Origin: Bradyrhizobium sp. 132
GTDB taxonomy: Bacteria > Pseudomonadota > Alphaproteobacteria > Rhizobiales > Xanthobacteraceae
Length of the DNA: 64,000 nt
Assembly: GCF_023074185.1 (NCBI RefSeq)
Contig: NZ_JADPKY010000132.1
Coordinates: 62,001 to 126,000 of the forward strand
Direction of reading: 5' to 3'
A model generated the notes under the pieces. That model saw only the letters and a list, made by a program, of their open reading frames with translations, was not told the origin of the DNA and ran no database searches. Position numbers and translations under genes: made by a program. Below are positions 1-64,000 of the stretch, piece after piece. Each line of letters begins with the position of its first letter. Within the stretch, counting starts at the first letter, position 1.

Positions 1-531
1 CTCGGCGATGTCGTCGAGGAATTCGCGCTTGATCCGGAACGGGCGTCCCGCCAGCGAGACTTCGACCTCACCCTGCGCACGGATGGTGTCGATATGCTCT
101 TTGAACAGACCGGTGACGTGGGCGGGATCGGATGGTGCCGCGATGGTCGCAACCGCCTTGGCTTCCGGAATGTGTCCGGCTGCCGCGAGGATCGCGGCGC
201 CGCCGAGGCTGTGACCGATCAGGATGGACGGTGCCTTTCGGACGCGACGCAGATGATCCGCCGCGCGCACGAGATCGGCGACGTTGGAGGAGAACGTTGA
301 ATTGGCGAAATCCCCCTCACTGGAGCCGAGCCCGGTGAAGTCGAAGCGCAGCACGGCGATGCCTTTGGCGGCGAGCGCGACCGAGATGCGCTTGGCGGCC
401 AGCGTGTCCTTGCCGCAGGTGAAGCAATGCGCGAACAGTGCGAAGGCCGCGGGCTCGCCGTCGGGTAGCTCCAGTGCGGCCGAAAGTTGATGGCCGCCTT
501 CGCCGGTGAATTGAAAGCGCTCTGTCGGCAT
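1..531 (-). CDS. Alpha/beta hydrolase, N-terminal part (likely hydrolase-OsmC fusion), cut by window edge
   Basis: The first 177 codons of a serine hydrolase that runs off the left edge; start is the ATG at 531. Visible features are an HCFTCGKD loop near residues 35-42, FDFTGLG near 63-69, and the nucleophile elbow GHSLGG with Ser108. The HCFTCxKD loop is typical of the hydrolase half of two-domain hydrolase/OsmC proteins of about 400 aa. An OsmC-like peroxide-reducing domain is therefore expected beyond the edge but cannot be seen. The gene follows the molybdoenzyme gene by 25 bases and is probably the last visible member of the P450 operon. Substrate unknown. Confidence 0.85.
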
Positions 532-556
532 GGGCTTTCCTCGTTCTTGCTTGAAC

Positions 557-1219
557 CTAATCGCCTGAATAGCGCTGTTCGGCCCAGGGATCGCCGCGGT
601 TATGATAGCCGCGGACTTCCCAAAAGCCCGGCGCATCCGCGGTCAGGAATTCGATGGCCTGGAGCCATTTGGCGCTCTTCCAGAAATACAGATGCGGCAC
701 GACCAGCCGCACCGGGCCGCCATGCTCGTCCGACAATGGCTGGCCGGACCAGCTATGAGCGAGGAGTGCATCCTCGGCGGCAAAGTCGTCCAGCGCGAGA
801 TTGGTGGTGTAGCCGTCAGAAGAATGCAGCACCACGAAGCGCGCGTCGTCGCGCGGCTGGCAGGCAGCGAGCAGCTCGCGGGTCGCGAGCCCTTCCCATT
901 CATTGTCGTACCGCGACCATGTCGTCACGCAATGGATGTCGGAAGTGAACTGCGCTTGCTTCTGGGCGACGAAATCGGCGAAGGTCCAGAACACCGGGTT
1001 CTCGATTGCGCCGTAGACGTCGAGCCGCCAGCGCTCGCGCGAAACCGGCGGCACGACCCCAAGATCGAGCACCGGCCAGTCCTTTGTCAGATGCTGGCCG
1101 GGCGGCAGGCGCTGCTCTTCCGGGCGCGTGATCTTGCCGGTCAAAAAGCGGCCTTCGCGCGCCCATTTTTCTTTGGTGCGCGTCAGCTTGCTGTCGGGCG
1201 GCTCGTTGTCCTCGGCCAT
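557..1219 (-). CDS. Sulfite-oxidase-like molybdopterin oxidoreductase
   Basis: A 220-aa protein of the sulfite oxidase/YedY molybdopterin-binding fold, similar in size to the YuiH-type soluble members. Cys97, in [10 protein letters not shown], fits the cysteine ligand of molybdenum. [10 protein letters not shown] and [19 protein letters not shown] are typical of the fold. No Tat or Sec signal is visible, so it is probably cytoplasmic, and no heme partner is encoded nearby. It starts 3 bases after the stop of the upstream symporter gene, so the two are surely cotranscribed. The substrate cannot be read from sequence; the context suggests an accessory redox step in the P450-linked operon. Confidence 0.88.
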
Positions 1220-1222
1220 GAG

Positions 1223-2545
1223 CTACTCGTGGCGATGCATCGCGGAGGCGTGCTTGGTGTCGCGCATGGTGGAATAGATGATCAGCGACAGGCAGATGAC
1301 GCTGGCGAGATAGTAGTAGAACCACTCCTCGCGCCCGATGCTCTTGAAATAGAGTGCGATCGCCGGCGCCGTGCCGCCGAAGAGCGAGACCGTGATCGCA
1401 TAGGGCAGGCCGACGCCGAGGGCGCGGACATTGGTCGGGAACAGCTCGGCCTTTACCACCGCGTTGATCGAGGTGTAACCGGCGACGAACAGCCAGGCCG
1501 CGCAGATCAGTATGAACGCGATGAACGGCGACTTGGTCTCCTTCAGCGTCATCAGCAGCGGCACGGTTGCGAGCGTGCCTGCGACACCGAAGAAGATCAG
1601 CAACGGCTTGCGGCCGATCTTGTCGGAGATCGCACCATAGATTGGCTGCAGGATGGTCGCGAAAATCAGCGTGCCGAAGATCACGAAGGTGGTCTGGTCC
1701 TCGGTCAGCCCGACCGAAAGCTTCACGAACGTCTGCATGTAGGTGGTGAAGGTGTAGAACGCCGCGGTGCCGCCTGCGGTCAGGCCGACCACCAGCAGCA
1801 GTTCGCGGGGATAGCGCAGCAGGTTGGTAAGCGAGCCGGTCGGCTTCACAACCTTCCTGGCTTCCTCGAAGGCTTCGGTCTCATGCAGGCCGCGCCGCAT
1901 CACTGCGGCAAAGATCGCGAGCGCCGCACCGATCGCAAACGGGATACGCCAGCCCCAGGCTCTCAGTTCCTCCGGCGTGAGGAAGACTTTTTGCAGAAGC
2001 AGCAGCACGATGATCGCCGTGAGCTGGCCGCCGATCAGTGTGACATACTGAAAGCTCGAATAGAAACCGCGACGTTTGGGATCAGCGACCTCGCTGAGAT
2101 AGGTCGCGCTGGCGCCGTACTCGCCGCCGAGGCTCAGGCCCTCGATGATGCGGGCCAGCGCCAGGATCACCGGTGCGGCAAAGCCGATCGAGGCATAGGT
2201 CGGCGTCAACGCGATGATCAGCGAGCCGAAGCACATGAAGACGACCGACAGCGTCAGCGAGATGCGCCGCCCGTAATGATCGGCGATATAGCCGAACAAC
2301 CAGCCGCCCAGCGGGCGCATCAGGAATGTCGCCGCGAATACCACGGCGACATTCAATTGCTGCACGACGGGATCGCTGCCGGGAAAGAAAGCGGGAGCGA
2401 AATAGAGCGCGAACGCGGTATAGGCGTAGAAGTCGTACCACTCGACGAGATTGCCGATCGAACCGATGAAGATCGCCTTGATCCGGCGCTTGGCGTCGGA
2501 GATGTCAATGTGGTCGGAGGCCGGTCTGATTGCTTGCTCGGTCAC
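1223..2545 (-). CDS. MFS transporter, metabolite:H+ symporter (MHS) type
   Basis: A 440-aa integral membrane protein with about twelve hydrophobic segments. SIGNLVEWYDFYAY near residue 30, RPLGGWLFGYIADHYGRR near 77-94 and the central R-x-G-R-x-type loops are hallmarks of the MHS branch (relatives of KgtP, ProP and ShiA), which import organic acids or zwitterions with protons. The start is GTG at 2545, preceded by a GAGG ribosome-binding site. It lies 33 bases after the P450 gene and 3 bases before the molybdoenzyme gene. The operon position suggests it imports the P450 substrate, probably a carboxylate; this is inference. Confidence 0.92.
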   Translation of the reverse strand: MTEQAIRPASDHIDISDAKRRIKAIFIGSIGNLVEWYDFYAYTAFALYFAPAFFPGSDPVVQQLNVAVVFAATFLMRPLGGWLFGYIADHYGRRISLTLSVVFMCFGSLIIALTPTYASIGFAAPVILALARIIEGLSLGGEYGASATYLSEVADPKRRGFYSSFQYVTLIGGQLTAIIVLLLLQKVFLTPEELRAWGWRIPFAIGAALAIFAAVMRRGLHETEAFEEARKVVKPTGSLTNLLRYPRELLLVVGLTAGGTAAFYTFTTYMQTFVKLSVGLTEDQTTFVIFGTLIFATILQPIYGAISDKIGRKPLLIFFGVAGTLATVPLLMTLKETKSPFIAFILICAAWLFVAGYTSINAVVKAELFPTNVRALGVGLPYAITVSLFGGTAPAIALYFKSIGREEWFYYYLASVICLSLIIYSTMRDTKHASAMHRHE

Positions 2546-2578
2546 GTCCGGCCTCTTCGTATCGCTGTTTGGAAAGGT

Positions 2579-3802
2579 CTACATCGCCTTTCCAAGCAAA
2601 AATGGCAACTGGCGGGGGCCTCTGACGGTTCCCTGTGACCAGGTCACCGTGCCTGCCGGATCGAGGGCGAAGTCCGGAATTCGCTTCAGCCATTCCTCCA
2701 GCGCAACCTGCATCTCCATGCGCGCAAGGTTCGAGCCGACGCAGCGGTGGATGCCGAGGCCGAAGGCGGCGTGGCGGTTCTCGCGGCGGTCAATCACGAC
2801 CTTGTCAGCATCCGGAAAAATCTTTGGGTCGCGGTTCGCGGCCGGGAAGGACAGCAGCACCATGTTGCCCGGCTTGACCGGGCAGCCCGAGATCGTGGTC
2901 TCCTTGACCACTTCGCGCGCCATCGTCACCGGCGAATAGGCGCGCAGCAGCTCCTCCACCGCGTTCGGGATCAGCTCGGGCTCGGCAATCAGTCGCTCGC
3001 GATCGGCGGGCGTCCGGGCGAGGTGCCAGAGCGAGGAGCCGATCGCGCTCCAGGTGGTGTCGATGCCGGCGATCAGGAGCAGTCGCAGCGAGCCCAGCAC
3101 GTGGGAATCCTCGAGCGGATTGCCTTCCTTGTCCCTGGCATTCATCAGGTAGGAGATCAGATCGTCGGTCGGCTTGTTCTTGCGGGCCTCGATGTGGGCG
3201 CCGAAGTAAGCGCTCATCTCGTGCACGGCCTGAAGCAGCATGGTCTCGTCCTTGATGCCGAGCTCCAGGATCATGTGGATCCATTTGATGAAGAGATCGC
3301 TGTCGGACTCAGAAATGCCGAGCATGTGCGCGATTGCCCGCACCGGAATGTGCTTGGTGTAGCGCTCCGCCGCGTCTAGCCGACGTTCGGCGATGAATCC
3401 GTCGATCAACTCGTTGCAGATCGCGCGCACCCGCGGCTCCAGCTTCTTCATCGCGTCCGGCGTGAACGGCGGCAGAAGCAATTGCTTGGCGGGCTTGTGC
3501 ACCGGCGGATCGGAGGTGATCGGCGGGGCGGAGTTCCTGCTGGTGATTTCCGGCCGCACGTCGCGGACGATGATCCGGCGCGAGGAGAAATGCTCGCTGT
3601 CGTTGGCGATCTCGCGTACGGCCTCATAGGTCGTCGGCATGTAACAGCCGAGAAAACGTTCGGTGTGCACGACCGGGCCTGCGGCGCGCAACTCGTCCCA
3701 GATCGGGAAGGGATCTTCCGTCCATTGCGGATCGGTGTGGTCGAAATCATGGACCCAATCGGTCACGGGCGGATGGGCGGCGGGTTGGCTGACGTCGGAC
3801 AT
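2579..3802 (-). CDS. Cytochrome P450
   Basis: A soluble class I bacterial P450 of 407 aa. The I-helix oxygen-activation motif is AGIDTTWSA, the ExxR pair is in EELLRAYSP, and the heme-binding loop FGLGIHRCVG places the axial thiolate near Cys354. No membrane anchor is present. It needs two electrons from a ferredoxin, and the ferredoxin gene lies 59 bases upstream. No ferredoxin reductase is encoded nearby, so this must be supplied from elsewhere. The operon also encodes an importer. Substrate class is unknown; related Rhodopseudomonas/Bradyrhizobium enzymes act on small acids and terpenoids. Confidence 0.96.
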   Translation of the reverse strand: MSDVSQPAAHPPVTDWVHDFDHTDPQWTEDPFPIWDELRAAGPVVHTERFLGCYMPTTYEAVREIANDSEHFSSRRIIVRDVRPEITSRNSAPPITSDPPVHKPAKQLLLPPFTPDAMKKLEPRVRAICNELIDGFIAERRLDAAERYTKHIPVRAIAHMLGISESDSDLFIKWIHMILELGIKDETMLLQAVHEMSAYFGAHIEARKNKPTDDLISYLMNARDKEGNPLEDSHVLGSLRLLLIAGIDTTWSAIGSSLWHLARTPADRERLIAEPELIPNAVEELLRAYSPVTMAREVVKETTISGCPVKPGNMVLLSFPAANRDPKIFPDADKVVIDRRENRHAAFGLGIHRCVGSNLARMEMQVALEEWLKRIPDFALDPAGTVTWSQGTVRGPRQLPFLLGKAM

Positions 3803-3861
3803 ATCAGTGAATCCCTAGGGGCTCGTGTTCAAGAAAGGCACGCGGGGCGGCAGGCGGTGCG

Positions 3862-4071
3862 CTACTCCTCGATCACGTCGATTGCGATTTCCGGACAATT
3901 GGATTTGGCAAGCCAGGCCTTGTCTTCGAGGCCGGGCGGGACGGTGCCGTCGCCGGCCTCGTGGGCGTTGCCGTATTCGTCGAGCTCGAACAGCTCCGGC
4001 GCCAGCGCCTTGCAACGCGCGTGCCCCTGGCATTTGTCGGGATCGACGTGAATCCTCAGTCGCTCTGTCAT
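3862..4071 (-). CDS. Small P450-partner ferredoxin with CxxHxxC...CP motif
   Basis: A 69-aa ferredoxin. Cys14, His17, Cys20 and Cys59-Pro60 form CxxHxxC(n)CP, where His replaces one cysteine of the usual cluster motif. Such proteins usually carry a [3Fe-4S] cluster and feed electrons to P450s. I chose the ATG at 4071 because GAGGAA lies six bases upstream; an in-frame start at 4137 would add a 22-residue extension unlike the family. It is the first gene of the minus-strand operon, just before the P450, and divergent from tetR. Confidence 0.92.
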   Translation of the reverse strand: MTERLRIHVDPDKCQGHARCKALAPELFELDEYGNAHEAGDGTVPPGLEDKAWLAKSNCPEIAIDVIEE

Positions 4072-4158
4072 GGCGGCTTCCTCGGTCGTGCGCGCGTGAA
4101 CCCGAAGGGTGCGCGTTCCTCTTGTCAATTTTGTCACGGCATTGCCGCTTCTTCTAAG

Positions 4159-4214
4159 TTATAGCCTATTACATTCGCGGCAGGCTTCCCCTGTCAAGCG
4201 CAAACTTATAGGCT
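4159..4214. promoter_or_regulatory. Candidate operator pair between ferredoxin and tetR genes
   Basis: The 152-bp divergent region contains two related A/T-rich half sites: TTATAGCCTATTA at 4159-4171 and TTATAGGCT at 4206-4214. AGCCTAT and ATAGGCT are reverse complements, giving an inverted pair about 45 bp apart, and the first site is itself close to a palindrome (ATAG-C-CTAT). This position suits autoregulation by the TetR protein and control of the P450 operon. Only the sequence match is seen; binding is inferred. Confidence 0.45.
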
Positions 4215-4223
4215 CTGCGCAAC

Positions 4224-4871
4224 ATGCGTTCACAACTTGCCCGAAAACCCGAGAACACCTACCACCATGGCGATCTCCGGTACGCCCTGATCAAGGCTGC
4301 GCTACGCGAGGCGGAGCGGGGCGGAACGGAGGCGATCAGCATCAAGGCGCTTGCAAAGCAGCTCGGCGTCTCCCAGCCGGCGCCCTACCGGCATTTTGCC
4401 GATCGCGAGGCGCTGCTTGAGGCGGTGACGGCGCAGGCGTTCCGGCAGCTCAGCGCGATTTTGCGGGCCGCGATGGCAAAGCCGTCGAAGCAATCGAAAT
4501 TATCGCGGCTGGCGCAGGCGACGCTCGATTTCGGTCTGCACCGCAGTGGCATCTACCGGTTGATGTTCGCTTCGCGCACTGTGTCCTGCGCGCCCAAGGG
4601 CAGCGAGTTGCGCGAGGCCACGCACGAGACATTTGCGCTCGTGGTGGAAGCTCTTGAAGCGCCCGCGGTCGGCTATTTGCGCGAGCGGCACGCGCTCAAG
4701 ATCTGGGCGGCGCTGCACGGCGTGGTGATGCTGGCAGAGCAGGGCCTGTTCACCGGTGAGGCGGCGCATGCCACGCGCGAGGAGCTGGTGGAGGATTTTG
4801 TCAGCGAAACGAAGACAGCGCTTGCGGCGGCGATCAAGGCCGCGCGGCGCCGGAAAAAGGCTGGCACTTAA
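4224..4871 (+). CDS. TetR/AcrR-family transcriptional regulator
   Basis: A 215-aa regulator. The N-terminal helix-turn-helix spans about residues 12-60: YHHGDLRYALIKAALREAE, then ISIKALAKQLGVSQPAPYRHFADREAL. The C-terminal half is a variable ligand-binding domain (TetR_C type). It is transcribed away from the ferredoxin-P450-symporter operon, so it most likely represses that operon until a substrate or intermediate binds. Its stop codon overlaps the stop of the convergent racemase-like gene by 4 bases. Confidence 0.93.
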   Translation: MRSQLARKPENTYHHGDLRYALIKAALREAERGGTEAISIKALAKQLGVSQPAPYRHFADREALLEAVTAQAFRQLSAILRAAMAKPSKQSKLSRLAQATLDFGLHRSGIYRLMFASRTVSCAPKGSELREATHETFALVVEALEAPAVGYLRERHALKIWAALHGVVMLAEQGLFTGEAAHATREELVEDFVSETKTALAAAIKAARRRKKAGT

Positions 4872-5518
4872 TCCTTCGCCACCAACAGCTTCATCAGCTT
4901 CTCGACAGCGCTGTCAGGCGTGGTCACGACAGGGCGGCCGGTAGCCTCCGCCACGAGAGGCGCCGTCGCAGCGATACTGAACTGCGCGAGCGCGACGACG
5001 TCGCAATCGCGTAAGTCACGTGAGGCTTCCACGATCAGCCGGTCATGTGTCGCGCGGTCGCCGCGGTCGAGCGCGGCCAGCGCGCCTTCGGCAAGTTTCG
5101 GCACGATCTGGACGGAGGTCGGAAATTCCGGCGGCATCGAGGCCAGCGTGGGCGGGAAGGTCGAGAGCAGGCCGATCCGCTGGCCCATCGTCACCGCCCG
5201 TTCGATCATGGCTTCGTTCGGCTTGAGCACCGGCATCGGCGCATGCGCGCGCGCAACCGCCTCAATGCAGGGACCGAAGGCCGAGCAGGTGAACAGGATC
5301 GCATCCGCGCTGGTCGCCGCGGCGTAGTCGCCGAGCGCAAGGAAGCGCTCGGTCATGGCATTGTTGAGCTTGCCGTCACGCGCGAGATCAGCCGACAGGC
5401 TGTCGTCGAGCAGGTTCATCAGCCTCGCCTCTGGCCACGCCTTCGCGAACGCCGCCTCGATCGGGGCGATAGAATGCTTGAGGGCGTGGATCAGGGCGAT
5501 GCGAGGAGACGTCGTCAT
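4868..5518 (-). CDS. Asp/Glu racemase-family protein with one catalytic cysteine
   Basis: A 216-aa member of the aspartate/glutamate/hydantoin racemase fold. The first catalytic cysteine is present (FTCSAFG, Cys78). The second active-site position falls in VVALAQFSIAA, where Ser181 replaces the usual cysteine. A true two-base racemase needs both, so it may instead act as a one-cysteine decarboxylase or isomerase, like arylmalonate decarboxylase in principle. It lies at the 3' end of the minus-strand amino-acid set (RpiR, aminotransferase, AapJ-like), separated by a repeat. Confidence 0.85.
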   Translation of the reverse strand: MTTSPRIALIHALKHSIAPIEAAFAKAWPEARLMNLLDDSLSADLARDGKLNNAMTERFLALGDYAAATSADAILFTCSAFGPCIEAVARAHAPMPVLKPNEAMIERAVTMGQRIGLLSTFPPTLASMPPEFPTSVQIVPKLAEGALAALDRGDRATHDRLIVEASRDLRDCDVVALAQFSIAATAPLVAEATGRPVVTTPDSAVEKLMKLLVAKD

Positions 5519-5542
5519 TGAACGTTACCCGATGGAAGGTTT

Positions 5543-5660
5543 CGTGCCCCGGACGCAGCGCAATGCGCAGCATTGCGCGGCAGAGCCGGGGCCCATTGTC
5601 GCGGCGAGGTCCCGGCTCAGCGCCGCAGCGTTGCACGCTGCGGCGCGTCCGGGACACGCG
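5543..5660. repeat. Family A palindromic repeat (GTGCCCCGGACG...CGTCCGGGACAC)
   Basis: A GC-rich element with complementary ends, GTGCCCCGGACGC and GCGTCCGGGACACG, and internal inverted repeats such as CCGGGGCCC and GGTCCCGG. Related copies occur at 11308-11361, 35305-35360 and 51878-52020. It fills the gap between the racemase-like and AapJ-like genes and can fold into a long hairpin, so it may end or weaken read-through. Confidence 0.8.
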
Positions 5661-5666
5661 AGGCCT

Positions 5667-6680
5667 TTACTTGAACGGCACCGCGTACATCAAGCCGCCC
5701 TTGCTCCAGAGGCCGTTGAGGCCGCGCTCGAGCTTGAGCGGGCTCGCCTTGCCGACATTGCGCTCGTAGATCTCGCCGTAATTGCCGGTGGCCTTGATTG
5801 CCGTGACCAGCCATTTATTGTCGAGCCCCAGCCGCGAGCCGAGATCGCCGGAGGCGCCCAGAAGGCGCTGGATCGCCGGTGTCTGCGACTTCGCCATCTC
5901 GTCGACATTGGCTTGCGTGACGCCAAGCTCTTCGGCCTCGATCAGCCCGTAATGCAGCCAGGTGATGATGTCGCTCCAGACCTCATCGCCGTTGCGGGTG
6001 AAGGGGCCGAGCGGCTCCTTGCTGATGGTCTGCGGTAGCACGACGTAGTCAGCGGGGTTCGGCGCCGCGGTCGTCACGGCACCTGCGAGCGCGGAAGCGT
6101 CCTGGGTCATGGCATCGCAACGGCCGCCGAAGAACGTCTGGTACATCGTGTCGACGCGGTCGAACACCAGCGGTTTCCAGTCGATGCCATTCGCCCGGCC
6201 GTAGTCGCCGAGCGTGACCTCATGCGTGGTGCCCTGGGCGACGCAGACGGTGGCGCCCTTGAGATCCTTGATCTCCTTCACGCCGAGGTCTTTCTTCACG
6301 ACAAAGCCCTGGCCGTCGTAGAAGTTGATCGGGCCCTGCCGCAGGCCCAGCGTCACGCCGCGCAGATAGGTCTGCGTGGAGTTGCGGTAGAGCACGTCGA
6401 TCTCGCCGGACTGGAGCGCGGTGAAGCGGTTCTGCGCGGTCAGCGAGACGTAACGCACCTTGCTGGCATCGCCGAGTACGCCGGCGGCGAGGGCGCGGCA
6501 ATAATCGACGTCGAGACCCTTGTAATTGCCTTGCGAGTCCGGCGCGGAGAAGCCGGCAAAACCGGCGCTGACACCGCATATCAGCGTGCCGCGGCTCTTC
6601 ACCGTGTCGAGCGTCGCGGCCGATGCGACCACCGTCGATGCCGCGAGCACGCTCGCTGCGATAACCACTTTCCTCATCAT
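5667..6680 (-). CDS. aapJ: Polar amino-acid ABC transporter, periplasmic binding protein (AapJ-like)
   Basis: A 337-aa solute-binding protein (SBP_bac_3 family). A Sec signal peptide covers about residues 1-22 (MMRKVVIAASVLAASTVVASA). The mature start DTVKSRGTLICGV, and later LDVDYCRALA and SAGFAGFSAPD, are typical of AapJ/BztA proteins, which bind a broad range of L-amino acids. It follows the aminotransferase gene by 12 bases. Its cognate permeases are encoded divergently at 9006-11302. The ATP-binding subunit is missing from the locus. Confidence 0.9.
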   Translation of the reverse strand: MMRKVVIAASVLAASTVVASAATLDTVKSRGTLICGVSAGFAGFSAPDSQGNYKGLDVDYCRALAAGVLGDASKVRYVSLTAQNRFTALQSGEIDVLYRNSTQTYLRGVTLGLRQGPINFYDGQGFVVKKDLGVKEIKDLKGATVCVAQGTTHEVTLGDYGRANGIDWKPLVFDRVDTMYQTFFGGRCDAMTQDASALAGAVTTAAPNPADYVVLPQTISKEPLGPFTRNGDEVWSDIITWLHYGLIEAEELGVTQANVDEMAKSQTPAIQRLLGASGDLGSRLGLDNKWLVTAIKATGNYGEIYERNVGKASPLKLERGLNGLWSKGGLMYAVPFK

Positions 6681-6692
6681 GTTACACTCCCC

Positions 6693-8042
6693 TCAATGAT
6701 TGACACTACGCAACACGTGGTCGACGGCGGTGCCGAGCTTGTCGACGATCAGGTCGATCTCGTCAGCCGAAGTGATATAGGGCGGGGCCAGCAGCACGTG
6801 GTCGCCGCGGACCCCGTCCACGGTGCCGCCGCCGGGATAACAGCCGAGCCCGTTCGCCAAGGCCTCCGCCTTGATTTTCTGGTTCAGCTTCAGCGCCGGA
6901 TCGAACGAGCTGCGGCTGGCGCGATCGGCGACGAGCTCGATCGCCCAGAACAGCCCGCGGCCCCTGATGTCGCCGATATGGCGGTGGTTGCCGAAGCGCT
7001 CGGTCAGCCGCTGCTCGAGCTGCTTGCCGCGCTCCTTGACGCGTTCGAGCAGGCCGTCCTCGCGGATCACGTTTTGCACCTCGAGCGCGGCGGCGCAGGC
7101 GAGGGGATGCGCGAGATAAGTATGGCCGTGCTGAAACGCACCGGAGCCCGCACGGATCGTGTCGATGATCTTTCCGCTGGCAAGCATCGCGCCGATCGGC
7201 TGGTAGCCGCCGCCGAGGCCCTTCGCGATCGCCTGGATGTCGGGCGCGACGCCTTCCTGTTCCCATGCATGCGTGGTGCCGGTGCGGCCCATGCCGGACA
7301 TGACCTCGTCAAAGATGAGCAGCGCGCCATGTCGATTGCAGATCTCGCGGACCGCTTTGAAGTATCCGTCCGGCGCCGTTACCGCACCGGCGGTCGCGCC
7401 GACGACGGGCTCGGCGAGGAACGCCGCGACGGTCTCAGGGCCGAGCCGCTGAAACTCGGCTTCAAGTTCGGTGGCGAGGCGCGCCACAAACTGCGCATCT
7501 GATTCACCATCGTGTTTCTCGTGATAGGCGAAGGCCGGGGTCACATGGCTGAAAGCGTCGGAGAGCAGCGGCGCATAGGGCGCACGCCGCCACGCATTGC
7601 CGCCGGCGGCCAGCGCGCCCAGGGTGTTGCCGTGATAGCTCTGGCGCCGCGCGATGAAATGCTGCCGCCGCGGCTCGCCACGCTCGATGAAATATTGCCG
7701 CGCGAGCTTGATGCTGGCTTCGATCGCCTCCGATCCGCCACTGACGAAATAAGCATAGGCGAGGCCGCCGGGCTCGTGGCCGACCAGCAGCTCGGCCAGC
7801 GCCTCGGCCGGCTCGGAGGAGAAGAAAGCGGTGTGCGCATAGGCCAGCGTCGAGGCCTGCTTCGCTATCGCTGCGATCACGCGCGGATGCTGATGGCCCA
7901 GGCAGGATACGGCCGCACCGCCGGATGCGTCGATCACGCGGCGTCCGTCCTCGGCCAGGAGATAGACGCCTTCGCCGCCGATCGCCTTGGGCGGCGTTTC
8001 GCGCAACGAACGGTGCAGCACGCGGCTGGTGCGAGCGGCCAT
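6693..8042 (-). CDS. Class III pyridoxal-phosphate aminotransferase
   Basis: A 449-aa fold-type I aminotransferase of the acetylornithine/omega-amino-acid group. The PLP lysine lies in AIAKGLGGGYQP. The cofactor aspartate is in LLIFDEVMSGMGRTG, the phosphate-binding loop is SGGSEAIEASIKLARQY, and HGHTYLAHPLACAAAL is also characteristic. It moves an amino group between an amine or amino acid and a 2-oxo acid. Four bases separate it from rpiR upstream and 12 from the AapJ-like gene downstream, so it probably processes the compound imported by this system. Exact substrate unknown. Confidence 0.92.
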   Translation of the reverse strand: MAARTSRVLHRSLRETPPKAIGGEGVYLLAEDGRRVIDASGGAAVSCLGHQHPRVIAAIAKQASTLAYAHTAFFSSEPAEALAELLVGHEPGGLAYAYFVSGGSEAIEASIKLARQYFIERGEPRRQHFIARRQSYHGNTLGALAAGGNAWRRAPYAPLLSDAFSHVTPAFAYHEKHDGESDAQFVARLATELEAEFQRLGPETVAAFLAEPVVGATAGAVTAPDGYFKAVREICNRHGALLIFDEVMSGMGRTGTTHAWEQEGVAPDIQAIAKGLGGGYQPIGAMLASGKIIDTIRAGSGAFQHGHTYLAHPLACAAALEVQNVIREDGLLERVKERGKQLEQRLTERFGNHRHIGDIRGRGLFWAIELVADRASRSSFDPALKLNQKIKAEALANGLGCYPGGGTVDGVRGDHVLLAPPYITSADEIDLIVDKLGTAVDHVLRSVNH

Positions 8043-8045
8043 GGG

Positions 8046-8918
8046 TCAACCTTTCTCTGGAACGTAAGTGGAGGCCGCGGCCAGTCGCGCCTCGGTATTT
8101 TCCAGGCGCTTCTTTGCGGCCGCGCCGCCGAGCGAAAATGTCACGGCAGCGAGCGATTGCGCGATCGCAATGGCACCGGTGAGGCTCGGGAAAAAGCCGG
8201 GAGAGGAGGCCGCCTCGAACAGCAGCACGTGGTCGGCGCCTTCGGCCATCGGCGCCGATGGGCTATCCGCGATCGCGATCAGGCTCGCGCCGGCACGATA
8301 GGCGGCCTGCGCGACCCGGACGCTCGCATGTGTATAGGGCATGAAGCCGATGACGATGACGGCTTCGCCGGGCCGGAACGCGCCGAGGTCGAGATCGTCG
8401 GGGCCCGACGCACCGACGAGTTGCACCTGTTCGGGACGAAACAGCCGGAGCTCGTAATTCAGCAGCTCCGCGACGCTGCGGCAGCTCCGGTAGCCTGTGA
8501 TCCAGATCCGCTTGGCGTCGTGAAGTGCGCAGGCCGCTTCCGCGATCGGCTGGGCCCGAATGCGCGGAAGGCCAGCGGCCTCGGCCTCGAGCTTGTCGGT
8601 GACGAGCGCGACATCGGCGTTCGGGCCGTGACGGCGGCTCTTGGCGCGGCCGGAGAAGGGCGCGATCTGCGAGGGCCGCCGCGCCTCGGTCAGCGCCGCG
8701 CGCAATTCGTCCCAGCCCGAATAGCCGATCGCTTTCGCAAGCCGCGTGAACGCGGCCGGATCGGCGCCGGCAACCGCTGCGAGATCGCGCATCGAACGCG
8801 TGGTGGCGTCGTAATCATTGGCCGCGACGAAACGCCCGACCTCCTGCAACCGCATCGGGAGCGACGGCAACGCAATGCGCAGTTCGCTCAACGGCGAGGA
8901 TTTCGCGGGCTCGGCCAT
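8046..8918 (-). CDS. MurR/RpiR-family transcriptional regulator
   Basis: A 290-aa regulator with an N-terminal HTH_6 domain (about residues 15-90, containing MRDLAAVAGADPAAFTRLAKAIGYSGWDEL split over two helices) and a C-terminal SIS domain (about 125-260, IWITGYRSCRSVAELLNYEL). SIS domains usually bind phosphosugars, but members next to amino-acid genes are common in rhizobia. It heads the minus-strand set and is divergent from aapQ. A perfect inverted repeat lies just outside its start codon. Confidence 0.92.
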   Translation of the reverse strand: MAEPAKSSPLSELRIALPSLPMRLQEVGRFVAANDYDATTRSMRDLAAVAGADPAAFTRLAKAIGYSGWDELRAALTEARRPSQIAPFSGRAKSRRHGPNADVALVTDKLEAEAAGLPRIRAQPIAEAACALHDAKRIWITGYRSCRSVAELLNYELRLFRPEQVQLVGASGPDDLDLGAFRPGEAVIVIGFMPYTHASVRVAQAAYRAGASLIAIADSPSAPMAEGADHVLLFEAASSPGFFPSLTGAIAIAQSLAAVTFSLGGAAAKKRLENTEARLAAASTYVPEKG

Positions 8919-8926
8919 GAAACATT

Positions 8927-8955
8927 TGTTGCACGAAGTAGAGTTTGGTGCAACA
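8927..8955. promoter_or_regulatory. Perfect inverted repeat in the rpiR-aapQ divergent promoter
   Basis: TGTTGCAC (8927-8934) and GTGCAACA (8948-8955) are exact reverse complements separated by 13 bases. They lie in the 87-bp gap between the two divergent start codons, beginning 9 bases upstream of the rpiR start codon. This is the obvious candidate operator for the RpiR regulator acting on both transcripts. Binding itself is inferred. Confidence 0.6.
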
Positions 8956-9005
8956 GTTGACGTGCGCCGCCGGAAATCGCCCGTCTTGAGAAGGATTTTT
9001 GTGCT

Positions 9006-10193
9006 GTGACGTCAGACGCTCCGAGACCGCCGCCGCGCCGCCGCTTGTTCGGCGCTTTCGGGCAACGCGAGCTGAAAGGCCTGTTCTGGCAGGTCCTGGT
9101 GGTCGGGATCGCGGTCGCGGTCATCGTCTTCCTCTGGTCCAACACGGTCACTAATCTCTCCGCGCGCCGCATCACGACCGGATTTGCGTTCCTCGGCCGT
9201 GAGGCTGGCATGCCCATCGCCGACAGCCTGCTCGCCTACAATCCAAGAGACTCATATCTCTGGGCCTTCGTCGTCGGCATCGCCAACACCTTGCGCGTTG
9301 CCGTAATTGGCATCGTGCTCGCAACCATTTTGGGTACGCTGATCGGTATCTCGCGCTTGTCCGCGAACTGGTTGGTGTCGCGGCTTGCCGCCGTCTATGT
9401 GGAAACGCTCCGCGACATCCCGCTGCTGCTCCAGCTTTTGTTCTGGTATGTGCTGATGCAGGCACTGCCGGCCGCACGCGCGGCGTTTCGGCCGATCGAG
9501 GGCGTGTTCCTCTCCAATCGGGGCTTGATCCTGCCGGCGATTCCAACTGGGACGCCGCAGCTTTGGGTGCTCGGCACAGCAGTGCTGGGGCTTGTCGTGT
9601 TCTATGTCATCCAGCGACGGCTGATCTCACAGCAGATGCGCGACGGCAAGCCACGGTCGGCCTGGCCTTTCGCGCTTGGCTTCATTGTCGTGCTGCCGGC
9701 GCTCGTGTCCGCACTGCTCGGCGTATCCTGGATCATCGAATGGCCCGAGTTGCGCGGCTTCAACTTCGTCGGTGGACTGACGCTCGCGCCGGAATATTTT
9801 GCGCTCGTGATCGCGCTCGTCACTTATACCTCGGCCTTCATCGCCGAGATCGTGCGCAGCGGCATCCAGTCGGTGCCGCGCGGCCAGTGGGATGCCGCCA
9901 ATGCGCTGGGTCTCCGCCGCAGCTTCATGCTGCGGCAGATCATCCTGCCGCAGGCGTTGCGCGTGATCGTGCCGCCGATGACGAGCCAGTACCTCAACCT
10001 GACCAAGAACTCTTCGCTCGCGGTGGCGATCGGCTATCAGGACGTGGTCTCGATCGCCAACACCACGCTGAACCAGACGGGCCAGGCGATCGAGGCGATT
10101 GCTTTGATCATGGCGGTGTTCCTCACCATCAGCCTCGGCATCAGCTTTTTCATGAACTGGTACAATTCGCGCATCGCGCTGGTGGAGCGCTGA
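9006..10193 (+). CDS. aapQ: Amino-acid ABC transporter permease (AapQ-like)
   Basis: A 395-aa inner-membrane permease, long for this family because of the extra loop and helices typical of AapQ/BztB. The ABC-coupling EAA-type loop reads AAALGLRR-like in DAANALGLRRSFMLRQIILPQALR. The start is GTG at 9006 with AAGGA ten bases upstream; a GTG at 9001 is not usable because a stop follows. It is followed by aapM after 2 bases. It forms a heteromeric channel with AapM and needs an AapP-type ATPase not present here. Confidence 0.93.
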   Translation: MTSDAPRPPPRRRLFGAFGQRELKGLFWQVLVVGIAVAVIVFLWSNTVTNLSARRITTGFAFLGREAGMPIADSLLAYNPRDSYLWAFVVGIANTLRVAVIGIVLATILGTLIGISRLSANWLVSRLAAVYVETLRDIPLLLQLLFWYVLMQALPAARAAFRPIEGVFLSNRGLILPAIPTGTPQLWVLGTAVLGLVVFYVIQRRLISQQMRDGKPRSAWPFALGFIVVLPALVSALLGVSWIIEWPELRGFNFVGGLTLAPEYFALVIALVTYTSAFIAEIVRSGIQSVPRGQWDAANALGLRRSFMLRQIILPQALRVIVPPMTSQYLNLTKNSSLAVAIGYQDVVSIANTTLNQTGQAIEAIALIMAVFLTISLGISFFMNWYNSRIALVER

Positions 10194-10195
10194 TC

Positions 10196-11302
10196 ATGAC
10201 GGCGATCGCCGACATTCCGGAAGCACCGCGCGCCGCCCGTCGCCCGCAAATCGGCAACCCGGTGCTGCGCTGGCTGCGCACCAATTTGTTCTCGTCGATT
10301 CCGAACGGCATCCTCTCAGTCGTGCTGCTGGCGGTGCTCGCCAAGGGTGTCTTCAGCTTAGTGCTGTGGGGAATCGCGAACGCAGTCTGGTTGACGCCGG
10401 CGAACGATTCCAGTGCCTGCCGCGCAGTGCGCGGCGTCGGTGCGTGCTGGGCGATCATACCCGAAAAGTACCGCTTCATCCTGTTTGGCACCTATCCGTT
10501 CGACCAGCAGTGGCGGCCGGCGCTGGCGGTGCTGCTCTTCATCGCCCTGTTCTATCTCTCCACCCGCCGCGCCTTATGGCGGCGCGAACTGGCCTATCTC
10601 TGGATCGGAGCGCTGGCGCTGATCAGCGTGCTGATGTGGGGCGGCGTGTTCGGTTTGTCGTTCGTCTCGCAGGACCGTTGGGGCGGCTTGCCGGTGACGC
10701 TGATCCTGGCGACGTTCGGTCTCGCGTTCGGCTTCCCGCTCGGCATCCTGGTTGCCCTCGGCCGTCGTTCGAAGCTGCCGGCAATCCGCTCGCTCAGCGT
10801 GCTCTATGTCGAGCTGATCCGCGGCGTGCCGCTGGTCAGTCTGTTGTTCATGGCGAGCGTGATGTTTCCGCTGTTCATGCCTGCCGGATTCAACATCGAC
10901 AAGCTCTTGCGCGCGCAGATCGCGATCATCCTGTTCGCCGGTGCCTATCTTGCCGAAGTCATCCGCGGCGGCCTTCAGGCCGTGCCGAGCGGACAGTATG
11001 AGGCCGCTGATGCGCTGGGGTTGTCCTATTGGCGCAAGAACCGGCTGATCGTCCTGCCGCAGGCGATCCGCCACGTCATCCCGCCGCTGGTCAACACCTT
11101 CATCGCCTTCTTCAAGGACACCAGCCTCGTCCTGATCATCGGTATCTTCGACCTGCTGACGACGGCGAAGACCGCGATCATCGATCCCGCGTGGCAGCAA
11201 TTCTCCGTCGAAGTCTACATCTTCGTCGCCGCCATCTATTTCGTCTTCTGCTTCGCGATGTCGCGGTATAGCCGGAGTTTGGAGGCGACGCGCGCGGGCT
11301 AG
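10196..11302 (+). CDS. aapM: Amino-acid ABC transporter permease (AapM-like)
   Basis: A 368-aa permease paired with AapQ. About eight hydrophobic segments are visible, and the coupling loop is EAADALGLSYWRKNRLIVLPQ. The ATG at 10196 follows the aapQ stop by 2 bases and has a GGAG site upstream. The N-terminal half contains the long periplasmic insertion (around residues 70-95) seen in AapM/BztC. No ATPase gene follows; instead a family A repeat and the convergent amidase gene come next. Confidence 0.93.
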   Translation: MTAIADIPEAPRAARRPQIGNPVLRWLRTNLFSSIPNGILSVVLLAVLAKGVFSLVLWGIANAVWLTPANDSSACRAVRGVGACWAIIPEKYRFILFGTYPFDQQWRPALAVLLFIALFYLSTRRALWRRELAYLWIGALALISVLMWGGVFGLSFVSQDRWGGLPVTLILATFGLAFGFPLGILVALGRRSKLPAIRSLSVLYVELIRGVPLVSLLFMASVMFPLFMPAGFNIDKLLRAQIAIILFAGAYLAEVIRGGLQAVPSGQYEAADALGLSYWRKNRLIVLPQAIRHVIPPLVNTFIAFFKDTSLVLIIGIFDLLTTAKTAIIDPAWQQFSVEVYIFVAAIYFVFCFAMSRYSRSLEATRAG

Positions 11303-11307
11303 ATATC

Positions 11308-11361
11308 TCGTGCCCCGGACGAGGTGCAACGCGTCAGCGCTGCCGCTCGTCCGGGGCTCGA
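11308..11361. repeat. Family A palindromic repeat, short copy
   Basis: A 54-bp copy with complementary ends TCGTGCCCCGGACGAG and CTCGTCCGGGGCTCGA. It lies between the stops of the convergent aapM and amidase genes and can form a strong hairpin, so it may serve as a bidirectional terminator. Confidence 0.8.
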
Positions 11362-11365
11362 GAAG

Positions 11366-12784
11366 TTACTTCTTCACTTTTGGATCAATCGGCGTCGTGC
11401 CCCGCAGACCCAGAATATCCTCCAGCACCTTCGCGCCCGCGAGCACGTCAGCGTCGCTCCGGGGCGCGCCGACCACCTGCACACCAACCGGCAGGCCCGA
11501 CGCCGTGAAGCCGCACGGCAGCGACAACGCCGGGCAGCAAGCGAGCGTGATGGCGTAGACGATGCCGAGCCATTCGACGTAATTGTCGAACCTCTTGCCC
11601 GCGCATTCGGCGACGTAGCGGTTCTCGATCGGGAACGGCGGCACGATCGTGGTCGGTACCAGCAGCAGATCGTAGGTCTGGAAGAACTCGACCGCACGGG
11701 CGGTCATGCCGACGCGCTGAGCTTCGGCGCGCTCGAGCTGCTCGACGGTGAGCTTGAGACCTTCCTCGATGTTCCAGATCACCTCGGGCTTGAGCAGGTC
11801 GCGCTTGGTGCGGAGCAGCTGCGCCTTGCTGATCGCGAAGTCGAACGCGCGGAGCACGTGGAAGCACTCATGCGCCTCGCGCCAATCCGGATGCGCCTCC
11901 TCGACGATGGCACCGGCTTCGGCAAAGCGTTCCGCCGCCTTGCGCGTGAGCGCCTTGACTTCGGGGTCGACCGGGGTGATGCCGAGATCAGCGGAGTAGG
12001 CGATGCGCTTCGGCTTTTTGCCCGACCGCGCGGCCGTCAGGAACGAGGTCGCGGGCGCCGGCAGCGACAGCGGGTCGGCGGCATAATCGCCGCTCATAGC
12101 ATCCAGGAGCAGCGCGAGGTCTTCGACATTGCGTGCCATCGGGCCCTGCACGCCGAGATTGCGGTCGATGCCCGCTTTCGGCGTGTGCGCGACGCGGCCG
12201 ATGCTCGGTCGCATGCCGACGATCCCGCAGAAGCTCGCGGGGCTGCGCAAGCTGCCGCCCATGTCCGAGCCCTGTGCGAGCCAGGCCATGCCGGTCGCGA
12301 GCGCCACCGCCGCGCCGCCGGAGGAGCCGGCGGCGGATTTCGAAATGTCCCAGGGGTTGAGGGTCGCGCCGAATACCTCGTTGAAGGTGTTGGCGCCGGC
12401 ACCGAATTCCGGCGTGTTGGACTTGGCGTAGACGACCGCACCATTGGCTTCGAGGTTCTCGACCATGAGGTCGGACTTCGCTGGGATATTGTTTTTGTAG
12501 ATCGGCGAGCCCTGGGTGTTCAGCACGCCTGCAACATCGGTCAGGTCCTTGATCGGCACCGGCAGGCCTGCGAGCAATCCGCGCGCGCCGGCCGGCTTCT
12601 GCATCAGCGCCTTGGCGCTATCCCGCGCGCGATCGAAGCACAGCGTCGGCAGCGCATTGACCTTGCCGTCGACTTCACCGATGCGCTTCTCCAGCGCATC
12701 CAGCAGCTCCAGCGGCGAGACCTCGCCGGATCGCAGCTTGTCGACGACGACGCAGGCGGTTTCGCGGATCAGATCCTGAGACAA
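11366..12784 (-). CDS. Amidase-signature family amidase
   Basis: A 472-aa amidase-signature enzyme. The Ser-cisSer-Lys triad can be placed: Lys in VPIKDLTDVAG, Ser in AGSSGGAAVALATG, and Ser in GSDMGGSLR. It hydrolyses an amide to a carboxylic acid and ammonia (or amine), or belongs to the family of GatA-like enzymes. No gatB or gatC is nearby, which argues against tRNA amidation. The start is TTG at 12784, supported by AGGAG eight bases upstream. It is downstream of the SDR gene on the same strand but separated by a family B repeat. Confidence 0.92.
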   Translation of the reverse strand: MSQDLIRETACVVVDKLRSGEVSPLELLDALEKRIGEVDGKVNALPTLCFDRARDSAKALMQKPAGARGLLAGLPVPIKDLTDVAGVLNTQGSPIYKNNIPAKSDLMVENLEANGAVVYAKSNTPEFGAGANTFNEVFGATLNPWDISKSAAGSSGGAAVALATGMAWLAQGSDMGGSLRSPASFCGIVGMRPSIGRVAHTPKAGIDRNLGVQGPMARNVEDLALLLDAMSGDYAADPLSLPAPATSFLTAARSGKKPKRIAYSADLGITPVDPEVKALTRKAAERFAEAGAIVEEAHPDWREAHECFHVLRAFDFAISKAQLLRTKRDLLKPEVIWNIEEGLKLTVEQLERAEAQRVGMTARAVEFFQTYDLLLVPTTIVPPFPIENRYVAECAGKRFDNYVEWLGIVYAITLACCPALSLPCGFTASGLPVGVQVVGAPRSDADVLAGAKVLEDILGLRGTTPIDPKVKK

Positions 12785-12810
12785 TTATTTTACTCCTGTG
12801 CTTATTGAAC

Positions 12811-12888
12811 CGTCATTGCGAGCGCAGCGAAGCAATCCAGTCTGTCTGCGGAAAGATTCTGGATTGCTTCGCGTCGCTCGCAATGACA
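12811..12888. repeat. Family B palindromic repeat (CATTGCGAGCGCAGCGAAGC...)
   Basis: The arms GTCATTGCGAGCGCAGCGAA and TTCGCGTCGCTCGCAATGAC are near-perfect reverse complements around a shorter centre that also contains CAATCCAG and CTGGATTG. The same family is found at 47785-47870 and as a half element at 50151-50180. It lies in the SDR-amidase gap. Confidence 0.8.
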
Positions 12889-12895
12889 GAAAAAC

Positions 12896-13672
12896 TCAAC
12901 CCCATCCCGCGCTGATGCCGCCATCCACCGTATAGATGACGCCCGATGTATAGCCGGCGCGATCCGACGCCAGGAACGCCATGAGGTCGCCGATTTCGCG
13001 GGCATGCGCCGGCCTGCCGAGCGGCAGGCTCTTCTGGAATTCCTTGTAGCGGCTCTCGTCGCCGAACTGGTGCTTTGCCCGCGTCTTCAGCAGGGTGACG
13101 TGACGGTCGGTGCCGACCGGGCCGGGATTGATGCCGACCACGCGGATGTTGTCGGCGAGGCTCTTGCCCCCGAGCGCGCGGGTGAAGGCCATCAGCGCGG
13201 CATTGCCGGCGCTGCCGCAAATGTAGTTGGCGTCGAACTTCTCGCCGGCCGCGCCGATGTCGTTGACGATCACGCCGCCGCCCTTTGCCTTCATCTGCGC
13301 GTAAATCATGCGCGTGAGGTTGATGTAGCCGAACACTTTCAATTCCCAGGCGTGCCGCCAGGTCGCCTCGTCGATCTTGTCGATGGAGCCGCCGGGGATG
13401 TCGCCTGCATTGTTGACGAGCACGTCGATGTCGGCGGCCTCCTTCGCCAGCCGCGCCAAATCCTCAGTCTTGCGCAGATCGACAATGCTCGTCGCGGCAT
13501 CGATCTGATGGGCGGAGCGCAGGCGCTCGGTCAGCGCCTTGAGCTGATCGCCATTGCGGGCGGCGAGGAGGAGATGGCAGCCTTCCTCGGCAAAGGCCTC
13601 GGCGGCGGCTGCGCCGATGCCCTTGGACGCACCCGTGATCAGGACGCGTTTGCCACGCAGATGCAGATCCAT
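12896..13672 (-). CDS. SDR-family oxidoreductase lacking the YxxxK motif
   Basis: A 258-aa Rossmann protein with the nucleotide-binding motif TGASKGIG (13-20) and NNAG (87-90). In the catalytic region the sequence is NDIGAAG...NYICGSAGNAAL. Tyr150 is present, but four residues on is Ser154 instead of Lys, and the upstream catalytic Ser is replaced too. It may bind NAD(P) without normal SDR chemistry, or use another arrangement. It is divergent from the tartrate dehydrogenase gene across a region with operator-like repeats. Confidence 0.88.
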   Translation of the reverse strand: MDLHLRGKRVLITGASKGIGAAAAEAFAEEGCHLLLAARNGDQLKALTERLRSAHQIDAATSIVDLRKTEDLARLAKEAADIDVLVNNAGDIPGGSIDKIDEATWRHAWELKVFGYINLTRMIYAQMKAKGGGVIVNDIGAAGEKFDANYICGSAGNAALMAFTRALGGKSLADNIRVVGINPGPVGTDRHVTLLKTRAKHQFGDESRYKEFQKSLPLGRPAHAREIGDLMAFLASDRAGYTSGVIYTVDGGISAGWG

Positions 13673-13735
13673 GGAAGTTACTCGCTCGGTGAGAACAGGA
13701 TGAAATCAGTAGGCGGTTGGCCGCGCCATGGTCAA

Positions 13736-13784
13736 CATTGCAGTGCAGCGTTGCACTGCCGCCGCGTTTGGTCCATTGCAGTGC
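13736..13784. promoter_or_regulatory. Operator-like inverted and direct repeats between the SDR and ttuC genes
   Basis: GCAGTGCA (13740-13747) and TGCACTGC (13752-13759) form a perfect 8-bp inverted repeat with a 4-base spacer. The 11-mer CATTGCAGTGC occurs at 13736-13746 and again at 13774-13784, a 38-bp spacing close to whole turns of DNA. The cluster sits 45-93 bases upstream of the ttuC start and 64 bases from the SDR start. No regulator gene is adjacent. Confidence 0.5.
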
Positions 13785-13828
13785 GGTCAAAAAGGCGGCG
13801 GCTGCCGGACCAATCAAGGACGTTCTCG

Positions 13829-14902
13829 ATGAGCAAGAAACAATACCGGATCGCGGTCATTCCCGGTGACGGCATCGGCAAGGAAGTGATGCCGGAGGGT
13901 CTGCGCGTTCTGGAGACCGCAGCGAAGAAGCACGGGGTGTCTCTTCATTTCGATCATTTCGACTTCTCGTCCTGGGACTATTACGAGAAGCACGGCCAGA
14001 TGATGCCGGACGATTGGAAGCACAAGATCGGCAAGCACGATGCCATCTACTTCGGTGCGGTTGGCTGGCCGGCCAAGATTCCGGATCACGTCTCGCTGTG
14101 GGGTTCACTGATCAAATTCCGCCGCGAGTTCGATCAGTATGTGAATTTGCGTCCGGTGCGGCTGATGCCGGGCGTGCCGTCGCCGCTGGCAAACCGCAAG
14201 CCAGGCGAGATCGATTTCTGGGTGGTGCGCGAGAATACCGAGGGCGAATATTCGTCCGTCGGCGGCCGCATGTTCCCGGACACCGACCGCGAGTTCGTGA
14301 CGCAGCAGACGGTGATGACCCGCATCGGCGTCGATCGCATCCTGAAATTCGCCTTCGAGCTCGCGCAGTCGCGGCCGAAGAAGCACCTGACCTCGGCGAC
14401 CAAGTCGAACGGCATCTCCATCACCATGCCCTATTGGGACGAGCGCGTGGAGGCGATGGCCAAGAAGTTTCCGGGCGTGAAATGGGACAAGTACCACATC
14501 GACATTTTGACGGCGAACTTCGTGCTGCATCCGGACTGGTTCGACGTCGTGGTCGGCTCGAACTTGTTCGGCGACATCCTGTCCGATCTCGGCCCGGCCT
14601 GCACCGGCACCATCGGCATCGCGCCGTCGGGCAACATCAACCCCGAGGGCAATTTCCCGTCGGTGTTCGAGCCGGTGCACGGCTCGGCGCCAGATATCGC
14701 GGGGCAGGGAATTGCGAACCCGATCGGTGCGATCTGGTCGGGCGCGATGATGCTCGAGCATCTCGGCGAGAAGGAAGCCGGCAAGTCGATCGTAGATGCG
14801 ATCGAGCGCACGCTGGCCGAGCGCACGCTCCGCACCAAGGACCTGGGCGGCAATGCTGACACCACGGCTTGCGGCAAGGCAGTCGCGGAGATGGTGGATT
14901 AG
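13829..14902 (+). CDS. ttuC: Tartrate dehydrogenase / D-malate dehydrogenase
   Basis: A 357-aa member of the isocitrate/isopropylmalate dehydrogenase family. Visible motifs are IPGDGIGKEV (10-19), WGSLIKFRREFDQYVNLRP for substrate binding, ENTEGEYSSVGG, and the metal aspartates in NLFGDILSDLG. The SLWGSL and KFRREFDQYVNLRP versions favour tartrate/D-malate enzymes over LeuB. It oxidises and often decarboxylates D-malate, tartrate or related acids using NAD and Mn. The ATG at 13829 fits the family N-terminus. It is transcribed alone, facing the Ldh-family gene. Confidence 0.9.
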   Translation: MSKKQYRIAVIPGDGIGKEVMPEGLRVLETAAKKHGVSLHFDHFDFSSWDYYEKHGQMMPDDWKHKIGKHDAIYFGAVGWPAKIPDHVSLWGSLIKFRREFDQYVNLRPVRLMPGVPSPLANRKPGEIDFWVVRENTEGEYSSVGGRMFPDTDREFVTQQTVMTRIGVDRILKFAFELAQSRPKKHLTSATKSNGISITMPYWDERVEAMAKKFPGVKWDKYHIDILTANFVLHPDWFDVVVGSNLFGDILSDLGPACTGTIGIAPSGNINPEGNFPSVFEPVHGSAPDIAGQGIANPIGAIWSGAMMLEHLGEKEAGKSIVDAIERTLAERTLRTKDLGGNADTTACGKAVAEMVD

Positions 14903-14927
14903 TTTGATCCGCTAACCGCGGGGTGGC

Positions 14928-14949
14928 CGTCCCGGCCTTCGCCGGGACG
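14928..14949. terminator. Hairpin between convergent ttuC and Ldh genes
   Basis: CGTCCCGGC (14928-14936), a CTTC loop, and GCCGGGACG (14941-14949) form a perfect 9-bp stem. It sits between two stop codons of convergent genes. No T-run follows, so intrinsic termination is uncertain; it may also be a short member of the intergenic palindromes. Confidence 0.5.
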
Positions 14950-14957
14950 ACATAGAG

Positions 14958-16031
14958 CTACCCCGCGATCTTTTCGATCGCCGCCTGATCCAGCCCAAAC
15001 TTCTTCCCGGCTTCCAGAATCTCCTGCCAGGTGGTCGGATCAACCGGAATACCTTCCGCCAGACGCTTCTTCTTCGTCTCGCGCTCGGGCTCGCCGGCGA
15101 TCTTCACCTTGCCGACGCCGGGGGCGGGCGGTGAGCCGGTATGCCAGGCGACGAAGCCCTCGACCTCGCGCGCCAGGTTCTCGCCGGTGCCGAGCTTGCC
15201 CGGGTCGATGATGATCGAGAGCATGCCGTTGAGGACGTTGTGCTTGCCGTCGGACGGGCCCTTGACCACCTGCCCGCCGGAGAGCGCGCCGCCGAGGATT
15301 TCGCACACCAGCGCGAGCCCCGAACCCTTGTGCTCGCCGAACGGCAGGATGGCGCCGTGCGGCGGGATCACGGTGTAGCGCGGATTAGTGGTGGGCTTGC
15401 CTTCATTGTCGATGATGGTGCCGGGTTCGAGCTCGACGCCCTTGTTGTGGGCGACACGGGTCTTGCCCTGCGCGATCCTGCTGGTGGCGAAGTCGAGCAC
15501 GATCGGCTCCTTGCCCCTGCGCGGGATGCCGACGCAGAAGGGGTTGGTGCCGTGGCGCGCATCGCTGCCGCCCCAGGGCGCCACGATCGGGCGCGAGATC
15601 ACGTTAACGAAGTGAATCGATACCAGTCCGTGGTCGATGCACTGCTCGGCCCAGTGGCCAATGCGGCCGATGTGGTGCGAGTTCGACAGGCCGACGAGAC
15701 ACACGCCGTTGCGCTTGGCGCGCTCGGCCGCCAGTTCCATCGCTTCATGGCCGATCACCTGGCCGTAGCCGGTGAGGCCGTCGAGGGTGAGAAGCGGACC
15801 AGTATCGAGCACGATCTTGACGTGCTGGTTCACGGCGAGGCCGCCCGTGGTGACGCTCTGGACGTAGCGCGGGATCATGCCGACGCCGTGCGAGTCATGT
15901 CCCCTGAGGTTGGCCTCGACGAGGTTCGTGGATACGAGCTCGGCCTCGCGGTCCGTGGAGCCGCCGGCCTTGACAATGGCGCGGACGACGTTGGTGAGCG
16001 GCTGTGCCTTGATGGTGCGATAGTCGGCCAT
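14958..16031 (-). CDS. Ldh-family (malate/L-lactate/ureidoglycolate) dehydrogenase
   Basis: A 357-aa member of the Ldh_2 family, whose fold is not Rossmann. The catalytic His is in GHDSHGVGMIPRYV near residue 50, and the NAD site includes HGTNPFCVGIPR and VLDFATSRIAQGK. The family oxidises 2-hydroxy acids, including malate, sulfolactate and ureidoglycolate. I chose the internal ATG at 16031 because it lies after the upstream stop (16043) and matches the family start MADYRTI. It is the last gene of the LysR-M20-2HADH set. Confidence 0.9.
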   Translation of the reverse strand: MADYRTIKAQPLTNVVRAIVKAGGSTDREAELVSTNLVEANLRGHDSHGVGMIPRYVQSVTTGGLAVNQHVKIVLDTGPLLTLDGLTGYGQVIGHEAMELAAERAKRNGVCLVGLSNSHHIGRIGHWAEQCIDHGLVSIHFVNVISRPIVAPWGGSDARHGTNPFCVGIPRRGKEPIVLDFATSRIAQGKTRVAHNKGVELEPGTIIDNEGKPTTNPRYTVIPPHGAILPFGEHKGSGLALVCEILGGALSGGQVVKGPSDGKHNVLNGMLSIIIDPGKLGTGENLAREVEGFVAWHTGSPPAPGVGKVKIAGEPERETKKKRLAEGIPVDPTTWQEILEAGKKFGLDQAAIEKIAG

Positions 16032-16042
16032 TGTTATTGCTC

Positions 16043-16954
16043 TTATCCTTTCACGATCCGGCGGCAGTGGACCCACGCCGCTTCGATCAGGTTCTCACTT
16101 GCTTCCGGCGTGCGGAAGGCCGAATGCGCCGACAGCGTCACATTCGGAATCTTCGTCAGCGGATGATCGCCGGGCAGGGGTTCGATATTGAAAACATCGA
16201 GGCCGGCATGGCGGATGTGGCCCGACTTCAGCCCGTCGATCATGGCGGTCTCGTCGATGACGGCGGCGCGGGCGGTGTTGATGAGGATGACGCCCGGCTT
16301 CATCTTCGCGATCTTCTCGCGGGTGATCATGCCGCGGGTCTCGTCGTTGAGCAGCAGATGCAGCGACACGACATCGGCTCGCGCCAGCAATTTGTCGAGA
16401 TCGGTGAATTCGACGCCCGGATGGCTCTTGGGCGAGCGGTTCCAGGCAATCACCTTCATGCCGCTGCCCGAGGCAATGCGTGCGACCTCGGCGGCGATGC
16501 CGCCGAAACCGATCAGGCCGAGCGTCTTGCCGGTGAGCTGCATGCCATCCTCGCGCAGCCAGTTGCCGCCGCGCATCTCGCGATCCATCACCGCGATGAC
16601 GCGGGCCGAGGCCCACATCAGCGCGATCGCGGATTCTGCGACCGCCGTGTCACCATAGCCCTTGATCAGGTGCACGGAGATGCCGAGCTCGGCGAGCTCT
16701 TCCGGATTCATGTAGCTGCGCGCACCGGTGCCGAGGAACACCACGTGCTTCAGCCCTGCGCACTTCTTCGCGACCTCGGTCGGCAGCGCGGTGTGATCGA
16801 CGATCGCGATCTCGGCGCCGTCGAGGATCTCAGGGTATTGCTCGGGTTTGATGTCGGGATCCCTGTGGATACGCACCTTGGGATCGCCCGGTTGCTCCAG
16901 CCGCTCCATGATCACGGCGAGAGCTTCATTGGCGTCGACGAAAACTCCGCGCAT
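16043..16954 (-). CDS. D-isomer-specific 2-hydroxyacid dehydrogenase
   Basis: A 303-aa NAD-dependent dehydrogenase. The nucleotide motif is LIGFGGIAAEVARIA, with Ala in place of the last Gly. The catalytic Arg is in NTARAAVIDE, the Glu in FNIEPLPGDHP, and the His in LSAHSAFRT. It reduces 2-oxo acids to D-2-hydroxy acids or the reverse. It lies 12 bases after the M20 hydrolase gene and before the Ldh gene. Two 2-hydroxyacid dehydrogenases of opposite stereochemistry in a row could interconvert isomers through the oxo acid. Confidence 0.9.
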   Translation of the reverse strand: MRGVFVDANEALAVIMERLEQPGDPKVRIHRDPDIKPEQYPEILDGAEIAIVDHTALPTEVAKKCAGLKHVVFLGTGARSYMNPEELAELGISVHLIKGYGDTAVAESAIALMWASARVIAVMDREMRGGNWLREDGMQLTGKTLGLIGFGGIAAEVARIASGSGMKVIAWNRSPKSHPGVEFTDLDKLLARADVVSLHLLLNDETRGMITREKIAKMKPGVILINTARAAVIDETAMIDGLKSGHIRHAGLDVFNIEPLPGDHPLTKIPNVTLSAHSAFRTPEASENLIEAAWVHCRRIVKG

Positions 16955-16966
16955 GGTTTTCTCCGG

Positions 16967-18217
16967 TCAGGACGCGACGCCGGCGATCGCCAGCACGGTG
17001 TGCATCAATACGTTGGTGCCGGCCGCGCAGTCGGGCTGCGTGGCGTCCTCCAGCTCGTTGTGGCTAATGCCGTCCTTGCAGGGCACGAACACCATCGCCG
17101 CCGGCATGACGGTATTGAGGTTGCAGGCGTCGTGGCCGGCGCCCGAGGTGATGCGGCGAGAGGAATAGCCGAGGGTCTTCGCTGCGTTCTCCACCGCTGC
17201 AATCAGCTTCGGATCGAAATGCGTCGGCGGCTTGCGCCAGACGAGGTCGATCTTGACCTCGACCTTGCGGCGCGTGGCGATCTCGGCGATGGCAGCGCGC
17301 AAATCGCGATCGAGCGCGTCCATGATCGCGCCATCGGCGCTGCGGCAATCCATGGTGAAGGCGATCTCGCCGGGAATGACATTGCGCGAGGGGTTTGCGA
17401 TCACGGCCTCGCCGATGGTGCCGACAGCTTTCGGCCCGTGCTTGCTGGCGATGGCCTCCATTGCCAGCACGATCTCGGAGAGCGTGGCGAGTGCATCGCG
17501 CCGCAACGGCATCGGCGTCGATCCGGCATGGCTCTCGAAGCCGGTAATCTTGCCGTCGTACCAGAGCACGCCCTGGCCGGAATCGACCACGCCGATGGTC
17601 TTGCTCTCAGCCTCAAGGATCGGACCCTGCTCGATGTGCAACTCGACGAAGCAGCCGAGCTTCTGAAAGCCGACCGGCTTGTCGCCGCGATAGCCGATGC
17701 CGTCGAGTGCCTGCCCGACAGTGACGCCTTCGACGTCCTTGCGCGACAGGATGTCATCAGTGGTGAAGTCGCCGACATAGGCTGCGGAGGCCATCATCGC
17801 GGGGGCGAAGCGCGAGCCCTCTTCATTGGTCCAGTTGACGACGCAGATCGGCGCCTCGGTCTCGATGCCGGCGTCGTTCAGCGTACGGATCACTTCGAGC
17901 GCGCCGAGCGTTCCCAGAATGCCGTCATACTTGCCGCCGGTAGGCTGGGTGTCGAGATGCGAGCCGATGCCGACGGGCAGCTTCGACATGTCGCGGCCCT
18001 TGCGCAGGCCGAACTGCGAGCCGAGCGCATCGGTGTGCACCTCTAGGCCGGCGTCCTCGCAGGCCTTGCGGAACCAGTCGCGCACCTGCTTGTCCTCCGC
18101 GCTCAGCGTCAGCCGCCGCACGCCGCCCTTGGCCGTCGCGCCGAACTGCGCGGTCTCGTGGATGGAGCCCCAAAGGCGGACGGAATCGATTTGCAAATTG
18201 GTGGCGGCTCGGCTCAT
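16967..18217 (-). CDS. M20-family Zn amidohydrolase (carbamoylase/allantoate amidohydrolase type)
   Basis: A 416-aa hydrolase of the hydantoinase/carbamoylase branch of M20. Metal ligands can be placed in GSHLDTQPTGGKYDG (His, Asp), NEEGSRFAP (Glu pair), HIEQGP (His) and SGAGHDA (His). The branch removes carbamoyl or ureido groups from N-carbamoyl amino acids, allantoate or ureidoglycolate. The gene order with Ldh- and 2-hydroxyacid dehydrogenases suggests breakdown of a ureido or amide compound to a hydroxy or oxo acid. The substrate is not readable. Confidence 0.92.
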   Translation of the reverse strand: MSRAATNLQIDSVRLWGSIHETAQFGATAKGGVRRLTLSAEDKQVRDWFRKACEDAGLEVHTDALGSQFGLRKGRDMSKLPVGIGSHLDTQPTGGKYDGILGTLGALEVIRTLNDAGIETEAPICVVNWTNEEGSRFAPAMMASAAYVGDFTTDDILSRKDVEGVTVGQALDGIGYRGDKPVGFQKLGCFVELHIEQGPILEAESKTIGVVDSGQGVLWYDGKITGFESHAGSTPMPLRRDALATLSEIVLAMEAIASKHGPKAVGTIGEAVIANPSRNVIPGEIAFTMDCRSADGAIMDALDRDLRAAIAEIATRRKVEVKIDLVWRKPPTHFDPKLIAAVENAAKTLGYSSRRITSGAGHDACNLNTVMPAAMVFVPCKDGISHNELEDATQPDCAAGTNVLMHTVLAIAGVAS

Positions 18218-18274
18218 GCGGTCAGTCTCTCATTTGTCCGGCGCCTGCTTCAATGACGCGCCGGCGCGGGCGCG

Positions 18275-19165
18275 TCAACTGCGAGGCTGCTCTGCAATCT
18301 GACATGCAAGCTCTGCGACGCGCTCCACCGCCACGACGTCGGGCGAGGCGAGCCAGCTCGCGGTGAATGTCAGCGGCGCGATTTCGAGATCGGTGTCGAG
18401 CAGTTGCAGCCGCCCGTCTGCAAGCTCGCCCTCGACGATGGCGTCGGGAATCACGGCGATGCCGAGGCCCTCGACCGCCATGTGGATGACGGTCGCGAGC
18501 GAGGCGGAGGCGTGCAGCCGGATCGGCGGCAGCTCCGGCCGGTCGAACACTTCGCGCACGACCTCATAAGGCCGCGTCTTGCGCGGAAAGGTGATGATCG
18601 GAAACCGCGCCAGCTCAGCCCGCGTTACCGGTCCATGGCCGAGGCCGAGCGAGGGGCTGGCGAGAAAGCCGATCGGATAGTCGGCGAGGACGCGATTGTG
18701 CACCCCGGAGGCCGAGAGCGGACCGACGACGAAGGCAAGCTCGATCTCTTGCGCAAGCAGGCGCGCGGTGAGGTTCGGCGTGATGTCGACCTCGATCTCC
18801 AGCGAGAGGTTCGGATAGACCCCGTTCATGCTCTTCACGAGGCGGGGCAGCCAGGTGTGCACGATGGTTTCGGCAACGCCGAGACGCATCACACCGCGCA
18901 TCGCCGAGCGGTCGCCGACCTCGGCCAACATCTGGGCGCGCAGGCCGATCAGTTTTTCCGCATACACCATCATCTGCCGGCCGCTCGGCGTCGGCGAAGC
19001 CACGCGGTGATCGCGGTTGAGGAGCTTCACGCCCATCTCGCGCTCGAGCTGGGCAATTCGCTGGGAGATCGCCGGCTGGGTCGTGTTGAGCCTTGCTGCG
19101 GCGCCGCGGAAGCTGCCGAGTTTCACAACCCAGAGGAACGTCTCGATCGACCTGAAGTCCAGCAT
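18275..19165 (-). CDS. LysR-family transcriptional regulator
   Basis: A 296-aa LysR regulator. The HTH covers about residues 3-62 (FLWVVKLGSFRGAAARLNTTQPAISQRI split around the turn), followed by the linker helix and an effector domain from about residue 92. It is upstream of the M20-2HADH-Ldh genes on the same strand and divergent from the DUF1445 gene. This places it as the likely activator of both. A perfect inverted repeat of LysR-box form lies in the divergent region. Confidence 0.94.
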   Translation of the reverse strand: MLDFRSIETFLWVVKLGSFRGAAARLNTTQPAISQRIAQLEREMGVKLLNRDHRVASPTPSGRQMMVYAEKLIGLRAQMLAEVGDRSAMRGVMRLGVAETIVHTWLPRLVKSMNGVYPNLSLEIEVDITPNLTARLLAQEIELAFVVGPLSASGVHNRVLADYPIGFLASPSLGLGHGPVTRAELARFPIITFPRKTRPYEVVREVFDRPELPPIRLHASASLATVIHMAVEGLGIAVIPDAIVEGELADGRLQLLDTDLEIAPLTFTASWLASPDVVAVERVAELACQIAEQPRS

Positions 19166-19182
19166 TGGAAGGATTTTCCAGA

Positions 19183-19203
19183 TCGATAAACAGAATTTAT
19201 CGA
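19183..19203. promoter_or_regulatory. LysR-box-like inverted repeat
   Basis: TCGATAAA (19183-19190), CAGAA, TTTATCGA (19196-19203): a perfect 8-bp inverted repeat containing a T-N11-A match (T19187 to A19199), the standard LysR box. It begins 18 bases upstream of the lysR start codon and lies 83 bases before the divergent DUF1445 gene. This is the expected geometry for autoregulation plus activation of the divergent gene. Confidence 0.65.
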
Positions 19204-19285
19204 GAATGATTAGAAACGACGATTAGACTTTATAGCACGCTTGGTGTTGGCTTGTCTTTGTCGAGTTTATAGGCAGGTCGATCAC

Positions 19286-20101
19286 ATGACTGTTTTGGTG
19301 GCAGTGCAGCAAACTGAAACGCCCGACATGCTTCCGAGCCGCAAGGCGCGGCTTGCCTACCGCGAGGGTCTGGTCGCCTCGACCGCCGGCGTGGCTCCCG
19401 GCTTCGTCCAGGGCAATCTGGCGATCCTGCCGGCGGAATATGCCAGTGCCTTTCACCGCTTCTGCCAGCTCAATCCCAAGCCGTGCCCGATCATCGGGAT
19501 GTCCGAGGTCGGCAGTCCGCACATCCCGGCGCTCGGAGCCGATCTCGATATCCGCACCGACGTGCCGCGCTATCGCGTCTGGCGCGACGGCGAGGTGGTC
19601 GACGAGCCGACCGATGTGAAGAAGCATTGGCGCGACGATCTCGTGACCTTCGCGCTCGGCTGCTCCTTCTCGTTCGAAGAGGCGCTGCTCGACGAGGGCA
19701 TGCCGATCCGCCACATCGAGCACAATGTGCGGGTGCCGATGTATCGCACCAACATCGCCTGCGGCGAGTCCGGTCCCTTCGCCGGTCCCATGGTGGTGTC
19801 GATGCGTCCGTTCAAGCCGGCGGACGCGATCCGCGCGGTGCAGATCACCTCGCGCTATCCAGCCGTGCACGGCGCGCCCGTGCATCTCGGCCATCCGCAT
19901 CTGATCGGCATCAAGGACATCGCCAAGCCCGATTACGGCGATCCGGTGCCGGTTGCCGACGATGAGATCCCGGTGTTCTGGGCCTGCGGCGTGACGCCGC
20001 AATCGGTCATCAACGCCGCGAAAGTGCCGTTCGCGATCACGCATTCGCCCGGCCTGATGCTGGTGACGGATATCAAGAACAGGACCTTGGCCGTGATTTA
20101 G
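19286..20101 (+). CDS. DUF1445 putative hydro-lyase (D-glutamate cyclase family)
   Basis: A 271-aa protein of the DUF1445/UPF0317 family. Hallmarks are [10 protein letters not shown] near residue 129, [16 protein letters not shown], and [10 protein letters not shown]. The family is called a putative hydro-lyase; the related domain in animal DGLUCY converts D-glutamate to 5-oxo-D-proline. I chose ATG at 19286 because AGG lies a few bases upstream and conserved sequence begins soon after. It is divergent from LysR and upstream of the Liv-type transporter, which may import its substrate. Confidence 0.9.
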
Positions 20102-20190
20102 TGGGCAGCGTTTGCTGCTTCTTCAGGCTTTACCGCATCCACCAATCGTTTCATTCGATCAGTCGAAATTCAGTAACAGGGGACTTTGCC

Positions 20191-21435
20191 ATGACGATCA
20201 CTCGCCGCGACGTATTGTTGGGAGCTACCGCTACAGCCGCGCTGGTGCCGCTGGCAGCGCGCGCGCAGACTTCCGAGGTCGTGATCGGCGTGATCTATCC
20301 GTTCTCGGGCGGCAGCGCCCAGCAGGGCGTCGACGCGCAGAAGGCCTATGAGACCGCGCTCGAGGTCATCAACAAGGACACCGATTTCGACCTGCCGCTG
20401 GCGAAGGGTGAGGGCCTGCCGGGTCTCGGCGGCGCAAAGGTCCGCCTCGTGTTTGCCGATCACCAGGCCGATCCGCAGAAGGGCCGCGCCGAAGCCGAGC
20501 GCCTGATCACGCAGGAGAAAGTCTCCGCCATCATCGGCACCTATCAGAGCGCGGTCGCCGTCACCGTCAGCCAGATCTGCGAGCGCTACCAGATCCCGTT
20601 CGTCTCCGCCGACAACTCCTCGCCCAGCCTGCATCGCCGCGGCCTGAAATATTACTTCCGCGCCGCGCCGCACGACGAGATGTATTCGGCCGCGATGTTC
20701 GACTTCTTCGATGCCTTGAAGAAGAAGGGCACCAAGATCGAGACGCTGTCGCTGTTCCACGAGGACACCATCTTCGGCACCGATTCCGGCAACGCCCAGG
20801 CCAAGATCGCCGGCGAGCGCGGCTACAAGATCGTCACCGACATCAAGTATCGCGCCAACTCGCCCTCGCTCTCGGCCGAGGTGCAGCAGCTCAAGAGCGC
20901 CAATGCCGACGTGCTGATGCCGTCTAGCTACACCACCGACGGTATCCTGCTGGTCAAGACCATGGCCGAGCTCGGTTACAAGCCGAACGCGATCGTGGCC
21001 CAGGACGCCGGCTTCTCGGAGAAGGCGCTCTATGACGCCGTCGGCGACAAGCTCGAAGGCGTGATCTCGCGCGGCACCTTCTCGCTCGACCTGGCGCAGA
21101 AGCGCCCGATGGTCGGCAAGATCAACGAGATGTTCAAGACGCGGTCGGGCAAGGATTTCAACGATCTCACCTCGCGTCAGTTCATGGGCCTGATCATCCT
21201 TGCGGATGCGATCAGCCGCGCCAAGTCGACCGACGGCGAGAAGATCCGCGACGCGCTGGCAGCCACCGATATCCCGGGCGAGCGGACAATCATGCCCTGG
21301 AAGCGCGTCAAGTTCGACGAGATGGGCCAGAACAATGATGCCGACCCGGTGCTGCTGCAATATGTCGGCGGCAAGTTCGTCACCATCTTCCCGCCGCAGG
21401 CCGCGATCGCTGAAGCGATCTGGCCGATGAAGTAA
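20191..21435 (+). CDS. Branched-chain-type ABC transporter substrate-binding protein
   Basis: A 414-aa Peripla_BP_6 protein. The N-terminus MTITRRDVLLGATATAAL...ARAQ is a Tat-like signal with a twin arginine at positions 5-6. The mature part starts VVIGVIYPFSGG, as in LivJ/UrtA relatives. ATG at 20191 was chosen over the longer frame because it starts exactly at the signal. It is the first gene of a five-gene transporter operon, 89 bases after the DUF1445 gene. Ligand unknown; relatives bind amino acids, amides, urea or aromatic acids. Confidence 0.92.
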   Translation: MTITRRDVLLGATATAALVPLAARAQTSEVVIGVIYPFSGGSAQQGVDAQKAYETALEVINKDTDFDLPLAKGEGLPGLGGAKVRLVFADHQADPQKGRAEAERLITQEKVSAIIGTYQSAVAVTVSQICERYQIPFVSADNSSPSLHRRGLKYYFRAAPHDEMYSAAMFDFFDALKKKGTKIETLSLFHEDTIFGTDSGNAQAKIAGERGYKIVTDIKYRANSPSLSAEVQQLKSANADVLMPSSYTTDGILLVKTMAELGYKPNAIVAQDAGFSEKALYDAVGDKLEGVISRGTFSLDLAQKRPMVGKINEMFKTRSGKDFNDLTSRQFMGLIILADAISRAKSTDGEKIRDALAATDIPGERTIMPWKRVKFDEMGQNNDADPVLLQYVGGKFVTIFPPQAAIAEAIWPMK

Positions 21436-21446
21436 GATGTAGGAAA

Positions 21447-21472
21447 GCGGGAGCTCAGACGGTAGCTCCCGC
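21447..21472 (+). terminator. Hairpin after the binding-protein gene
   Basis: GCGGGAGCT (21447-21455) and AGCTCCCGC (21464-21472) form a perfect 9-bp stem around an 8-base loop, 11 bases past the stop. There is no T-run. In transporter operons such a hairpin often limits read-through or protects the abundant binding-protein mRNA, so that less permease and ATPase is made. Confidence 0.55.
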
Positions 21473-21596
21473 CCTCATCCCTGCGCAACGGCGAAGCCGT
21501 TGTCGCTGGAGGAGCGGGCGCAGCCCGCGTCTCGAAGGACGAGGGCGGGCCCATCCTTCGAGACGCGCGCGGGAGCACGCTCCTCAGGATGAGGGC
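21473..21596. repeat. Family C repeat (CCTCATCCTGAG / CTCGAAGGATG type)
   Basis: An element carrying outward-pointing CCTCATCC and GGATGAGGGCG ends, with CGAAGGACGAGG and CCATCCTTCGAG inside. Similar elements occur at 24918-25037, 36923-37045, 53827-53920 and 56077-56212. It occupies the gap inside the transporter operon, between the binding-protein and first permease genes. Confidence 0.75.
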
Positions 21597-21616
21597 GTAA
21601 TTCGGGGGACGGACTT

Positions 21617-22495
21617 TTGACAGCCCAAACCATTATCCAGAGTCTCGCGAGCGGCCTTCTCATGGGTCTGCTCTACGGACTGATCGCCGTCGGCCTCGCG
21701 CTGATCTTCGGCCTGATGGACGTCGTGAACTTCGCCCATGGCGAGTTCCTGATGATCGCGATGTATGTGAGCTTCTTCCTGTTCACGTTCTTTGCGATCG
21801 ACCCCCTGCTGTCGGCGCCGCTGGTGGCTGCCGCGCTGTTCGTGTTCGGAGCTGTGGTCTATCTATTGGTCGTGCGCTTTGCCATGCGGGCCAAGGCCAA
21901 TGCCGGCATGGTGCAGATCTTCTCGACCTTTGGCCTCGCCATCGTGATGCGCGGCCTCGCGCAGTTCTTCTTCACGCCGGACTATCGCAGCGTTCCGCAT
22001 TCCTGGCTCGGCGGCAAGACGATCTCAATTGCCGGCATCTTCCTGCCCGAACCGCAGCTGATGGGTGCGCTGGTCTCGATCCTGGCCTTTGCCGGGCTCT
22101 ACTTCTTCATCCATCGGACCGATTTCGGCCGCGCGCTGGAGGCCACCCGTGAAGACCCTGGCGCGGTGGCCCTCGTCGGCATCGACAAGAACCGCGTGTT
22201 CGCGCTTGGCTGGGGACTAGGTGCCGCGCTGGTCGGCCTCGCCGGAGCGATCATGGCAAGCTTCTTCTATATCTATCCCGACGTCGGCGCGTCCTTTGCG
22301 CTGATCGCTTATGTCACGGTGGCGCTCGGCGGCTTCGGCAGCGTATTCGGCGCCTTCGCCGGCGGCATCATCGTTGGCCTCGTTGAAGCGACCACAGCTC
22401 TTGTGTTGCCGCCGTCGCTGAAATCGGTCGGCATCTACGCAGTCTACCTGCTGGTCGTCTTCATCCGGCCGCGCGGCCTGTTCGGGTCGATGTGA
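21617..22495 (+). CDS. livH: Branched-chain-type ABC permease (LivH-like)
   Basis: A 292-aa inner-membrane permease with about eight hydrophobic segments. MGLLYGLIAVGLALIFGLMDVVNFAHGE, split across helices 1-2, is the LivH signature. The start is TTG at 21617, preceded by a GGGGGACGGA purine run; no better ATG gives the family N-terminus. Its TGA overlaps the ATG of the next gene (TGATG), showing translational coupling with LivM. Confidence 0.93.
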   Translation: MTAQTIIQSLASGLLMGLLYGLIAVGLALIFGLMDVVNFAHGEFLMIAMYVSFFLFTFFAIDPLLSAPLVAAALFVFGAVVYLLVVRFAMRAKANAGMVQIFSTFGLAIVMRGLAQFFFTPDYRSVPHSWLGGKTISIAGIFLPEPQLMGALVSILAFAGLYFFIHRTDFGRALEATREDPGAVALVGIDKNRVFALGWGLGAALVGLAGAIMASFFYIYPDVGASFALIAYVTVALGGFGSVFGAFAGGIIVGLVEATTALVLPPSLKSVGIYAVYLLVVFIRPRGLFGSM

Positions 22496-23478
22496 TGGAC
22501 AAGAATTTTGCCGTGCGGCGCCGCCGCGACCTCATCATCGCCGCGGTGCTGGCCGGGCTCGCAGCGCTCGCCCCGCTGTTCATCAAGGACGTCTACGTCC
22601 AGAACATCCTGATCCTGACCTTGATGTATGCGGCGATGTCGCAGAGCTGGAACATTCTTTCCGGCTATTGCGGGCAGATTTCGCTGGGACACGCGCTTTA
22701 TTTCGGGATCGGCGCCTACACCACCGAGCTCCTGTTCACCAAGTTCGGCGTGCTGCCCTGGTTCGGCATGCTCGCCGGCGGCGTGATTGCGGCCCTCATT
22801 GCGATGGGGCTCGGCTATCCCTTCTTCCGCCTGCGCGGCCATTACTTCGTGATCGCGACCATCGTCATCGCCGAGATCGGGCTGCTGCTGTTCCAGAACT
22901 GGGAATGGGCGGGGGCGGCGATGGGAATCACCATTCAGGTGCGCGGCGACAGCTGGCTGAAATTCCAGTTCATGCGCAGCAAGCTGCCGTACTTCTATTT
23001 CGCGCTGGTGCTGTGCAGCCTCGCCTGGTTCGTCACCTGGTGGCTGGAAGACTCCAAATGGGGCTTTTGGTGGCGCGCGGTGAAGGACAATCCGGAAGCG
23101 GCCGAAAGCCTTGGCGTCGTCGTGTTCAACTCCAAGATGGGCGCGGCTGCCGTCTCCGCTTTCCTCGTTGCCATCGGCGGCGCCTACTATGCGCAATTTC
23201 TCGCCTATATCGATCCTGAGAGCGTCATGGGCTTCCAGTTCTCGCTGCTGATGGCGCTGCCGGCCGTGCTCGGTGGCATCGGTACTCTCTGGGGCCCGGT
23301 GCTTGGCGCGGCCATCCTGATCCCGATGACGGAGCTGACGCGCTCCTATATCGGCGGCTCCGGGCGCGGCGTCGATCTGATCGTCTATGGCGGGCTGATC
23401 GTGGCGATCTCGCTGGCTCTGCCGCAGGGGCTGGTCAGCCTGTTCTCCCGTTCTAAAGCGAAGGGAGCCTCGCGATGA
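22495..23478 (+). CDS. livM: Branched-chain-type ABC permease (LivM-like)
   Basis: A 327-aa permease with about ten hydrophobic segments. [25 protein letters not shown] near residues 48-72 and the EAA-like coupling loop ([13 protein letters not shown], about 197-209) mark LivM. I prefer the ATG at 22495, in the TGATG overlap; a GTG one codon earlier is also possible. Its stop overlaps the livG start by 4 bases. It forms the channel with LivH. Confidence 0.93.
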
Positions 23479-24206
23479 CCGCGCTCCTTGAAACCCGCGG
23501 CGTCTGGCAACGTTTTGGCGGCCTCGTCGCCAACAGCGACGTCTCGATTTCGGTCGGCCGCGGCGAGATCGTGGGCCTGATCGGCCCCAACGGTGCCGGC
23601 AAGTCGACGCTGTTCAATCTGATCGCCGGCGTGTTGCCGCCGACTCAAGGCTCGATCTGGTTCGACGGCGAGGACGTCACCAAGATGCCCGCGGCCGAGC
23701 GCTGTCAGCGCGGCGTCGGGCGCACGTTCCAGGTGGTCAAGAGCTTTGAGACCATGACTGTCATCGACAACGTCATCGTCGGTGCTCTCGTGCGTAACAC
23801 CGTGATGCGAGTAGCGCGCCGCAAGGCGTATGAGGTGCTGGAGTTCACCGGCCTTGCCGCGCGTGCCGACGTGCTGGCGAGCGACCTCGTGCCGGCCGAG
23901 AAGCGCCGTCTCGAAGTCGCCCGTGCGCTGGCGACCGAACCGAAGCTGCTGCTGCTCGACGAAGTCCTCACCGGCCTCACGCCGACCGAGGCGCAGACCG
24001 GTGTCGCCCTGGTGCGCAAGGTGCGCGATGCCGGCATCACCGTGCTGATGGTCGAGCATGTCATGGAGATCGTGATGCCGCTGGTCGATCGCGCCATCGT
24101 GCTCGACCTCGGCAAGGTGCTGGTCGAGGGCAAGCCCACCGAGGTCGTCCGCGATCCCAAGGTGATCAGCGCTTATCTGGGAGATCGTCATGCTGTCGGT
24201 GCGTGA
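23475..24206 (+). CDS. livG: Branched-chain-type ABC ATPase (LivG-like) with degenerate signature motif
   Basis: A 243-aa ATP-binding subunit. Walker A is GPNGAGKST (37-45), Walker B LLLLDEV (158-164), and the H-loop VEHVMEIV follows. The ABC signature expected just before RRLEVARAL reads LVPAEK (138-143) instead of LSxGQ. The neighbouring LivF has a normal LSGGEQ. Other members of this LivG branch also vary here, so the heterodimer may have one weak and one strong ATP site. It overlaps livM and livF at its ends. Confidence 0.92.
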
Positions 24207-24894
24207 AGTCACGACCGCCTATCAGGGCCTGGTCGCGATCTCCGCGATCTCGATCGAAGTCCAGAAGGGCGAGATCGTCTGCGTGGCCGGCGCCAACGGC
24301 GCGGGCAAGTCGACGCTGCTGAAATCCATCGCCGGCGCCGAGCGCCCGCGCTCGGGCACCGTGACGTTTGACGGCAAGCGGCTCGACGGCATGGCGCAGC
24401 ACCACATCACGGCCACCGGCATCGCCTACGTGCCGGAGAACCGCCGCCTGTTTCCGCGCCTCTCCGTGCGCGACAATCTGCGCCTCGGCAGTTATCTCTA
24501 TCGTGGCGAGGCCGATCGTGAGAGTCCGCTCGATCTCGTCTTCAAGCTGTTCCCGCGCCTGTCCGAACGCCTCGAGCAGCGCGCCGAGACGCTCTCCGGC
24601 GGCGAGCAGCAAATGCTCGCGATCGGCCGCGCGTTGATGACGCGCCCGCGGCTGCTGATGCTGGACGAGCCTTCACAGGGCATCATGCCGAAGCTGGTCG
24701 ACGAAATCTTCCAGGCCGTGAAGCGCATCCGCGACGCCGGCATGACCGTGCTAATCGTCGAGCAGCGCATGGCGGAGTGCCTTGAGATCGCCGACCGCGC
24801 CTACATCCTGCAAACCGGCCGCGTGCTGATGCAGGGCGCAGCAAGCGAGATCAGAGGCAATCCGGATGTGCGCAAGGCATATCTGGGGCTGTAA
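24190..24894 (+). CDS. livF: Branched-chain-type ABC ATPase (LivF-like)
   Basis: A 234-aa ATP-binding subunit. Walker A is GANGAGKST (36-44), the signature LSGGEQQMLAIGRALM, and Walker B LLMLDEPSQG. It begins 17 bases before the livG stop. It dimerises with LivG to power the LivH-LivM channel. It is the last gene of the operon, followed by a family C repeat and the convergent otnC gene. Confidence 0.95.
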   Translation: MLSVREVTTAYQGLVAISAISIEVQKGEIVCVAGANGAGKSTLLKSIAGAERPRSGTVTFDGKRLDGMAQHHITATGIAYVPENRRLFPRLSVRDNLRLGSYLYRGEADRESPLDLVFKLFPRLSERLEQRAETLSGGEQQMLAIGRALMTRPRLLMLDEPSQGIMPKLVDEIFQAVKRIRDAGMTVLIVEQRMAECLEIADRAYILQTGRVLMQGAASEIRGNPDVRKAYLGL

Positions 24895-24917
24895 CTAGAC
24901 TGCCACTAATCTCTACC

Positions 24918-25037
24918 GTCATCCTGAGGTGCGCGCCCTTCGCGCGCCTCGAAGGGCCGCGAGCGCCTGTAGCCCATCCTTCGAGGCTTCACCTTGCGAT
25001 GCATTGCATCGCAAGGCTCGCGCCTCAGGATGAGGGC
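24918..25037. repeat. Family C repeat overlapping the otnC 3' end
   Basis: Outer arms GTCATCCTGAGGTGCGCGCC and GGCTCGCGCCTCAGGATGAG are largely complementary, with inner CTCGAAGGGCCGCGAG and CCATCCTTCGAGGC. The element supplies the last few codons and stop of the convergent otnC gene (stop at 25025), so it has shaped a protein C-terminus. Confidence 0.75.
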
Positions 25038-25729
25038 GGAGTATGCGGTGAGCGCCCGTGCTCGTGCCCATGCTCCGGCAGCTTCACCCCGAACACTTTC
25101 ACCAGATCCTCCACCTGCTCCGGCGACAGATAGCGCGGGTTCATCCCGCGCAGCAGCAGATACAGCTTCGCCGTCTCCTCCAGCTCCTCCGTCGCGAACA
25201 CCGCGGCCTCCAGCGTGTCGCCTGATACCACCGGGCCGTGATTGGCGAGCAGGACGGATGAATATTTCCCCGCCAGCCCCTTGATCGCGTCAGCCACCGC
25301 GGGATCGCCGGGGCGGTAATAGGGCACGAGCGCGGTGGCGCCGCATTTCATCAGATAATAGGCCGTCATCGGCGGCAGCACGGCACGCGGATTGACCTCG
25401 GGGAGCATCGACAGCGCGACGGAGTGGGTAGAATGCAGATGCACGATTGCCCTTGCGCTCCCGCGCGTGGCGTAGAGCGCAGTGTGCAGCGGAACTTCCT
25501 TGGTCGGCGCATCGCCCGAAACCAGCCGGCCCTGCTCGTCCAGCCGCGACAGTTTTGCGGGATCGAGAAAGCCGAGCGAGGCGTTGGTCGGCGTCACCAG
25601 CCAGCCGCCGCCGTCCAGCCTGACGCTGATATTGCCGGAGGAGCCGGGCGTCAGCCCGCGCTCGAACAGGGACCGTCCGAAGCGGCAAATGTCTTCGCGC
25701 AGCCGTGTCTCGTTGCTCATGGCCGTCAT
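25025..25729 (-). CDS. otnC: 3-oxo-tetronate 4-phosphate decarboxylase (class II aldolase family)
   Basis: A 234-aa class II aldolase/adducin-fold enzyme. The zinc-binding HLHSTHS motif, the SLGFLDPAKLS segment and NHGPVVSG are visible. Next to a threonate dehydrogenase, isomerase and kinase it fits OtnC, which splits 3-oxo-tetronate 4-phosphate into dihydroxyacetone phosphate and CO2. The start is either ATG 25729 or 25720; the longer frame to 25852 overlaps the divergent ltnD start and lacks family similarity. It is transcribed opposite to the other three pathway genes. Confidence 0.85.
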   Translation of the reverse strand: MTAMSNETRLREDICRFGRSLFERGLTPGSSGNISVRLDGGGWLVTPTNASLGFLDPAKLSRLDEQGRLVSGDAPTKEVPLHTALYATRGSARAIVHLHSTHSVALSMLPEVNPRAVLPPMTAYYLMKCGATALVPYYRPGDPAVADAIKGLAGKYSSVLLANHGPVVSGDTLEAAVFATEELEETAKLYLLLRGMNPRYLSPEQVEDLVKVFGVKLPEHGHEHGRSPHTPPSS

Positions 25730-25833
25730 GTCTGTTTGTCTCACGCTTTGGCAGCGCGGCCAAGCCGTGTTATTCGGTTGCCAAGCTGCCGCAAAGGGCG
25801 GCCGTCCGGGAAACGTTCGCAAGGATGAGTTGC

Positions 25834-26751
25834 ATGTCCGCCTCCACGTCACAGAATCAGCGCATCGCCGTCGTCGGGCTCGGCTCGATGGGGTTTGGCA
25901 TGGCGACCTCGCTGAAGCGCGCCGGTCATATCGTCACCGGCTGCGACGTCTCGGCCGATGCGGTGGCGCGTTTCGTGACGGACGGCGGCGCAGGCGCCAA
26001 GACGCCGGCCGAAGCTGCCAAGGACGCCGATATCGTCGTCAGTGTCGTCGTCAATGCCGCGCAGACCGAGACCATCCTGTTCGGCAAGGACGGCGTCGCC
26101 GAAGCCATGCCCAAGGACAGCGTCTTCCTGTCGTCCGCGACCATGGATCCTGACGTGGCGCGGCGCCTTGCCAAGCAGTTGGAGGCGACCGGCCGGCACT
26201 ATCTGGATGCGCCGATCTCCGGCGGGGCGAAGCGCGCCGCGCAAGGCGAGCTGACGATTCTCGCCTCCGGCAGTCCGGCTGCGTTTGAGAAAGCGCGGCC
26301 TGCGCTCGATGCCATGGCCGCAAAGCTCTACGAGCTTGGCGATGCCGCAGGCCAAGGCGCCGCCTTCAAGATGATCAACCAGTTGCTGGCCGGCGTGCAT
26401 ATCGCCGCAGCCTCGGAGGCGATCGCGTTCGCGGCCAAGCAGGGCCTCGACATCCGCAAGGTCTATGAGGTGATCACGGCGTCCGCGGGCAATTCCTGGA
26501 TGTTCGAGAACCGCATGCCGCACGTGCTGGATGGCGATTACACGCCGAAGAGCGCGGTCGAGATCTTCGTCAAGGACCTCGGCATCATCCAGGACATGGC
26601 GCGCAGTGCCAGATTCCCGGTGCCGGTCTCCGCTGCCGCGCTCCAGATGTTCTTGATGACGTCAGCCGCCGGCATGGGCCGCGACGACGACGCGTCGGTG
26701 GCGCGGATGTATGCGCAGGTCACCGGCGTCAAGCTCCCCGGCGACAAGTAG
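25834..26751 (+). CDS. ltnD: L-threonate (or D-threonate/erythronate) dehydrogenase
   Basis: A 305-aa member of the 3-hydroxyisobutyrate dehydrogenase family. The NAD motif is VVGLGSMGFGMA (near residues 12-23), the substrate motif DAPISGGAKRAAQGELTI, and the catalytic Lys is in AAFKMINQLL. The ATG at 25834 has AAGGA eight bases upstream. It oxidises the tetronate at C2. Which stereoisomer is used (LtnD, DtnD or DenD) cannot be told from sequence. It is the first gene of a three-gene operon. Confidence 0.88.
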   Translation: MSASTSQNQRIAVVGLGSMGFGMATSLKRAGHIVTGCDVSADAVARFVTDGGAGAKTPAEAAKDADIVVSVVVNAAQTETILFGKDGVAEAMPKDSVFLSSATMDPDVARRLAKQLEATGRHYLDAPISGGAKRAAQGELTILASGSPAAFEKARPALDAMAAKLYELGDAAGQGAAFKMINQLLAGVHIAAASEAIAFAAKQGLDIRKVYEVITASAGNSWMFENRMPHVLDGDYTPKSAVEIFVKDLGIIQDMARSARFPVPVSAAALQMFLMTSAAGMGRDDDASVARMYAQVTGVKLPGDK

Positions 26752-26765
26752 ACAAGAGGACTCCA

Positions 26766-27548
26766 ATGCCCCGTTTTGCCGCCAATCTCTCGATGATGTT
26801 CACCGAGGTGCCGTTCCTCGACCGCTTCGATGTCGCAGCCCAAGCCGGCTTCACCGCCGTCGAGTTTCTCTTTCCCTACGAGCATCCGGCCGAAGCGGTC
26901 GGCGAGCGGCTCAAGCGCAATGGCCTGACGCAGGCGCTGTTCAACCTGCCGCCGGGCGACTGGAATGCCGGCGAGAAGGGTTTTGCGGCACTGCCCTCGC
27001 GCTTCGCCGAACTCAAGCAAAGCCTGGAGACCGCGCTGCCTTACGCCAAGGCGACCGGCGTCAAGCGGCTGCATTTGATGGCCGGCATCGCCAACCGTGG
27101 CGAGCGCGTCGCCATCGAGGCGTTCTACAAATCGGTGGCGTGGGCCGCCGAGTTCTTTGCGCCGCACGGCATCGACATCGTGCTCGAGCCGATCAATGCG
27201 CGCAATGTGCCCGGCTATTTCCTCAATGATTTCGGTTTCGCGCGCGACCTGATCGACGAGTTGAGGATTTCGAACCTGAAGCTCCAGTTCGATATCTATC
27301 ACTGCCAGATCATCCATGGCGACGTCACGATGCGGCTGCGCGAGATGATGCCGATCATCGGCCACGTCCAGATCGCCAGCATCCCCTCGCGCAACGAGCC
27401 TGACGGCGAGGAGCTGAACTATCCGTTCCTGTTCACTGAACTCGACCGGCTCGGCTACACCGGATTCGTCGGCTGTGAATATAATCCGCGCGGCAAGACC
27501 ACGGACGGTCTAGCCTGGTTCCAGCCCTATGCCGGAGTGAAGCCGTGA
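26766..27548 (+). CDS. otnI: 2-oxo-tetronate isomerase (hydroxypyruvate isomerase family)
   Basis: A 260-aa TIM-barrel of the Hyi family. MPRFAANLSMMFTEVPFLDRF opens it in typical fashion (about residues 1-21). Metal ligands lie in VLEPINARN and QFDIYHCQ, with the late Glu in GYTGFVGCEYNPRG. It interconverts 2-oxo- and 3-oxo-tetronate, the step between dehydrogenase and kinase. It lies 14 bases after ltnD and overlaps otnK by the GTGA junction. Confidence 0.88.
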   Translation: MPRFAANLSMMFTEVPFLDRFDVAAQAGFTAVEFLFPYEHPAEAVGERLKRNGLTQALFNLPPGDWNAGEKGFAALPSRFAELKQSLETALPYAKATGVKRLHLMAGIANRGERVAIEAFYKSVAWAAEFFAPHGIDIVLEPINARNVPGYFLNDFGFARDLIDELRISNLKLQFDIYHCQIIHGDVTMRLREMMPIIGHVQIASIPSRNEPDGEELNYPFLFTELDRLGYTGFVGCEYNPRGKTTDGLAWFQPYAGVKP

Positions 27549-28822
27549 CACTTGCATTGGGCTGCATCGCCGACGACTACACCGGCGCCTCCGATCTCGC
27601 CAACACGCTGACACGCGCGGGCCTGCGCACCGTACAGACCATCGGCGTTCCCGCGGACGATCTCGCACTGCCCGAGGTGGACGCCGTCGTGGTGTCCTTG
27701 AAGAGCCGCTCGATCGAAGCCGGTCTTGCCGTATCGCGCTCGCGCGCGGCGGAGACATGGCTGCGCAGCCGCGGCGCGAGCCATGTGCTGTTCAAGATCT
27801 GCTCTACTTTCGATTCCACGGATGCCGGCAATATCGGCCCGGTGATGGACGCGCTGCGCGCCGATGGCGGCGAGTCGGTGGTGCTGGTGACGCCGGCGTT
27901 TCCGGAAACCGGCCGCACCGTTTACCAGGGCAATCTGTTCGTCGGCGCCGTGCCGCTGAACGAGAGCCCGCTGAAGGACCATCCGCTCAACCCGATGCAC
28001 GATTCCAACCTGGTGCGCGTTCTGGCGCGTCAGAGCGGGACGCAGATCGGCCTCGTCGATCTCGCCACGGTCACCCGCGGCGCAGATGCCGTGCGGGCGC
28101 GGCTGGCCGAGCTCGCCGGCAAGGGCGTTGGCGCGGCGATCATCGACGCCGTCTTCGACCGCGACCTCGAGGCCATCGGCCTCGTCGCTGCCGAACACCG
28201 GCTGTCGGTCGGTGCTTCCGGCATCGGCCTTGGCCTGGCGCGCGCGCTGGTCTCGACAGGAAAAGTGCGCTCGAACACTGCGGACAGCGGCGCCGGCGCC
28301 ACGGTCGGCGGATCCGCGGCCTGCCTTGCCGGAAGCTGCTCGCAGGCGACGCTTCAGCAGATCGCGAATGCCGAGCGCGTCATGCCGGTGCTACATCTCG
28401 ATCCGGACCGTATTACTACGGGCGAGGACGAGGCGCAGCGTGCGCTGGCCTGGGCGAAGCCGCGACTCGCCGACGGCCCGGTCCTGATTGCATCGAGCTC
28501 GACGCCGGATCAGGTCGCAGCGCTCCAGGCGCGCCACGGCCGCGACGCGGCCGGTCACGCCATCGAGCAGGCCATGGCCGATATCGCCGAGGGACTGGTG
28601 CATGCCGGCGTCAAGCGCCTGGTCGTTGCCGGCGGGGAGACATCGGGCGCCGTGGTCGACCGGCTAAAGATTCCTGGATTTCTCGTCGGAGTAGAGATCG
28701 CGGTGGGCGTCCCGGTGCTGCGCGCGGTCGGTGCTGAGAAAGGCGACATGTTGCTTGCTTTGAAGTCCGGAAATTTCGGCGGCGCGGCGTTTTTCACGGA
28801 CGCGCTTGGGCTCATGCGCTGA
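27545..28822 (+). CDS. otnK: 3-oxo-tetronate kinase (DUF1537 family)
   Basis: A 425-aa four-carbon acid sugar kinase. The N-terminal substrate domain starts LGCIADDYTGASDLAN (residues 3-18). The C-terminal nucleotide domain has VVAGGETSGAVVDRL (about 362-376). It phosphorylates 3-oxo-tetronate at O4 for OtnC. The start is GTG at 27545, overlapping the otnI stop in GTGA. Last gene of the operon. Confidence 0.9.
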   Translation: MTLALGCIADDYTGASDLANTLTRAGLRTVQTIGVPADDLALPEVDAVVVSLKSRSIEAGLAVSRSRAAETWLRSRGASHVLFKICSTFDSTDAGNIGPVMDALRADGGESVVLVTPAFPETGRTVYQGNLFVGAVPLNESPLKDHPLNPMHDSNLVRVLARQSGTQIGLVDLATVTRGADAVRARLAELAGKGVGAAIIDAVFDRDLEAIGLVAAEHRLSVGASGIGLGLARALVSTGKVRSNTADSGAGATVGGSAACLAGSCSQATLQQIANAERVMPVLHLDPDRITTGEDEAQRALAWAKPRLADGPVLIASSSTPDQVAALQARHGRDAAGHAIEQAMADIAEGLVHAGVKRLVVAGGETSGAVVDRLKIPGFLVGVEIAVGVPVLRAVGAEKGDMLLALKSGNFGGAAFFTDALGLMR

Positions 28823-28863
28823 GCGCAGGGCATTTTTAGCGTGATGTTCACTTGTTTCGGGCT

Positions 28864-28879
28864 TCCGTACTCGTACGGA
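28864..28879. promoter_or_regulatory. Palindrome upstream of the chemoreceptor gene
   Basis: TCCGTAC-TC-GTACGGA: a perfect 7-bp inverted repeat with a 2-base spacer in the 170-bp gap between otnK and the chemoreceptor gene, 114 bases before its start. No T-run follows, so it looks more like an operator than an intrinsic terminator. Confidence 0.4.
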
Positions 28880-28992
28880 GTCGTAATTAACGTCTGCTCA
28901 GGTGCTCTGGTGTTGGATGTCGGTGCTGCTCCCTTTGGTTGATTCGTAGAACTTCCGGACGCCCCGCCGCGCCAGCACAAAGAGACCCGATT

Positions 28993-30684
28993 ATGCTCGC
29001 CACCATTTCCATCCGCGCCAAGATCATCAGTGTCGTGGCGTTCCTGCTGGTCGCAATGACCGGCATGGGTCTGCTCGCCGTCATGAAGATGCGGTCGATG
29101 AATGCCAATACGGTCGACATCACCACGAGCTGGCTGCCGAGCGTGCGGGTGCTCGGCGATCTGCGTGCCGGCGTGATCACCTACCGCAACGTGATCCGCG
29201 AGCACATGCTCTCGGAGACTCTCGAAGAGAAGCTCGCGTCGGAGAAGACGCTGGCGACGGTGGTCGAGGCCAACACCAAGTTCCGTCAGGTCTACGAGCC
29301 CATGATTACCTCGCCTGAAGAGCGGGCGATGTACGGCGAGTGGTCCAAGCTGTGGGACGAGTACAAGAAGGGCACCCAGGAAGTCATGGCGCTCTCGCGC
29401 AAGGAGGCCGGCAAGGTCCCGCACGAGGCGCATGAGCTGAACACCAAGACCGTCAACAAGATCGGGCTGCAAGCCGATGAGGTCTTGCGCAAGGACATCG
29501 AGCTCAACACCAAGGGCGGCGACCAGGCCGCCCAGGATGCCGCCAACAGCTATTCCTTTGCTTTCATGCTGGTCTCGATCATTCTCGGCGCTGCGGTCGT
29601 CATCGGCACCGGCGTCGGCTTCTATCTCGTTCATGACGTATCGAGCGGCATCAACTCGATCACCGAGCCGATGCAGGCGCTTGGCAAGGGCGAGCTTTCT
29701 GCCGAAGTCCCGCATCGCGGCGAGAAGACGGAGATCGGTGCCATGGCCGACGTGCTCCAGATCTTCAAGGAAGCGTTGATCGCCAAGAAGTCCGCCGACG
29801 AGGCCGCGGCCGCCGATGCCGAAGCCAAGATCGAGCGGGGCCGCCGCGTCGACAACGTCACCCGCGAATTCGAAACCATGATCGGCGAGATCGTGCAGAC
29901 CGTGTCGTCGGCCTCGACGCAGCTCGAAGCCTCGGCCTCGACGCTGACCTCGACCGCCGACCGCTCGCAGCGGCTGGCGACCACGGTTGCCGCCGCTTCG
30001 GAAGAAGCCTCGACCAACGTACAGTCGGTGGCCTCGGCGACCGAGGAGATGGCTTCATCGGTGGGCGAGATCAGCCGTCAGGTTCAGGAATCGGCGCGGA
30101 TGGCGGGCGATGCCGTCGGCCAGGCCCGCGCCACCACCGAGCGCGTCAGCGAGCTCTCAAAGGCTGCCTCGCGCATTGGCGACGTCGTCGAGCTGATCAA
30201 CACCATCGCCGGCCAGACCAACCTGCTGGCGCTGAACGCGACCATCGAAGCCGCACGTGCCGGCGAAGCCGGCCGCGGCTTCGCCGTGGTGGCCTCCGAG
30301 GTGAAGGCGCTCGCAGAACAGACCGCGAAGGCGACCGGCGAGATCGGCCAGCAGATCGCCGGCATCCAGGCGGCGACCAACGACTCGGTCGGCGCCATCA
30401 AGGAGATCTCCTCGACCATCGAGCGTTTGTCGGAGATCTCGTCGGCGATTGCGGCCGCGGTGGAAGAGCAGGGCGCTGCGACCCAGGAAATCGCCCGCAA
30501 CGTCCAGCAGGCCGCCCAGGGCACCCAGCAGGTTTCGTCCAACATCACCGATGTGCAGCGCGGCGCGACCGAAACCGGCTCGGCGTCCTCGCAGGTGCTG
30601 TCGGCAGCGCAGATGCTGTCCAACGACTCGGGCCGGCTCAAGACCGAGGTCAGCAAGTTCCTGACCAACGTTCGCGCGGCGTAG
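28993..30684 (+). CDS. Methyl-accepting chemotaxis protein
   Basis: A 563-aa chemoreceptor. TM1 is about residues 11-31 and TM2 about 190-214, enclosing a helical (4HB-type) periplasmic sensor of about 155 aa. A HAMP domain follows (about 215-268), then a long coiled-coil signalling domain to the end. The conserved hairpin tip ([20 protein letters not shown]) lies near 401-420. ATG 28993 was chosen because it places the short cytoplasmic N-terminus directly before TM1. No CheR-docking pentapeptide is seen. The ligand is unknown; the gene is alone. Confidence 0.95.
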
Positions 30685-30707
30685 GCCGGGCAGGCACGGA
30701 ATTCCTG

Positions 30708-30736
30708 AAAGCGGCGTCTTCGGGCGCCGCTTTTTT
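30708..30736 (+). terminator. Intrinsic terminator of the chemoreceptor gene
   Basis: AAAGCGGCG, a TCTTCGGG loop and CGCCGC followed by six T residues (30731-30736). The stem, loop and T-run directly after the stop codon form a textbook intrinsic terminator. Confidence 0.9.
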
Positions 30737-30929
30737 GCGCGCAGGAAAGCGGCTTCTGTCACCTTTCGGGCGCGAGCCGCATATCTGGAATGCTATTTCG
30801 CAGTGCAATAGCGCGGAATTGACCGCACGTGACGCAGCGTCGTTGGCCATTTGGGCGGTCTTCAGGTAAATCAGCCGTGGAACCCGCGGGGGCGGTGTTT
30901 CCTGTCCCTGATTTGGAATTGCCTGGCGA

Positions 30930-33900
30930 ATGATTGCTCTGGTTCGTATTGCCCTGAGCCGGCCCTACACGTTTGTCGTGCTCGCGCTCCTGCTTCTGAT
31001 CATCGGCCCGCTGGCGGCGCTGCGGACGCCGACCGACATCTTTCCGGACATCCGCATCCCCGTGATCGGCGTGGTCTGGCAGTACACCGGCCTGCCGCCC
31101 GACCAGATGTCCGGCCGCATCACGACGCCGTTCCAGCGCGCGCTGACCACGACGGTCAACGACATCGAGCACATCACCGCCAACTCCTACAACGGCTTTG
31201 GCATCATCAAGATCTTCTTTCAGCCGAACGTCGATATCCGCACCGCCAACGCGCAGGTCACGGCGATCTCGCAGACGCTGATCAAGCAGATGCCGCCGGG
31301 CGCGACGCCGCCCTTGATCCTGAACTACTCTGCCTCGACCGTGCCGATCATCCAGGTGGCGCTGTCGGGTGACGGCCTCACCGAGCAGAACCTTGCCGAT
31401 ATCGGCATCAACCAGCTCCGCACGCCGCTGGTCACCGTGCCGGGCGCAGCGATCCCCTATCCGTTCGGCGGCAAGCAGCGCCAGGTCCAGATCGACCTCG
31501 ACCCGACCGCGCTCCAGGCTCGCGGTCTCTCCGGCCAGGACGTCGCCAATGCGCTTGCAGCCCAGAACCTGATCACGCCGGTCGGAACGCAGAAGATCGG
31601 CCAGTTCGAGTACATCATCCAGCTCAACAACTCGCCGCTGAAAATCGACGAGCTCGGCAATCTGCCGATCAAGACCGTCAACGGCGCGATGGTCTATGTG
31701 CGCGACGTCGCGACCGTGCGTGACGGCAACCCGCCGCAGACCAACATCGTCCATGTCGACGGCAACCGCTCAGTGCTGATGATGGTGCTGAAGGCGGGCG
31801 CGACCTCGACGCTCGACATCATCGCGGGCATCAAGCAGAAGGTGATCGACGTCAAGGATCAGCTGCCGGACGCGCTCAAGATCGGCTTCATCGGCGATCA
31901 ATCGGTGTTCGTCCGCGGCGCCATCGAAGGCGTCGCGTTCGAAGGCGTGATCGCGGCGCTGCTCACCAGCGTCATGATCCTGCTGTTCCTCGGCAGCTGG
32001 CGCTCGACCGTCATCATCGCGGTCTCGATCCCGCTCTCCGTGCTCGGCGCCATCATCATGCTGTCGGCGATCGGCGAGACGCTGAACATCATGACGCTCG
32101 GCGGCCTGGCGCTAGCGGTCGGCATCCTCGTCGACGACGCCACCGTGACCATCGAGAACATCAACTACCATCTGGAGCAGGGCAAGCCGGTCGAGCAGTC
32201 GATCCTCGACGGCGCCAACCAGATCGTGACGCCGGCCTTCGTCTCGCTGCTCTGCATCTGCATCGTGTTCGTGCCGATGTTCTTCCTCACCGGCGTGGCG
32301 CGCTTCCTGTTCGTGCCGATGGCGGAAGCGGTGATGTTCGCGATGATCTGGTCGTTCCTGCTGTCGCGCACGCTGGTGCCGACCATGGCCAATTATCTGT
32401 TGCAGCCACATGTGCATCACGAGGGCGCGCCGCCGAAGTCGCGTAATCCGCTGGTGTGGTTGCAGCGCGGCTTCGAGGCTCGCTTCGAACGCATTCGCGG
32501 CGGCTACCACAACTTCCTCGGGCTCGCGCTCGCGCACCGTCCGGTGTTCGTGATCGGCTTCCTCTGCGTGGTCGGCGCGTCCTTCGCGCTGGTGCCGTTC
32601 CTCGGGCGCAATTTCTTCCCTGCGGTCGATGCCGGCAACATCCTGATGCATGTCCGCACCCAGGTCGGCACCCGTGTCGAGGAGACCGCCAACCAGCTCG
32701 CCGACGTGCAGAAGGCGATCCGCAAGCTGATCCCGAGCGAGATCGAAACGCTGACCGACAACATCGGCATGCCAATCTCCGGCATCAACATGACCTACAA
32801 CAACACCGGCGTGATTGGCCCGCAGGACGGCGACATCCAGATCAAGCTGAAAGAGGGTCACAAGCCGACCGAGGAGCATGTGCGTGTGCTGCGTGAGCAA
32901 CTGCCGCGGCTGTTCCCCGGCGTCAGCTTCGCCTTCCTGCCCGCCGACATCGTCAGCCAGATTCTGAACTTCGGTGCGCCGGCGCCAATCGACCTCCAGA
33001 TCCGCGGCGCCAATCTCGGCGCCAACTTTGCCTACGCCAACACGCTCCTGGCCAAGGTGCGGCGGATTCCCGGCGTCGCGGATGCGCGCATCCAGCAGTC
33101 GCCGAACAATCCGACCTTCAACATCGATGTCGATCGCACCCGCGCGCAATATGTCGGCCTGACCGAGCGCGACGTCACCAATAGTCTCGTGGTCAACCTT
33201 GCCGGCTCCTCGCAGGTGGCGCCGACCTACTACCTCAATCCGGATAACGGCGTGTCCTATTCGATCGTGATGCAGACGCCGCAATACCAGATGGATTCGC
33301 TCAGCGCGCTGCAGACGTTGCCGATCACGGCCGCCGGCAATTCGCTGTCGCCGATCCTGGGCGGCATCGCCGACATCAAGCGTTCGACGTCGAGCGCGGT
33401 GGTCTCGCAATACGACATCCAGTCGATGGTGCAGATCTTCGCCACGACCTCGGGCCGTGATCTCGGTGCGGTTGCCGTCGACATCCGGCAGGCGATCGCC
33501 GACACCGCAAAGGAGGTGCCGAAAGGCTCTTCCGTGGTTCTGCTGGGCCAGGTGCAGACCATGAACAGCGCCTTCACCGGCCTCTTGTTCGGCCTGCTCG
33601 GGGCGATCGTGCTGATCTACTTCCTGATCGTCGTGAACTTCCAGTCCTGGTCCGATCCCTTCGTGATCATCACGGCGCTGCCGGCCGCGCTCGCCGGCAT
33701 CGTCTGGATGCTGTTCGCGACCGAAACGACGCTGTCGGTGCCGGCGCTGACCGGCGCCATCATGTGCATGGGCGTCGCCACCGCCAACAGCGTGCTCGTG
33801 ATCTCATTCGCCCGCGAGCGCTACGAGGAGCTTGGCGATCCCATCGCAGCCGCGCTCGAAGCCGGCTTCGTCCGGTTCCGCCCGGTGCTGATGACTGCAC

Positions 33901-34109
33901 TCGCCATGATCATCGGCATGGCGCCGATGGCCCTGGGGCTGGGCGAGGGCGGCGAGCAGAATGCGCCGCTCGGCCGCGCCGTGATCGGCGGCCTGATCTT
34001 TGCGACCTTCGCCACCCTGATGTTTGTTCCCGTGGTGTTCAGTATGGTACACAAGAAGCAAGGCGCCAAAGCCGCCGCCTCCCTGGAGACCTCGCATGTC
34101 GCCCACTGA
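30930..34109 (+). CDS. RND efflux permease (HAE1/AcrB-type)
   Basis: A 1059-aa inner-membrane RND pump. The first TM covers about residues 12-34, TM2-6 about 335-495, and TM8-12 about 865-1045, with two large periplasmic domains between. The proton-relay pair lies in GILVDDATVTIEN near residues 396-408. It exports lipophilic compounds together with the adaptor encoded next, which begins 14 bases before its stop. No outer-membrane channel gene is present. Substrates unknown. Confidence 0.95.
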   Translation: MIALVRIALSRPYTFVVLALLLLIIGPLAALRTPTDIFPDIRIPVIGVVWQYTGLPPDQMSGRITTPFQRALTTTVNDIEHITANSYNGFGIIKIFFQPNVDIRTANAQVTAISQTLIKQMPPGATPPLILNYSASTVPIIQVALSGDGLTEQNLADIGINQLRTPLVTVPGAAIPYPFGGKQRQVQIDLDPTALQARGLSGQDVANALAAQNLITPVGTQKIGQFEYIIQLNNSPLKIDELGNLPIKTVNGAMVYVRDVATVRDGNPPQTNIVHVDGNRSVLMMVLKAGATSTLDIIAGIKQKVIDVKDQLPDALKIGFIGDQSVFVRGAIEGVAFEGVIAALLTSVMILLFLGSWRSTVIIAVSIPLSVLGAIIMLSAIGETLNIMTLGGLALAVGILVDDATVTIENINYHLEQGKPVEQSILDGANQIVTPAFVSLLCICIVFVPMFFLTGVARFLFVPMAEAVMFAMIWSFLLSRTLVPTMANYLLQPHVHHEGAPPKSRNPLVWLQRGFEARFERIRGGYHNFLGLALAHRPVFVIGFLCVVGASFALVPFLGRNFFPAVDAGNILMHVRTQVGTRVEETANQLADVQKAIRKLIPSEIETLTDNIGMPISGINMTYNNTGVIGPQDGDIQIKLKEGHKPTEEHVRVLREQLPRLFPGVSFAFLPADIVSQILNFGAPAPIDLQIRGANLGANFAYANTLLAKVRRIPGVADARIQQSPNNPTFNIDVDRTRAQYVGLTERDVTNSLVVNLAGSSQVAPTYYLNPDNGVSYSIVMQTPQYQMDSLSALQTLPITAAGNSLSPILGGIADIKRSTSSAVVSQYDIQSMVQIFATTSGRDLGAVAVDIRQAIADTAKEVPKGSSVVLLGQVQTMNSAFTGLLFGLLGAIVLIYFLIVVNFQSWSDPFVIITALPAALAGIVWMLFATETTLSVPALTGAIMCMGVATANSVLVISFARERYEELGDPIAAALEAGFVRFRPVLMTALAMIIGMAPMALGLGEGGEQNAPLGRAVIGGLIFATFATLMFVPVVFSMVHKKQGAKAAASLETSHVAH

Positions 34110-35298
34110 ACCCCGCTCCCCGGTATCGCACCGGAAACTGGGCATTTTTGGCGTGGTGGCGCTGATTGCGGCAGGCCTCGTGGTCGGCACCGGCATTCGC
34201 GCGCGCGAGGAGCAGGGCTCCAAGCTGAAGGAGTGGACCGACGAACAGGCCGTTCCCAGCGTCGCGGTGACGCTACCCAACGCCAAAGCCCTCCATGCCA
34301 ACCTCGATCTGCCGGGCCGGTTGGAAGCCTATTCCCGCGCACCGATTTTCGCGCGCGTATCGGGTTACCTGAAGAGCTGGAGCGCCGACATCGGCGCGCG
34401 CGTCAAGGCCGGTCAGGTGATCGCCGAGATCGAGGCACCCGACCTCGATCAGCAGCTCTTGCAGGCCCGCGCCGACCTCGCCAGCCAACAGGCCAGCGCC
34501 AGGCTGTCGGAGGCGACGCTCAACCGCCGCAAGACGCTGGTCGCTTCCAACTTCGTGTCGGCGCAGGAAATCGACGAGCGCACCGCCGATCTCTCCAACA
34601 AGAACGCCGCCGTGCATTCGGGGCAGGCCAACGTCGAGCGGCTCGAGGCGCTCGCAGGCTACAAGAAGATCACCGTGCCATTCGACGGCGTCGTCACCGC
34701 GCGCGATACCGACGTCGGAGCGCTGATCAACGCGGGCGGCGGCTCGGGGCCGGCGATGTTCGTGGTTTCCGACATCACCAAGCTGCGCGTCTACGTCAAC
34801 GTTCCCCAAAACTACGTGCCCGCGATCAAGATGGGCGCCAAGGCCAGCATCGTGCTGCCGGAGTATCCGAACCGGACCTTCCAGGCCACCGTGGAGGCTT
34901 CTTCGCAAGCCGTCGACGTCGCCTCGGGCACGACGCGCATGCAGCTTGGTCTCGACAATTCCTCGGGCGAGCTGATGCCCGGCGGCTACGCCAGCGTCAA
35001 GCTCAGCCTGCAGCGCGACTCGGCGCCGCTCAGCATTCCCGCCAGCGCGCTGATCTTCAACAGCAGCGGCCTGCGCGTCGCGACCGTCGGTGTCGACGAC
35101 AAGGTCCTGTTCAAGCCCGTGACCATCGCCCGCGACCTCGGCCGCGAGATCGAACTCGCCTCAGGAATTGCAGCGGATGACCGCGTCATCACCGCACCAC
35201 CGGATGGCCTGTCCGACGGCGACCTGGTCCGCGTGACCGGCGCCGGCGCCAAGGGCAAGCCGGCGACGGCGTCGGAGAAGCAGGCGCCGAAGGGGTAG
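34096..35298 (+). CDS. RND efflux periplasmic adaptor (membrane fusion protein)
   Basis: A 400-aa adaptor. An N-terminal hydrophobic segment (about residues 14-34) anchors or exports it. The lipoyl halves are around PIFARVSGYLKSWSADIGARVKAGQ (split over two strands) and YKKITVPFDGVVTARD, with a coiled-coil hairpin between, about 120-190. ATG 34096 was chosen because it overlaps the pump gene and has GGAG upstream. The pump-before-adaptor order is less common than the reverse. Confidence 0.93.
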   Translation: MSPTEPRSPVSHRKLGIFGVVALIAAGLVVGTGIRAREEQGSKLKEWTDEQAVPSVAVTLPNAKALHANLDLPGRLEAYSRAPIFARVSGYLKSWSADIGARVKAGQVIAEIEAPDLDQQLLQARADLASQQASARLSEATLNRRKTLVASNFVSAQEIDERTADLSNKNAAVHSGQANVERLEALAGYKKITVPFDGVVTARDTDVGALINAGGGSGPAMFVVSDITKLRVYVNVPQNYVPAIKMGAKASIVLPEYPNRTFQATVEASSQAVDVASGTTRMQLGLDNSSGELMPGGYASVKLSLQRDSAPLSIPASALIFNSSGLRVATVGVDDKVLFKPVTIARDLGREIELASGIAADDRVITAPPDGLSDGDLVRVTGAGAKGKPATASEKQAPKG

Positions 35299-35304
35299 GG
35301 GTCC

Positions 35305-35360
35305 CGTGCCCCGGCTCTGCGGAGCGGCATTGCATGCCGCACCGCGTCCGGGACACGAGA
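35305..35360. repeat. Family A palindromic repeat, short copy
   Basis: A short copy starting CGTGCCCCGGCTCTGCGGAG and ending CGCGTCCGGGACACGAG, with a central GCATTGCATGC palindrome. It lies between the convergent adaptor and thiolase-like genes. Confidence 0.75.
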
Positions 35361-35366
35361 GCTAGT

Positions 35367-36881
35367 CTAGGCCGCGCGCCACTCCGGCACGCCATCGAGG
35401 GCCATCGTGATCTCGCCGAGTGAGCCGACCGGCGTCCTATCCGTGTTCAGGAGATGCGCCAGCGTCGCCGCATCGTTCGCCGGAATCCGCGCCAGCGTGC
35501 GCCGGTCATCTTCCGTCCGCAGCATCACCACGCCGTGCTCGACATCGCCGCCACGGCCGTAGAGCACCGTAAAGCTCTCGACCTTGCCCCTGCCTGAGAT
35601 ATCCATGACGAACTCCGGCACCGCGCGCTTGTTGCTGTCTGCCACCGCCTGCACGCTGGTCTCCTGCGCCAATGCCTCACGCGGCGGCACCTTCGACACC
35701 ACCAGCGCATGATGCTTGGTGACGAAGCCGCCCTGCCCGTAAAGCAGGCCGAGCTTTGCGCCGTCGCGCACACGCCGCACCATCGCGCAGGCTGCATGCG
35801 TCATGTAGGTGTTGAGGGGCGCGCCGAAGAAGGTGAGGCCGCCGGTCACGGTCGGCTGTACGTCGGGGCCTAAGCCCAGCGTCCGCCGCGCCATCTTGGG
35901 TACGCACGGGAAGCAGCTGTAAAGTTCGATCGCGTCGAACTTCTTGCCGTCGGCCCCGGCGAGGTCCATCGCGGCTTTCAGCACCGCATTCTGCGGATGG
36001 CTCTCGTAAAACTGGTCGCGCAGGAGATAGTCGCGCGGCTCTTCCGCAGAGGCGCCACCGAGCGGGTAGACCAGCTTGTCTTCGGCAATGCCGGTCGCGC
36101 GAGCCCTGGCAAGGCTGGTGAGCAGCAGCGCACCGCCCATGTTGACGCTGGGGTTGGCAACCATGAGCTTGTTGTAGGGCCACGCGATGAGACGATTGTC
36201 CGCCGTCGGCGTCGTGATCTCGTCCGGCGCGTAGCGCCGCTTGAGCCAGGCGTTGGGATTTTGCGCCGCGGCCTCGGAATAGCGCGACCACAGCGTGCCG
36301 GACTCTGCCATGGCTTCGCGCGGCGTCTGGCCCCAATGCGCCGAGGAGGCGGTCTCATAGAACGGGTAGACGGTGACGGGGCGGAACACACCGAGCTTCA
36401 CGGCCAACGGCTTCTGGAATGCCGCCCCGCGCTTCGGCTCCTCGACGTCATGGGCGAACGGCGTCCATGGCAGCTTGGCCCCGGCACGCTCGGCCTTGGT
36501 CGCGGTCGACTGCGCTTCCGCGCCACAGACCGCTGCCACGGTGCATTCGCCCCGCGCGATGCGCTTCGCTGCCTCGTGGACGTAGTGGATCGGGCTTTCG
36601 CCGCCGACCGGGCCGTAATAGCAATGCGCCGGCGTGATGCCGAGACGTTGCGCCAACAACTTCTCCGGATCGCGATAGCGCCAGCTCAGGAAGTTGACGA
36701 CGTCGAGCGACTGCACTTCGCCGAGCAGCTTGGCGCCGGCGTCCTGCTCGGCACGTCGCAGCGCTTGTTCGAGCAGATCAAGCGGCTCGAGACCGTCGGT
36801 GATCTCCTTGGGGCGATCGACGATCTCGCCGATGCCGATGATGACGGGGATGCGGTTTGGGGGGATAGAGGAGTTCGTCAT
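35367..36881 (-). CDS. Thiolase-like protein type 1 (acetyl-CoA acetyltransferase family)
   Basis: A 504-aa thiolase-superfamily protein, about 100 aa longer than ordinary thiolases. A nucleophile candidate is Cys119 in AVCGAEAQST. The extra C-terminal domain, about residues 420-504 (beginning near GKVESFTVLYGRGG), matches the additional domain of TLP1 proteins. The start was taken as ATG 36881; a GTG at 36896 is the only longer option. TLP1 enzymes act on acyl-CoAs, but their reaction is poorly known. It lies near acyl-CoA genes but is separated from the nitronate monooxygenase gene by a repeat. Confidence 0.85.
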   Translation of the reverse strand: MTNSSIPPNRIPVIIGIGEIVDRPKEITDGLEPLDLLEQALRRAEQDAGAKLLGEVQSLDVVNFLSWRYRDPEKLLAQRLGITPAHCYYGPVGGESPIHYVHEAAKRIARGECTVAAVCGAEAQSTATKAERAGAKLPWTPFAHDVEEPKRGAAFQKPLAVKLGVFRPVTVYPFYETASSAHWGQTPREAMAESGTLWSRYSEAAAQNPNAWLKRRYAPDEITTPTADNRLIAWPYNKLMVANPSVNMGGALLLTSLARARATGIAEDKLVYPLGGASAEEPRDYLLRDQFYESHPQNAVLKAAMDLAGADGKKFDAIELYSCFPCVPKMARRTLGLGPDVQPTVTGGLTFFGAPLNTYMTHAACAMVRRVRDGAKLGLLYGQGGFVTKHHALVVSKVPPREALAQETSVQAVADSNKRAVPEFVMDISGRGKVESFTVLYGRGGDVEHGVVMLRTEDDRRTLARIPANDAATLAHLLNTDRTPVGSLGEITMALDGVPEWRAA

Positions 36882-36922
36882 TTCTGTTTGCTTCACGTTT
36901 CAGATCTTGGGCACGCCGTCGC

Positions 36923-37045
36923 CCTTCGAGGCCTTCGCTGCGCTACGGCACCTCAGGATGACGGCTACAGATACCGCGTCATCCTGAGGTGCGAGCCGAG
37001 CGGCGCGTGCGCCGCCGGGCGAGCCTCGAAGGATGGGCCGCGGGC
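36923..37045. repeat. Family C repeat pair
   Basis: CCCTTCGAGGCCTTCGCTGC and CACCTCAGGATGACGG are followed by the opposite-facing GTCATCCTGAGGTGCGAGCC and GCCTCGAAGGATGGGCCGC. This makes two head-to-head units in the gap between the thiolase-like and nitronate monooxygenase genes. Confidence 0.75.
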
Positions 37046-37047
37046 AA

Positions 37048-38181
37048 TCACTCCGCCACCAGCGCATTCATGTGCTCGACGGCTTCGGCAAACTCTTCCT
37101 TGAACTCCTGCACCACGGAGCCTGCGGATTTCACGCTGTCGATCAGGCCGACGCCCTGGCCGACGAAATAGCTGACGAGATCCCGCGCCCTCGCGTTGCC
37201 ACTCGCCGCGGCGCGGTCGATCGAGTTGAAGGCGTCGCGGCTGACGATGCTTTGTAGCGGCATCGGCAATGCGCCGGGGCTCTCGGGTGCGCGATCCCAG
37301 GCGTCGGTCCAGACCGAGCGGAGTTGTCGGGCCGGCTTTCCCGTACGCCCTTTCGAGCGGATCGCATCGCGCGATGATGCCGCGATCATCTTCTCGCGAA
37401 AGATCTCCGTGGTCTCGGCCTCGACGGTGGCAAGCCACACCGAGCCGGTCCAGGCGCCGGCCGCACCCATCGCCATGCAGGCCGCCATCTGCCGTCCGGT
37501 CATGATGCCGCCGGCCGCCAGCACCGGCACGTCGCGGATCGGCTTGATCGCCTTGATCACCTCCGGCACCAGCACCATGGTGGAGACCTCGCCGCAATGG
37601 CCGCCCGCTTCGGTGCCCTGGACCACGAGGATATCGACGCCGGCCGCGACCTGTCGTAGCGCATGCTCCTTGGCGCCGACCAGAGCGGCAACCGGCACGC
37701 CGTGCTTCCTGCCCATCTCGATCATAGCCTTCGGCGGCACGCCCAGGGCATTGGCGATCAGGCGAATCGGGTGGTTGAACGAGACCTCCAGCAGCTCCAA
37801 CGCGGTCCTGGCATCGAACGGCTGCGGCTGGTCGTCAGCCATCTCAGTGGTCGTGAGTTCGATGTCGTATTTCTTCAGGAGATCGCGCGTGTAGTTGCGA
37901 TGCTCCTGCGGCACTCGTGCTTCAAGGCTCTTCCAGGTGACGTCCTTCTCACCCGCGGTCGAAATGTTTTCCGGGATCAGCACGTCGACACCGTAAGGCT
38001 TGCCCTCAACGTGGTCGTCGATCCATTTCAGCTCGCGTTCGAGGGTATCAGGCGTGTGCACGGTCGCACCTAACACGCCAAAGCCGCCGGCGCGGCTGAC
38101 GGCGGCGACGACATCGCGGCAATGGCTGAAGGCGAGCAGCGGGAACTCGATGCCCAGCATATCGCAGATCGGCGATTTCAT
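37048..38181 (-). CDS. Nitronate monooxygenase (2-nitropropane dioxygenase family)
   Basis: A 377-aa FMN-dependent TIM-barrel enzyme. The flavin phosphate site is in LAAGGIMTGRQMAACMAMGAAG (about residues 220-241, split here for reading), and QGTEAGGHCG holds the catalytic-type His of the family. It oxidises alkyl nitronates; many homologues detoxify propionate-3-nitronate. I used ATG 38181, with a GAGG site upstream, instead of the longer frame. It is divergent from the Baeyer-Villiger-type monooxygenase gene. Confidence 0.9.
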   Translation of the reverse strand: MKSPICDMLGIEFPLLAFSHCRDVVAAVSRAGGFGVLGATVHTPDTLERELKWIDDHVEGKPYGVDVLIPENISTAGEKDVTWKSLEARVPQEHRNYTRDLLKKYDIELTTTEMADDQPQPFDARTALELLEVSFNHPIRLIANALGVPPKAMIEMGRKHGVPVAALVGAKEHALRQVAAGVDILVVQGTEAGGHCGEVSTMVLVPEVIKAIKPIRDVPVLAAGGIMTGRQMAACMAMGAAGAWTGSVWLATVEAETTEIFREKMIAASSRDAIRSKGRTGKPARQLRSVWTDAWDRAPESPGALPMPLQSIVSRDAFNSIDRAAASGNARARDLVSYFVGQGVGLIDSVKSAGSVVQEFKEEFAEAVEHMNALVAE

Positions 38182-38434
38182 CGTTCCCTCCCGGCGGCCT
38201 CGCGTTGCTGTTGTTGCATTCTGCAGCGAAGACCACTCGACGCTAGCCCATCGTCGTCCGCGATGCCACGCCGGATTCGGCCGCGCATCTTGCGCGCAGG
38301 CGTCGCGCGGCAGACGAGCCATTCCGCTGTACAAAATAAGCAGATCAGAGCCGGCCGATTTGCCCCTTGCGCTTTCGGATGCGCGAGCGAATGCTGGCCC
38401 ACAACAACAGAAAACAACGAGGGAGCGCCAGTCG

Positions 38435-40093
38435 ATGTCGCCAGCGCAAGCGAATCCGTCTCCGACCACGGAATCCTACAACGTGATCGTCGTCGGCGCG
38501 GGTTTCGCCGGCATGTACATGCTGCACCGTTTGCGCGGGCTCGGTTTCTCGGCGCGAGTCTACGAGCAGGGCGGCGGCGTCGGCGGCACCTGGTACTGGA
38601 ATCGCTATCCCGGTGCGCGTTGCGACGTCGAGAGCATGCAATATTCCTATTCGTTCTCGGAAGAGCTCCAGCAGGAATGGGACTGGAGCGAGCGCTACGC
38701 ATCGCAGCCGGAGATTTTGAAATACGCCAACCACGCCGCTGACCGGTTTGATCTGCGCCGGGACATCCAGTTCAACACCAACGTCGAGCGCGCGGTGTTC
38801 GACGAGCGTGCGAGGTGCTGGGCGGTGACGACGTCCGACGGCACAACGGTTCAGGCGCAATTCGTCGTGCTCGCGACCGGCTGTCTCTCGAATGCGCGCA
38901 AGCCCGACATCAAGGGTCTCGAGAATTTCGAAGGCCCCGTCTATCACACCGGCAACTGGCCGCACGAAGACGTTGATTTCACCGGCTTGCGCGTCGGCCT
39001 GATCGGAACGGGATCGTCAGGCATTCAGTCGGCGCCCGTCATCGCCGGACAGGCAAAACATCTGACAGTGTTTCAGCGCACTGCGAATTTTTCCATTCCC
39101 GCCCGCAATGCCGCGTTGACCGGCGAGGAGCGCAACACGTTCCGCAAGAATTATCCCGAGATCCGCCGCTTCGCCCGCGAAGTCGCGCGCAACGGAATTT
39201 TCGCCGAGCAGCCCGACCGCGGCGCGCTCGATGATAGCGACGATGTCAGGCGCGAAAAATACGCGGCGCGCTGGGAGCGCGGTGGTCTCACCTTCATGTA
39301 TGCCTACAACAATCTCGGCCTCGCGCTGTCGGCGAACGACACCGCCGCGAATTTCGTCCGCGGCAAGATCGGCGAGATCGTGACGGATCCCGAGACGGCA
39401 AAGCTGCTGCAGCCGGACAGCCATCCGATCGGCACCAAGCGCATCTGCATCGACACCGATTATTTCGCGACCTTCAACCGGCCGAACGTCTCGCTGGTCG
39501 ATATCAAGAGCAACCCGATCCAGGAGATCACGGCGAATGCCGTCCGTGTCGGAGGCGAGGACCACGAGGTCGACGCGCTCGTGCTCGCGACCGGCTTCGA
39601 CGCCATGACCGGATCGGTCGCGAAGATCGACATCCGAGGTCCGGGCGGACAGACGCTGAACCGGAAATGGGCGGAAGGCCCCAAGACCTATCTCGGGCTG
39701 ATGAGCGCCGGCTTTCCGAACCTCTTCATCATCACCGGCCCCGGCAGCCCCTCGGTGCTCTCGAACATGATCGTGTCGATCGAGCAGCATGTCGACTGGA
39801 TCGCCGACGGTCTCGTCCATATGCGCAAGCAGGGCCTTGCCACGATGGAGGCGGACGGGGAGGCCGAGGACAAATGGGTCGCCCATGTCAACGAGGTCGC
39901 CCATGGCACGCTCTATCCGCAAGCCAATTCCTGGTACATGGGCGCCAACATCCCCGGCAAGCCGCGCATCTTCATGCCCTATATCGGCGGCGTCGGCGTC
40001 TACCGCCGAATCTGCGACGAGGTCGCGGCGAAGGGATATGAGGGGTTCGTGATGGAAGCCGAAGCCCGGCCGCGCAGGCTGGTGACGGGCTAG
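38435..40093 (+). CDS. Flavin monooxygenase, Baeyer-Villiger type
   Basis: A 552-aa FAD/NADPH monooxygenase. The FAD motif is VVGAGFAGMYML, the Baeyer-Villiger fingerprint is FEGPVYHTGNWP (FxGxxxHxxxWP), and the NADPH motif GTGSSGIQ follows. It probably inserts oxygen into a ketone to give an ester or lactone, as in cyclohexanone or phenylacetone monooxygenases. ATG 38435 was chosen because a purine-rich GAGGGAG lies about nine bases upstream and the FAD motif follows in about 23 residues. No esterase gene is next to it. Confidence 0.93.
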   Translation: MSPAQANPSPTTESYNVIVVGAGFAGMYMLHRLRGLGFSARVYEQGGGVGGTWYWNRYPGARCDVESMQYSYSFSEELQQEWDWSERYASQPEILKYANHAADRFDLRRDIQFNTNVERAVFDERARCWAVTTSDGTTVQAQFVVLATGCLSNARKPDIKGLENFEGPVYHTGNWPHEDVDFTGLRVGLIGTGSSGIQSAPVIAGQAKHLTVFQRTANFSIPARNAALTGEERNTFRKNYPEIRRFAREVARNGIFAEQPDRGALDDSDDVRREKYAARWERGGLTFMYAYNNLGLALSANDTAANFVRGKIGEIVTDPETAKLLQPDSHPIGTKRICIDTDYFATFNRPNVSLVDIKSNPIQEITANAVRVGGEDHEVDALVLATGFDAMTGSVAKIDIRGPGGQTLNRKWAEGPKTYLGLMSAGFPNLFIITGPGSPSVLSNMIVSIEQHVDWIADGLVHMRKQGLATMEADGEAEDKWVAHVNEVAHGTLYPQANSWYMGANIPGKPRIFMPYIGGVGVYRRICDEVAAKGYEGFVMEAEARPRRLVTG

Positions 40094-40203
40094 GCTGCAT
40101 GCCGCCGGACTGAGGCCCGCGCCGGGCGCAGACCGGTCAGGCTTGTCATTCGCTATTTGCGCGCTAATTAATGCAGACGCATCTTCCCGCCGGAGAGCTT
40201 TGC

Positions 40204-41085
40204 ATGACTGACGCCCCCGCCTACGTGCCGCCCAAGGTCTGGACCTGGAACAAGGAGAATGGCGGGCAATTCGCCAGCATCAACCGCCCGATCGCCGGTC
40301 CCACGCATGACAAGGAGCTGCCGGTCGGCCGCCACCCCTTCCAGCTCTATTCGCTGGCGACGCCGAACGGCGTCAAGGTCACCGTGATGCTGGAGGAGCT
40401 TCTGGCGCTCGGCCACAAGGGCGCGGAATACGACGCCTGGCTGATCAAGATCGGCAATGGTGACCAGTTCGGCAGCGGCTTTGTCGACATCAATCCGAAT
40501 TCCAAAATCCCGGCGCTGATGGACCGCTCAGGCCCGGAGCCGATCCGGGTGTTCGAGTCCGGCTCGATCCTGCTTTATCTCGCGGAGAAGTTCGGCGCCT
40601 TCCTGCCGAAGGACATCAAGAGCCGTACCGAAGCGATGTCGTGGCTGTTCTGGCAGATGGGCAGCGCGCCCTATCTCGGCGGCGGCTTCGGCCATTTCTA
40701 CGCCTATGCGCCGACCAAGATCGAATATGCCATCGACCGTTTTGCGATGGAGACCAAGCGCCAACTCGACGTGCTCGACCGCCGGCTCGCCGACAATGAA
40801 TATCTCGCCGGCAGCGAATACACCATCGCCGACATGGCGGTGTGGCCCTGGTATGGCGCGCTCGCCAAGGGGCTGGTCTATGGCGCGGGCGAATTCCTGT
40901 CCGTGCAGGACTACAAGCACGTGCAGCGCTGGACCGACCAGATCGCCAAGCGCCCGGCCGTCAAGCGCGGCCGCATGGTCAACCGCGTCTCCGGCGATCC
41001 CGCCAGCCAGCTCCACGAGCGGCATGATGCCGGCGATTTCGAGACCAAGACCCAGGACAAGATCGGCGAGTTGGCCGCGTCGTAG
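40204..41085 (+). CDS. yghU: Glutathione S-transferase, YghU-like
   Basis: A 293-aa member of the Nu-class GST family. The N-terminal extension before the thioredoxin-like domain, with INRPIAGPTHDKELPVGRHP (about 27-46) and then LYSLATPNGVKVTVMLEELL, is characteristic of YghU. These proteins bind two glutathiones and reduce disulfides or peroxides. ATG 40204 has GGAGAG upstream. It follows the monooxygenase gene by 110 bases and may or may not be cotranscribed. Confidence 0.9.
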   Translation: MTDAPAYVPPKVWTWNKENGGQFASINRPIAGPTHDKELPVGRHPFQLYSLATPNGVKVTVMLEELLALGHKGAEYDAWLIKIGNGDQFGSGFVDINPNSKIPALMDRSGPEPIRVFESGSILLYLAEKFGAFLPKDIKSRTEAMSWLFWQMGSAPYLGGGFGHFYAYAPTKIEYAIDRFAMETKRQLDVLDRRLADNEYLAGSEYTIADMAVWPWYGALAKGLVYGAGEFLSVQDYKHVQRWTDQIAKRPAVKRGRMVNRVSGDPASQLHERHDAGDFETKTQDKIGELAAS

Positions 41086-41100
41086 GTGGTGCTTGCTTCA

Positions 41101-41258
41101 CCTCGCCCCGCTTGCGGCCGCTCGCGGGGAGAGGTCGGAATTCAAGCTCGCTTGAATTCCGGGTGAGGGGGGGACTCTCCGCGAATCCAACCGTCACCTC
41201 CTTGCGGAGGACTCCCGCTCATCCCAACCTTCTCCCCGCAGGCGGGGAGAAGGGGAAG
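41101..41258. repeat. Family D repeat with two perfect hairpins
   Basis: An intergenic element with two perfect stems. GGAATTCAAGC-TC-GCTTGAATTCC spans 41137-41160 (11 bp), and a 12-bp stem starts CCTTCTCCCCGC at 41228 and ends GCGGGGAGAAGG at 41253. It lies between the convergent GST and acyl-CoA dehydrogenase genes. No other copy is in this window. Confidence 0.75.
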
Positions 41259-41263
41259 AAAGT

Positions 41264-42541
41264 TCACGCCATGCTCAGCTCGTGGCGTCCCACCACCATC
41301 CAGTGCACCTCGTCCGGACCGTCGGCGAAGCGGAGATGGCGGACGTCCTGGTACATTTCGGCGAGCGGGGTCCAGTGCGAGATGCCGGTGGCGCCGTGCA
41401 TCTGGATCGACTGGTCGATGATCTTGCAGGCTCGCTCCGGCACCATGGCCTTGACCATGGAGACCCAGACGCGGGCTTCCTTGTTGCCGAGCACATCCAT
41501 GGCCTTGGCGGCCTTCAAGACCATCAGCCGCATCGCCTCGATCTCGCAGCGCGCCTGCGCGATGATCTGCATGTTGCCGCCGAGATGGGCGATCTTCTTG
41601 CCGAAGGCTTCGCGGGTGAGGCCACGCTGCACCATCAAATCGAGCGCCTTCTCGGCCTTGCCGATGGTGCGCATGCAGTGATGGATGCGGCCCGGGCCGA
41701 GCCGAAGCTGCGAGATCTCGAAGCCGCGGCCTTCGCCGAGCAGAATGTTTTCCTTGGGCACGCGCACGTTGTTGAAGCGCATGTGCATGTGGCCGCGCGG
41801 GGCGTGGTCCTGGCCGAACACGTACATGGGGCCGAGCACTTCGACGCCGGGGGTGTCGCGCGGCACCAGGATCTGCGACTGCTGCTTGCTCGGCGCCGCA
41901 TCCGGATTGGTCTTCACCATCACGATGAGGATCTTGCAGCGAGGATCGCCGACACCGGAGATGTAATACTTCTCGCCGTTGATCACCCACTCGTCGCCGA
42001 CGAGCTTTGCGTTCGTCGAGATGTTCTTGGCGTCGGAGGAGGCGACGTTCGGCTCGGTCATGACATAGGCCGAGCGGATCTCGCCGTTCATCAACGGCTT
42101 CAGCCACTTCTCCTTCTGCTCCTTGGTGCCGACGCGCTCCAGCACCTCCATGTTGCCGGTGTCCGGCGCCGAGCAGTTCATGCTCTCCGAGGCCAGCGGG
42201 CTCTTGCCGAGCTCGGATGCGATATAGGCGTAGTCGAGATTCTTCAGGCCCTGGCCGGTGTCGTCGTCGGGCAGGAAGAAGTTCCAGAGGCCTTCCTGCT
42301 TGGCCTTGTTCTTGGCTTTCTCCAGCACCTCGAGCTGCTTCGGCGTAAAGCTCCAGCGATCCTCTTTGCCTTCGCCGGCCTTGGCGAATTCGATCGACAT
42401 CGGCTCGACGGTTTCGCGGATGAACTTCTTGACGTGATCATAGAGCGGCCGGACCTGGTCCGACATCCGGAGGTCGTTGAGCTCGTCGCCGGGGTTGAGG
42501 GTGTAATTGGTGGTGCGGGGAATATAGGCGTGTTTTGTCAT
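41264..42541 (-). CDS. Acyl-CoA dehydrogenase, ACAD10/11 (LvaC) type
   Basis: A 425-aa FAD enzyme. EPNVASSDAKN, INGEKYYISGVGDPRCKI, LGEGRGFEISQLRLGPGRIHHCMR (split in reading) and FADGPDEVH are features of the ACAD10/11 branch, which handles 4-phospho acyl-CoAs made by a partner kinase. At the usual catalytic-base position (EGT in MCAD) it has Asp407 in DGPDEVH. ATG 42541 has GGAGGA upstream. A kinase and a DUF6285 protein, the usual partners, are encoded about 4-5 kb away. A PsrA-like palindrome lies 122 bases upstream. Confidence 0.9.
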   Translation of the reverse strand: MTKHAYIPRTTNYTLNPGDELNDLRMSDQVRPLYDHVKKFIRETVEPMSIEFAKAGEGKEDRWSFTPKQLEVLEKAKNKAKQEGLWNFFLPDDDTGQGLKNLDYAYIASELGKSPLASESMNCSAPDTGNMEVLERVGTKEQKEKWLKPLMNGEIRSAYVMTEPNVASSDAKNISTNAKLVGDEWVINGEKYYISGVGDPRCKILIVMVKTNPDAAPSKQQSQILVPRDTPGVEVLGPMYVFGQDHAPRGHMHMRFNNVRVPKENILLGEGRGFEISQLRLGPGRIHHCMRTIGKAEKALDLMVQRGLTREAFGKKIAHLGGNMQIIAQARCEIEAMRLMVLKAAKAMDVLGNKEARVWVSMVKAMVPERACKIIDQSIQMHGATGISHWTPLAEMYQDVRHLRFADGPDEVHWMVVGRHELSMA

Positions 42542-42897
42542 TGTTCCTCCCGGACTCGCTGAGATCGTGCTGGAGCAGAGAATAGTCGCAGCGTCGCCAA
42601 AGTGCGAGCGCGCATTTTCCAACGCGAACCATGCCACGCGATGGAATATCGCAATAGCGTTTCAAACACTGTTTGAGCGAGATCGGCATCGCGACGGCGA
42701 CAGTCGGATGACCCGTCGGCTCGCAGATCTTCAGCAGGCATCTTGCGATTTGAACATGTGGGTCGGTTGACGGGTTGCGCCGCCGCAGCTCCTCTAGCCG
42801 ATTCCGCACTGGTTCCGCCTATTCCCGGCCAGCTATTGGGGCTTTTGCGTGCCGCTGTAACCGGCTAACCTCCGGCTCGCGCTAAGGGAGAGAGTAC
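42542..42897. other. 356-base divergent intergenic region
   Basis: The gap between the start of the ACAD11-type gene and the start of the histidine kinase gene. Apart from the palindrome at 42663-42677 I see no gene, terminator or repeat. It must hold both promoters. Confidence 0.7.
42663..42677. promoter_or_regulatory. PsrA-like palindrome upstream of acyl-CoA dehydrogenase gene
   Basis: TCAAACA-C-TGTTTGA is a perfect palindrome. Its core CAAAC-ACT-GTTTG fits the consensus (G/C)AAAC-N(2-4)-GTTT(G/C) known for PsrA, a TetR regulator of beta-oxidation in Pseudomonas. It lies between the dehydrogenase and kinase genes. No PsrA homologue is encoded in the window, so the regulator is inferred only by motif. 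Confidence 0.55.
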
Positions 42898-44133
42898 ATG
42901 AGTTCTTCCGTTATACGCGAAGTGCAGTTTCCGAAGCAGCCGGCGCTGCAGTTGATCTACGATACAGCGCCGATCGGGCTTGCATATCTTTCGCCGGACT
43001 GCCGCTATTTGCAGATCAATCAGCGCCTCACCGAGATCTGCGGTATCTCGGTCGAAGGCCACCTCGGGCACACGGTGCGGGATTGCGTGCCCGGGCTCGC
43101 ATCCGCCGTCGAGGGCATCGTTCGCTCCATCATGGAAACCGGCGAGCCGGTCATCGGGATCGAGGTTTACGGCCAGCGTCCCGGCTATAATGACGAACGC
43201 TGCTGGATCACCTATTGGCATCCGCAGCGCGGACCGAACGGTAACATCGTCGGCGTCAATGTCGCGGCAGAGGAGATCACCGAACGCAAGCGCAGCGAGC
43301 GAGAGATTCGCGGCGCGCGCGACGCGGCGGAGGCGGCGCTGCAACGCCTGAAAGAGGCTCAGGATTCACTGGTCGAGGTGGAGAAGCTCGCAGCTCTCGG
43401 ACGGTTGGTGGCTGGCGTGGCACACGAGATCAACAGTCCCGTCGGTACCAGCCTGACCGTCACCTCGGCGCTGGAGCGCAAGACGACAAAGTTTGCGGCG
43501 GAAGTCGCACGGGGCGGGCTGAAGCGATCGAGCCTGAATGAGTTCGTCGCGGTTGTTCAGACCGCATCACTGCATCTGGCCGACAATCTCGCCCGCGCCG
43601 CGGAATTGATCCAGGCATTCAAGCAGGTCGCTGTCGATCAAGGCTATCTAGAACGCCGCAGCTTCGATCCGGGCGAGCTGACGCGACAGGTTGCCGTGAG
43701 CCTACAGCAGGAGTTGCGGAAGAACGCTTTGGCGCTCAATGTCGAATGCCAGCCCGATCTGGCAATGAACAGTTATCCGGGTCAATTCGCACAGGTGGTG
43801 ACCAACTTGATTAAGAACGCGATGGTGCACGCGTTTCCGCATGCCAAGAGCGGCAGCATCAACATCGAGATTTGCGCGTGCGGCCGGGATGATATTGAGA
43901 TTGTCGTTTCTGATGATGGCTGCGGCATGAGCGCGGATCTGCGCCGGCAGGCGTTCAATCCGTTTTTCACGACGCGTCGCAGTCAAGGCTGCATCGGTCT
44001 CGGCCTGCACATCGTTCATAACATCGTCGTCAGTCGGCTGGGCGGGCGTATCAATCTCGAAAGCGAGCCAGACGAGGGGACACGAATTGGCGTGATCGTG
44101 CCGCGAGTTGCGCCCGTGCCACGCGATGGCTAG
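42898..44133 (+). CDS. Soluble PAS-domain sensor histidine kinase
   Basis: A 411-aa kinase with no membrane segment. A PAS domain with PAC covers about residues 14-132, and a short coiled coil follows. The H-box is LVAGVAHEINSP with phospho-accepting His176. The ATPase domain has the N-box NLIKNAMVHAF, G1 SDDGCGMSADL and G2 GLGLHIVHNIV. No response regulator is adjacent, so it is an orphan. The ligand or cofactor of the PAS domain is unknown. Confidence 0.92.
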   Translation: MSSSVIREVQFPKQPALQLIYDTAPIGLAYLSPDCRYLQINQRLTEICGISVEGHLGHTVRDCVPGLASAVEGIVRSIMETGEPVIGIEVYGQRPGYNDERCWITYWHPQRGPNGNIVGVNVAAEEITERKRSEREIRGARDAAEAALQRLKEAQDSLVEVEKLAALGRLVAGVAHEINSPVGTSLTVTSALERKTTKFAAEVARGGLKRSSLNEFVAVVQTASLHLADNLARAAELIQAFKQVAVDQGYLERRSFDPGELTRQVAVSLQQELRKNALALNVECQPDLAMNSYPGQFAQVVTNLIKNAMVHAFPHAKSGSINIEICACGRDDIEIVVSDDGCGMSADLRRQAFNPFFTTRRSQGCIGLGLHIVHNIVVSRLGGRINLESEPDEGTRIGVIVPRVAPVPRDG

Positions 44134-44214
44134 CGCGCCGGACACAGGCGAACGGAAGCGACGCCGTCCTTCGGATGGCTATCCTGGCTACGGCGACGCA
44201 GTGAGTGCCCCTGC

Positions 44215-44592
44215 TCACACCATCCGATGCATCGCGCAGATCTTGTTGCCGTCGAGGTCGCGCAAATACGCAATATAGAGGTTGACGCCCGGGCCTTGTC
44301 GGACGCCGGGTGGATCTTCGCAAGGGATGCCGCCAGCGGCGATACCGGCGGCATGCCAGGCGTCGACCTGTTCCGGCGAATGGCAGGCGAAGCCGATGGT
44401 GCCGCCATTCGCGCACGTCGCCGCCTCGCCGTTGATCGGCTTCGTGACCGAGAACACGCCGGTCTTGGTGATGTAGAAGATGCGATGGCCGTCAACCCTG
44501 GCCGGCCGCACCTCGAGCGTGCTCAGCAAATCGTCGTAGAATGCCTTGGCCTTGTCGAGGTCGTTGGTGCCGATCATCACGTGGGAAAACAT
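44215..44592 (-). CDS. VOC-family (glyoxalase-fold) protein
   Basis: A 125-aa protein starting MFSHVMIGTNDLDKAKAFYDD, with two beta-alpha-beta-beta-beta modules. His4 and CHSPEQVDAWH suggest metal ligands, but the last expected Glu is in DLDGNKICAMHR, where it is not obvious. Members include glyoxalases, dioxygenases and epimerases, and function cannot be assigned. It is on the minus strand, 79 bases after the SDR gene. Confidence 0.85.
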   Translation of the reverse strand: MFSHVMIGTNDLDKAKAFYDDLLSTLEVRPARVDGHRIFYITKTGVFSVTKPINGEAATCANGGTIGFACHSPEQVDAWHAAGIAAGGIPCEDPPGVRQGPGVNLYIAYLRDLDGNKICAMHRMV

Positions 44593-44671
44593 TTGCCCTG
44601 TCCCCTTATTGCGCTTACGAAATCAGACATCGTAGGTTGGCAAAGCGCAGCGTGCCCACCACGACAAAAAC

Positions 44672-45451
44672 TCAAAACGCTGTATAGCCGCCGTCGATCA
44701 CGAACGTATCCGCGGTGTGATAGGACGAGGCCTTGCTCATCAGATAGACCGCGATGCCGCCGAAATCGCTGGCCTCGCCGAAGCGCCGCACCGGAATGCG
44801 CGGCATCACGTTGGCGACGAATTTTTCGTTGGCCATGATGCCGGCGGTCATGTCGCTCTTGATCCAGCCGGGCAGGATTGCATTCGCGGTGACGCCGTGG
44901 CGTGCCAGCTCGACGCCGAGCGCGCGCACCAGCGCGTTGATCGCGGCCTTGGTCGCCGCGTAATGCTCGTTACGCGCGGTGCCGAAGATCGAGGCCAGGC
45001 TCGAGGTCGCGACCAGCCGGCCAAAGGGATCGCCGGCCTCGGCGCGCTGGGTCATGTGTCTTGCGGCAGCCTGGAACGCGTGGAAGACGCCGTCGAGATT
45101 GGTCGCAAACATCGTGCGCCATTCCTCCTCGGTGCGCTCGATGAAGGAGCGCCGGCCGCCGCCGCCGATGCCGGCATTGGCGAAGCAGCCGTCGACCCGG
45201 CCGAAAATGTCGAGCGTGGCCTTCATCGCGGCATTGACCGAGGCCGGGTCAGTGACGTCGCAGACCCGCGCGTCGACCTTGCCGGGCAGATCCGCAAGGC
45301 TCGCGGCAGCGCTTCTGTTCTTGTCAGGATTACGGCCCCAGATCGAGACGTTGCAGCCCTGGCCGGCGAGCGCCTGTGCGATGCCGAGTCCGATACCGCC
45401 ATTGCCGCCGGTGATCACGGCCACGCGGCCCGAGAGGTCGAAAAGGTCCAT
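44672..45451 (-). CDS. SDR-family oxidoreductase
   Basis: A 259-aa classical SDR. The cofactor motif is VITGGNGGIGLGIA, with NAG in CFANAGIGGG. Catalytic Ser is in ATSSLASIF, and Tyr/Lys are in HYAATKAAI. It likely oxidises or reduces a hydroxyacyl compound. It is divergent from the crotonase-kinase-DUF6285 operon. In the Pseudomonas lva operon an SDR (LvaD) accompanies the same partners, so it may serve a similar role here; this is inference from context. Confidence 0.92.
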   Translation of the reverse strand: MDLFDLSGRVAVITGGNGGIGLGIAQALAGQGCNVSIWGRNPDKNRSAAASLADLPGKVDARVCDVTDPASVNAAMKATLDIFGRVDGCFANAGIGGGGRRSFIERTEEEWRTMFATNLDGVFHAFQAAARHMTQRAEAGDPFGRLVATSSLASIFGTARNEHYAATKAAINALVRALGVELARHGVTANAILPGWIKSDMTAGIMANEKFVANVMPRIPVRRFGEASDFGGIAVYLMSKASSYHTADTFVIDGGYTAF

Positions 45452-45614
45452 GGCGCGTTTCCTGTTTTTGGCATGAGCGCATCAGCCGCTGCGCGCAAGA
45501 TTGCTGGCTATGCTCTGATCACCATGGACAAGACCGCGCCAAAAATCAAATATGCGCCCCGGCAAGCAATTCCGGTCTGCGAAATTGACACAGGCCGCAA
45601 CGTACGAGGAAACC

Positions 45615-46403
45615 ATGCAGTTCAAACACGTCACGCTCGATCTCGATGGTTCGGTCGCGATCCTCAAGCTCGACCATCAGGAGGTGATGAACGCGGTCTC
45701 CGTGGACATGCTGGGCGGTCTCGCAGATGCGCTCGACGTGATCGAGGAGAAGAAGGACGAGGTGCGTTGCGTCGTGCTGACCGGCGCGGGCCGCGCATTC
45801 TGCACCGGCGCGAATCTCCAGGGCCGCAACAACCAGTCGAAGAAGACCAAGGCCGGCCTGACGCTGGAGACCGGCTTCCACCCGTTCCTGCGCCGCATCC
45901 GCAATCTGCATTGTCCTGTTGTCACCGCGGTCAATGGTCCGGCGGCCGGCGCCGGCATGAGCTTCGCGCTGCTCGGCGACATGATCCTGTGCGCGCGCTC
46001 GTCCTATTTCCTGCAAGCCTTCCGCCGTATCGGCCTCGTGCCGGATTGCGGCTCGACCTGGCTGCTGCCGCGGCTGATCGGCAAGGCCCGCTCGATCGAA
46101 TTGTCGCTGATGGGTGAACGGCTCCCGGCCGATAAGGCGCTGGAATGGGGCCTCGTCAACCGCGTCTATGATGACGGCGCGCTGATGGAGGAGGCGATGA
46201 AGCTCGCGCGCGAGCTCGCCAGCGGCCCGACGGTCGCGCTGTCGCTGATCCGCAAGCTCTACTGGGACAGCCCGGAAAATTCCTTCGAGGATCAGCTCAA
46301 TCTCGAATTCCAGTGCCAGCTCCGCGCCGGCGATACGCAGGACTTCCGTGAAGGCGTCGGTGCGTTCCTGGAGAAGCGCCCGGCGCAGTTCAAAGGCAAA
46401 TGA
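45615..46403 (+). CDS. Crotonase-fold enoyl-CoA hydratase/isomerase, PaaG-like
   Basis: A 262-aa crotonase. The oxyanion site is FCTGANLQG and NGPAAGAGMSFALLGD. The active-site region FRRIGLVPDCGSTWLLPRL has Asp in VPD, as in PaaG isomerases, and lacks the first catalytic Glu of hydratases. An isomerase role is therefore more likely than hydration. ATG 45615 has GAGGA upstream. Its stop overlaps the kinase start by 4 bases, showing coupling. Confidence 0.9.
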   Translation: MQFKHVTLDLDGSVAILKLDHQEVMNAVSVDMLGGLADALDVIEEKKDEVRCVVLTGAGRAFCTGANLQGRNNQSKKTKAGLTLETGFHPFLRRIRNLHCPVVTAVNGPAAGAGMSFALLGDMILCARSSYFLQAFRRIGLVPDCGSTWLLPRLIGKARSIELSLMGERLPADKALEWGLVNRVYDDGALMEEAMKLARELASGPTVALSLIRKLYWDSPENSFEDQLNLEFQCQLRAGDTQDFREGVGAFLEKRPAQFKGK

Positions 46404-47386
46404 TCGAGGCCGAACTCTCCCGCAGCGTTCAGCGCTGGTACCCGGGCGCGACGGGTGTCGCCGGAGTGGCAAGGCTGTCCGGCGGCGCCAGTCAGGAAAC
46501 CTGGCGCTTCGATATCGTACATCCGGATGGGTCGATCGGCGCGATTCTGCGCCGCGCACCGAACGGCTATGGTGCTGCACCGACGCGTGCAGCCGGCCTC
46601 GCTGCCGAAGCAACGCTGATGCAGCTCGCATTCGAGGCCGGCGTGCCGTCGCCGCGCGTCATGCATGTGCTGGTGCCGGACGACGATCTCGGCACCGGCT
46701 TCATCATGCAGCGGGTCGAGGGCGAGACCATCGCGCGCAAGATTCTTCGCGATGATGAATTCGCCGCGGCGCGACCGCGCGTCGCGCGGCAGATCGGCGG
46801 GGTGCTGGCCGGACTCCATAAGCTGCCCCTTTCGAAGCTGCCCGAGCTGCGGCACATGAGCGCCACGAAGGAGATCGGCGAGTTCGAGCGCGACTATCGC
46901 AGCTTGAACTGGCCCAAGCCCGTGTTCGAGCTGGCGCTGCGCTGGCTGCGCGACCACGACCCCGGTCCGTCCGCCGAAGAAACGCTGGTACACGGTGATT
47001 TCCGCAACGGCAATCTCATCATCGGTGCCGACGGCGTGCGCGCGGTGCTCGACTGGGAGCTCGCCCATCTCGGCGATCCCATGGAGGATCTCGGCTGGGT
47101 CTGCGTCAACTCATGGCGTTTCGGCGAGATCGACAAGCCCGTCGGCGGGTTTGGCTCGCGCGAAGAGCTGTTCGCCGGTTATGAGGCCGCGGGGCGCAAA
47201 TGCGATCCTGAGCGGGTCAAGTTCTGGGAAGTGATGGGCACGCTGCGCTGGGGCATCATGTGCGGCGGCATGATGCAGCGGTTTCGCGAAGGCCCGGACC
47301 ATTCGATGGAACGCGCCATGATCGGCCGCCGCGCCTCCGAGACCGAAATCGATCTGTTGCGGCTGCTCGCGCCGCGGGGGAGTTGA
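46400..47386 (+). CDS. Aminoglycoside-phosphotransferase-fold kinase (ACAD10/11 kinase / LvaA type)
   Basis: A 328-aa APH-fold kinase. Brenner's motif HGDFRNGN (198-205) and the metal site DWELAHLGDP (Asp218) are intact. Relatives fused to, or next to, ACAD11-type dehydrogenases phosphorylate 4-hydroxyacyl-CoAs; LvaA in Pseudomonas does this for 4-hydroxyvaleryl-CoA. It overlaps the PaaG-like gene upstream and is followed by the DUF6285 gene after 2 bases. The acyl substrate is unknown. Confidence 0.92.
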   Translation: MIEAELSRSVQRWYPGATGVAGVARLSGGASQETWRFDIVHPDGSIGAILRRAPNGYGAAPTRAAGLAAEATLMQLAFEAGVPSPRVMHVLVPDDDLGTGFIMQRVEGETIARKILRDDEFAAARPRVARQIGGVLAGLHKLPLSKLPELRHMSATKEIGEFERDYRSLNWPKPVFELALRWLRDHDPGPSAEETLVHGDFRNGNLIIGADGVRAVLDWELAHLGDPMEDLGWVCVNSWRFGEIDKPVGGFGSREELFAGYEAAGRKCDPERVKFWEVMGTLRWGIMCGGMMQRFREGPDHSMERAMIGRRASETEIDLLRLLAPRGS

Positions 47387-47388
47387 CC

Positions 47389-47769
47389 ATGCAGGACGAA
47401 CCGACCCCGATCGAGCTGACCAAATCGGTCGCCGATTTCCTTCGCAACGACATCGCGCCGTTGATCTCCGGCCACCCCGCCTTCAAGCTGCGGGTCGCCG
47501 TCAACATCCTCGATCTCGTGACACGGCAGCTGACGCAGGGGGAGGGGAGCGATGCTGCGGAGGTCGAGCGGTTGCGCGCGCTGCTCGGCGCGGACGGCAC
47601 GGTGACGGAGCTCAACCGCGCGCTAGCCGACCGTATCGCGAAAAGCGAGGTGGATCTCGCAACACCGGGGTTGGCAGAACACCTCTGGCAGACGACGATG
47701 GACAAGCTTGCGGTCGACCAGCCGAATTATGCATCCTATAAGCGGGAGCTGTCGCGAGGCGGCGGTTAG
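47389..47769 (+). CDS. DUF6285 protein (LvaB-like)
   Basis: A small 126-aa helical protein with no catalytic motif I can name. DEPTPIELTKSVADFLRND and HPAFKLRVAVNILDLVTRQL (about 3-21 and 33-52) look like DUF6285, usually encoded next to APH-fold kinases. LvaB in Pseudomonas is a small protein of this size needed for LvaA activity; that homology is my recollection, not a search result. It starts 2 bases after the kinase stop and ends the operon. Confidence 0.85.
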   Translation: MQDEPTPIELTKSVADFLRNDIAPLISGHPAFKLRVAVNILDLVTRQLTQGEGSDAAEVERLRALLGADGTVTELNRALADRIAKSEVDLATPGLAEHLWQTTMDKLAVDQPNYASYKRELSRGGG

Positions 47770-47784
47770 GTGCGATTCATCCTT

Positions 47785-47870
47785 CGTCATTGCGAGGAGC
47801 CCTTGCGACGAAGCAATCCAGACTGCCACGGCGGTGAGATTCTGGATTGCTTCGCTGCGCTCGCAATGAC
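47785..47870. repeat. Family B palindromic repeat
   Basis: GTCATTGCGAGGAGCCC...GCAATCCAG and CTGGATTGC...GCGCTCGCAATGAC face each other. It lies between the convergent DUF6285 and crotonase genes. Confidence 0.8.
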
Positions 47871-47884
47871 GGGGAGGGGACCGT

Positions 47885-48664
47885 CTACTTCCCCACCCAT
47901 TTCGGCGGCCGCTTCTCCGCAAACGCCTTCGGGCCCTCGATGTAGTCCTGTGACGCCGCCATCGCCTTCACCGCCGGGTACTCCCGCTGCTCCTCGATCG
48001 CCTGCTCCAGCGACACGCCAAGGCCCTTCTGGATGGTCTGCTTCGACGCGCGGATCGACATCGGCGAATTCTTGGTGATCATCTCGGCCCAGCGCAGCGC
48101 GGCCGTCAGCGCCTCGCCCTGCGGCACCACCTCGTTGACGAAGCCGAGCTCGAGGCCTTCCTTGGCGCTGACATGGCGCGCGGTGAGGATCATGCCCATG
48201 GCGCGCTTCAAGCCGATCTGCCGCGGCAGCCGGTGCAGGCCGCCGGCGAGGGCGGCAAGGCCGACGCGTGGCTCGGGCAGGGCGAAGGTCGCATTCTCGG
48301 AGGCGATGATGAGATCGCAGGCGAGCGCGATCTCGAAACCACCGCCCATGGCGACACCGTTGACGGCGGCGACGATCGGCTTGTCGCAGTCGAAGCGCGC
48401 GGTGAGGCCGGCAAACCCGCCCTTGTCCCAGCCGCGCTTGCCACCTGCCGCCTGCCACTTCAGGTCGTTGCCGGCGCAGAATGCCTTGTCGCCGGCGCCG
48501 GTGACGATCGCGACCCACTGCTCGGCATCGGCGCAGAAATGGTCGAACACCGTTTGGAGCTCGAAATGCGCATCGGTGTGAAGCGCGTTGTAGACCTCGG
48601 GCCGCGACAGCGTGACGATCGTGATCGGTCCCTTGCGTTCCACTTTGGAAAATTTCAGCTCCAT
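47885..48664 (-). CDS. Crotonase-fold enoyl-CoA hydratase
   Basis: A 259-aa crotonase. FCAGNDLKWQ and NGVAMGGGFEIALACDL form the CoA and oxyanion sites. Catalytic-type Glu is in LPEPRVGLAALAGGLHRLP, in the position of the first hydratase glutamate; the second is replaced. It resembles the CaiD/carnityl-CoA dehydratase side of the family, but the substrate is unknown. ATG 48664 has a GGGAG site upstream. It is divergent from the acyl-CoA dehydrogenase gene. Confidence 0.9.
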   Translation of the reverse strand: MELKFSKVERKGPITIVTLSRPEVYNALHTDAHFELQTVFDHFCADAEQWVAIVTGAGDKAFCAGNDLKWQAAGGKRGWDKGGFAGLTARFDCDKPIVAAVNGVAMGGGFEIALACDLIIASENATFALPEPRVGLAALAGGLHRLPRQIGLKRAMGMILTARHVSAKEGLELGFVNEVVPQGEALTAALRWAEMITKNSPMSIRASKQTIQKGLGVSLEQAIEEQREYPAVKAMAASQDYIEGPKAFAEKRPPKWVGK

Positions 48665-48779
48665 GGTCGCTCCCGCATTTTCTGTGACAGAGAATTTCGC
48701 GCAGTGTAGCGCGCGGCGGCGCGTCAACACCATCGAATTGCGCAAGCGCGCCTTGCGCCTCTCACACGCCTCGGCTTGC

Positions 48780-48809
48780 TTGACTTGAGCACACTCTTCT
48801 CACCTTAAT
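48780..48809 (+). promoter_or_regulatory. Candidate sigma70-type promoter for acyl-CoA dehydrogenase gene
   Basis: TTGACT (48780-48785, 5 of 6 to TTGACA), an 18-base spacer and CTTAAT (48804-48809, 4 of 6 to TATAAT). It lies 65 bases before the GTG start at 48874. Read by eye. Confidence 0.35.
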
Positions 48810-48873
48810 CGCGGGAAGAAAATCGCGCATAGCGCCTTAACGCAAAACGAAAAAAATCATCCGGGAGAGAACC

Positions 48874-50148
48874 GTGGATTTCTCATTGCCTGCCGATCTC
48901 GTCGCCTATCTCGGAGAGCTTGACCAATTCATCGAACGCGAGATCAAGCCGCTGGAGGCGGCCGACGACAACATCCGCTTCTTCGATCATCGCCGCGAAT
49001 GGGCGCGCACCGATTTCGAAAATGGCGGCCTGCCGCGCCACGAATGGGAAGCGCTGCTGCGCAAGGCCAAGGATCTCGCGGACGCCGCCGGCCATCTGCG
49101 TTTTCCGGTGCCGAAGCAATATGGCGGCAAGGATGGCTCCAACCTCTGGATGGCCGTGATCCGCGAGCACTTTGCCGCGAAGGGGCTCGGCCTGCACAAC
49201 GACCTCCAGAACGAGCATTCCATCGTCGGCAATTTTCCTGTCGCCACCATGCTCGACCGCTACGGCCGCGACGACCAGAAGGCGATGATCGACGGCTCGA
49301 TCAAGGGCAAGTACCGCATCACCTTCGGGCTGACCGAGCCAAATCATGGCTCCGACGCCACCCACATGGAAACGCGCGCGGTGCCTGCGACCCGCGACAA
49401 CGTCAAGGGCTGGATCATCAACGGCGAGAAGATGTGGACCACCGGCATGCATGTCGCCACGCACTGCGCGCTGTTCGTGCGCACTAGCGGTAATGACGGC
49501 GATGCGCGCGGCATCACCTGCTTCCTGGTGCCGGCCAAGAGCCACGGCGTGAAGATCGAAGAGTACATGTGGACGTTCAACATGCCGACCGATCATCCCC
49601 GCGTCAGCTTCACCGACGTGTTCGTGCCCGAGGACGCGCTGTTCGGCGAGGTCGGTCGCGGCCTGTCGCTGGCGCAGTGTTTCGTGCACCAGAACCGAAT
49701 CCGCCAGGCCGCGAGTTCGCTCGGAGCCGCCGTCTATTGCATCAACGAGAGCGTGAAATATGCGCGCGAGCGAAAACCGTTCGGCAAGGCGCTGGCCGAA
49801 AATCAGGCGATCCAGTTCCCGCTGGTCGAGCTGGCGACCCAGGCCGAGATGCTGCGCCTGTTGATCCGCAAGACCGCCTGGGAGATGGACAAGCTCACCG
49901 AGGAGCAGATCGAGCGCACGCTCTCCGACCGCGTCTCGATGTGCAACTACTGGGCAAACCGCCTCGCTTGCGAATCCGCCGACCGCGCCATGCAGGTCCA
50001 CGGCGGCATGGGCTATTCACGCCACAAGCCGTTCGAGCACATCTACCGCCACCACCGCCGCTACCGCATCACCGAGGGCAGCGAGGAAATCCAGATCCGG
50101 AAGGTGGCCGGATTCCTGTTCGGGTATATGGGGCCGGGAAAGCACTGA
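48874..50148 (+). CDS. Acyl-CoA dehydrogenase, second copy
   Basis: A 424-aa FAD acyl-CoA dehydrogenase. FGLTEPNHGSDATHMETRA and INGEKMWTTGMH bind FAD and substrate. Glu401 in RITEGSEEIQ is at the catalytic-base position of MCAD-type enzymes. The N-terminal helix domain (about 1-120) is typical. The start is GTG at 48874 with GGGAGAG upstream. Unlike the ACAD at 41264, it is an ordinary beta-oxidation type and does not have the ACAD11 features. Confidence 0.93.
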   Translation: MDFSLPADLVAYLGELDQFIEREIKPLEAADDNIRFFDHRREWARTDFENGGLPRHEWEALLRKAKDLADAAGHLRFPVPKQYGGKDGSNLWMAVIREHFAAKGLGLHNDLQNEHSIVGNFPVATMLDRYGRDDQKAMIDGSIKGKYRITFGLTEPNHGSDATHMETRAVPATRDNVKGWIINGEKMWTTGMHVATHCALFVRTSGNDGDARGITCFLVPAKSHGVKIEEYMWTFNMPTDHPRVSFTDVFVPEDALFGEVGRGLSLAQCFVHQNRIRQAASSLGAAVYCINESVKYARERKPFGKALAENQAIQFPLVELATQAEMLRLLIRKTAWEMDKLTEEQIERTLSDRVSMCNYWANRLACESADRAMQVHGGMGYSRHKPFEHIYRHHRRYRITEGSEEIQIRKVAGFLFGYMGPGKH

Positions 50149-50150
50149 TC

Positions 50151-50180
50151 GTCATTGCGAGCGGAGCGAAGCAATCCAGC
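50151..50180. repeat. Family B half element
   Basis: GTCATTGCGAGCGGAGCGAAGCAATCCAG-like half repeat, without the facing arm seen in the other two copies. It sits directly after the acyl-CoA dehydrogenase stop, next to the convergent ligase gene, and may be a remnant. Confidence 0.65.
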
Positions 50181-50208
50181 TTCCTCGCTTCGCTCCTCGC
50201 ACCGCCGA

Positions 50209-51789
50209 TCAATTCACCCGCCGGTCCTTCCCCGCCCAATACGGCTCGCGCAATTGCCGCCGCAAGATCTTGCCGCTTGGATTTCGCGGCACCGCCGGCA
50301 AAAACTCGACGCTCTTCGGCGTCTTGAACCCGGCGATGCGCTCGCGGGTGAAGTTGATGATGTCGATTTCGGTCGCCTGCTTGCCCGGCTTCATCACCAC
50401 GACGGCCTTCACCGCTTCGCCCCATTTGTCGTCGGGTATGCCGATCACGGCAGCTTCTGCGACATCGGGATGATCGCACAGCGCGCTCTCGACCTCGGCG
50501 GGATAGATGTTTTCGCCGCCGGAGATGATCATGTCCTTGATGCGGTCGTGGATGTAGAGATAGCCGTCTTCGTCCATGTAGCCGGCGTCGCCGGTGCGCA
50601 GCCAGCCGTCGGAGCGCAAAGTCGCGGCGGTCGCTTCCGGCAAATTCCAGTAGCCGGCCATGTTGGAGCCCGAGCGCGTCGCGATCTCGCCGACTTCGCG
50701 CGGCGGCAGCGGCTTGCCTTCGACATCAAGGATCGCGATCTCGATGCCCGGCAGCGCCTTGCCGGCCGAGCGCATCCGCTCCAGTCCCTCGACGTGGTCT
50801 TCAGGCGGCAGCGCGACGATGGTGCCAGTGGTCTCGGTCATACCGTACATCTGCACGAAACCGCATTTGAAGATCTCGATGCACTCCTTCAGCAGCGCCG
50901 CGGGTATCGGGGAGGCACCGTACAGCATGTATTTCAACCGCGAGAAATCGACCGTCCTGGCGCGTGGCTGCCGCACCACGAACTGCATCGCCGCCGGCAC
51001 CATGAACAGTTTTGTGATGCCGGACTGTTCGAAGAAATCCAGCACTTTGGTCGGATCGAACTCGCGCGCAATCACGCCGCGGGCGCCGTGATAGAGCCCC
51101 ATCACGCCCCAGCCGGAGCCGCCGATGTGGAAGATCGGCATCGCGACCAGCGACACGTCGTCGGTCGACCACCGGTTCCACTCCGGCTTGTCCTCGGCAT
51201 TGCCTGTTTGCACCAGGTTGAGGAAGTTGGCATGCGACAGCATCGCGCCCTTCGGCTTGCCCGTCGTGCCGGACGTATAGAGCTGGATGGCGATATCCCT
51301 GGTATCGATCGGTACTCCGGGATCGCCGCCGCTCTGTGCATCGCGCCAGGCTGTATAATCAGGCCACTCCGGCGCGCCGCCTTCGGTGGTGATGACGGTG
51401 CGCACCCCCGGCAGCTCGTCCTTGATCTGGCTGACCTGAGCGATGAACTCCGGTCCCACGAACAGCACCGGGGCCTTGCAGTCGCTAACGATGAAGGCGA
51501 CCTCGGGGCCTGCGAGCCGCCAGTTCACCGGCGCCATCACGACGCCGGCCTTCATCGCGCCCATCAGCAGCTTGAAATAGATATCGCTGTTCTTGCCGAG
51601 ATAGGCGATCCGCTCGCCCTTGTTCACACCCATCGCGATCAGCGCATTGGCGACGCGATTGGTCTTGACATCGAATTCGGCAAAGCTGGTGACGCGGCCC
51701 TCGAACTCGTAGGCGGTGGCGTTGCCGCGGCTCGTCGCGCGCTCGCGCACCATGTCGGCGAGATCAGTCAATGGCTGTGTGGTGGGCAT
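50209..51789 (-). CDS. Acyl-CoA ligase (AMP-forming)
   Basis: A 526-aa ANL-superfamily enzyme. The P-loop is YTSGTTGKPKGAML, with YGMTETTG, the hinge TGDAGYMDEDGYLYI and DRIKDMIISGG, and catalytic Lys near the end in NPSGKILRR. It activates a carboxylic acid with ATP and CoA. ATG 51789 was chosen with GGGAG upstream. It is convergent with the acyl-CoA dehydrogenase gene. The chain-length preference is unclear. Confidence 0.93.
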   Translation of the reverse strand: MPTTQPLTDLADMVRERATSRGNATAYEFEGRVTSFAEFDVKTNRVANALIAMGVNKGERIAYLGKNSDIYFKLLMGAMKAGVVMAPVNWRLAGPEVAFIVSDCKAPVLFVGPEFIAQVSQIKDELPGVRTVITTEGGAPEWPDYTAWRDAQSGGDPGVPIDTRDIAIQLYTSGTTGKPKGAMLSHANFLNLVQTGNAEDKPEWNRWSTDDVSLVAMPIFHIGGSGWGVMGLYHGARGVIAREFDPTKVLDFFEQSGITKLFMVPAAMQFVVRQPRARTVDFSRLKYMLYGASPIPAALLKECIEIFKCGFVQMYGMTETTGTIVALPPEDHVEGLERMRSAGKALPGIEIAILDVEGKPLPPREVGEIATRSGSNMAGYWNLPEATAATLRSDGWLRTGDAGYMDEDGYLYIHDRIKDMIISGGENIYPAEVESALCDHPDVAEAAVIGIPDDKWGEAVKAVVVMKPGKQATEIDIINFTRERIAGFKTPKSVEFLPAVPRNPSGKILRRQLREPYWAGKDRRVN

Positions 51790-51877
51790 GTTTCTCCCGT
51801 GACGTCTTGTTTTTATAGCGCGGAGTGTGGCGTCATCCGCCGGCAAAGACAAGATGGCGGGAGGGCAACCGCGATTT

Positions 51878-52020
51878 CGTGTCCCGGACGCGGCGCAGCA
51901 CGAAGTGGTGCGGCGCTGAGCCGGGACCCATTCTGATTCAGCATGCTGCGAGAGATAGGCCCCGGCTCAGCAGCGCATCACGCCGCAAGTGCGGCGCGCT
52001 GCGCTGCGTCCGGGGCACGC
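51878..52020. repeat. Family A palindromic repeat, long copy
   Basis: A 143-bp copy with complementary ends, CGTGTCCCGGACGCGGCGCAG and CTGCGCTGCGTCCGGGGCACG (quoted here for shape, each arm near 20 bases), and the inner GCTGAGCCGGGACCC and GGCCCCGGCTCAGC. It ends 3 bases from the stop of the SDR gene at 52023. Confidence 0.8.
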
Positions 52021-52022
52021 GA

Positions 52023-52895
52023 TCATCCTCTCTTCGCCCGGTCCTTCTCGTTCTGTGCCTTGATCGAGTCCCGCGCATTGGTCCAGTCGTCGTCGCTCCA
52101 GTCGCGGAGCTGGTAGAAATTGCCGCCCATTGCGAGCGCCTGGGCGCCGTCCATGGCAATCGTCTCGCCTGTGATCCAGTCGCAGCCGCCGGAAATCAAA
52201 AACACTGCGAGATTCTGCAGCTCCTCCATGGTGCCGACGCGGCCCATCGGGTTCATCGCCTTGGTGCGCGCGCCGGCCTCGTCGCCGGGCTTGATGCGCT
52301 TGCTCATGCCTTCGGTCGGAATCTCGCCCGGCGCGATGGTGTTGAGGCGGATGCCGTATCTGCCCCATTCGGTGGCGAGCGACATCGTCATGGCGTGGAT
52401 GGCCGACTTGCTCATCGCCGACGGCACCACGTAAGGCGAGCCGTTGCGCACCCAGGTCACGGTGATCGAGACGACGTTGCCGGGCTGCTTCAAGGCGATC
52501 CAGCGCTTGCCGACCGCATGCGTCACATAGAACGTGCCGTGCATGACGATGTTGGCGACCGCGTCGAAGCCGCGCGGCGAAAGTTCTTCGCTGCGCGAGA
52601 TGAAATTGCCGGCCGCGTTGTTGATGAGATCGGTGAGGGGGCCATCGCGAAAGATGTTCTCGATCATCTCCTCGACCGCGAGCGCGTTGCGAATGTCGAC
52701 GCCGTGGCTGGTGACGCGGCCGCCATACTGATCCATCAGCTCGGTCGCGGTCTCGTCGCAGACGATCTTGCGCCGGCCGCAGATGTGCACTTCGGCGCCG
52801 AGCTGAAGGAAGCGCGCTGCCATCGACTTGCCTAGCCCGGTCCCGCCGCCGGTCACGAGAATGCTCCGGCCGGCCAGAAGATTTTCCTTGAACAT
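52023..52895 (-). CDS. SDR-family protein, 2,4-dienoyl-CoA reductase-like
   Basis: A 290-aa SDR with VTGGGTGLGKSMA (14-26) and NNAAGNF. At the catalytic site the sequence is PYVVPSAMSKSAIHA: Lys163 is present, but Ser159 replaces the usual Tyr. Loss of this Tyr is known in 2,4-dienoyl-CoA reductases, so such a role in unsaturated fatty-acid breakdown is plausible. It is divergent from the crotonase gene at 53011, with which it would cooperate. Confidence 0.88.
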   Translation of the reverse strand: MFKENLLAGRSILVTGGGTGLGKSMAARFLQLGAEVHICGRRKIVCDETATELMDQYGGRVTSHGVDIRNALAVEEMIENIFRDGPLTDLINNAAGNFISRSEELSPRGFDAVANIVMHGTFYVTHAVGKRWIALKQPGNVVSITVTWVRNGSPYVVPSAMSKSAIHAMTMSLATEWGRYGIRLNTIAPGEIPTEGMSKRIKPGDEAGARTKAMNPMGRVGTMEELQNLAVFLISGGCDWITGETIAMDGAQALAMGGNFYQLRDWSDDDWTNARDSIKAQNEKDRAKRG

Positions 52896-53010
52896 GGCTG
52901 TTTCCCTCGTAGGGATTGTCAGTTAATTGGTCGATTGACTAAATCCGGCCGCCGTCTTTCTGTAAAGCGGCACCGAACAAGAACAGGCAAGAACCAGGGG
53001 AGAATCATCC

Positions 53011-53820
53011 ATGGAAGAGCGCGTCTCGATCTCGATCTCGGAAGGCGTCGCCGACGTCCGCCTGGTGCGCGCGGACAAGATGAATGCGCTGGATCAAGCC
53101 ATGTTCGAGGCCCTTGTGGCCGCAACGGACCGGCTTTCAAAGGACAAGAGCGTACGCGTTGTCGTGTTATCCGGCGAGGGCCGCGCCTTCTGCGCTGGCC
53201 TTGATATGGGGCGTTTTGCCGCCATGAAGGAAAAGGGCGGCAACGGAATTCCGGGTGGCGAAAATCGCGATCTCACGGCGCGCACGTACGGCCAGGCGAA
53301 CTTTGCGCAGCAGGCGGTGTGGGGCTGGCGCCAGCTTCCGGTCCCCGTGATCGCCGCGATCCAGGGCGTTGCCTTCGGCGGCGGCTTCCAGCTCGCGCTC
53401 GGTGCCGACATGCGCTTCCTCACCCCCGACGCACGGATGTCGGTGATGGAAATCAAATGGGGTCTGGTGCCCGACATGGCGGGCACGCCGATCCTGGCTT
53501 CGCTCGTGCGCGACGACATTTTGCGCGATCTCACCTACACCGGCCGCATCTTCTCCGCGCAGGAGGCGATGGCTTATGGTCTCGCCACGCGCATCTGCGA
53601 CGACCCGCGCGCTGCCGCGCTCGAAGTCGCGCGCGAGATCGCCGGCAAGAGCCCCGATGCAATCCGCGCCGCAAAACGCCTGCTCAACAATCTCTCGGTC
53701 GATCCGGGCCCCGCGCTGCTCGCCGAGTCCGTCGAGCAGCAGAAGCTGATCGGCAGCGCGAACCAGACCGAAGCGGTGCGTGCCAATCTGGAGAAGCGCG
53801 CGCCGAAGTTTGCGGACTGA
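53011..53820 (+). CDS. Crotonase-fold enoyl-CoA hydratase/isomerase
   Basis: A 269-aa crotonase. FCAGLDMGRF and QGVAFGGGFQLALGADM form the CoA pocket. Acidic residues are in MEIKWGLVPDMAGTP: Glu in MEI and Asp in VPD, the pattern of dienoyl-CoA isomerases (ECH1 type). ATG 53011 has GGGGAG upstream. It is divergent from the dienoyl-CoA-reductase-like SDR, and together they could handle unsaturated acyl chains. Confidence 0.9.
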   Translation: MEERVSISISEGVADVRLVRADKMNALDQAMFEALVAATDRLSKDKSVRVVVLSGEGRAFCAGLDMGRFAAMKEKGGNGIPGGENRDLTARTYGQANFAQQAVWGWRQLPVPVIAAIQGVAFGGGFQLALGADMRFLTPDARMSVMEIKWGLVPDMAGTPILASLVRDDILRDLTYTGRIFSAQEAMAYGLATRICDDPRAAALEVAREIAGKSPDAIRAAKRLLNNLSVDPGPALLAESVEQQKLIGSANQTEAVRANLEKRAPKFAD

Positions 53821-53826
53821 GGCAGA

Positions 53827-53920
53827 CCTCATCCCGAGGAGCCGCGAAGCGGCGTCTCGAGGGATGGGCCACGGGGTCTCATGGTTCGAGACAGCGCTGC
53901 GCGCCTCCTCACCATGAGGG
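53827..53920. repeat. Family C repeat
   Basis: CTCATCCCGAGGAGCCGCGAAGC with GTCTCGAGGGATGGGCC, then facing TTCGAGACAGCGCTGCGCGC and CTCACCATGAGG. It lies between the crotonase and acyl-CoA ligase genes on the same strand and would sit inside a shared transcript. Confidence 0.7.
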
Positions 53921-53946
53921 ACAACGTCAAACATAAAGAAAAACAA

Positions 53947-55491
53947 ATGAGCGAAACGTCAAATTTCCTCGGCATCGTCTCCGGCGACCGCCGCCGTTCC
54001 CATGCCGAGGTCGCAGGCCGCGCCGATCGGATCGCCGCCGGCCTCAGCCAGATCGGCGTCAAGCAGGGCGATTGCGTCTGCATGCTGATGCGCAACGACA
54101 TTGCCTTCCTCGAGGCCGCCTATGCCGCGATGCGGCTGGGCGCCTATGGGGTGCCGATCAACTGGCACTTCAAGCCGGAGGAGATCGACTACATCCTCGC
54201 GGATACTGGCACGTCCGTGCTGATCGGGCATGCCGACATGCTGCATGCCTTGCGCGACGCCATTCCGAAAGGCGTCACCGTGCTCAGCGTGCCGACGCCG
54301 CCGGAGATTCTGGCCAACTACAAGATCGATCCCGATCATCTGAAGACGCCGGATTTCGCGATCGATTTCGAATCCTGGGTCGCGCAGCGCCAGCCCTATG
54401 ACGGCCCGATCGTGCCGCAGCCCATGAACATGATCTACACTTCGGGGACGACAGGCCATCCCAAGGGCGTACGACGCAACGCGCCGACGCCGGAACAGGC
54501 GGCGGCCGGCGAGCGCATGCGCGCGATGATCTACGGGCTGAAGCCCGGCGCCCGCACGATCCTGCCGGGCCCGCTCTATCATTCCGCGCCGAACTCGTTC
54601 GGCATCCGCGCCGGCAAGCTCGGCGGCGCGCTGGTGCTGATGCCGCGCTTCGAGCCGGAAGAGTTTTTGCAGCTGATCGAGCGCTTTGAAATCGACACCA
54701 TCTTCATGGTGCCGACCATGTTCATCCGCCTGATGAAGCTGCCGGAGGAGGTGCGCAAGAAATACGATGTCTCCTCGCTGCGCCACATCATCCACGCGGC
54801 CGCGCCATGCCCGGCGGACGTCAAGCGCGCCATGATCGAGTGGTGGGGGCCGGTGATCTACGAATTCTACGGCTCGACCGAATCCAGCGCCGTCACCTTC
54901 GCGACCTCCGAGGATGCGCTGAGGAAGCCCGGCACCGTCGGCAAGATTTCGCCGGGCGCCGAACTGCGCTTCATCGGCGATGACGGCCGCGTGCTGGGCG
55001 TGGGCGGGATCGGCGAGATCTACTCACGCATGGCCGGGACGGCCGACTTCACCTATCACAACAAGCCGGAGAAGCGCGCCGAGATCGATCGGGACGGCTT
55101 CATCACCTCGGGCGACGTCGGCTATATCGACGAAGAGGGCTACGTCTTCATCTGCGACCGCAAGCGCGACATGGTGATCTCGGGCGGCGTCAACATCTAT
55201 CCGGCCGAGATCGAATCCGTGCTGCATGCCGTGCCCGGCGTGCATGATTGCGCGGTGTTCGGCATCCCCGATGCCGAGTTCGGCGAGGCGTTGATGGCCG
55301 TGGTCGAGCCGCAGGCGGGCATCACGCTGGACGCCAGCGACATTCGTAAGCGCCTGAAGGCGTCGCTCGCGGATTACAAAGTCCCAAAACACATCGAGAT
55401 CCGCGCCGGACTGCCGCGCGAAGATTCCGGCAAGATCTTCAAGCGCCGCCTGCGCGATCCCTATTGGGAGCAGGCGGGGCGGAAGATCTAG
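53947..55491 (+). CDS. Acyl-CoA ligase (AMP-forming), second copy
   Basis: A 514-aa ANL-superfamily ligase. The P-loop is YTSGTTGHPKGVRR, with EFYGSTESSAVT, TSGDVGYIDEEGYVFI, CDRKRDMVISGG, and Lys in EDSGKIFKRR. It starts at ATG 53947 with only a weak A-rich upstream site; a longer frame to 53881 runs into the repeat. It is distinct from the ligase at 50209, so the region can activate at least two kinds of acid. Confidence 0.92.
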   Translation: MSETSNFLGIVSGDRRRSHAEVAGRADRIAAGLSQIGVKQGDCVCMLMRNDIAFLEAAYAAMRLGAYGVPINWHFKPEEIDYILADTGTSVLIGHADMLHALRDAIPKGVTVLSVPTPPEILANYKIDPDHLKTPDFAIDFESWVAQRQPYDGPIVPQPMNMIYTSGTTGHPKGVRRNAPTPEQAAAGERMRAMIYGLKPGARTILPGPLYHSAPNSFGIRAGKLGGALVLMPRFEPEEFLQLIERFEIDTIFMVPTMFIRLMKLPEEVRKKYDVSSLRHIIHAAAPCPADVKRAMIEWWGPVIYEFYGSTESSAVTFATSEDALRKPGTVGKISPGAELRFIGDDGRVLGVGGIGEIYSRMAGTADFTYHNKPEKRAEIDRDGFITSGDVGYIDEEGYVFICDRKRDMVISGGVNIYPAEIESVLHAVPGVHDCAVFGIPDAEFGEALMAVVEPQAGITLDASDIRKRLKASLADYKVPKHIEIRAGLPREDSGKIFKRRLRDPYWEQAGRKI

Positions 55492-55579
55492 CGGCTACAA
55501 GAATGGCCAACGACCTGAGTGGCGTCACGGACCACCGGTCATGCTATACTAACGGGATCATCGACCTCCGGATCATCCC

Positions 55580-55984
55580 ATGGCCCCTGTTTCCATCCTG
55601 CTCAACCTGCTCTGGATCCTCATCGGCGGCGCCTGGATGGCGGTCGGCTGGCTGATCGCTGCCGTTATCATGGCCATCACCATCATCGGCCTGCCGTGGG
55701 CGCGGGCGGCGTTCAACATCGCCGTCTACACGCTGCTGCCGTTCGGTTCGAAGGCGGTCAGCCGCGACGAGGTCACCGGAATGAGCGATATCGGCACCGG
55801 CCCGCTCGGGGTGATCGGCAACATCATCTGGTTTCTGCTGGCCGGCTGGTGGCTGGCGCTCGGCCATGTCCTCACCGCCCTGGCCCTCGCGATCACCATC
55901 ATCGGCATTCCCTTCGCCTGGGCCCATTTGAAGCTCGCGGGCATCGCGCTCTGGCCGATCGGCAAGGTGATCGTGCCGGCTTAA
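55580..55984 (+). CDS. YccF-domain inner-membrane protein
   Basis: A 134-aa protein with two related YccF repeats: AITIIGLPWARAAFNIA...LPFG (about 36-58) and AITIIGIPFAWAHLKLAGIALWPIG (about 104-128, split in reading). Four hydrophobic segments are predicted by eye. The function of the family is unknown. A TATACT hexamer at 55545-55550 could be part of its promoter. It is monocistronic. Confidence 0.9.
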   Translation: MAPVSILLNLLWILIGGAWMAVGWLIAAVIMAITIIGLPWARAAFNIAVYTLLPFGSKAVSRDEVTGMSDIGTGPLGVIGNIIWFLLAGWWLALGHVLTALALAITIIGIPFAWAHLKLAGIALWPIGKVIVPA

Positions 55985-56076
55985 GGCGTGGACCCGTCAA
56001 TGTCGGCCTCCGGCTGCAGAGCGGAAGTCGCCCGGCTTTGGGTAGGGCTATCGCATTTGAGGGGCTTCCCCGCGGC

Positions 56077-56212
56077 CCATCCTTCGAGACGCCCGCCGTT
56101 GGCGGGCCCTCAGGATGAGGGGGGAACACGTGGTTGCAGTTTCAACGAAACCCGACGTAGCTCAGCCTCATCCTGAGGAGACCGCGAAGCGGTCGTCTCG
56201 AAGGATGAGGCG
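56077..56212. repeat. Two family C repeats in tandem
   Basis: One unit runs 56077-56122 (CCATCCTTCGAGACG...CCTCAGGATGAGG) and a second, inverted, 56166-56212 (CCTCATCCTGAGGAGACCGC...CTCGAAGGATGAGGC). Together with the next repeat they fill most of the 497-base gap between the YccF and LysR genes; no gene is seen there. Confidence 0.75.
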
Positions 56213-56231
56213 CTTGCTCAGCTCATAGCTC

Positions 56232-56314
56232 GTAGAATGGGTAGAGCGAAACGCATCAATCCGCCCGCCGGTGACGAAGGATGATGGGTTTCGCAAGGGC
56301 TCAGCCCATCCTAC
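56232..56314. repeat. Family E repeat, left copy
   Basis: An 83-bp element with near-perfect terminal inverted repeats, GTAGAATGGGTAGAGC and GCTCAGCCCATCCTAC (14 of 16 positions pair). The reverse-complement version occurs at 58556-58640, on the far side of the LysR-TctC pair. Size, ends and context suggest a mobile miniature element; no transposase is present. Confidence 0.7.
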
Positions 56315-56438
56315 TGGCGGGAGTCATGGCAGGCGCGATTCGCAACAGTTAGCGGCTATCCGGCTGCCTTAGGATACGGTCTGATGATCCGTGCATCGTC
56401 GCCCCATCTAGCGAGGCGGGGTGCGCTCAATTGCCTTC

Positions 56439-56460
56439 CGCACACAATTCCCCGCGTTGC
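56439..56460 (+). repeat. 22-bp direct repeat, left copy
   Basis: A 22-bp sequence beginning CGCACACAATTCC and ending CGCGTTGC, identical to 58681-58702 in the same orientation, 2242 bp apart. It lies 22 bases beyond the stop of the LysR gene and marks the left edge of the low-GC block. Confidence 0.85.
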
Positions 56461-56481
56461 ACTCAGGATATTGAACCCTTC

Positions 56482-57414
56482 CTATCTCGCAGTTCGACGA
56501 ACGCACTCGATAAAGAGCTTTGCGGCTGGGCTGAGCGCGCGATTCTTGAGTGTCACAATTGCGACAGGCCGCGGCTGCGCGGGAAGTCGAATTGGAAGTA
56601 CCTTGAGAGAGCCGCCATGGTTGCCAAAGCGAAGAATCGATGTTGGAAGCATCGTCACAAATTGTGCACTGGCAGCCAGTCGACAGCACAGATGCATTGA
56701 GAGCGTCGTAATGGGCGCACGTGGCAACTCTGTACTACTCGCGCGGAACAACTCGGCGGTGAGTGACCCGTGCATGGTATCCGCGGGAGGCAGAATCCAA
56801 CGCTCGCCGACTAGATCGGCAAGCTTGAGTTTACGCATCCGTGCCCATTTGCTCTGACGGCCGGCTACCACGACGACCTGGTCGTCATACACGACTTCCG
56901 CCTTTAGATCGGCTTCCTTGAATGGCGTCGGAATGCGACCCAGCATGAGATCGATGCTGCGCTCACGCAACTCACGATAATGCAGTTTGCTAATGACAGC
57001 TTGCGCGACGTCCAAGTGAATTCGGGGCTGCTCACGTGTGAAGCGCTCGATGACTGCCGGCAAGAGACCGGCCGCAATACTCTCAGTACTGCCGATGTGC
57101 AACTCTCCCACAGACGGGTCGGCGAGAAATGCGATTTCGTCGACGCCCTGCTTGAGTTCGTCGAAAATCACTCGGCCTCGCGCGACCAGTGCGCGGCCGT
57201 ATGCCGTCGGCTCGATCCCGCCTCGGCTGCGGTCGAGCAAACGAAGTCCGAACGTGTGTTCCAAGTCGGTGATTGCCTTCGATACGGCGGGCTGCGAGAT
57301 CGCCAGCTCTGCCGCAGCCTTTCCCATGCTTCCGCGCTCCACGACCGTGAGCAGAATACGGAGCTCGCGCAGCTTCAGGCGGCGCCGAATGCGATCGACC
57401 AACGACATGACCAC
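56482..57414 (-). CDS. LysR-family regulator in a low-GC block
   Basis: A 310-aa LysR regulator. The HTH (about residues 15-75) contains LRILLTVVERGSMGKAAAEL and SQPAVSKAITDLE. The effector domain starts near residue 105. Base composition is lower than in neighbours: one 60-base line inside it (56821-56880) is 58% GC by count, against 68% for a comparable ppc line (60601-60660). It is divergent from the TctC gene and probably controls it. The close copy of this gene pair to repeats suggests gain by transfer. Confidence 0.92.
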   Translation of the reverse strand: MVMSLVDRIRRRLKLRELRILLTVVERGSMGKAAAELAISQPAVSKAITDLEHTFGLRLLDRSRGGIEPTAYGRALVARGRVIFDELKQGVDEIAFLADPSVGELHIGSTESIAAGLLPAVIERFTREQPRIHLDVAQAVISKLHYRELRERSIDLMLGRIPTPFKEADLKAEVVYDDQVVVVAGRQSKWARMRKLKLADLVGERWILPPADTMHGSLTAELFRASSTELPRAPITTLSMHLCCRLAASAQFVTMLPTSILRFGNHGGSLKVLPIRLPAQPRPVAIVTLKNRALSPAAKLFIECVRRTAR

Positions 57415-57569
57415 GAACCTGCCAAATCGGTTATCGAACCATCACATATCAGAATTGGACAGAAATGTCTGCGTGATGCACGCTTTGATTGATGAGGCAT
57501 CCGAAATCGAATGTCTGGCCTTGTGCTGAGAACACGTTGCGGAAATAGGGGAGCCACGGGAGGCGGCTT

Positions 57570-58550
57570 ATGGGGACGCGTCGTGACTTTTTGATAGCGT
57601 CGGCGGCCGGTGTCGCTTTCTCCGTCGCTGGTCCCGTGCCGCAAATCATTGCCGAACCGCGTGTGAAAACGGCGCATATCCTAACAGGCTTCACAGCCGG
57701 GTTGCCTGATTCTGTCGCGAGGCTCCTTGCGGAACAGATGAAGACCTATGCAACGTCGATCGTCGTCGAACCTCGACCAGGCGCGAGTGGTCGTGTCGCC
57801 GTGGAAGCCGTGAAAGCCGCTCCCCCGGATGGATCGGTCGTTCTGTTCGCGCCGACTGGTTTCCTCACGCTCTTTCCTCATACCCACAAGAAGCTGAGAT
57901 ACGAGCCTCAGGATTTTGCCCCAGTGTCGACCGTTGCGTCGTTCGCTGCAGCTTTGACGGTGGGGCCGCGAGTGCCAGAGGAGGCGAGGACGCTTGCCGA
58001 TTTCGTCTCGTGGTGCCGTGTTAACGCAAAGGATGCGACCTATGGCACGCCAGGAGTTGGAACCAGTATGCACCTAATCGGTGCAGCGTTGGGACGCGGG
58101 GCAGGCTTCGAGTTTCTTCACGTACCGTATCAAGGTAGGGCGGCAATCCAAGACCTCCTCAAGGGCGAGATCGCATCGGCGATCATGCCAATCGACAGTT
58201 CCTTAGGTCTCGTGCAAGCCGGCGAACTGCGCGCCTTAGCAACCACCGGTCCAGCCCGTAGCCGGTTTCTTCCCGATGTGCCGACGATGGTAGAAGCCGG
58301 CTATCCCTTGCTCAAGGACGTCACATGGTTTGGGTTCTTCGTTCCGGCCAAGACACCGCCAGATATCATTGAAGGCCTCAATGGAGCTATTCAGGCGGCT
58401 CTGCGAACGAGTGTCATAGAGCGCAGCCTGGCAAAATTATCAGTCGAGATCGACTCGATCTCAATGGACAACTTTGCACAACTACTCGCATCGGAATCGG
58501 CTCGATGGAAAGGGATCGTGCAAGCAACCGGGTTTAGCCCGAACGACTGA
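57570..58550 (+). CDS. Bug/TctC-family tripartite tricarboxylate transport substrate-binding protein
   Basis: A 326-aa Bug protein. A Tat-like signal with RR at positions 4-5 (MGTRRDFLIASAAGVAF) is followed by the typical GFTAGLPDSVARLLAEQM and VEPRPGASGRVAVEAV. Bug proteins bind carboxylates, amino acids or aromatic acids. No TctA or TctB membrane genes are nearby, so it is an orphan binding protein, as is common in this family. Several TTA leucine codons (for example near 58203 and 58238) stand out from the neighbouring genes. Confidence 0.92.
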   Translation: MGTRRDFLIASAAGVAFSVAGPVPQIIAEPRVKTAHILTGFTAGLPDSVARLLAEQMKTYATSIVVEPRPGASGRVAVEAVKAAPPDGSVVLFAPTGFLTLFPHTHKKLRYEPQDFAPVSTVASFAAALTVGPRVPEEARTLADFVSWCRVNAKDATYGTPGVGTSMHLIGAALGRGAGFEFLHVPYQGRAAIQDLLKGEIASAIMPIDSSLGLVQAGELRALATTGPARSRFLPDVPTMVEAGYPLLKDVTWFGFFVPAKTPPDIIEGLNGAIQAALRTSVIERSLAKLSVEIDSISMDNFAQLLASESARWKGIVQATGFSPND

Positions 58551-58555
58551 GCTCG

Positions 58556-58640
58556 TGAGATGGGTAGAGCCCTTGCGAAACCCATGCTTCGTCATCGGCG
58601 AACGGATTGATGGGTATCGCTGGCGTTCTATCCATCCTCG
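58556..58640. repeat. Family E repeat, right copy (inverted)
   Basis: The reverse-complement partner of 56232-56314. The segments GCCCTTGCGAAACCCAT, CTTCGTCA and CGGATTGATG match closely after inversion, with scattered differences. It directly follows the TctC stop codon. Confidence 0.7.
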
Positions 58641-58680
58641 GCGCTCTGCGCTGCGATGAGAGAGCGCATCGCTGGTGCTG

Positions 58681-58702
58681 CGCACACAATTCCCCGCGTT
58701 GC
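58681..58702 (+). repeat. 22-bp direct repeat, right copy
   Basis: Identical to 56439-56460. It is followed by TTGCCCGACGGGCAA, a palindrome, which begins the noncoding stretch before ppc. Confidence 0.85.
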
Positions 58703-59374
58703 CCGACGGGCAAAACACGCCGCATGCAGGTCAAGGGTGGCGCTCCCAAATATTCTGATTGACCGAATTTATCTCTTCGGGTAAACCGCAAGACATCCCG
58801 GCCCGCCAAAAGGGCGTTTCGCGATCGTCACGATACGTGAGCCGGGATGCGATGGACGCGGCAGCGCCGGCGCGTGACGAGGTGGCAGGGCGGGCTACGC
58901 CTGTGAGCCATCGCGCTCTGCGCGAACGACCCGGCGCGGTCACAGCGTTTCTTTTCGGCTTCGGTGGCGAGCACGCGCGAGCTTCCGGATGTCCGGGGAG
59001 GGACGTCCGCGGACGGCAAAAGCGTGTGGTCCTGACGCCCGGGGTCTGTGCGTCAAGGCTTGCGGTGATGTGCGGCCCGACCGGGTGCGCGCATCGATCA
59101 TCCGCAAGGCGACGGGGGCAATAGTGCATCGCTCCCCGGGGAGAGCGCGCCATAAGCCGTAAAACCATTGCGCAGGGAAGGCCGGGATGTCCCGGCATCA
59201 CCTGTGGGTCACCCCGCGTGCGTTTTTCGCGTGCGGACCCTGGGTGCCAGCCGGCGCCCGGCCTTCCCTGCGCCCTTTCTTCTCGATAAGGGCGAAACGG
59301 ACAGCAAAACTCGGGCGCCTGCGCCGCGAGGCCGCGGATATGCGCGCGCCCGCCAGCGACGCGCACGATGATCG
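58703..59374. other. Repetitive-looking noncoding region before ppc
   Basis: About 670 bases with no gene I can support. Reverse-strand ORFs have the biased look (Arg, Ser, Pro, Ala-rich) of non-coding frames. Phrases in that translation, such as DDRETPFWRAGM and LPCAMVLRL, look like spurious short 'hypothetical proteins' I recall from many Bradyrhizobium and related genomes. That suggests a dispersed repeat sequence. It contains the long stem at 59170-59273. Confidence 0.55.
59170..59273. ncRNA. Candidate structured element: 16-bp stem enclosing smaller hairpins
   Basis: GCGCAGGGAAGGCCGG (59170-59185) and CCGGCCTTCCCTGCGC (59258-59273) are perfect reverse complements, separated by 72 bases. 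Inside are GGGATGTCCC and a duplicated CGCGTGCG around a T5 run. The element ends about 200 bases before the ppc start. It may be part of a dispersed palindromic repeat or a transcribed structured RNA; sequence alone cannot decide. Confidence 0.4.
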
Positions 59375-59479
59375 ATGACGTTGCCGCGCCGCCCCCAACT
59401 TCATCTTGCGCTGCGGCAAAAAACTTGCACACTCGTCGCCACCGGGGAGCCACAGGGTGCTCTAGAAGCGGAGCCAGCC

Positions 59480-62269
59480 ATGTCCCTCCAGACCGTACCA
59501 TCCGACGCCACCGATCTTCGCCCCAACCGCCCTGAGGACGTCCAGGCGCTGGAGGCGGATACGCAGCTGCGCGACGACATCCGCCTGCTCGGGCGCATCC
59601 TGGGCGATACCGTTCGCGACCAGGAGGGGGCCGAATTGTTCGACCTGGTCGAGCGTATCAGGCAGACCTCGATCCGGTTTCACCGCGACGAGGACCGGCT
59701 GGCCCGCCGCGAGCTCGAGCAGATCCTCGACAGCATGTCGACCTCGGAGACCGTGCGGATCGTCCGCGCCTTCAGCTATTTCTCCCACCTCGCCAACATC
59801 GCCGAGGACCAGAACAACATCCGCCAGATGCGCGCCGGTAAGGGTGGCGGCTCCGGCGTGCTGGCCGAGACGCTCGCCCATGCCAGGGCGGCGGGCATCG
59901 GTGCCGATGCACTACGCAATTTCTTCAAGAGCGCGCTCGTCAGCCCGGTGCTGACCGCGCATCCGACCGAGGTCCGCCGCAAGAGCACCATGGACCGCGA
60001 GATGGAGGTCGCAGCCCTGCTCGACCGCCGCGAGCGCGTCGCGCTGACCGCCGATGAGGCCGCCGCCAGCGACGAGCAGCTCCGCCGCGAGGTGCTGACG
60101 CTGTGGCAGACCAATTTGCTGCGCCGGACCAAGCTCACGGTGCTCGACGAGGTCGCCAACGGCTTGTCGTTCTACGATTACACGTTCTTGCGCGAGGTGC
60201 CGCGGCTGGTCAACGCGCTGGAGGACCGGCTGGAGGAGGGCGGCGAGCAGGCAGCCGGCGAACTCGCCTCGTTCCTGCGGATGGGAAGCTGGATCGGCGG
60301 CGACCGCGACGGCAATCCCTTCGTCACCGCCGACGTGATGCGCGGTACGCTGCGGCTGCAGTCGAGCCGCGTCATGCAGTTCTATCTCGAAGAGCTGCAT
60401 GTGCTCGGCTCGGAGCTGTCGATCGCTGCGCATCTCGCCGACGTCTCCGAGGAGCTGCGGACGCTGGCCGAGCGCTCGCCCGATACATCGCCGCACCGGA
60501 GCGGCGAGCCCTATCGCCTCTCGGTGTCAGGCATCTATGCGCGGTTGACGGCCACGGCCGAAAAGCTCGAGGTCGAAATCACGCGCCGGCCGGTGGGCAA
60601 GGGCGCGCCGTATGACAGCGTCAGGGAGCTCAAGGCCGATCTCGACGTGCTGCACCGCTCGCTGATCTCCAACAACGCCCGCGTCATCGCCCGCGGCCGG
60701 CTGCGGCTGCTGCGCCGCGCGGTGGACTGTTTTGGCTTCCATCTGGCGCGGCTCGATATCCGCCAGAACTCGGCGGTGCACGAGCGCACCATCGCCGAGC
60801 TGATGGACGCCGCCAACCCCGGCATGTCCTACCTCGCGCTTGGCGAGGAGGCGCGCATCTCGCTGCTCACCAACGAGCTGCGCTCAACGCGCTCGCTGGT
60901 GTCGCCGTTCGTCAAGTACAGCGACGAGACGATGGGCGAGCTCAATGTGTTCCATGCCGCCGCGGAGGCGCATGCGAAGTTCGGCTCGGACGCCATTCCC
61001 CAATGCATCATCTCGATGTGCAAGGGCATGTCCGACATGCTCGAGGTCGCGGTGCTGCTCAAGGAGGTCGGCCTCGTCCATCCCTCCGGGCGCAGTGCGA
61101 TCAACGTCGTGCCGCTGTTCGAAACTATCGAGGATTTGCAGGCGTCATCCAGCATCATGGACCGCATGCTGTCGCTGCACGATTACCGACGGTTGGTGGA
61201 CAGCCGCGGCAGCGTGCAGGAGGTCATGCTCGGCTATTCCGACTCGAACAAGGATGGCGGCTTCGTCACCTCGGGCTGGGAGCTCTACAAGGCCGAGATC
61301 GGCCTCGTCGACGTGTTCGAGCGCCACGGCGTGCGGCTGCGCCTGTTCCACGGTCGCGGCGGCTCGGTCGGCCGCGGCGGCGGTCCGAGCTATGATGCCA
61401 TCATCGCCCAGCCCGGCGGCGCCGTGAACGGCCAGATCCGCATCACCGAGCAGGGCGAGATCATCTCGTCAAAGTATTCCAACGCCGAAGTTGGCCGCAA
61501 CAATCTGGAAATCCTTGCCGCGGCGACGCTGGAAGCAAGCCTGTTGCATCCGCGCCAGAGCGCGCCGCGCCGCGAATATCTGACCGCGATGGACGAGCTT
61601 TCAAGTCTCGCCTTCAAGGCCTATCGCGGTCTCGTCTACGAGACCGACGGCTTCGTCGATTACTTCTGGGCATCAACCGTCATCAACGAGATCGCGACGC
61701 TCAACATCGGCAGCCGCCCGGCCTCGCGCAAGAAGACCCGGGCGATCGAGGACCTTCGCGCGATTCCCTGGGTGTTCTCCTGGGCGCAATGCCGCCTGAT
61801 GCTGCCGGGCTGGTACGGTTTTGGCAGCGCGGTCGAGCAGTGGATCGCGGAGCATCCCGACAAGGGCATGCCGTTCCTCAAAGAGCTCTACCGGGAATGG
61901 CCGTTCTTCCGCATGCTGTTGTCGAACATGGACATGGTGCTTGCGAAAAGCTCGATCGCAATCGCCTCGCGCTATGCCGAGCTCGTGCCGGATGAAGCAC
62001 TGCGCGAAAAGATCTTCGGTCGCATCCGCCGCGAATGGCATTCCTGCATCGAGACCCTCTTGGACATCATGGGCCAGGACCGTCTGCTCCAGGGCAATCC
62101 GCTGCTGGAGCGCTCGGTGCGCCACCGCTTCCCCTATCTCGATCCGCTCAACCATGTGCAGGTCGAGCTGCTGAAAGAGCACCGCGCGCAGAACCCGGAC
62201 GAGCAGGTGCTGCGCGGGATTCAGCTGACGATCAACGGGATTTCGGCGGGGTTGAGAAATACGGGTTGA
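59480..62269 (+). CDS. ppc: Phosphoenolpyruvate carboxylase
   Basis: A 929-aa enzyme fixing bicarbonate onto phosphoenolpyruvate to give oxaloacetate, an anaplerotic step for the TCA cycle. Catalytic His161 is in [23 protein letters not shown] provides Lys, and [14 protein letters not shown] the glycine loop. The C-terminus RNTG is the usual allosteric-site end. The start was taken at ATG 59480, with GGAG six bases upstream, giving family length; the longer frame to 59375 reads into the noncoding region. Confidence 0.97.
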
Positions 62270-62273
62270 TGAG

Positions 62274-62318
62274 GGCGAGTAGCGAACAGATGCGTGTCCG
62301 AACCGTTCGCTACTCGCC
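62274..62318. terminator. Hairpin between convergent ppc and SMP-30-type genes
   Basis: GGCGAGTAGCGAAC (62274-62287) and GTTCGCTACTCGCC (62305-62318) form a perfect 14-bp stem with a 17-base loop, 4 bases after the ppc stop and 14 before the convergent gene's stop. No T-run, but the position fits a shared transcription end or stable 3' cap. Confidence 0.6.
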
Positions 62319-62332
62319 ACGCGCTTATTGGC

Positions 62333-63508
62333 TCAAGGCTTCATCGAACCCTGTGCACTCGTGTAGACAGCATAGAGCGAACTCGAGCCGCAGATGTACA
62401 GTCGATTTCGCTGCTGACCGCCGAAGCAGAGATTGGCGACCGTTTCCGGGAGGTGGATCTTGCCGAGCAATTCGCCCTCTGGAGTATAGCAGCGCACGCC
62501 GTCCTCGTTCGGATCGCCCCAGCCCACGGAGCACCAAACGCGCCCGGCCGTGTCGGTTCGCATCCCGTCGGTAATGCTGGGCTTGGGCATCTCCGCAAAC
62601 ACCTTGCTGTTCGAGACCTTTCCGGACCCAATATCCACGTCGAATACGCGGATATGGGAGGGATTATCGGGGCCATCAGTGAAGCCGGTATCGATGACGT
62701 AGAGTTTCTTCTCGTCGGGCGAGAAGGTTATCCCGTTGGGTTCGACGAAGTCGTCGACGACAACCTTGATCTCCCCGGATCTTGGATCGACCCGGTAGAC
62801 GTTGTTTTTTGCCTGCTCCTTCTCGGCCTTGATACCCTCATAATAGCCGCCGATCCCGTAGCCGGGATCGACAAACCAGACCGATCCATCGGAAGCGACG
62901 ACCAGATCGTTGGGCGAGTTGAGCTTCTTGCCGTTGTAACTGTCGGCAATGATGGTGATCGAGCCGTCGAGCTCGGTCCGGGTGACGCGCCTGCCGCTGT
63001 GCTCGCAAGTGAGCAGGCGTCCTTCGCGATCGATGGTGTTGCCGTTGGAGTTCATCGAAGGCTGGCGGTAGACGCTCGTATGACCGTCATCCTCGGAGAA
63101 ACGCATGATGCGGTTGTTGGGAATATCGCTGAACAACACGTACCGGCCGGCCGGGAAGTAGACCGGACCCTCGGCCCATCGGAAGCCGGTTGCTACGCGC
63201 TCAACAGCCATCGTGCCCGCGAACGCAGGAAAACCAGAGGGCCCAAACGATGGTGGCCCCTTCTTGGCCGATTCCAAATGGGAGTCCGGGTAGCGGCTGC
63301 CTGGCAGCGGTCCCAACGGCAGCGGCGCCGTCGATCTCGTTGGAGCGCCCGTCTGGCCCAATGGCATGACGGAGGCTGCCAAGCTTGCGTTGGCGGTAAA
63401 GCCTGTCGCGGCGACTGCCGCCGCTGCGCCCTTCAAGAGGGCACGACGGCCGAGGCCATCGCGCTCTGTTGCAATCGTGTCGCTGGAGTTGGTCAGTATT
63501 CTTGTCAT
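62333..63508 (-). CDS. Tat-exported SMP-30/gluconolactonase-family protein
   Basis: A 391-aa beta-propeller protein. The N-terminus has RRALLKGAAAAVAATGF, with the twin arginine near positions 21-22, typical of Tat export. SMP-30 features are GFRWAEGPVYFP, SPNDLVVASDGSVWFVD and VEPNGITFSPDEKKLYVID. The family hydrolyses lactones such as gluconolactone with a metal ion. ATG 63508 has GGGAGG upstream. It lies 114 bases after the partial SDR gene on the same strand, so the two may be one operon. Confidence 0.92.
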   Translation of the reverse strand: MTRILTNSSDTIATERDGLGRRALLKGAAAAVAATGFTANASLAASVMPLGQTGAPTRSTAPLPLGPLPGSRYPDSHLESAKKGPPSFGPSGFPAFAGTMAVERVATGFRWAEGPVYFPAGRYVLFSDIPNNRIMRFSEDDGHTSVYRQPSMNSNGNTIDREGRLLTCEHSGRRVTRTELDGSITIIADSYNGKKLNSPNDLVVASDGSVWFVDPGYGIGGYYEGIKAEKEQAKNNVYRVDPRSGEIKVVVDDFVEPNGITFSPDEKKLYVIDTGFTDGPDNPSHIRVFDVDIGSGKVSNSKVFAEMPKPSITDGMRTDTAGRVWCSVGWGDPNEDGVRCYTPEGELLGKIHLPETVANLCFGGQQRNRLYICGSSSLYAVYTSAQGSMKP

Positions 63509-63622
63509 GGTTTCCTCCCGAAGTTGTGTTGGGAGGGAACGATCCGCCTGCAATCGGGCGTAAAGCGGGCGATCTCCGGCCGGACAACCGGAGATCGCAA
63601 TGCAGCAACAGGTGGAGTTCGC

Positions 63623-64000
63623 TTACACGGGATCCCACGGGAAGATGTCGGCGGAGCGGTCGAGCTTGTAGAACGATCCCTTCAACGCCGGCATGCCGTG
63701 CTCGGCGATCGATTGCGGCGTCCAGCCTTCGCTCCGATGCACCGAGCGCAGCGGACGGTTCTGGCTGAACAGGAACAGCTCGTTCATGCGCGCGCCAAAG
63801 ATCTGCCCGGAGACGTCCTTGGCGGCATCGGAGAGCAGATAGGCGCAGATCGGCGCAATTTTCTCCGGTCCCATCTGCTTGATCTTCTCGACGCGCGCCT
63901 TCTCGGCATCGGTCTCGGTCGGGATGGTGCCGATCATGCGGGTCCATGCGAACGGCGAGACGCAGTTGGAGCGGACGTTGAAGCGGCCCATGTCGAGCGC
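63623..64000 (-). CDS. SDR-family oxidoreductase, C-terminal part, cut by window edge
   Basis: About 126 codons of the C-terminal end of a longer SDR; the start lies beyond the right edge. LDMGRFNVRSNCVSPFAWTRM is the late SDR region after the catalytic Tyr/Lys, followed by VSGQIFGARMNELFLFS and an extra C-terminal tail (about 50 aa, ending SADIFPWDPV) typical of the 17-beta-HSD4-like branch acting on hydroxyacyl-CoAs. The catalytic residues are outside the window. Reading of the family is from these segments only. Confidence 0.85.
   Translation of the reverse strand, partial: ALDMGRFNVRSNCVSPFAWTRMIGTIPTETDAEKARVEKIKQMGPEKIAPICAYLLSDAAKDVSGQIFGARMNELFLFSQNRPLRSVHRSEGWTPQSIAEHGMPALKGSFYKLDRSADIFPWDPV

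Follow-up and report, generated by a model that had tools for sequence, protein, structure and literature searches.

Described systems closest to the locus

Among the papers searched, those listed for acyl-CoA kinases were the ones on the Lva and ACAD10/ACAD11 systems together with others that are off-subject by title, and the term 'DUF6285' was not found in the texts searched. In the Pseudomonas lva operon the gene for an APH-fold kinase is followed by that of a DUF6285 protein; the operon also has an acyl-CoA dehydrogenase (ACAD) with the residues R/H/R/D, and genes for a CoA ligase and an SDR lie nearby. One study (PMC6692424) reports an interaction between LvaA and LvaB and a requirement for lvaA, lvaB and lvaC in growth on levulinate. 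Mammalian ACAD10 and ACAD11 likewise combine a kinase with an R/H/R/D ACAD. For ACAD11 we use the residue numbers R626, H634, R637, D753 and D220 given in PMC12440821.

We compared these systems with a locus in a 64,000-nucleotide stretch of the Bradyrhizobium sp. 132 genome (the window). The most conserved partner of its kinase/DUF6285 pair is an ACAD at 48874–50148 (ACAD48) rather than the dehydrogenase first suspected, at 41264–42541 (ACAD 41264). Most likely the locus specifies a sister pathway of Lva and ACAD10/11 that has one more conserved dehydrogenase.

Gene content of the locus

The genes considered are as follows (conservation refers to loci of the genus).

40207–41085, plus strand: glutathione S-transferase-like protein (PF13410/PF00043), start uncertain, possible member
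41264–42541, minus strand: ACAD 41264, ACAD10/11-type dehydrogenase (PF00441/PF02770/PF02771; R280, H288, R291, D407)
44215–44592, minus strand: VOC/glyoxalase-fold protein, syntenic (36/40 loci), possible member
44672–45451, minus strand: generic SDR, on the strand opposite to the kinase (39/39 main loci)
45612–46403, plus strand: crotonase (NCBIfam PRK05981 family), first of the coupled run crotonase-kinase-DUF6285
46400–47386, plus strand: kinase of the APH fold (PF01636, 117 bits), distantly related to LvaA and outside its clade
47389–47769, plus strand: DUF6285 protein (PF19802, 110 bits, cut-off 28.1) of the LvaB family, putative subunit of the kinase
47885–48664, minus strand: crotonase between the DUF6285 and ACAD48 genes (38/39 main loci)
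48874–50148, plus strand: ACAD48, ordinary-base (Glu401) acyl-CoA dehydrogenase, 71% identical to the ACAD of a Sulfitobacter operon
50209–51783, minus strand: acyl-CoA ligase (NCBIfam PRK06187, 655 vs 476; 36/40 loci)

The genes named in the sequence-only reading (ACAD, kinase, DUF6285 protein, crotonase and SDR) are all present. The limits it gave to the module, 41264–47769, do not hold, since the set reaches ACAD48, a conserved kinase partner missing from its list. The crotonase gene at 45612, the kinase gene and the DUF6285 gene occur on the same strand in 39/39 main genus loci, and ACAD48 is found in 38 of the 39. ACAD 41264, which within the genus is on the strand opposite to the kinase and 4 kb away from it, was detected by tblastn in 36 main loci and as a cut ORF in one more (L140). 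A single operon spanning 41264–47769 was rejected, since the ACAD gene has the opposite orientation and the intervening sequence holds a histidine kinase gene of poor conservation (42898–44133, found in 1/40 genus loci).

The crotonase at 45612 had been called PaaG-like. It is a crotonase, but the PaaG label can denote mere resemblance, because the protein passes the PRK05981 cut-off (485 vs 351) and fails that of PaaG TIGR02280 (270 vs 345 bits). The SDR passed no curated cut-off among the 25 NCBIfam matches shown. Relatives of the glutathione S-transferase-like protein (73–76%) are encoded at three kinase loci (L095, L096, L197), and those of the VOC protein (58%) at a kinase-ACAD48 locus (L219); both also have relatives beside an ACAD 41264 ortholog at a locus without the kinase (L155). 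The window as a whole is crowded with acyl-CoA genes. Substrate guesses from neighbouring genes (a monooxygenase, an NMO, a thiolase-like protein) did not converge and were dropped.

The kinase and its DUF6285 partner

The HGDFRNGN motif reported earlier for the kinase is present and holds the catalytic Asp200, while Asp218 lies within DWE. Asp200 aligns with D220 of ACAD11, the residue that is Ala in 8v3u. The kinase gene overlaps the preceding crotonase gene by 4 bp (ATGA). At its 3' end TGA is followed by CC and then ATG, so that the DUF6285 gene, whose presence had been recognized correctly, starts at 47389, 2 bp past the kinase stop codon, and not at 47380 as previously given; its product has 126 residues. 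In other genomes the two proteins are fused in a single reading frame.

The sequence-only reading took the two proteins for an LvaA/LvaB-type pair, and the searches agree. Two LvaB proteins themselves match PF19802 (85 and 77 bits; cut-off 28.1), which by profile assignment places the DUF6285 protein in the LvaB family and ties a 'domain of unknown function' to LvaB. The kinase is 33–35% identical to LvaA (147–152 bits). It is thus nearer to LvaA than to the ACAD10-like kinase of a split kinase/ACAD pair elsewhere in the same genome (C147; 65 bits), and differs from that pair and from ACAD10/11 in having a DUF6285 partner. In a kinase tree of 84 rows, from which rows shorter than 230 residues were dropped and in which genus rows were thinned, the LvaA rows nevertheless form their own group of 18 (support 98/96), with the window kinase outside it, in a cluster with L002, L058, L133 and the genus rows (99/95).

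The predicted structure of the DUF6285 protein, modelled with three extra residues ahead of the real start, consists of five helices (mean pLDDT 84.7, pTM 0.52). Foldseek returned no match at E<=0.001, and the best VIA-align score was Z 6.6 across 47 residues, which may reflect mere common helix packing; we therefore draw no function from the fold.

An ACAD11-type dehydrogenase outside the LvaC branch

The ACAD11-branch motifs claimed for ACAD 41264 were confirmed. Both RLGPGRIHHCMR and ADGPDEVH are present, and R280, H288, R291 and D407 align with R626, H634, R637 and D753 of ACAD11. The best match in a PDB search was mouse ACAD11 (389 bits), the first chain beyond the four ACAD11-type ones scoring 136 bits. 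Among the 162 ACADs in which the four positions were counted, R/H/R/gap was read in 2/53 members of the 41264 group and IIEL in a row assigned at 28% to a Thermus LvaC-like group, and 14 unrelated ACAD rows read otherwise. In an ACAD tree of 54 rows, covering five ACAD48 rows and leaving out three unrelated ACAD groups, ACAD 41264 shares a clade of 28 rows (100/99) with mouse ACAD11, to which neither LvaC nor ACAD48 belongs.

The two trees bear on whether the locus could be the levulinate pathway with rearranged genes. The families are indeed the same (kinase, LvaB/DUF6285, ACAD, SDR and ligase), yet the kinase does not group with LvaA, the R/H/R/D ACAD branches with ACAD11 instead of LvaC and is not adjacent, and the SDR and ligase are only 31–35% identical to LvaD and LvaE. 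Taken together, the window relatives of LvaC, LvaD and LvaE reach only 29–35% and occupy both strands, unlike a single lva operon. The window further adds the conserved ACAD48 and a coupled crotonase, and among its scanned genes there is no PrpR-type regulator or acetate symporter such as are present at the lva loci L006 and L007. On the grounds of the kinase and ACAD clades and the low identity to LvaD and LvaE we rejected the levulinate pathway, which we consider very improbable, and levulinate is an unlikely substrate.

ACAD48 as the conserved partner of the kinase

A search begun with a fused kinase confirmed 581 relatives, and the best 80 of them supplied the loci examined; that 78/80 are fused follows from this choice of query. 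Flanks of 10 kb were fetched, inside which some contigs stop. ACAD48 lies within the fetched flank of 59/80 of these kinase-DUF6285 loci, drawn from several phyla. In 47 of the 59 it is directly upstream on the same strand and in one slightly further; eight have it upstream on the opposite strand, 3–5 kb off, and three downstream. It was not found in the other 21, among them all nine Acidimicrobiia/Microthrix/actinobacterial loci. No further family exceeds 10/80. Record titles place the kinase-ACAD48 pair in Alpha- and Gammaproteobacteria, a Burkholderiaceae bin, Thermoanaerobaculia, Holophagales and Myxococcota. Among the closest arrangements is that of a Sulfitobacter pontiacus plasmid (NZ_CP081118), ligase-kinase-DUF6285-ACAD48-crotonase-crotonase-thiolase, which resembles the window in content (kinase 50%, ACAD48 71% and ligase 49% identical, the ligase gene there being directly 5' of the kinase gene). 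It differs in being on one strand and in its R/H/R/D ACAD, which is LvaC-type (55% to LvaC) and encoded about 7 kb upstream.

Linkage is looser within the class. Only 5/44 class loci with a window-type kinase have ACAD48 within 10 kb, and DUF6285 is nevertheless present in 40/41 class genomes with ACAD48, often unlinked. (Two listings of 289 genomes with matching handles were treated as one class sample; typing covered 60 fetched loci among its matches and did not reach several genomes whose DUF6285 matches were weak.) This co-occurrence also bears on the idea that the kinase and its DUF6285 partner have as substrate a small molecule other than a CoA ester, and that the ACADs are chance neighbours in a dense beta-oxidation island. 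APH-fold kinases are diverse, and the crowding of the window with acyl-CoA genes would fit such an accident. The persistence of the ACAD48-DUF6285 association without linkage, the LvaB membership and the clade-by-clade change of partner, with LvaA next to an LvaC-type ACAD and the window clade with ACAD48, all speak against it, and we regard it as quite improbable.

At the ACAD11 positions R/H/R/D, ACAD48 reads F/Q/S/E in 67/67 sequences and thus does not carry the ACAD11 signature. It retains a glutamate base, has Thr in place of Tyr ahead of that base, and carries an additional arginine, Arg277, on the helix that holds R/H/R in ACAD11; overall it is strongly conserved. Its predicted structure (pTM 0.86) is an ordinary ACAD fold. 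Comparison of the model gave Z 37.9 for CarC, 37.4 and 37.1 for ACAD11 and about 35 for many others, and the fold is uninformative because ACAD11 and ordinary ACADs score so close together.

Association of ACAD 41264 with the module

Orthologs of ACAD 41264 at >=70% identity occur in 13/190 class genomes (sample taken as G000 plus G146–G334), 12/13 of which have both DUF6285 and ACAD48. The phylum sample, which shares some genomes with the class sample, gives a similar picture: ACAD48 is present in 18/20 genomes with an ortholog and, outside the genus, in 8/10 against a base of 20/388, although 12/30 ACAD48 genomes have no ortholog at the cut-off used. In that sample 26 genomes matched ACAD 41264 at E<=1e-150, and six with a 55–59% relative were excluded; none of the six has ACAD48. 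Among 25 hand-picked genomes (24 from the 80 loci plus G197), a 71–75% ortholog was found in 16 of the 24 other-group genomes with a fused kinase. The complete genome G053 has the kinase, DUF6285 and ACAD48, and no ACAD 41264 ortholog was found there. Absences in these counts may be misses, as in each genome the search scores just a part of the first-look candidates, and the Fisher tests on co-occurrence take no account of shared ancestry.

That ACAD 41264 is the conserved dehydrogenase neighbour of the kinase, as first supposed, could not be upheld; ACAD48 holds that place. No LvaA-, ACAD10- or window-type kinase was found at any of the 13 fetched non-genus loci with a 71–84% ortholog. A lack of linkage between this ACAD clade and APH kinases had been named as a point against the earlier reading, and on it the evidence divides: the 0/13 count is set against the 12/13 ortholog genomes with DUF6285 and ACAD48 and against 3/80 distant loci where a 72–73% ortholog lies within 10 kb of a fused kinase. 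The kinase, DUF6285 and ACAD48 might thus form one pathway, with ACAD 41264 an unrelated ACAD11-type enzyme that is a neighbour in this genus. The kinase-free ortholog loci, the ACAD48 genomes without an ortholog and the glutathione S-transferase and VOC neighbours at L155 would agree with this, but the orthologs occur mainly where the module is and, in the three distant loci, near the kinase itself. We judge this explanation improbable.

A more serious competitor is that the phosphorylated acyl-CoA produced by the kinase-DUF6285 pair is the substrate of ACAD48, which would act with its Glu base and anion-binding residues of its own, while ACAD 41264 serves another pathway or C147; because the genome has this separate ACAD10-like kinase/ACAD pair, its R/H/R/D enzymes could serve the C147 kinase. 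An R/H/R/D ACAD (identity of >=38% to the panel; a match to LvaC at L225, with 34%, was left uncounted) lies within 10 kb in 3/80 fused-kinase and 3/44 class window-type-kinase loci, compared with 13/16 LvaA-type loci, and ACAD48 is the sole other family in many of the 80. Its strong conservation, Arg277 and the Tyr-to-Thr change would suit such a role. The F/Q/S/E residues would not; moreover, ACAD 41264-type orthologs travel with ACAD48, some ACAD11-type ACAD is present in 28/29 ACAD48 genomes of a smaller class sample, and the fold comparison does not set ACAD48 apart from ordinary ACADs. We hold this possible but doubtful. An equally tentative extension is that the kinase-DUF6285 pair and ACAD48 represent a widespread kinase/ACAD system for phosphorylated acyl-CoAs, the third after Lva and ACAD10/11. 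Its dehydrogenase, with the ordinary Glu base but another anion site, would have evolved to accept the phosphorylated substrate, and the genus would have brought this system together with an ACAD11-type eliminase at a single locus.

Proposed pathway

The arrangement that we favour, and to which we give an even chance, is a predicted pathway of hydroxyacyl-CoA phosphorylation and elimination that feeds beta-oxidation, with ACAD 41264 as the eliminase and ACAD48 as an extra dehydrogenase. Its computed basis consists of family memberships, residues, gene coupling, synteny and co-occurrence. The ligase would make the CoA ester. The kinase with its DUF6285 subunit would then phosphorylate the hydroxyl of a hydroxyacyl-CoA, probably at C4, by analogy with LvaAB and ACAD10/11; the pair would thus probably act on a hydroxylated fatty-acid-like molecule and enable its breakdown. 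ACAD 41264 could expel the phosphate with the help of FAD, the Asp407 base and the R280/H288/R291 cluster, residues placed by alignment, after which the coupled crotonase at 45612 may hydrate or isomerise the enoyl-CoA. ACAD48 would act on the same carbon skeleton as an ordinary FAD-linked dehydrogenase, either before phosphorylation or after elimination.

The analysis points to a candidate acyl-CoA phosphorylation pathway and makes testable the question of which enzyme acts after the kinase: ACAD48, the ACAD11-type enzyme or both. Since neither the clade of the kinase nor the ACAD that accompanies it is that of Lva, a hydroxy acid other than that of Lva is plausible as the substrate, as the sequence-only reading had suggested.

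Gene organization of the cluster

Judged by the protein families in common, the genes of the cluster argue for a putative hydroxyacyl-CoA kinase pathway. They are arranged as follows.

Genes of the cluster (window coordinates, strand)
41264-42541, -: ACAD (the 41264 ACAD)
42898-44133, +: PAS histidine kinase, with the ACAD on one side and the VOC and SDR genes on the other
44215-44592, -: VOC protein
44672-45451, -: SDR
45612-46403, +: crotonase (the 45612 crotonase)
46400-47386, +: APH-fold kinase
47389-47769, +: DUF6285 protein
47885-48664, -: second crotonase
48874-50148, +: second ACAD (ACAD48)
50209-51783, -: acyl-CoA ligase

The 45612 crotonase and kinase genes overlap by ATGA and the kinase stop is separated from the DUF6285 ATG by CC only, so this trio looks translationally coupled. 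The remaining genes of the region are separate units. Since a relative of the histidine kinase (65% identity) occurs in one of 40 genus loci (L132), its gene is likely a recent insertion. The cluster is adjoined by flavin monooxygenase-like (38000-40093, +), nitronate monooxygenase-like (37048-38040, -) and thiolase-like (TLP1; 35367-36896, -) genes, neighbours that could point to a cyclic or ketone substrate.

Across the genus, 138 of 146 genomes have DUF6285. Seven of the eight genomes without it also lack ACAD48 and a close 41264 ortholog; the other, G016 (89% complete), has both. As to gene order, the kinase, DUF6285, 45612 crotonase and SDR singled out by the sequence-only reading are found together in all 39 main genus loci, while the 41264 ACAD, also part of that set, is found in 36 (tblastn) plus one cut ORF. 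ACAD48 is present in 38 of the 39, and G006 has it ~60 kb off on the same contig. The 41264 ACAD of G015 is located elsewhere in the genome. G053 has the kinase and ACAD48, lacks a 41264 ortholog, and its DUF6285 match (C1:2583909-2584183, L142) is broken across two frames.

The kinase and DUF6285

In the lva operon of a Pseudomonas aeruginosa plasmid (L006) the gene 3' of the kinase is annotated as lvaB, and its equivalent in a Stutzerimonas operon (L007) as DUF6285. Both products match the PF19802 profile (85 and 77 bits; cut-off 28.1), which identifies DUF6285, at the level of sequence, as LvaB. An excerpt of PMC6692424, citing Rand et al. 2017, states that LvaB binds LvaA and that growth on levulinate requires lvaA, lvaB and lvaC. 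The plasmid, p12939-PER (NZ_MF344569), carries a kinase, lvaB, ACAD, SDR and ligase. A histidine phosphatase family gene lies 3' of kinase/DUF6285 in Stutzerimonas (L007, 9286-10047) and Thermus (L003, 11312-11965); the search of the window yielded no relative of this gene.

The window kinase matches LvaA at 33-35% identity (147-152 bits), but the ACAD10-like kinase of its own genome (contig C147) at just 65 bits. Among PDB chains it comes closest to 3dxp (53.8 bits), followed by mouse ACAD11 (47.6 bits); its Asp200 (of HGD) falls opposite ACAD11 D220, the residue replaced by Ala in 8v3u. In the kinase tree, the window kinase groups with Sulfitobacter (L002), L058, L133 and its own genus (99/95), and the LvaA group is separate; levulinate is an unlikely substrate. 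Two loci (L066, L070) have two window-type kinases in tandem ahead of DUF6285, suggesting duplication.

The two dehydrogenases

The sequence-only reading placed the 41264 ACAD in the ACAD11 branch, and the PDB search agrees: mouse ACAD11 scores 389 bits, compared with 136 bits for the best chain beyond the four ACAD11-type ones. ACAD11 R626, H634, R637 and D753 (the base; Asn in 8v3v), residues that an excerpt of PMC12440821 ties to phosphoacyl-CoA handling, correspond to R280, H288, R291 and D407. By these sequence criteria the 41264 ACAD is an ACAD11-type enzyme. According to an excerpt of PMC11342911, ACAD10 domains can be replaced by a Burkholderia kinase plus ACAD. The window's genome has four ACADs with these residues (R/H/R/D): the 41264 ACAD, C147, C66 and C1b, the last ~57 kb from the 41264 ACAD on the same contig. 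The C147 ACAD adjoins the ACAD10-like kinase (G000:C147:2398-4562, L169), forming a canonical split ACAD10/11 pair.

The solved structures nearest to ACAD48 belong to the ordinary ACADs (CarC, 152 bits). Its base is still Glu (E401), and the ACAD11 R/H/R positions read F/Q/S in 67 of 67 sequences. Among its charged residues kept in at least 97% of 125 fetched sequences plus the window's are R277, on the helix equivalent to the R/H/R-bearing one, and the run HIYRHHRRYRITEG, which contains E401. ACAD48 may thus either act on the phosphorylated substrate itself or perform ordinary dehydrogenation.

The best model has four steps: the kinase with DUF6285 would phosphorylate a putative hydroxyacyl-CoA, the 41264 ACAD would expel phosphate, the crotonase would process the enoyl-CoA and ACAD48 would carry out a dehydrogenation. 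Its main rival assigns the elimination to ACAD48 instead of the 41264 ACAD.

Association of the kinase with ACAD48

The sequence-only reading paired kinase and DUF6285 correctly and missed ACAD48 as the ACAD partner. In a Sulfitobacter plasmid operon (ligase, kinase, DUF6285, ACAD, crotonase, crotonase, thiolase) the ACAD is 71% identical to ACAD48 but 25% to the 41264 ACAD.

Across genomes (class, phylum and chosen sets, with shared ancestry ignored in all tests), DUF6285 occurs in 66 and ACAD48 in 41 of 289 class genomes, 40 of the 41 having DUF6285. Among 60 typed class kinase loci, 41 of 44 window-type loci lie in ACAD48 genomes, compared with 0 of 16 LvaA-type loci, whereas an R/H/R/D ACAD lies within ~10 kb of 13 of 16 LvaA-type and 3 of 44 window-type loci. 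Thus dehydrogenase partner and kinase clade switch together. As ACAD48 is within ~10 kb of just 5 of the 44, the link in the class is mostly one of presence, not position.

Orthologs of the 41264 ACAD (at least 70%) lie mainly in ACAD48 genomes. Of 190 class genomes, 13 have one, and 12 of these carry DUF6285 and ACAD48; of 398 phylum genomes, 20 have one, 18 with ACAD48; outside the genus, ACAD48 is present in 8 of 10 ortholog genomes vs 20 of 388 overall. ACAD48 is absent from six further phylum genomes with 55-59% relatives, and 12 of 30 ACAD48 genomes of the phylum sample have no 41264 match at the cut-off used. Among 24 genomes of other groups hand-picked from the distant loci described next, 16 have a 71-75% ortholog and three more a 60-63% one.

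These distant kinase-DUF6285 loci are the best 80 of 581 confirmed relatives, with titles including Pseudomonadales, Alphaproteobacteria, Thermoanaerobaculia, Holophagales, Acidimicrobiia, Myxococcota and others. Kinase-DUF6285 fusion in them is by construction, since the query was a fused kinase; it was seen independently in 10 class loci. ACAD48 (62-69%) lies inside the fetched flank in 59 of these best 80, in 47 directly upstream on the kinase strand. It was not found in the fetched flanks of the nine Acidimicrobiia, Microthrix or actinobacterial loci. An R/H/R/D-type ACAD is flanking in three of the 80 (L212, L216, L254), each 72-73% identical to the 41264 ACAD; any further neighbour family reached 10 of the 80 loci at most. 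Instead of ACAD48, four Acidimicrobiia-titled loci (L217, L225, L237, L243) carry a different ACAD, 29-34% identical to an own-genome ACAD, immediately downstream of kinase-DUF6285.

GST relatives (73-76%) occur at kinase loci (L095, L096, L197) and, at L155, beside the 41264 ortholog, with a VOC relative (58%) next to them; another VOC relative (58%) is at a kinase-ACAD48 locus (L219). These relatives tie the two halves of the window cluster together a little, but at L155 the 41264 ACAD is seen to keep company with GST and VOC genes where there is no kinase. At L192 (G184), ACAD48 and a ligase stand immediately next to a kinase of the ACAD10-like kind, 48% identical to that of C147, and no DUF6285 was detected at this locus.
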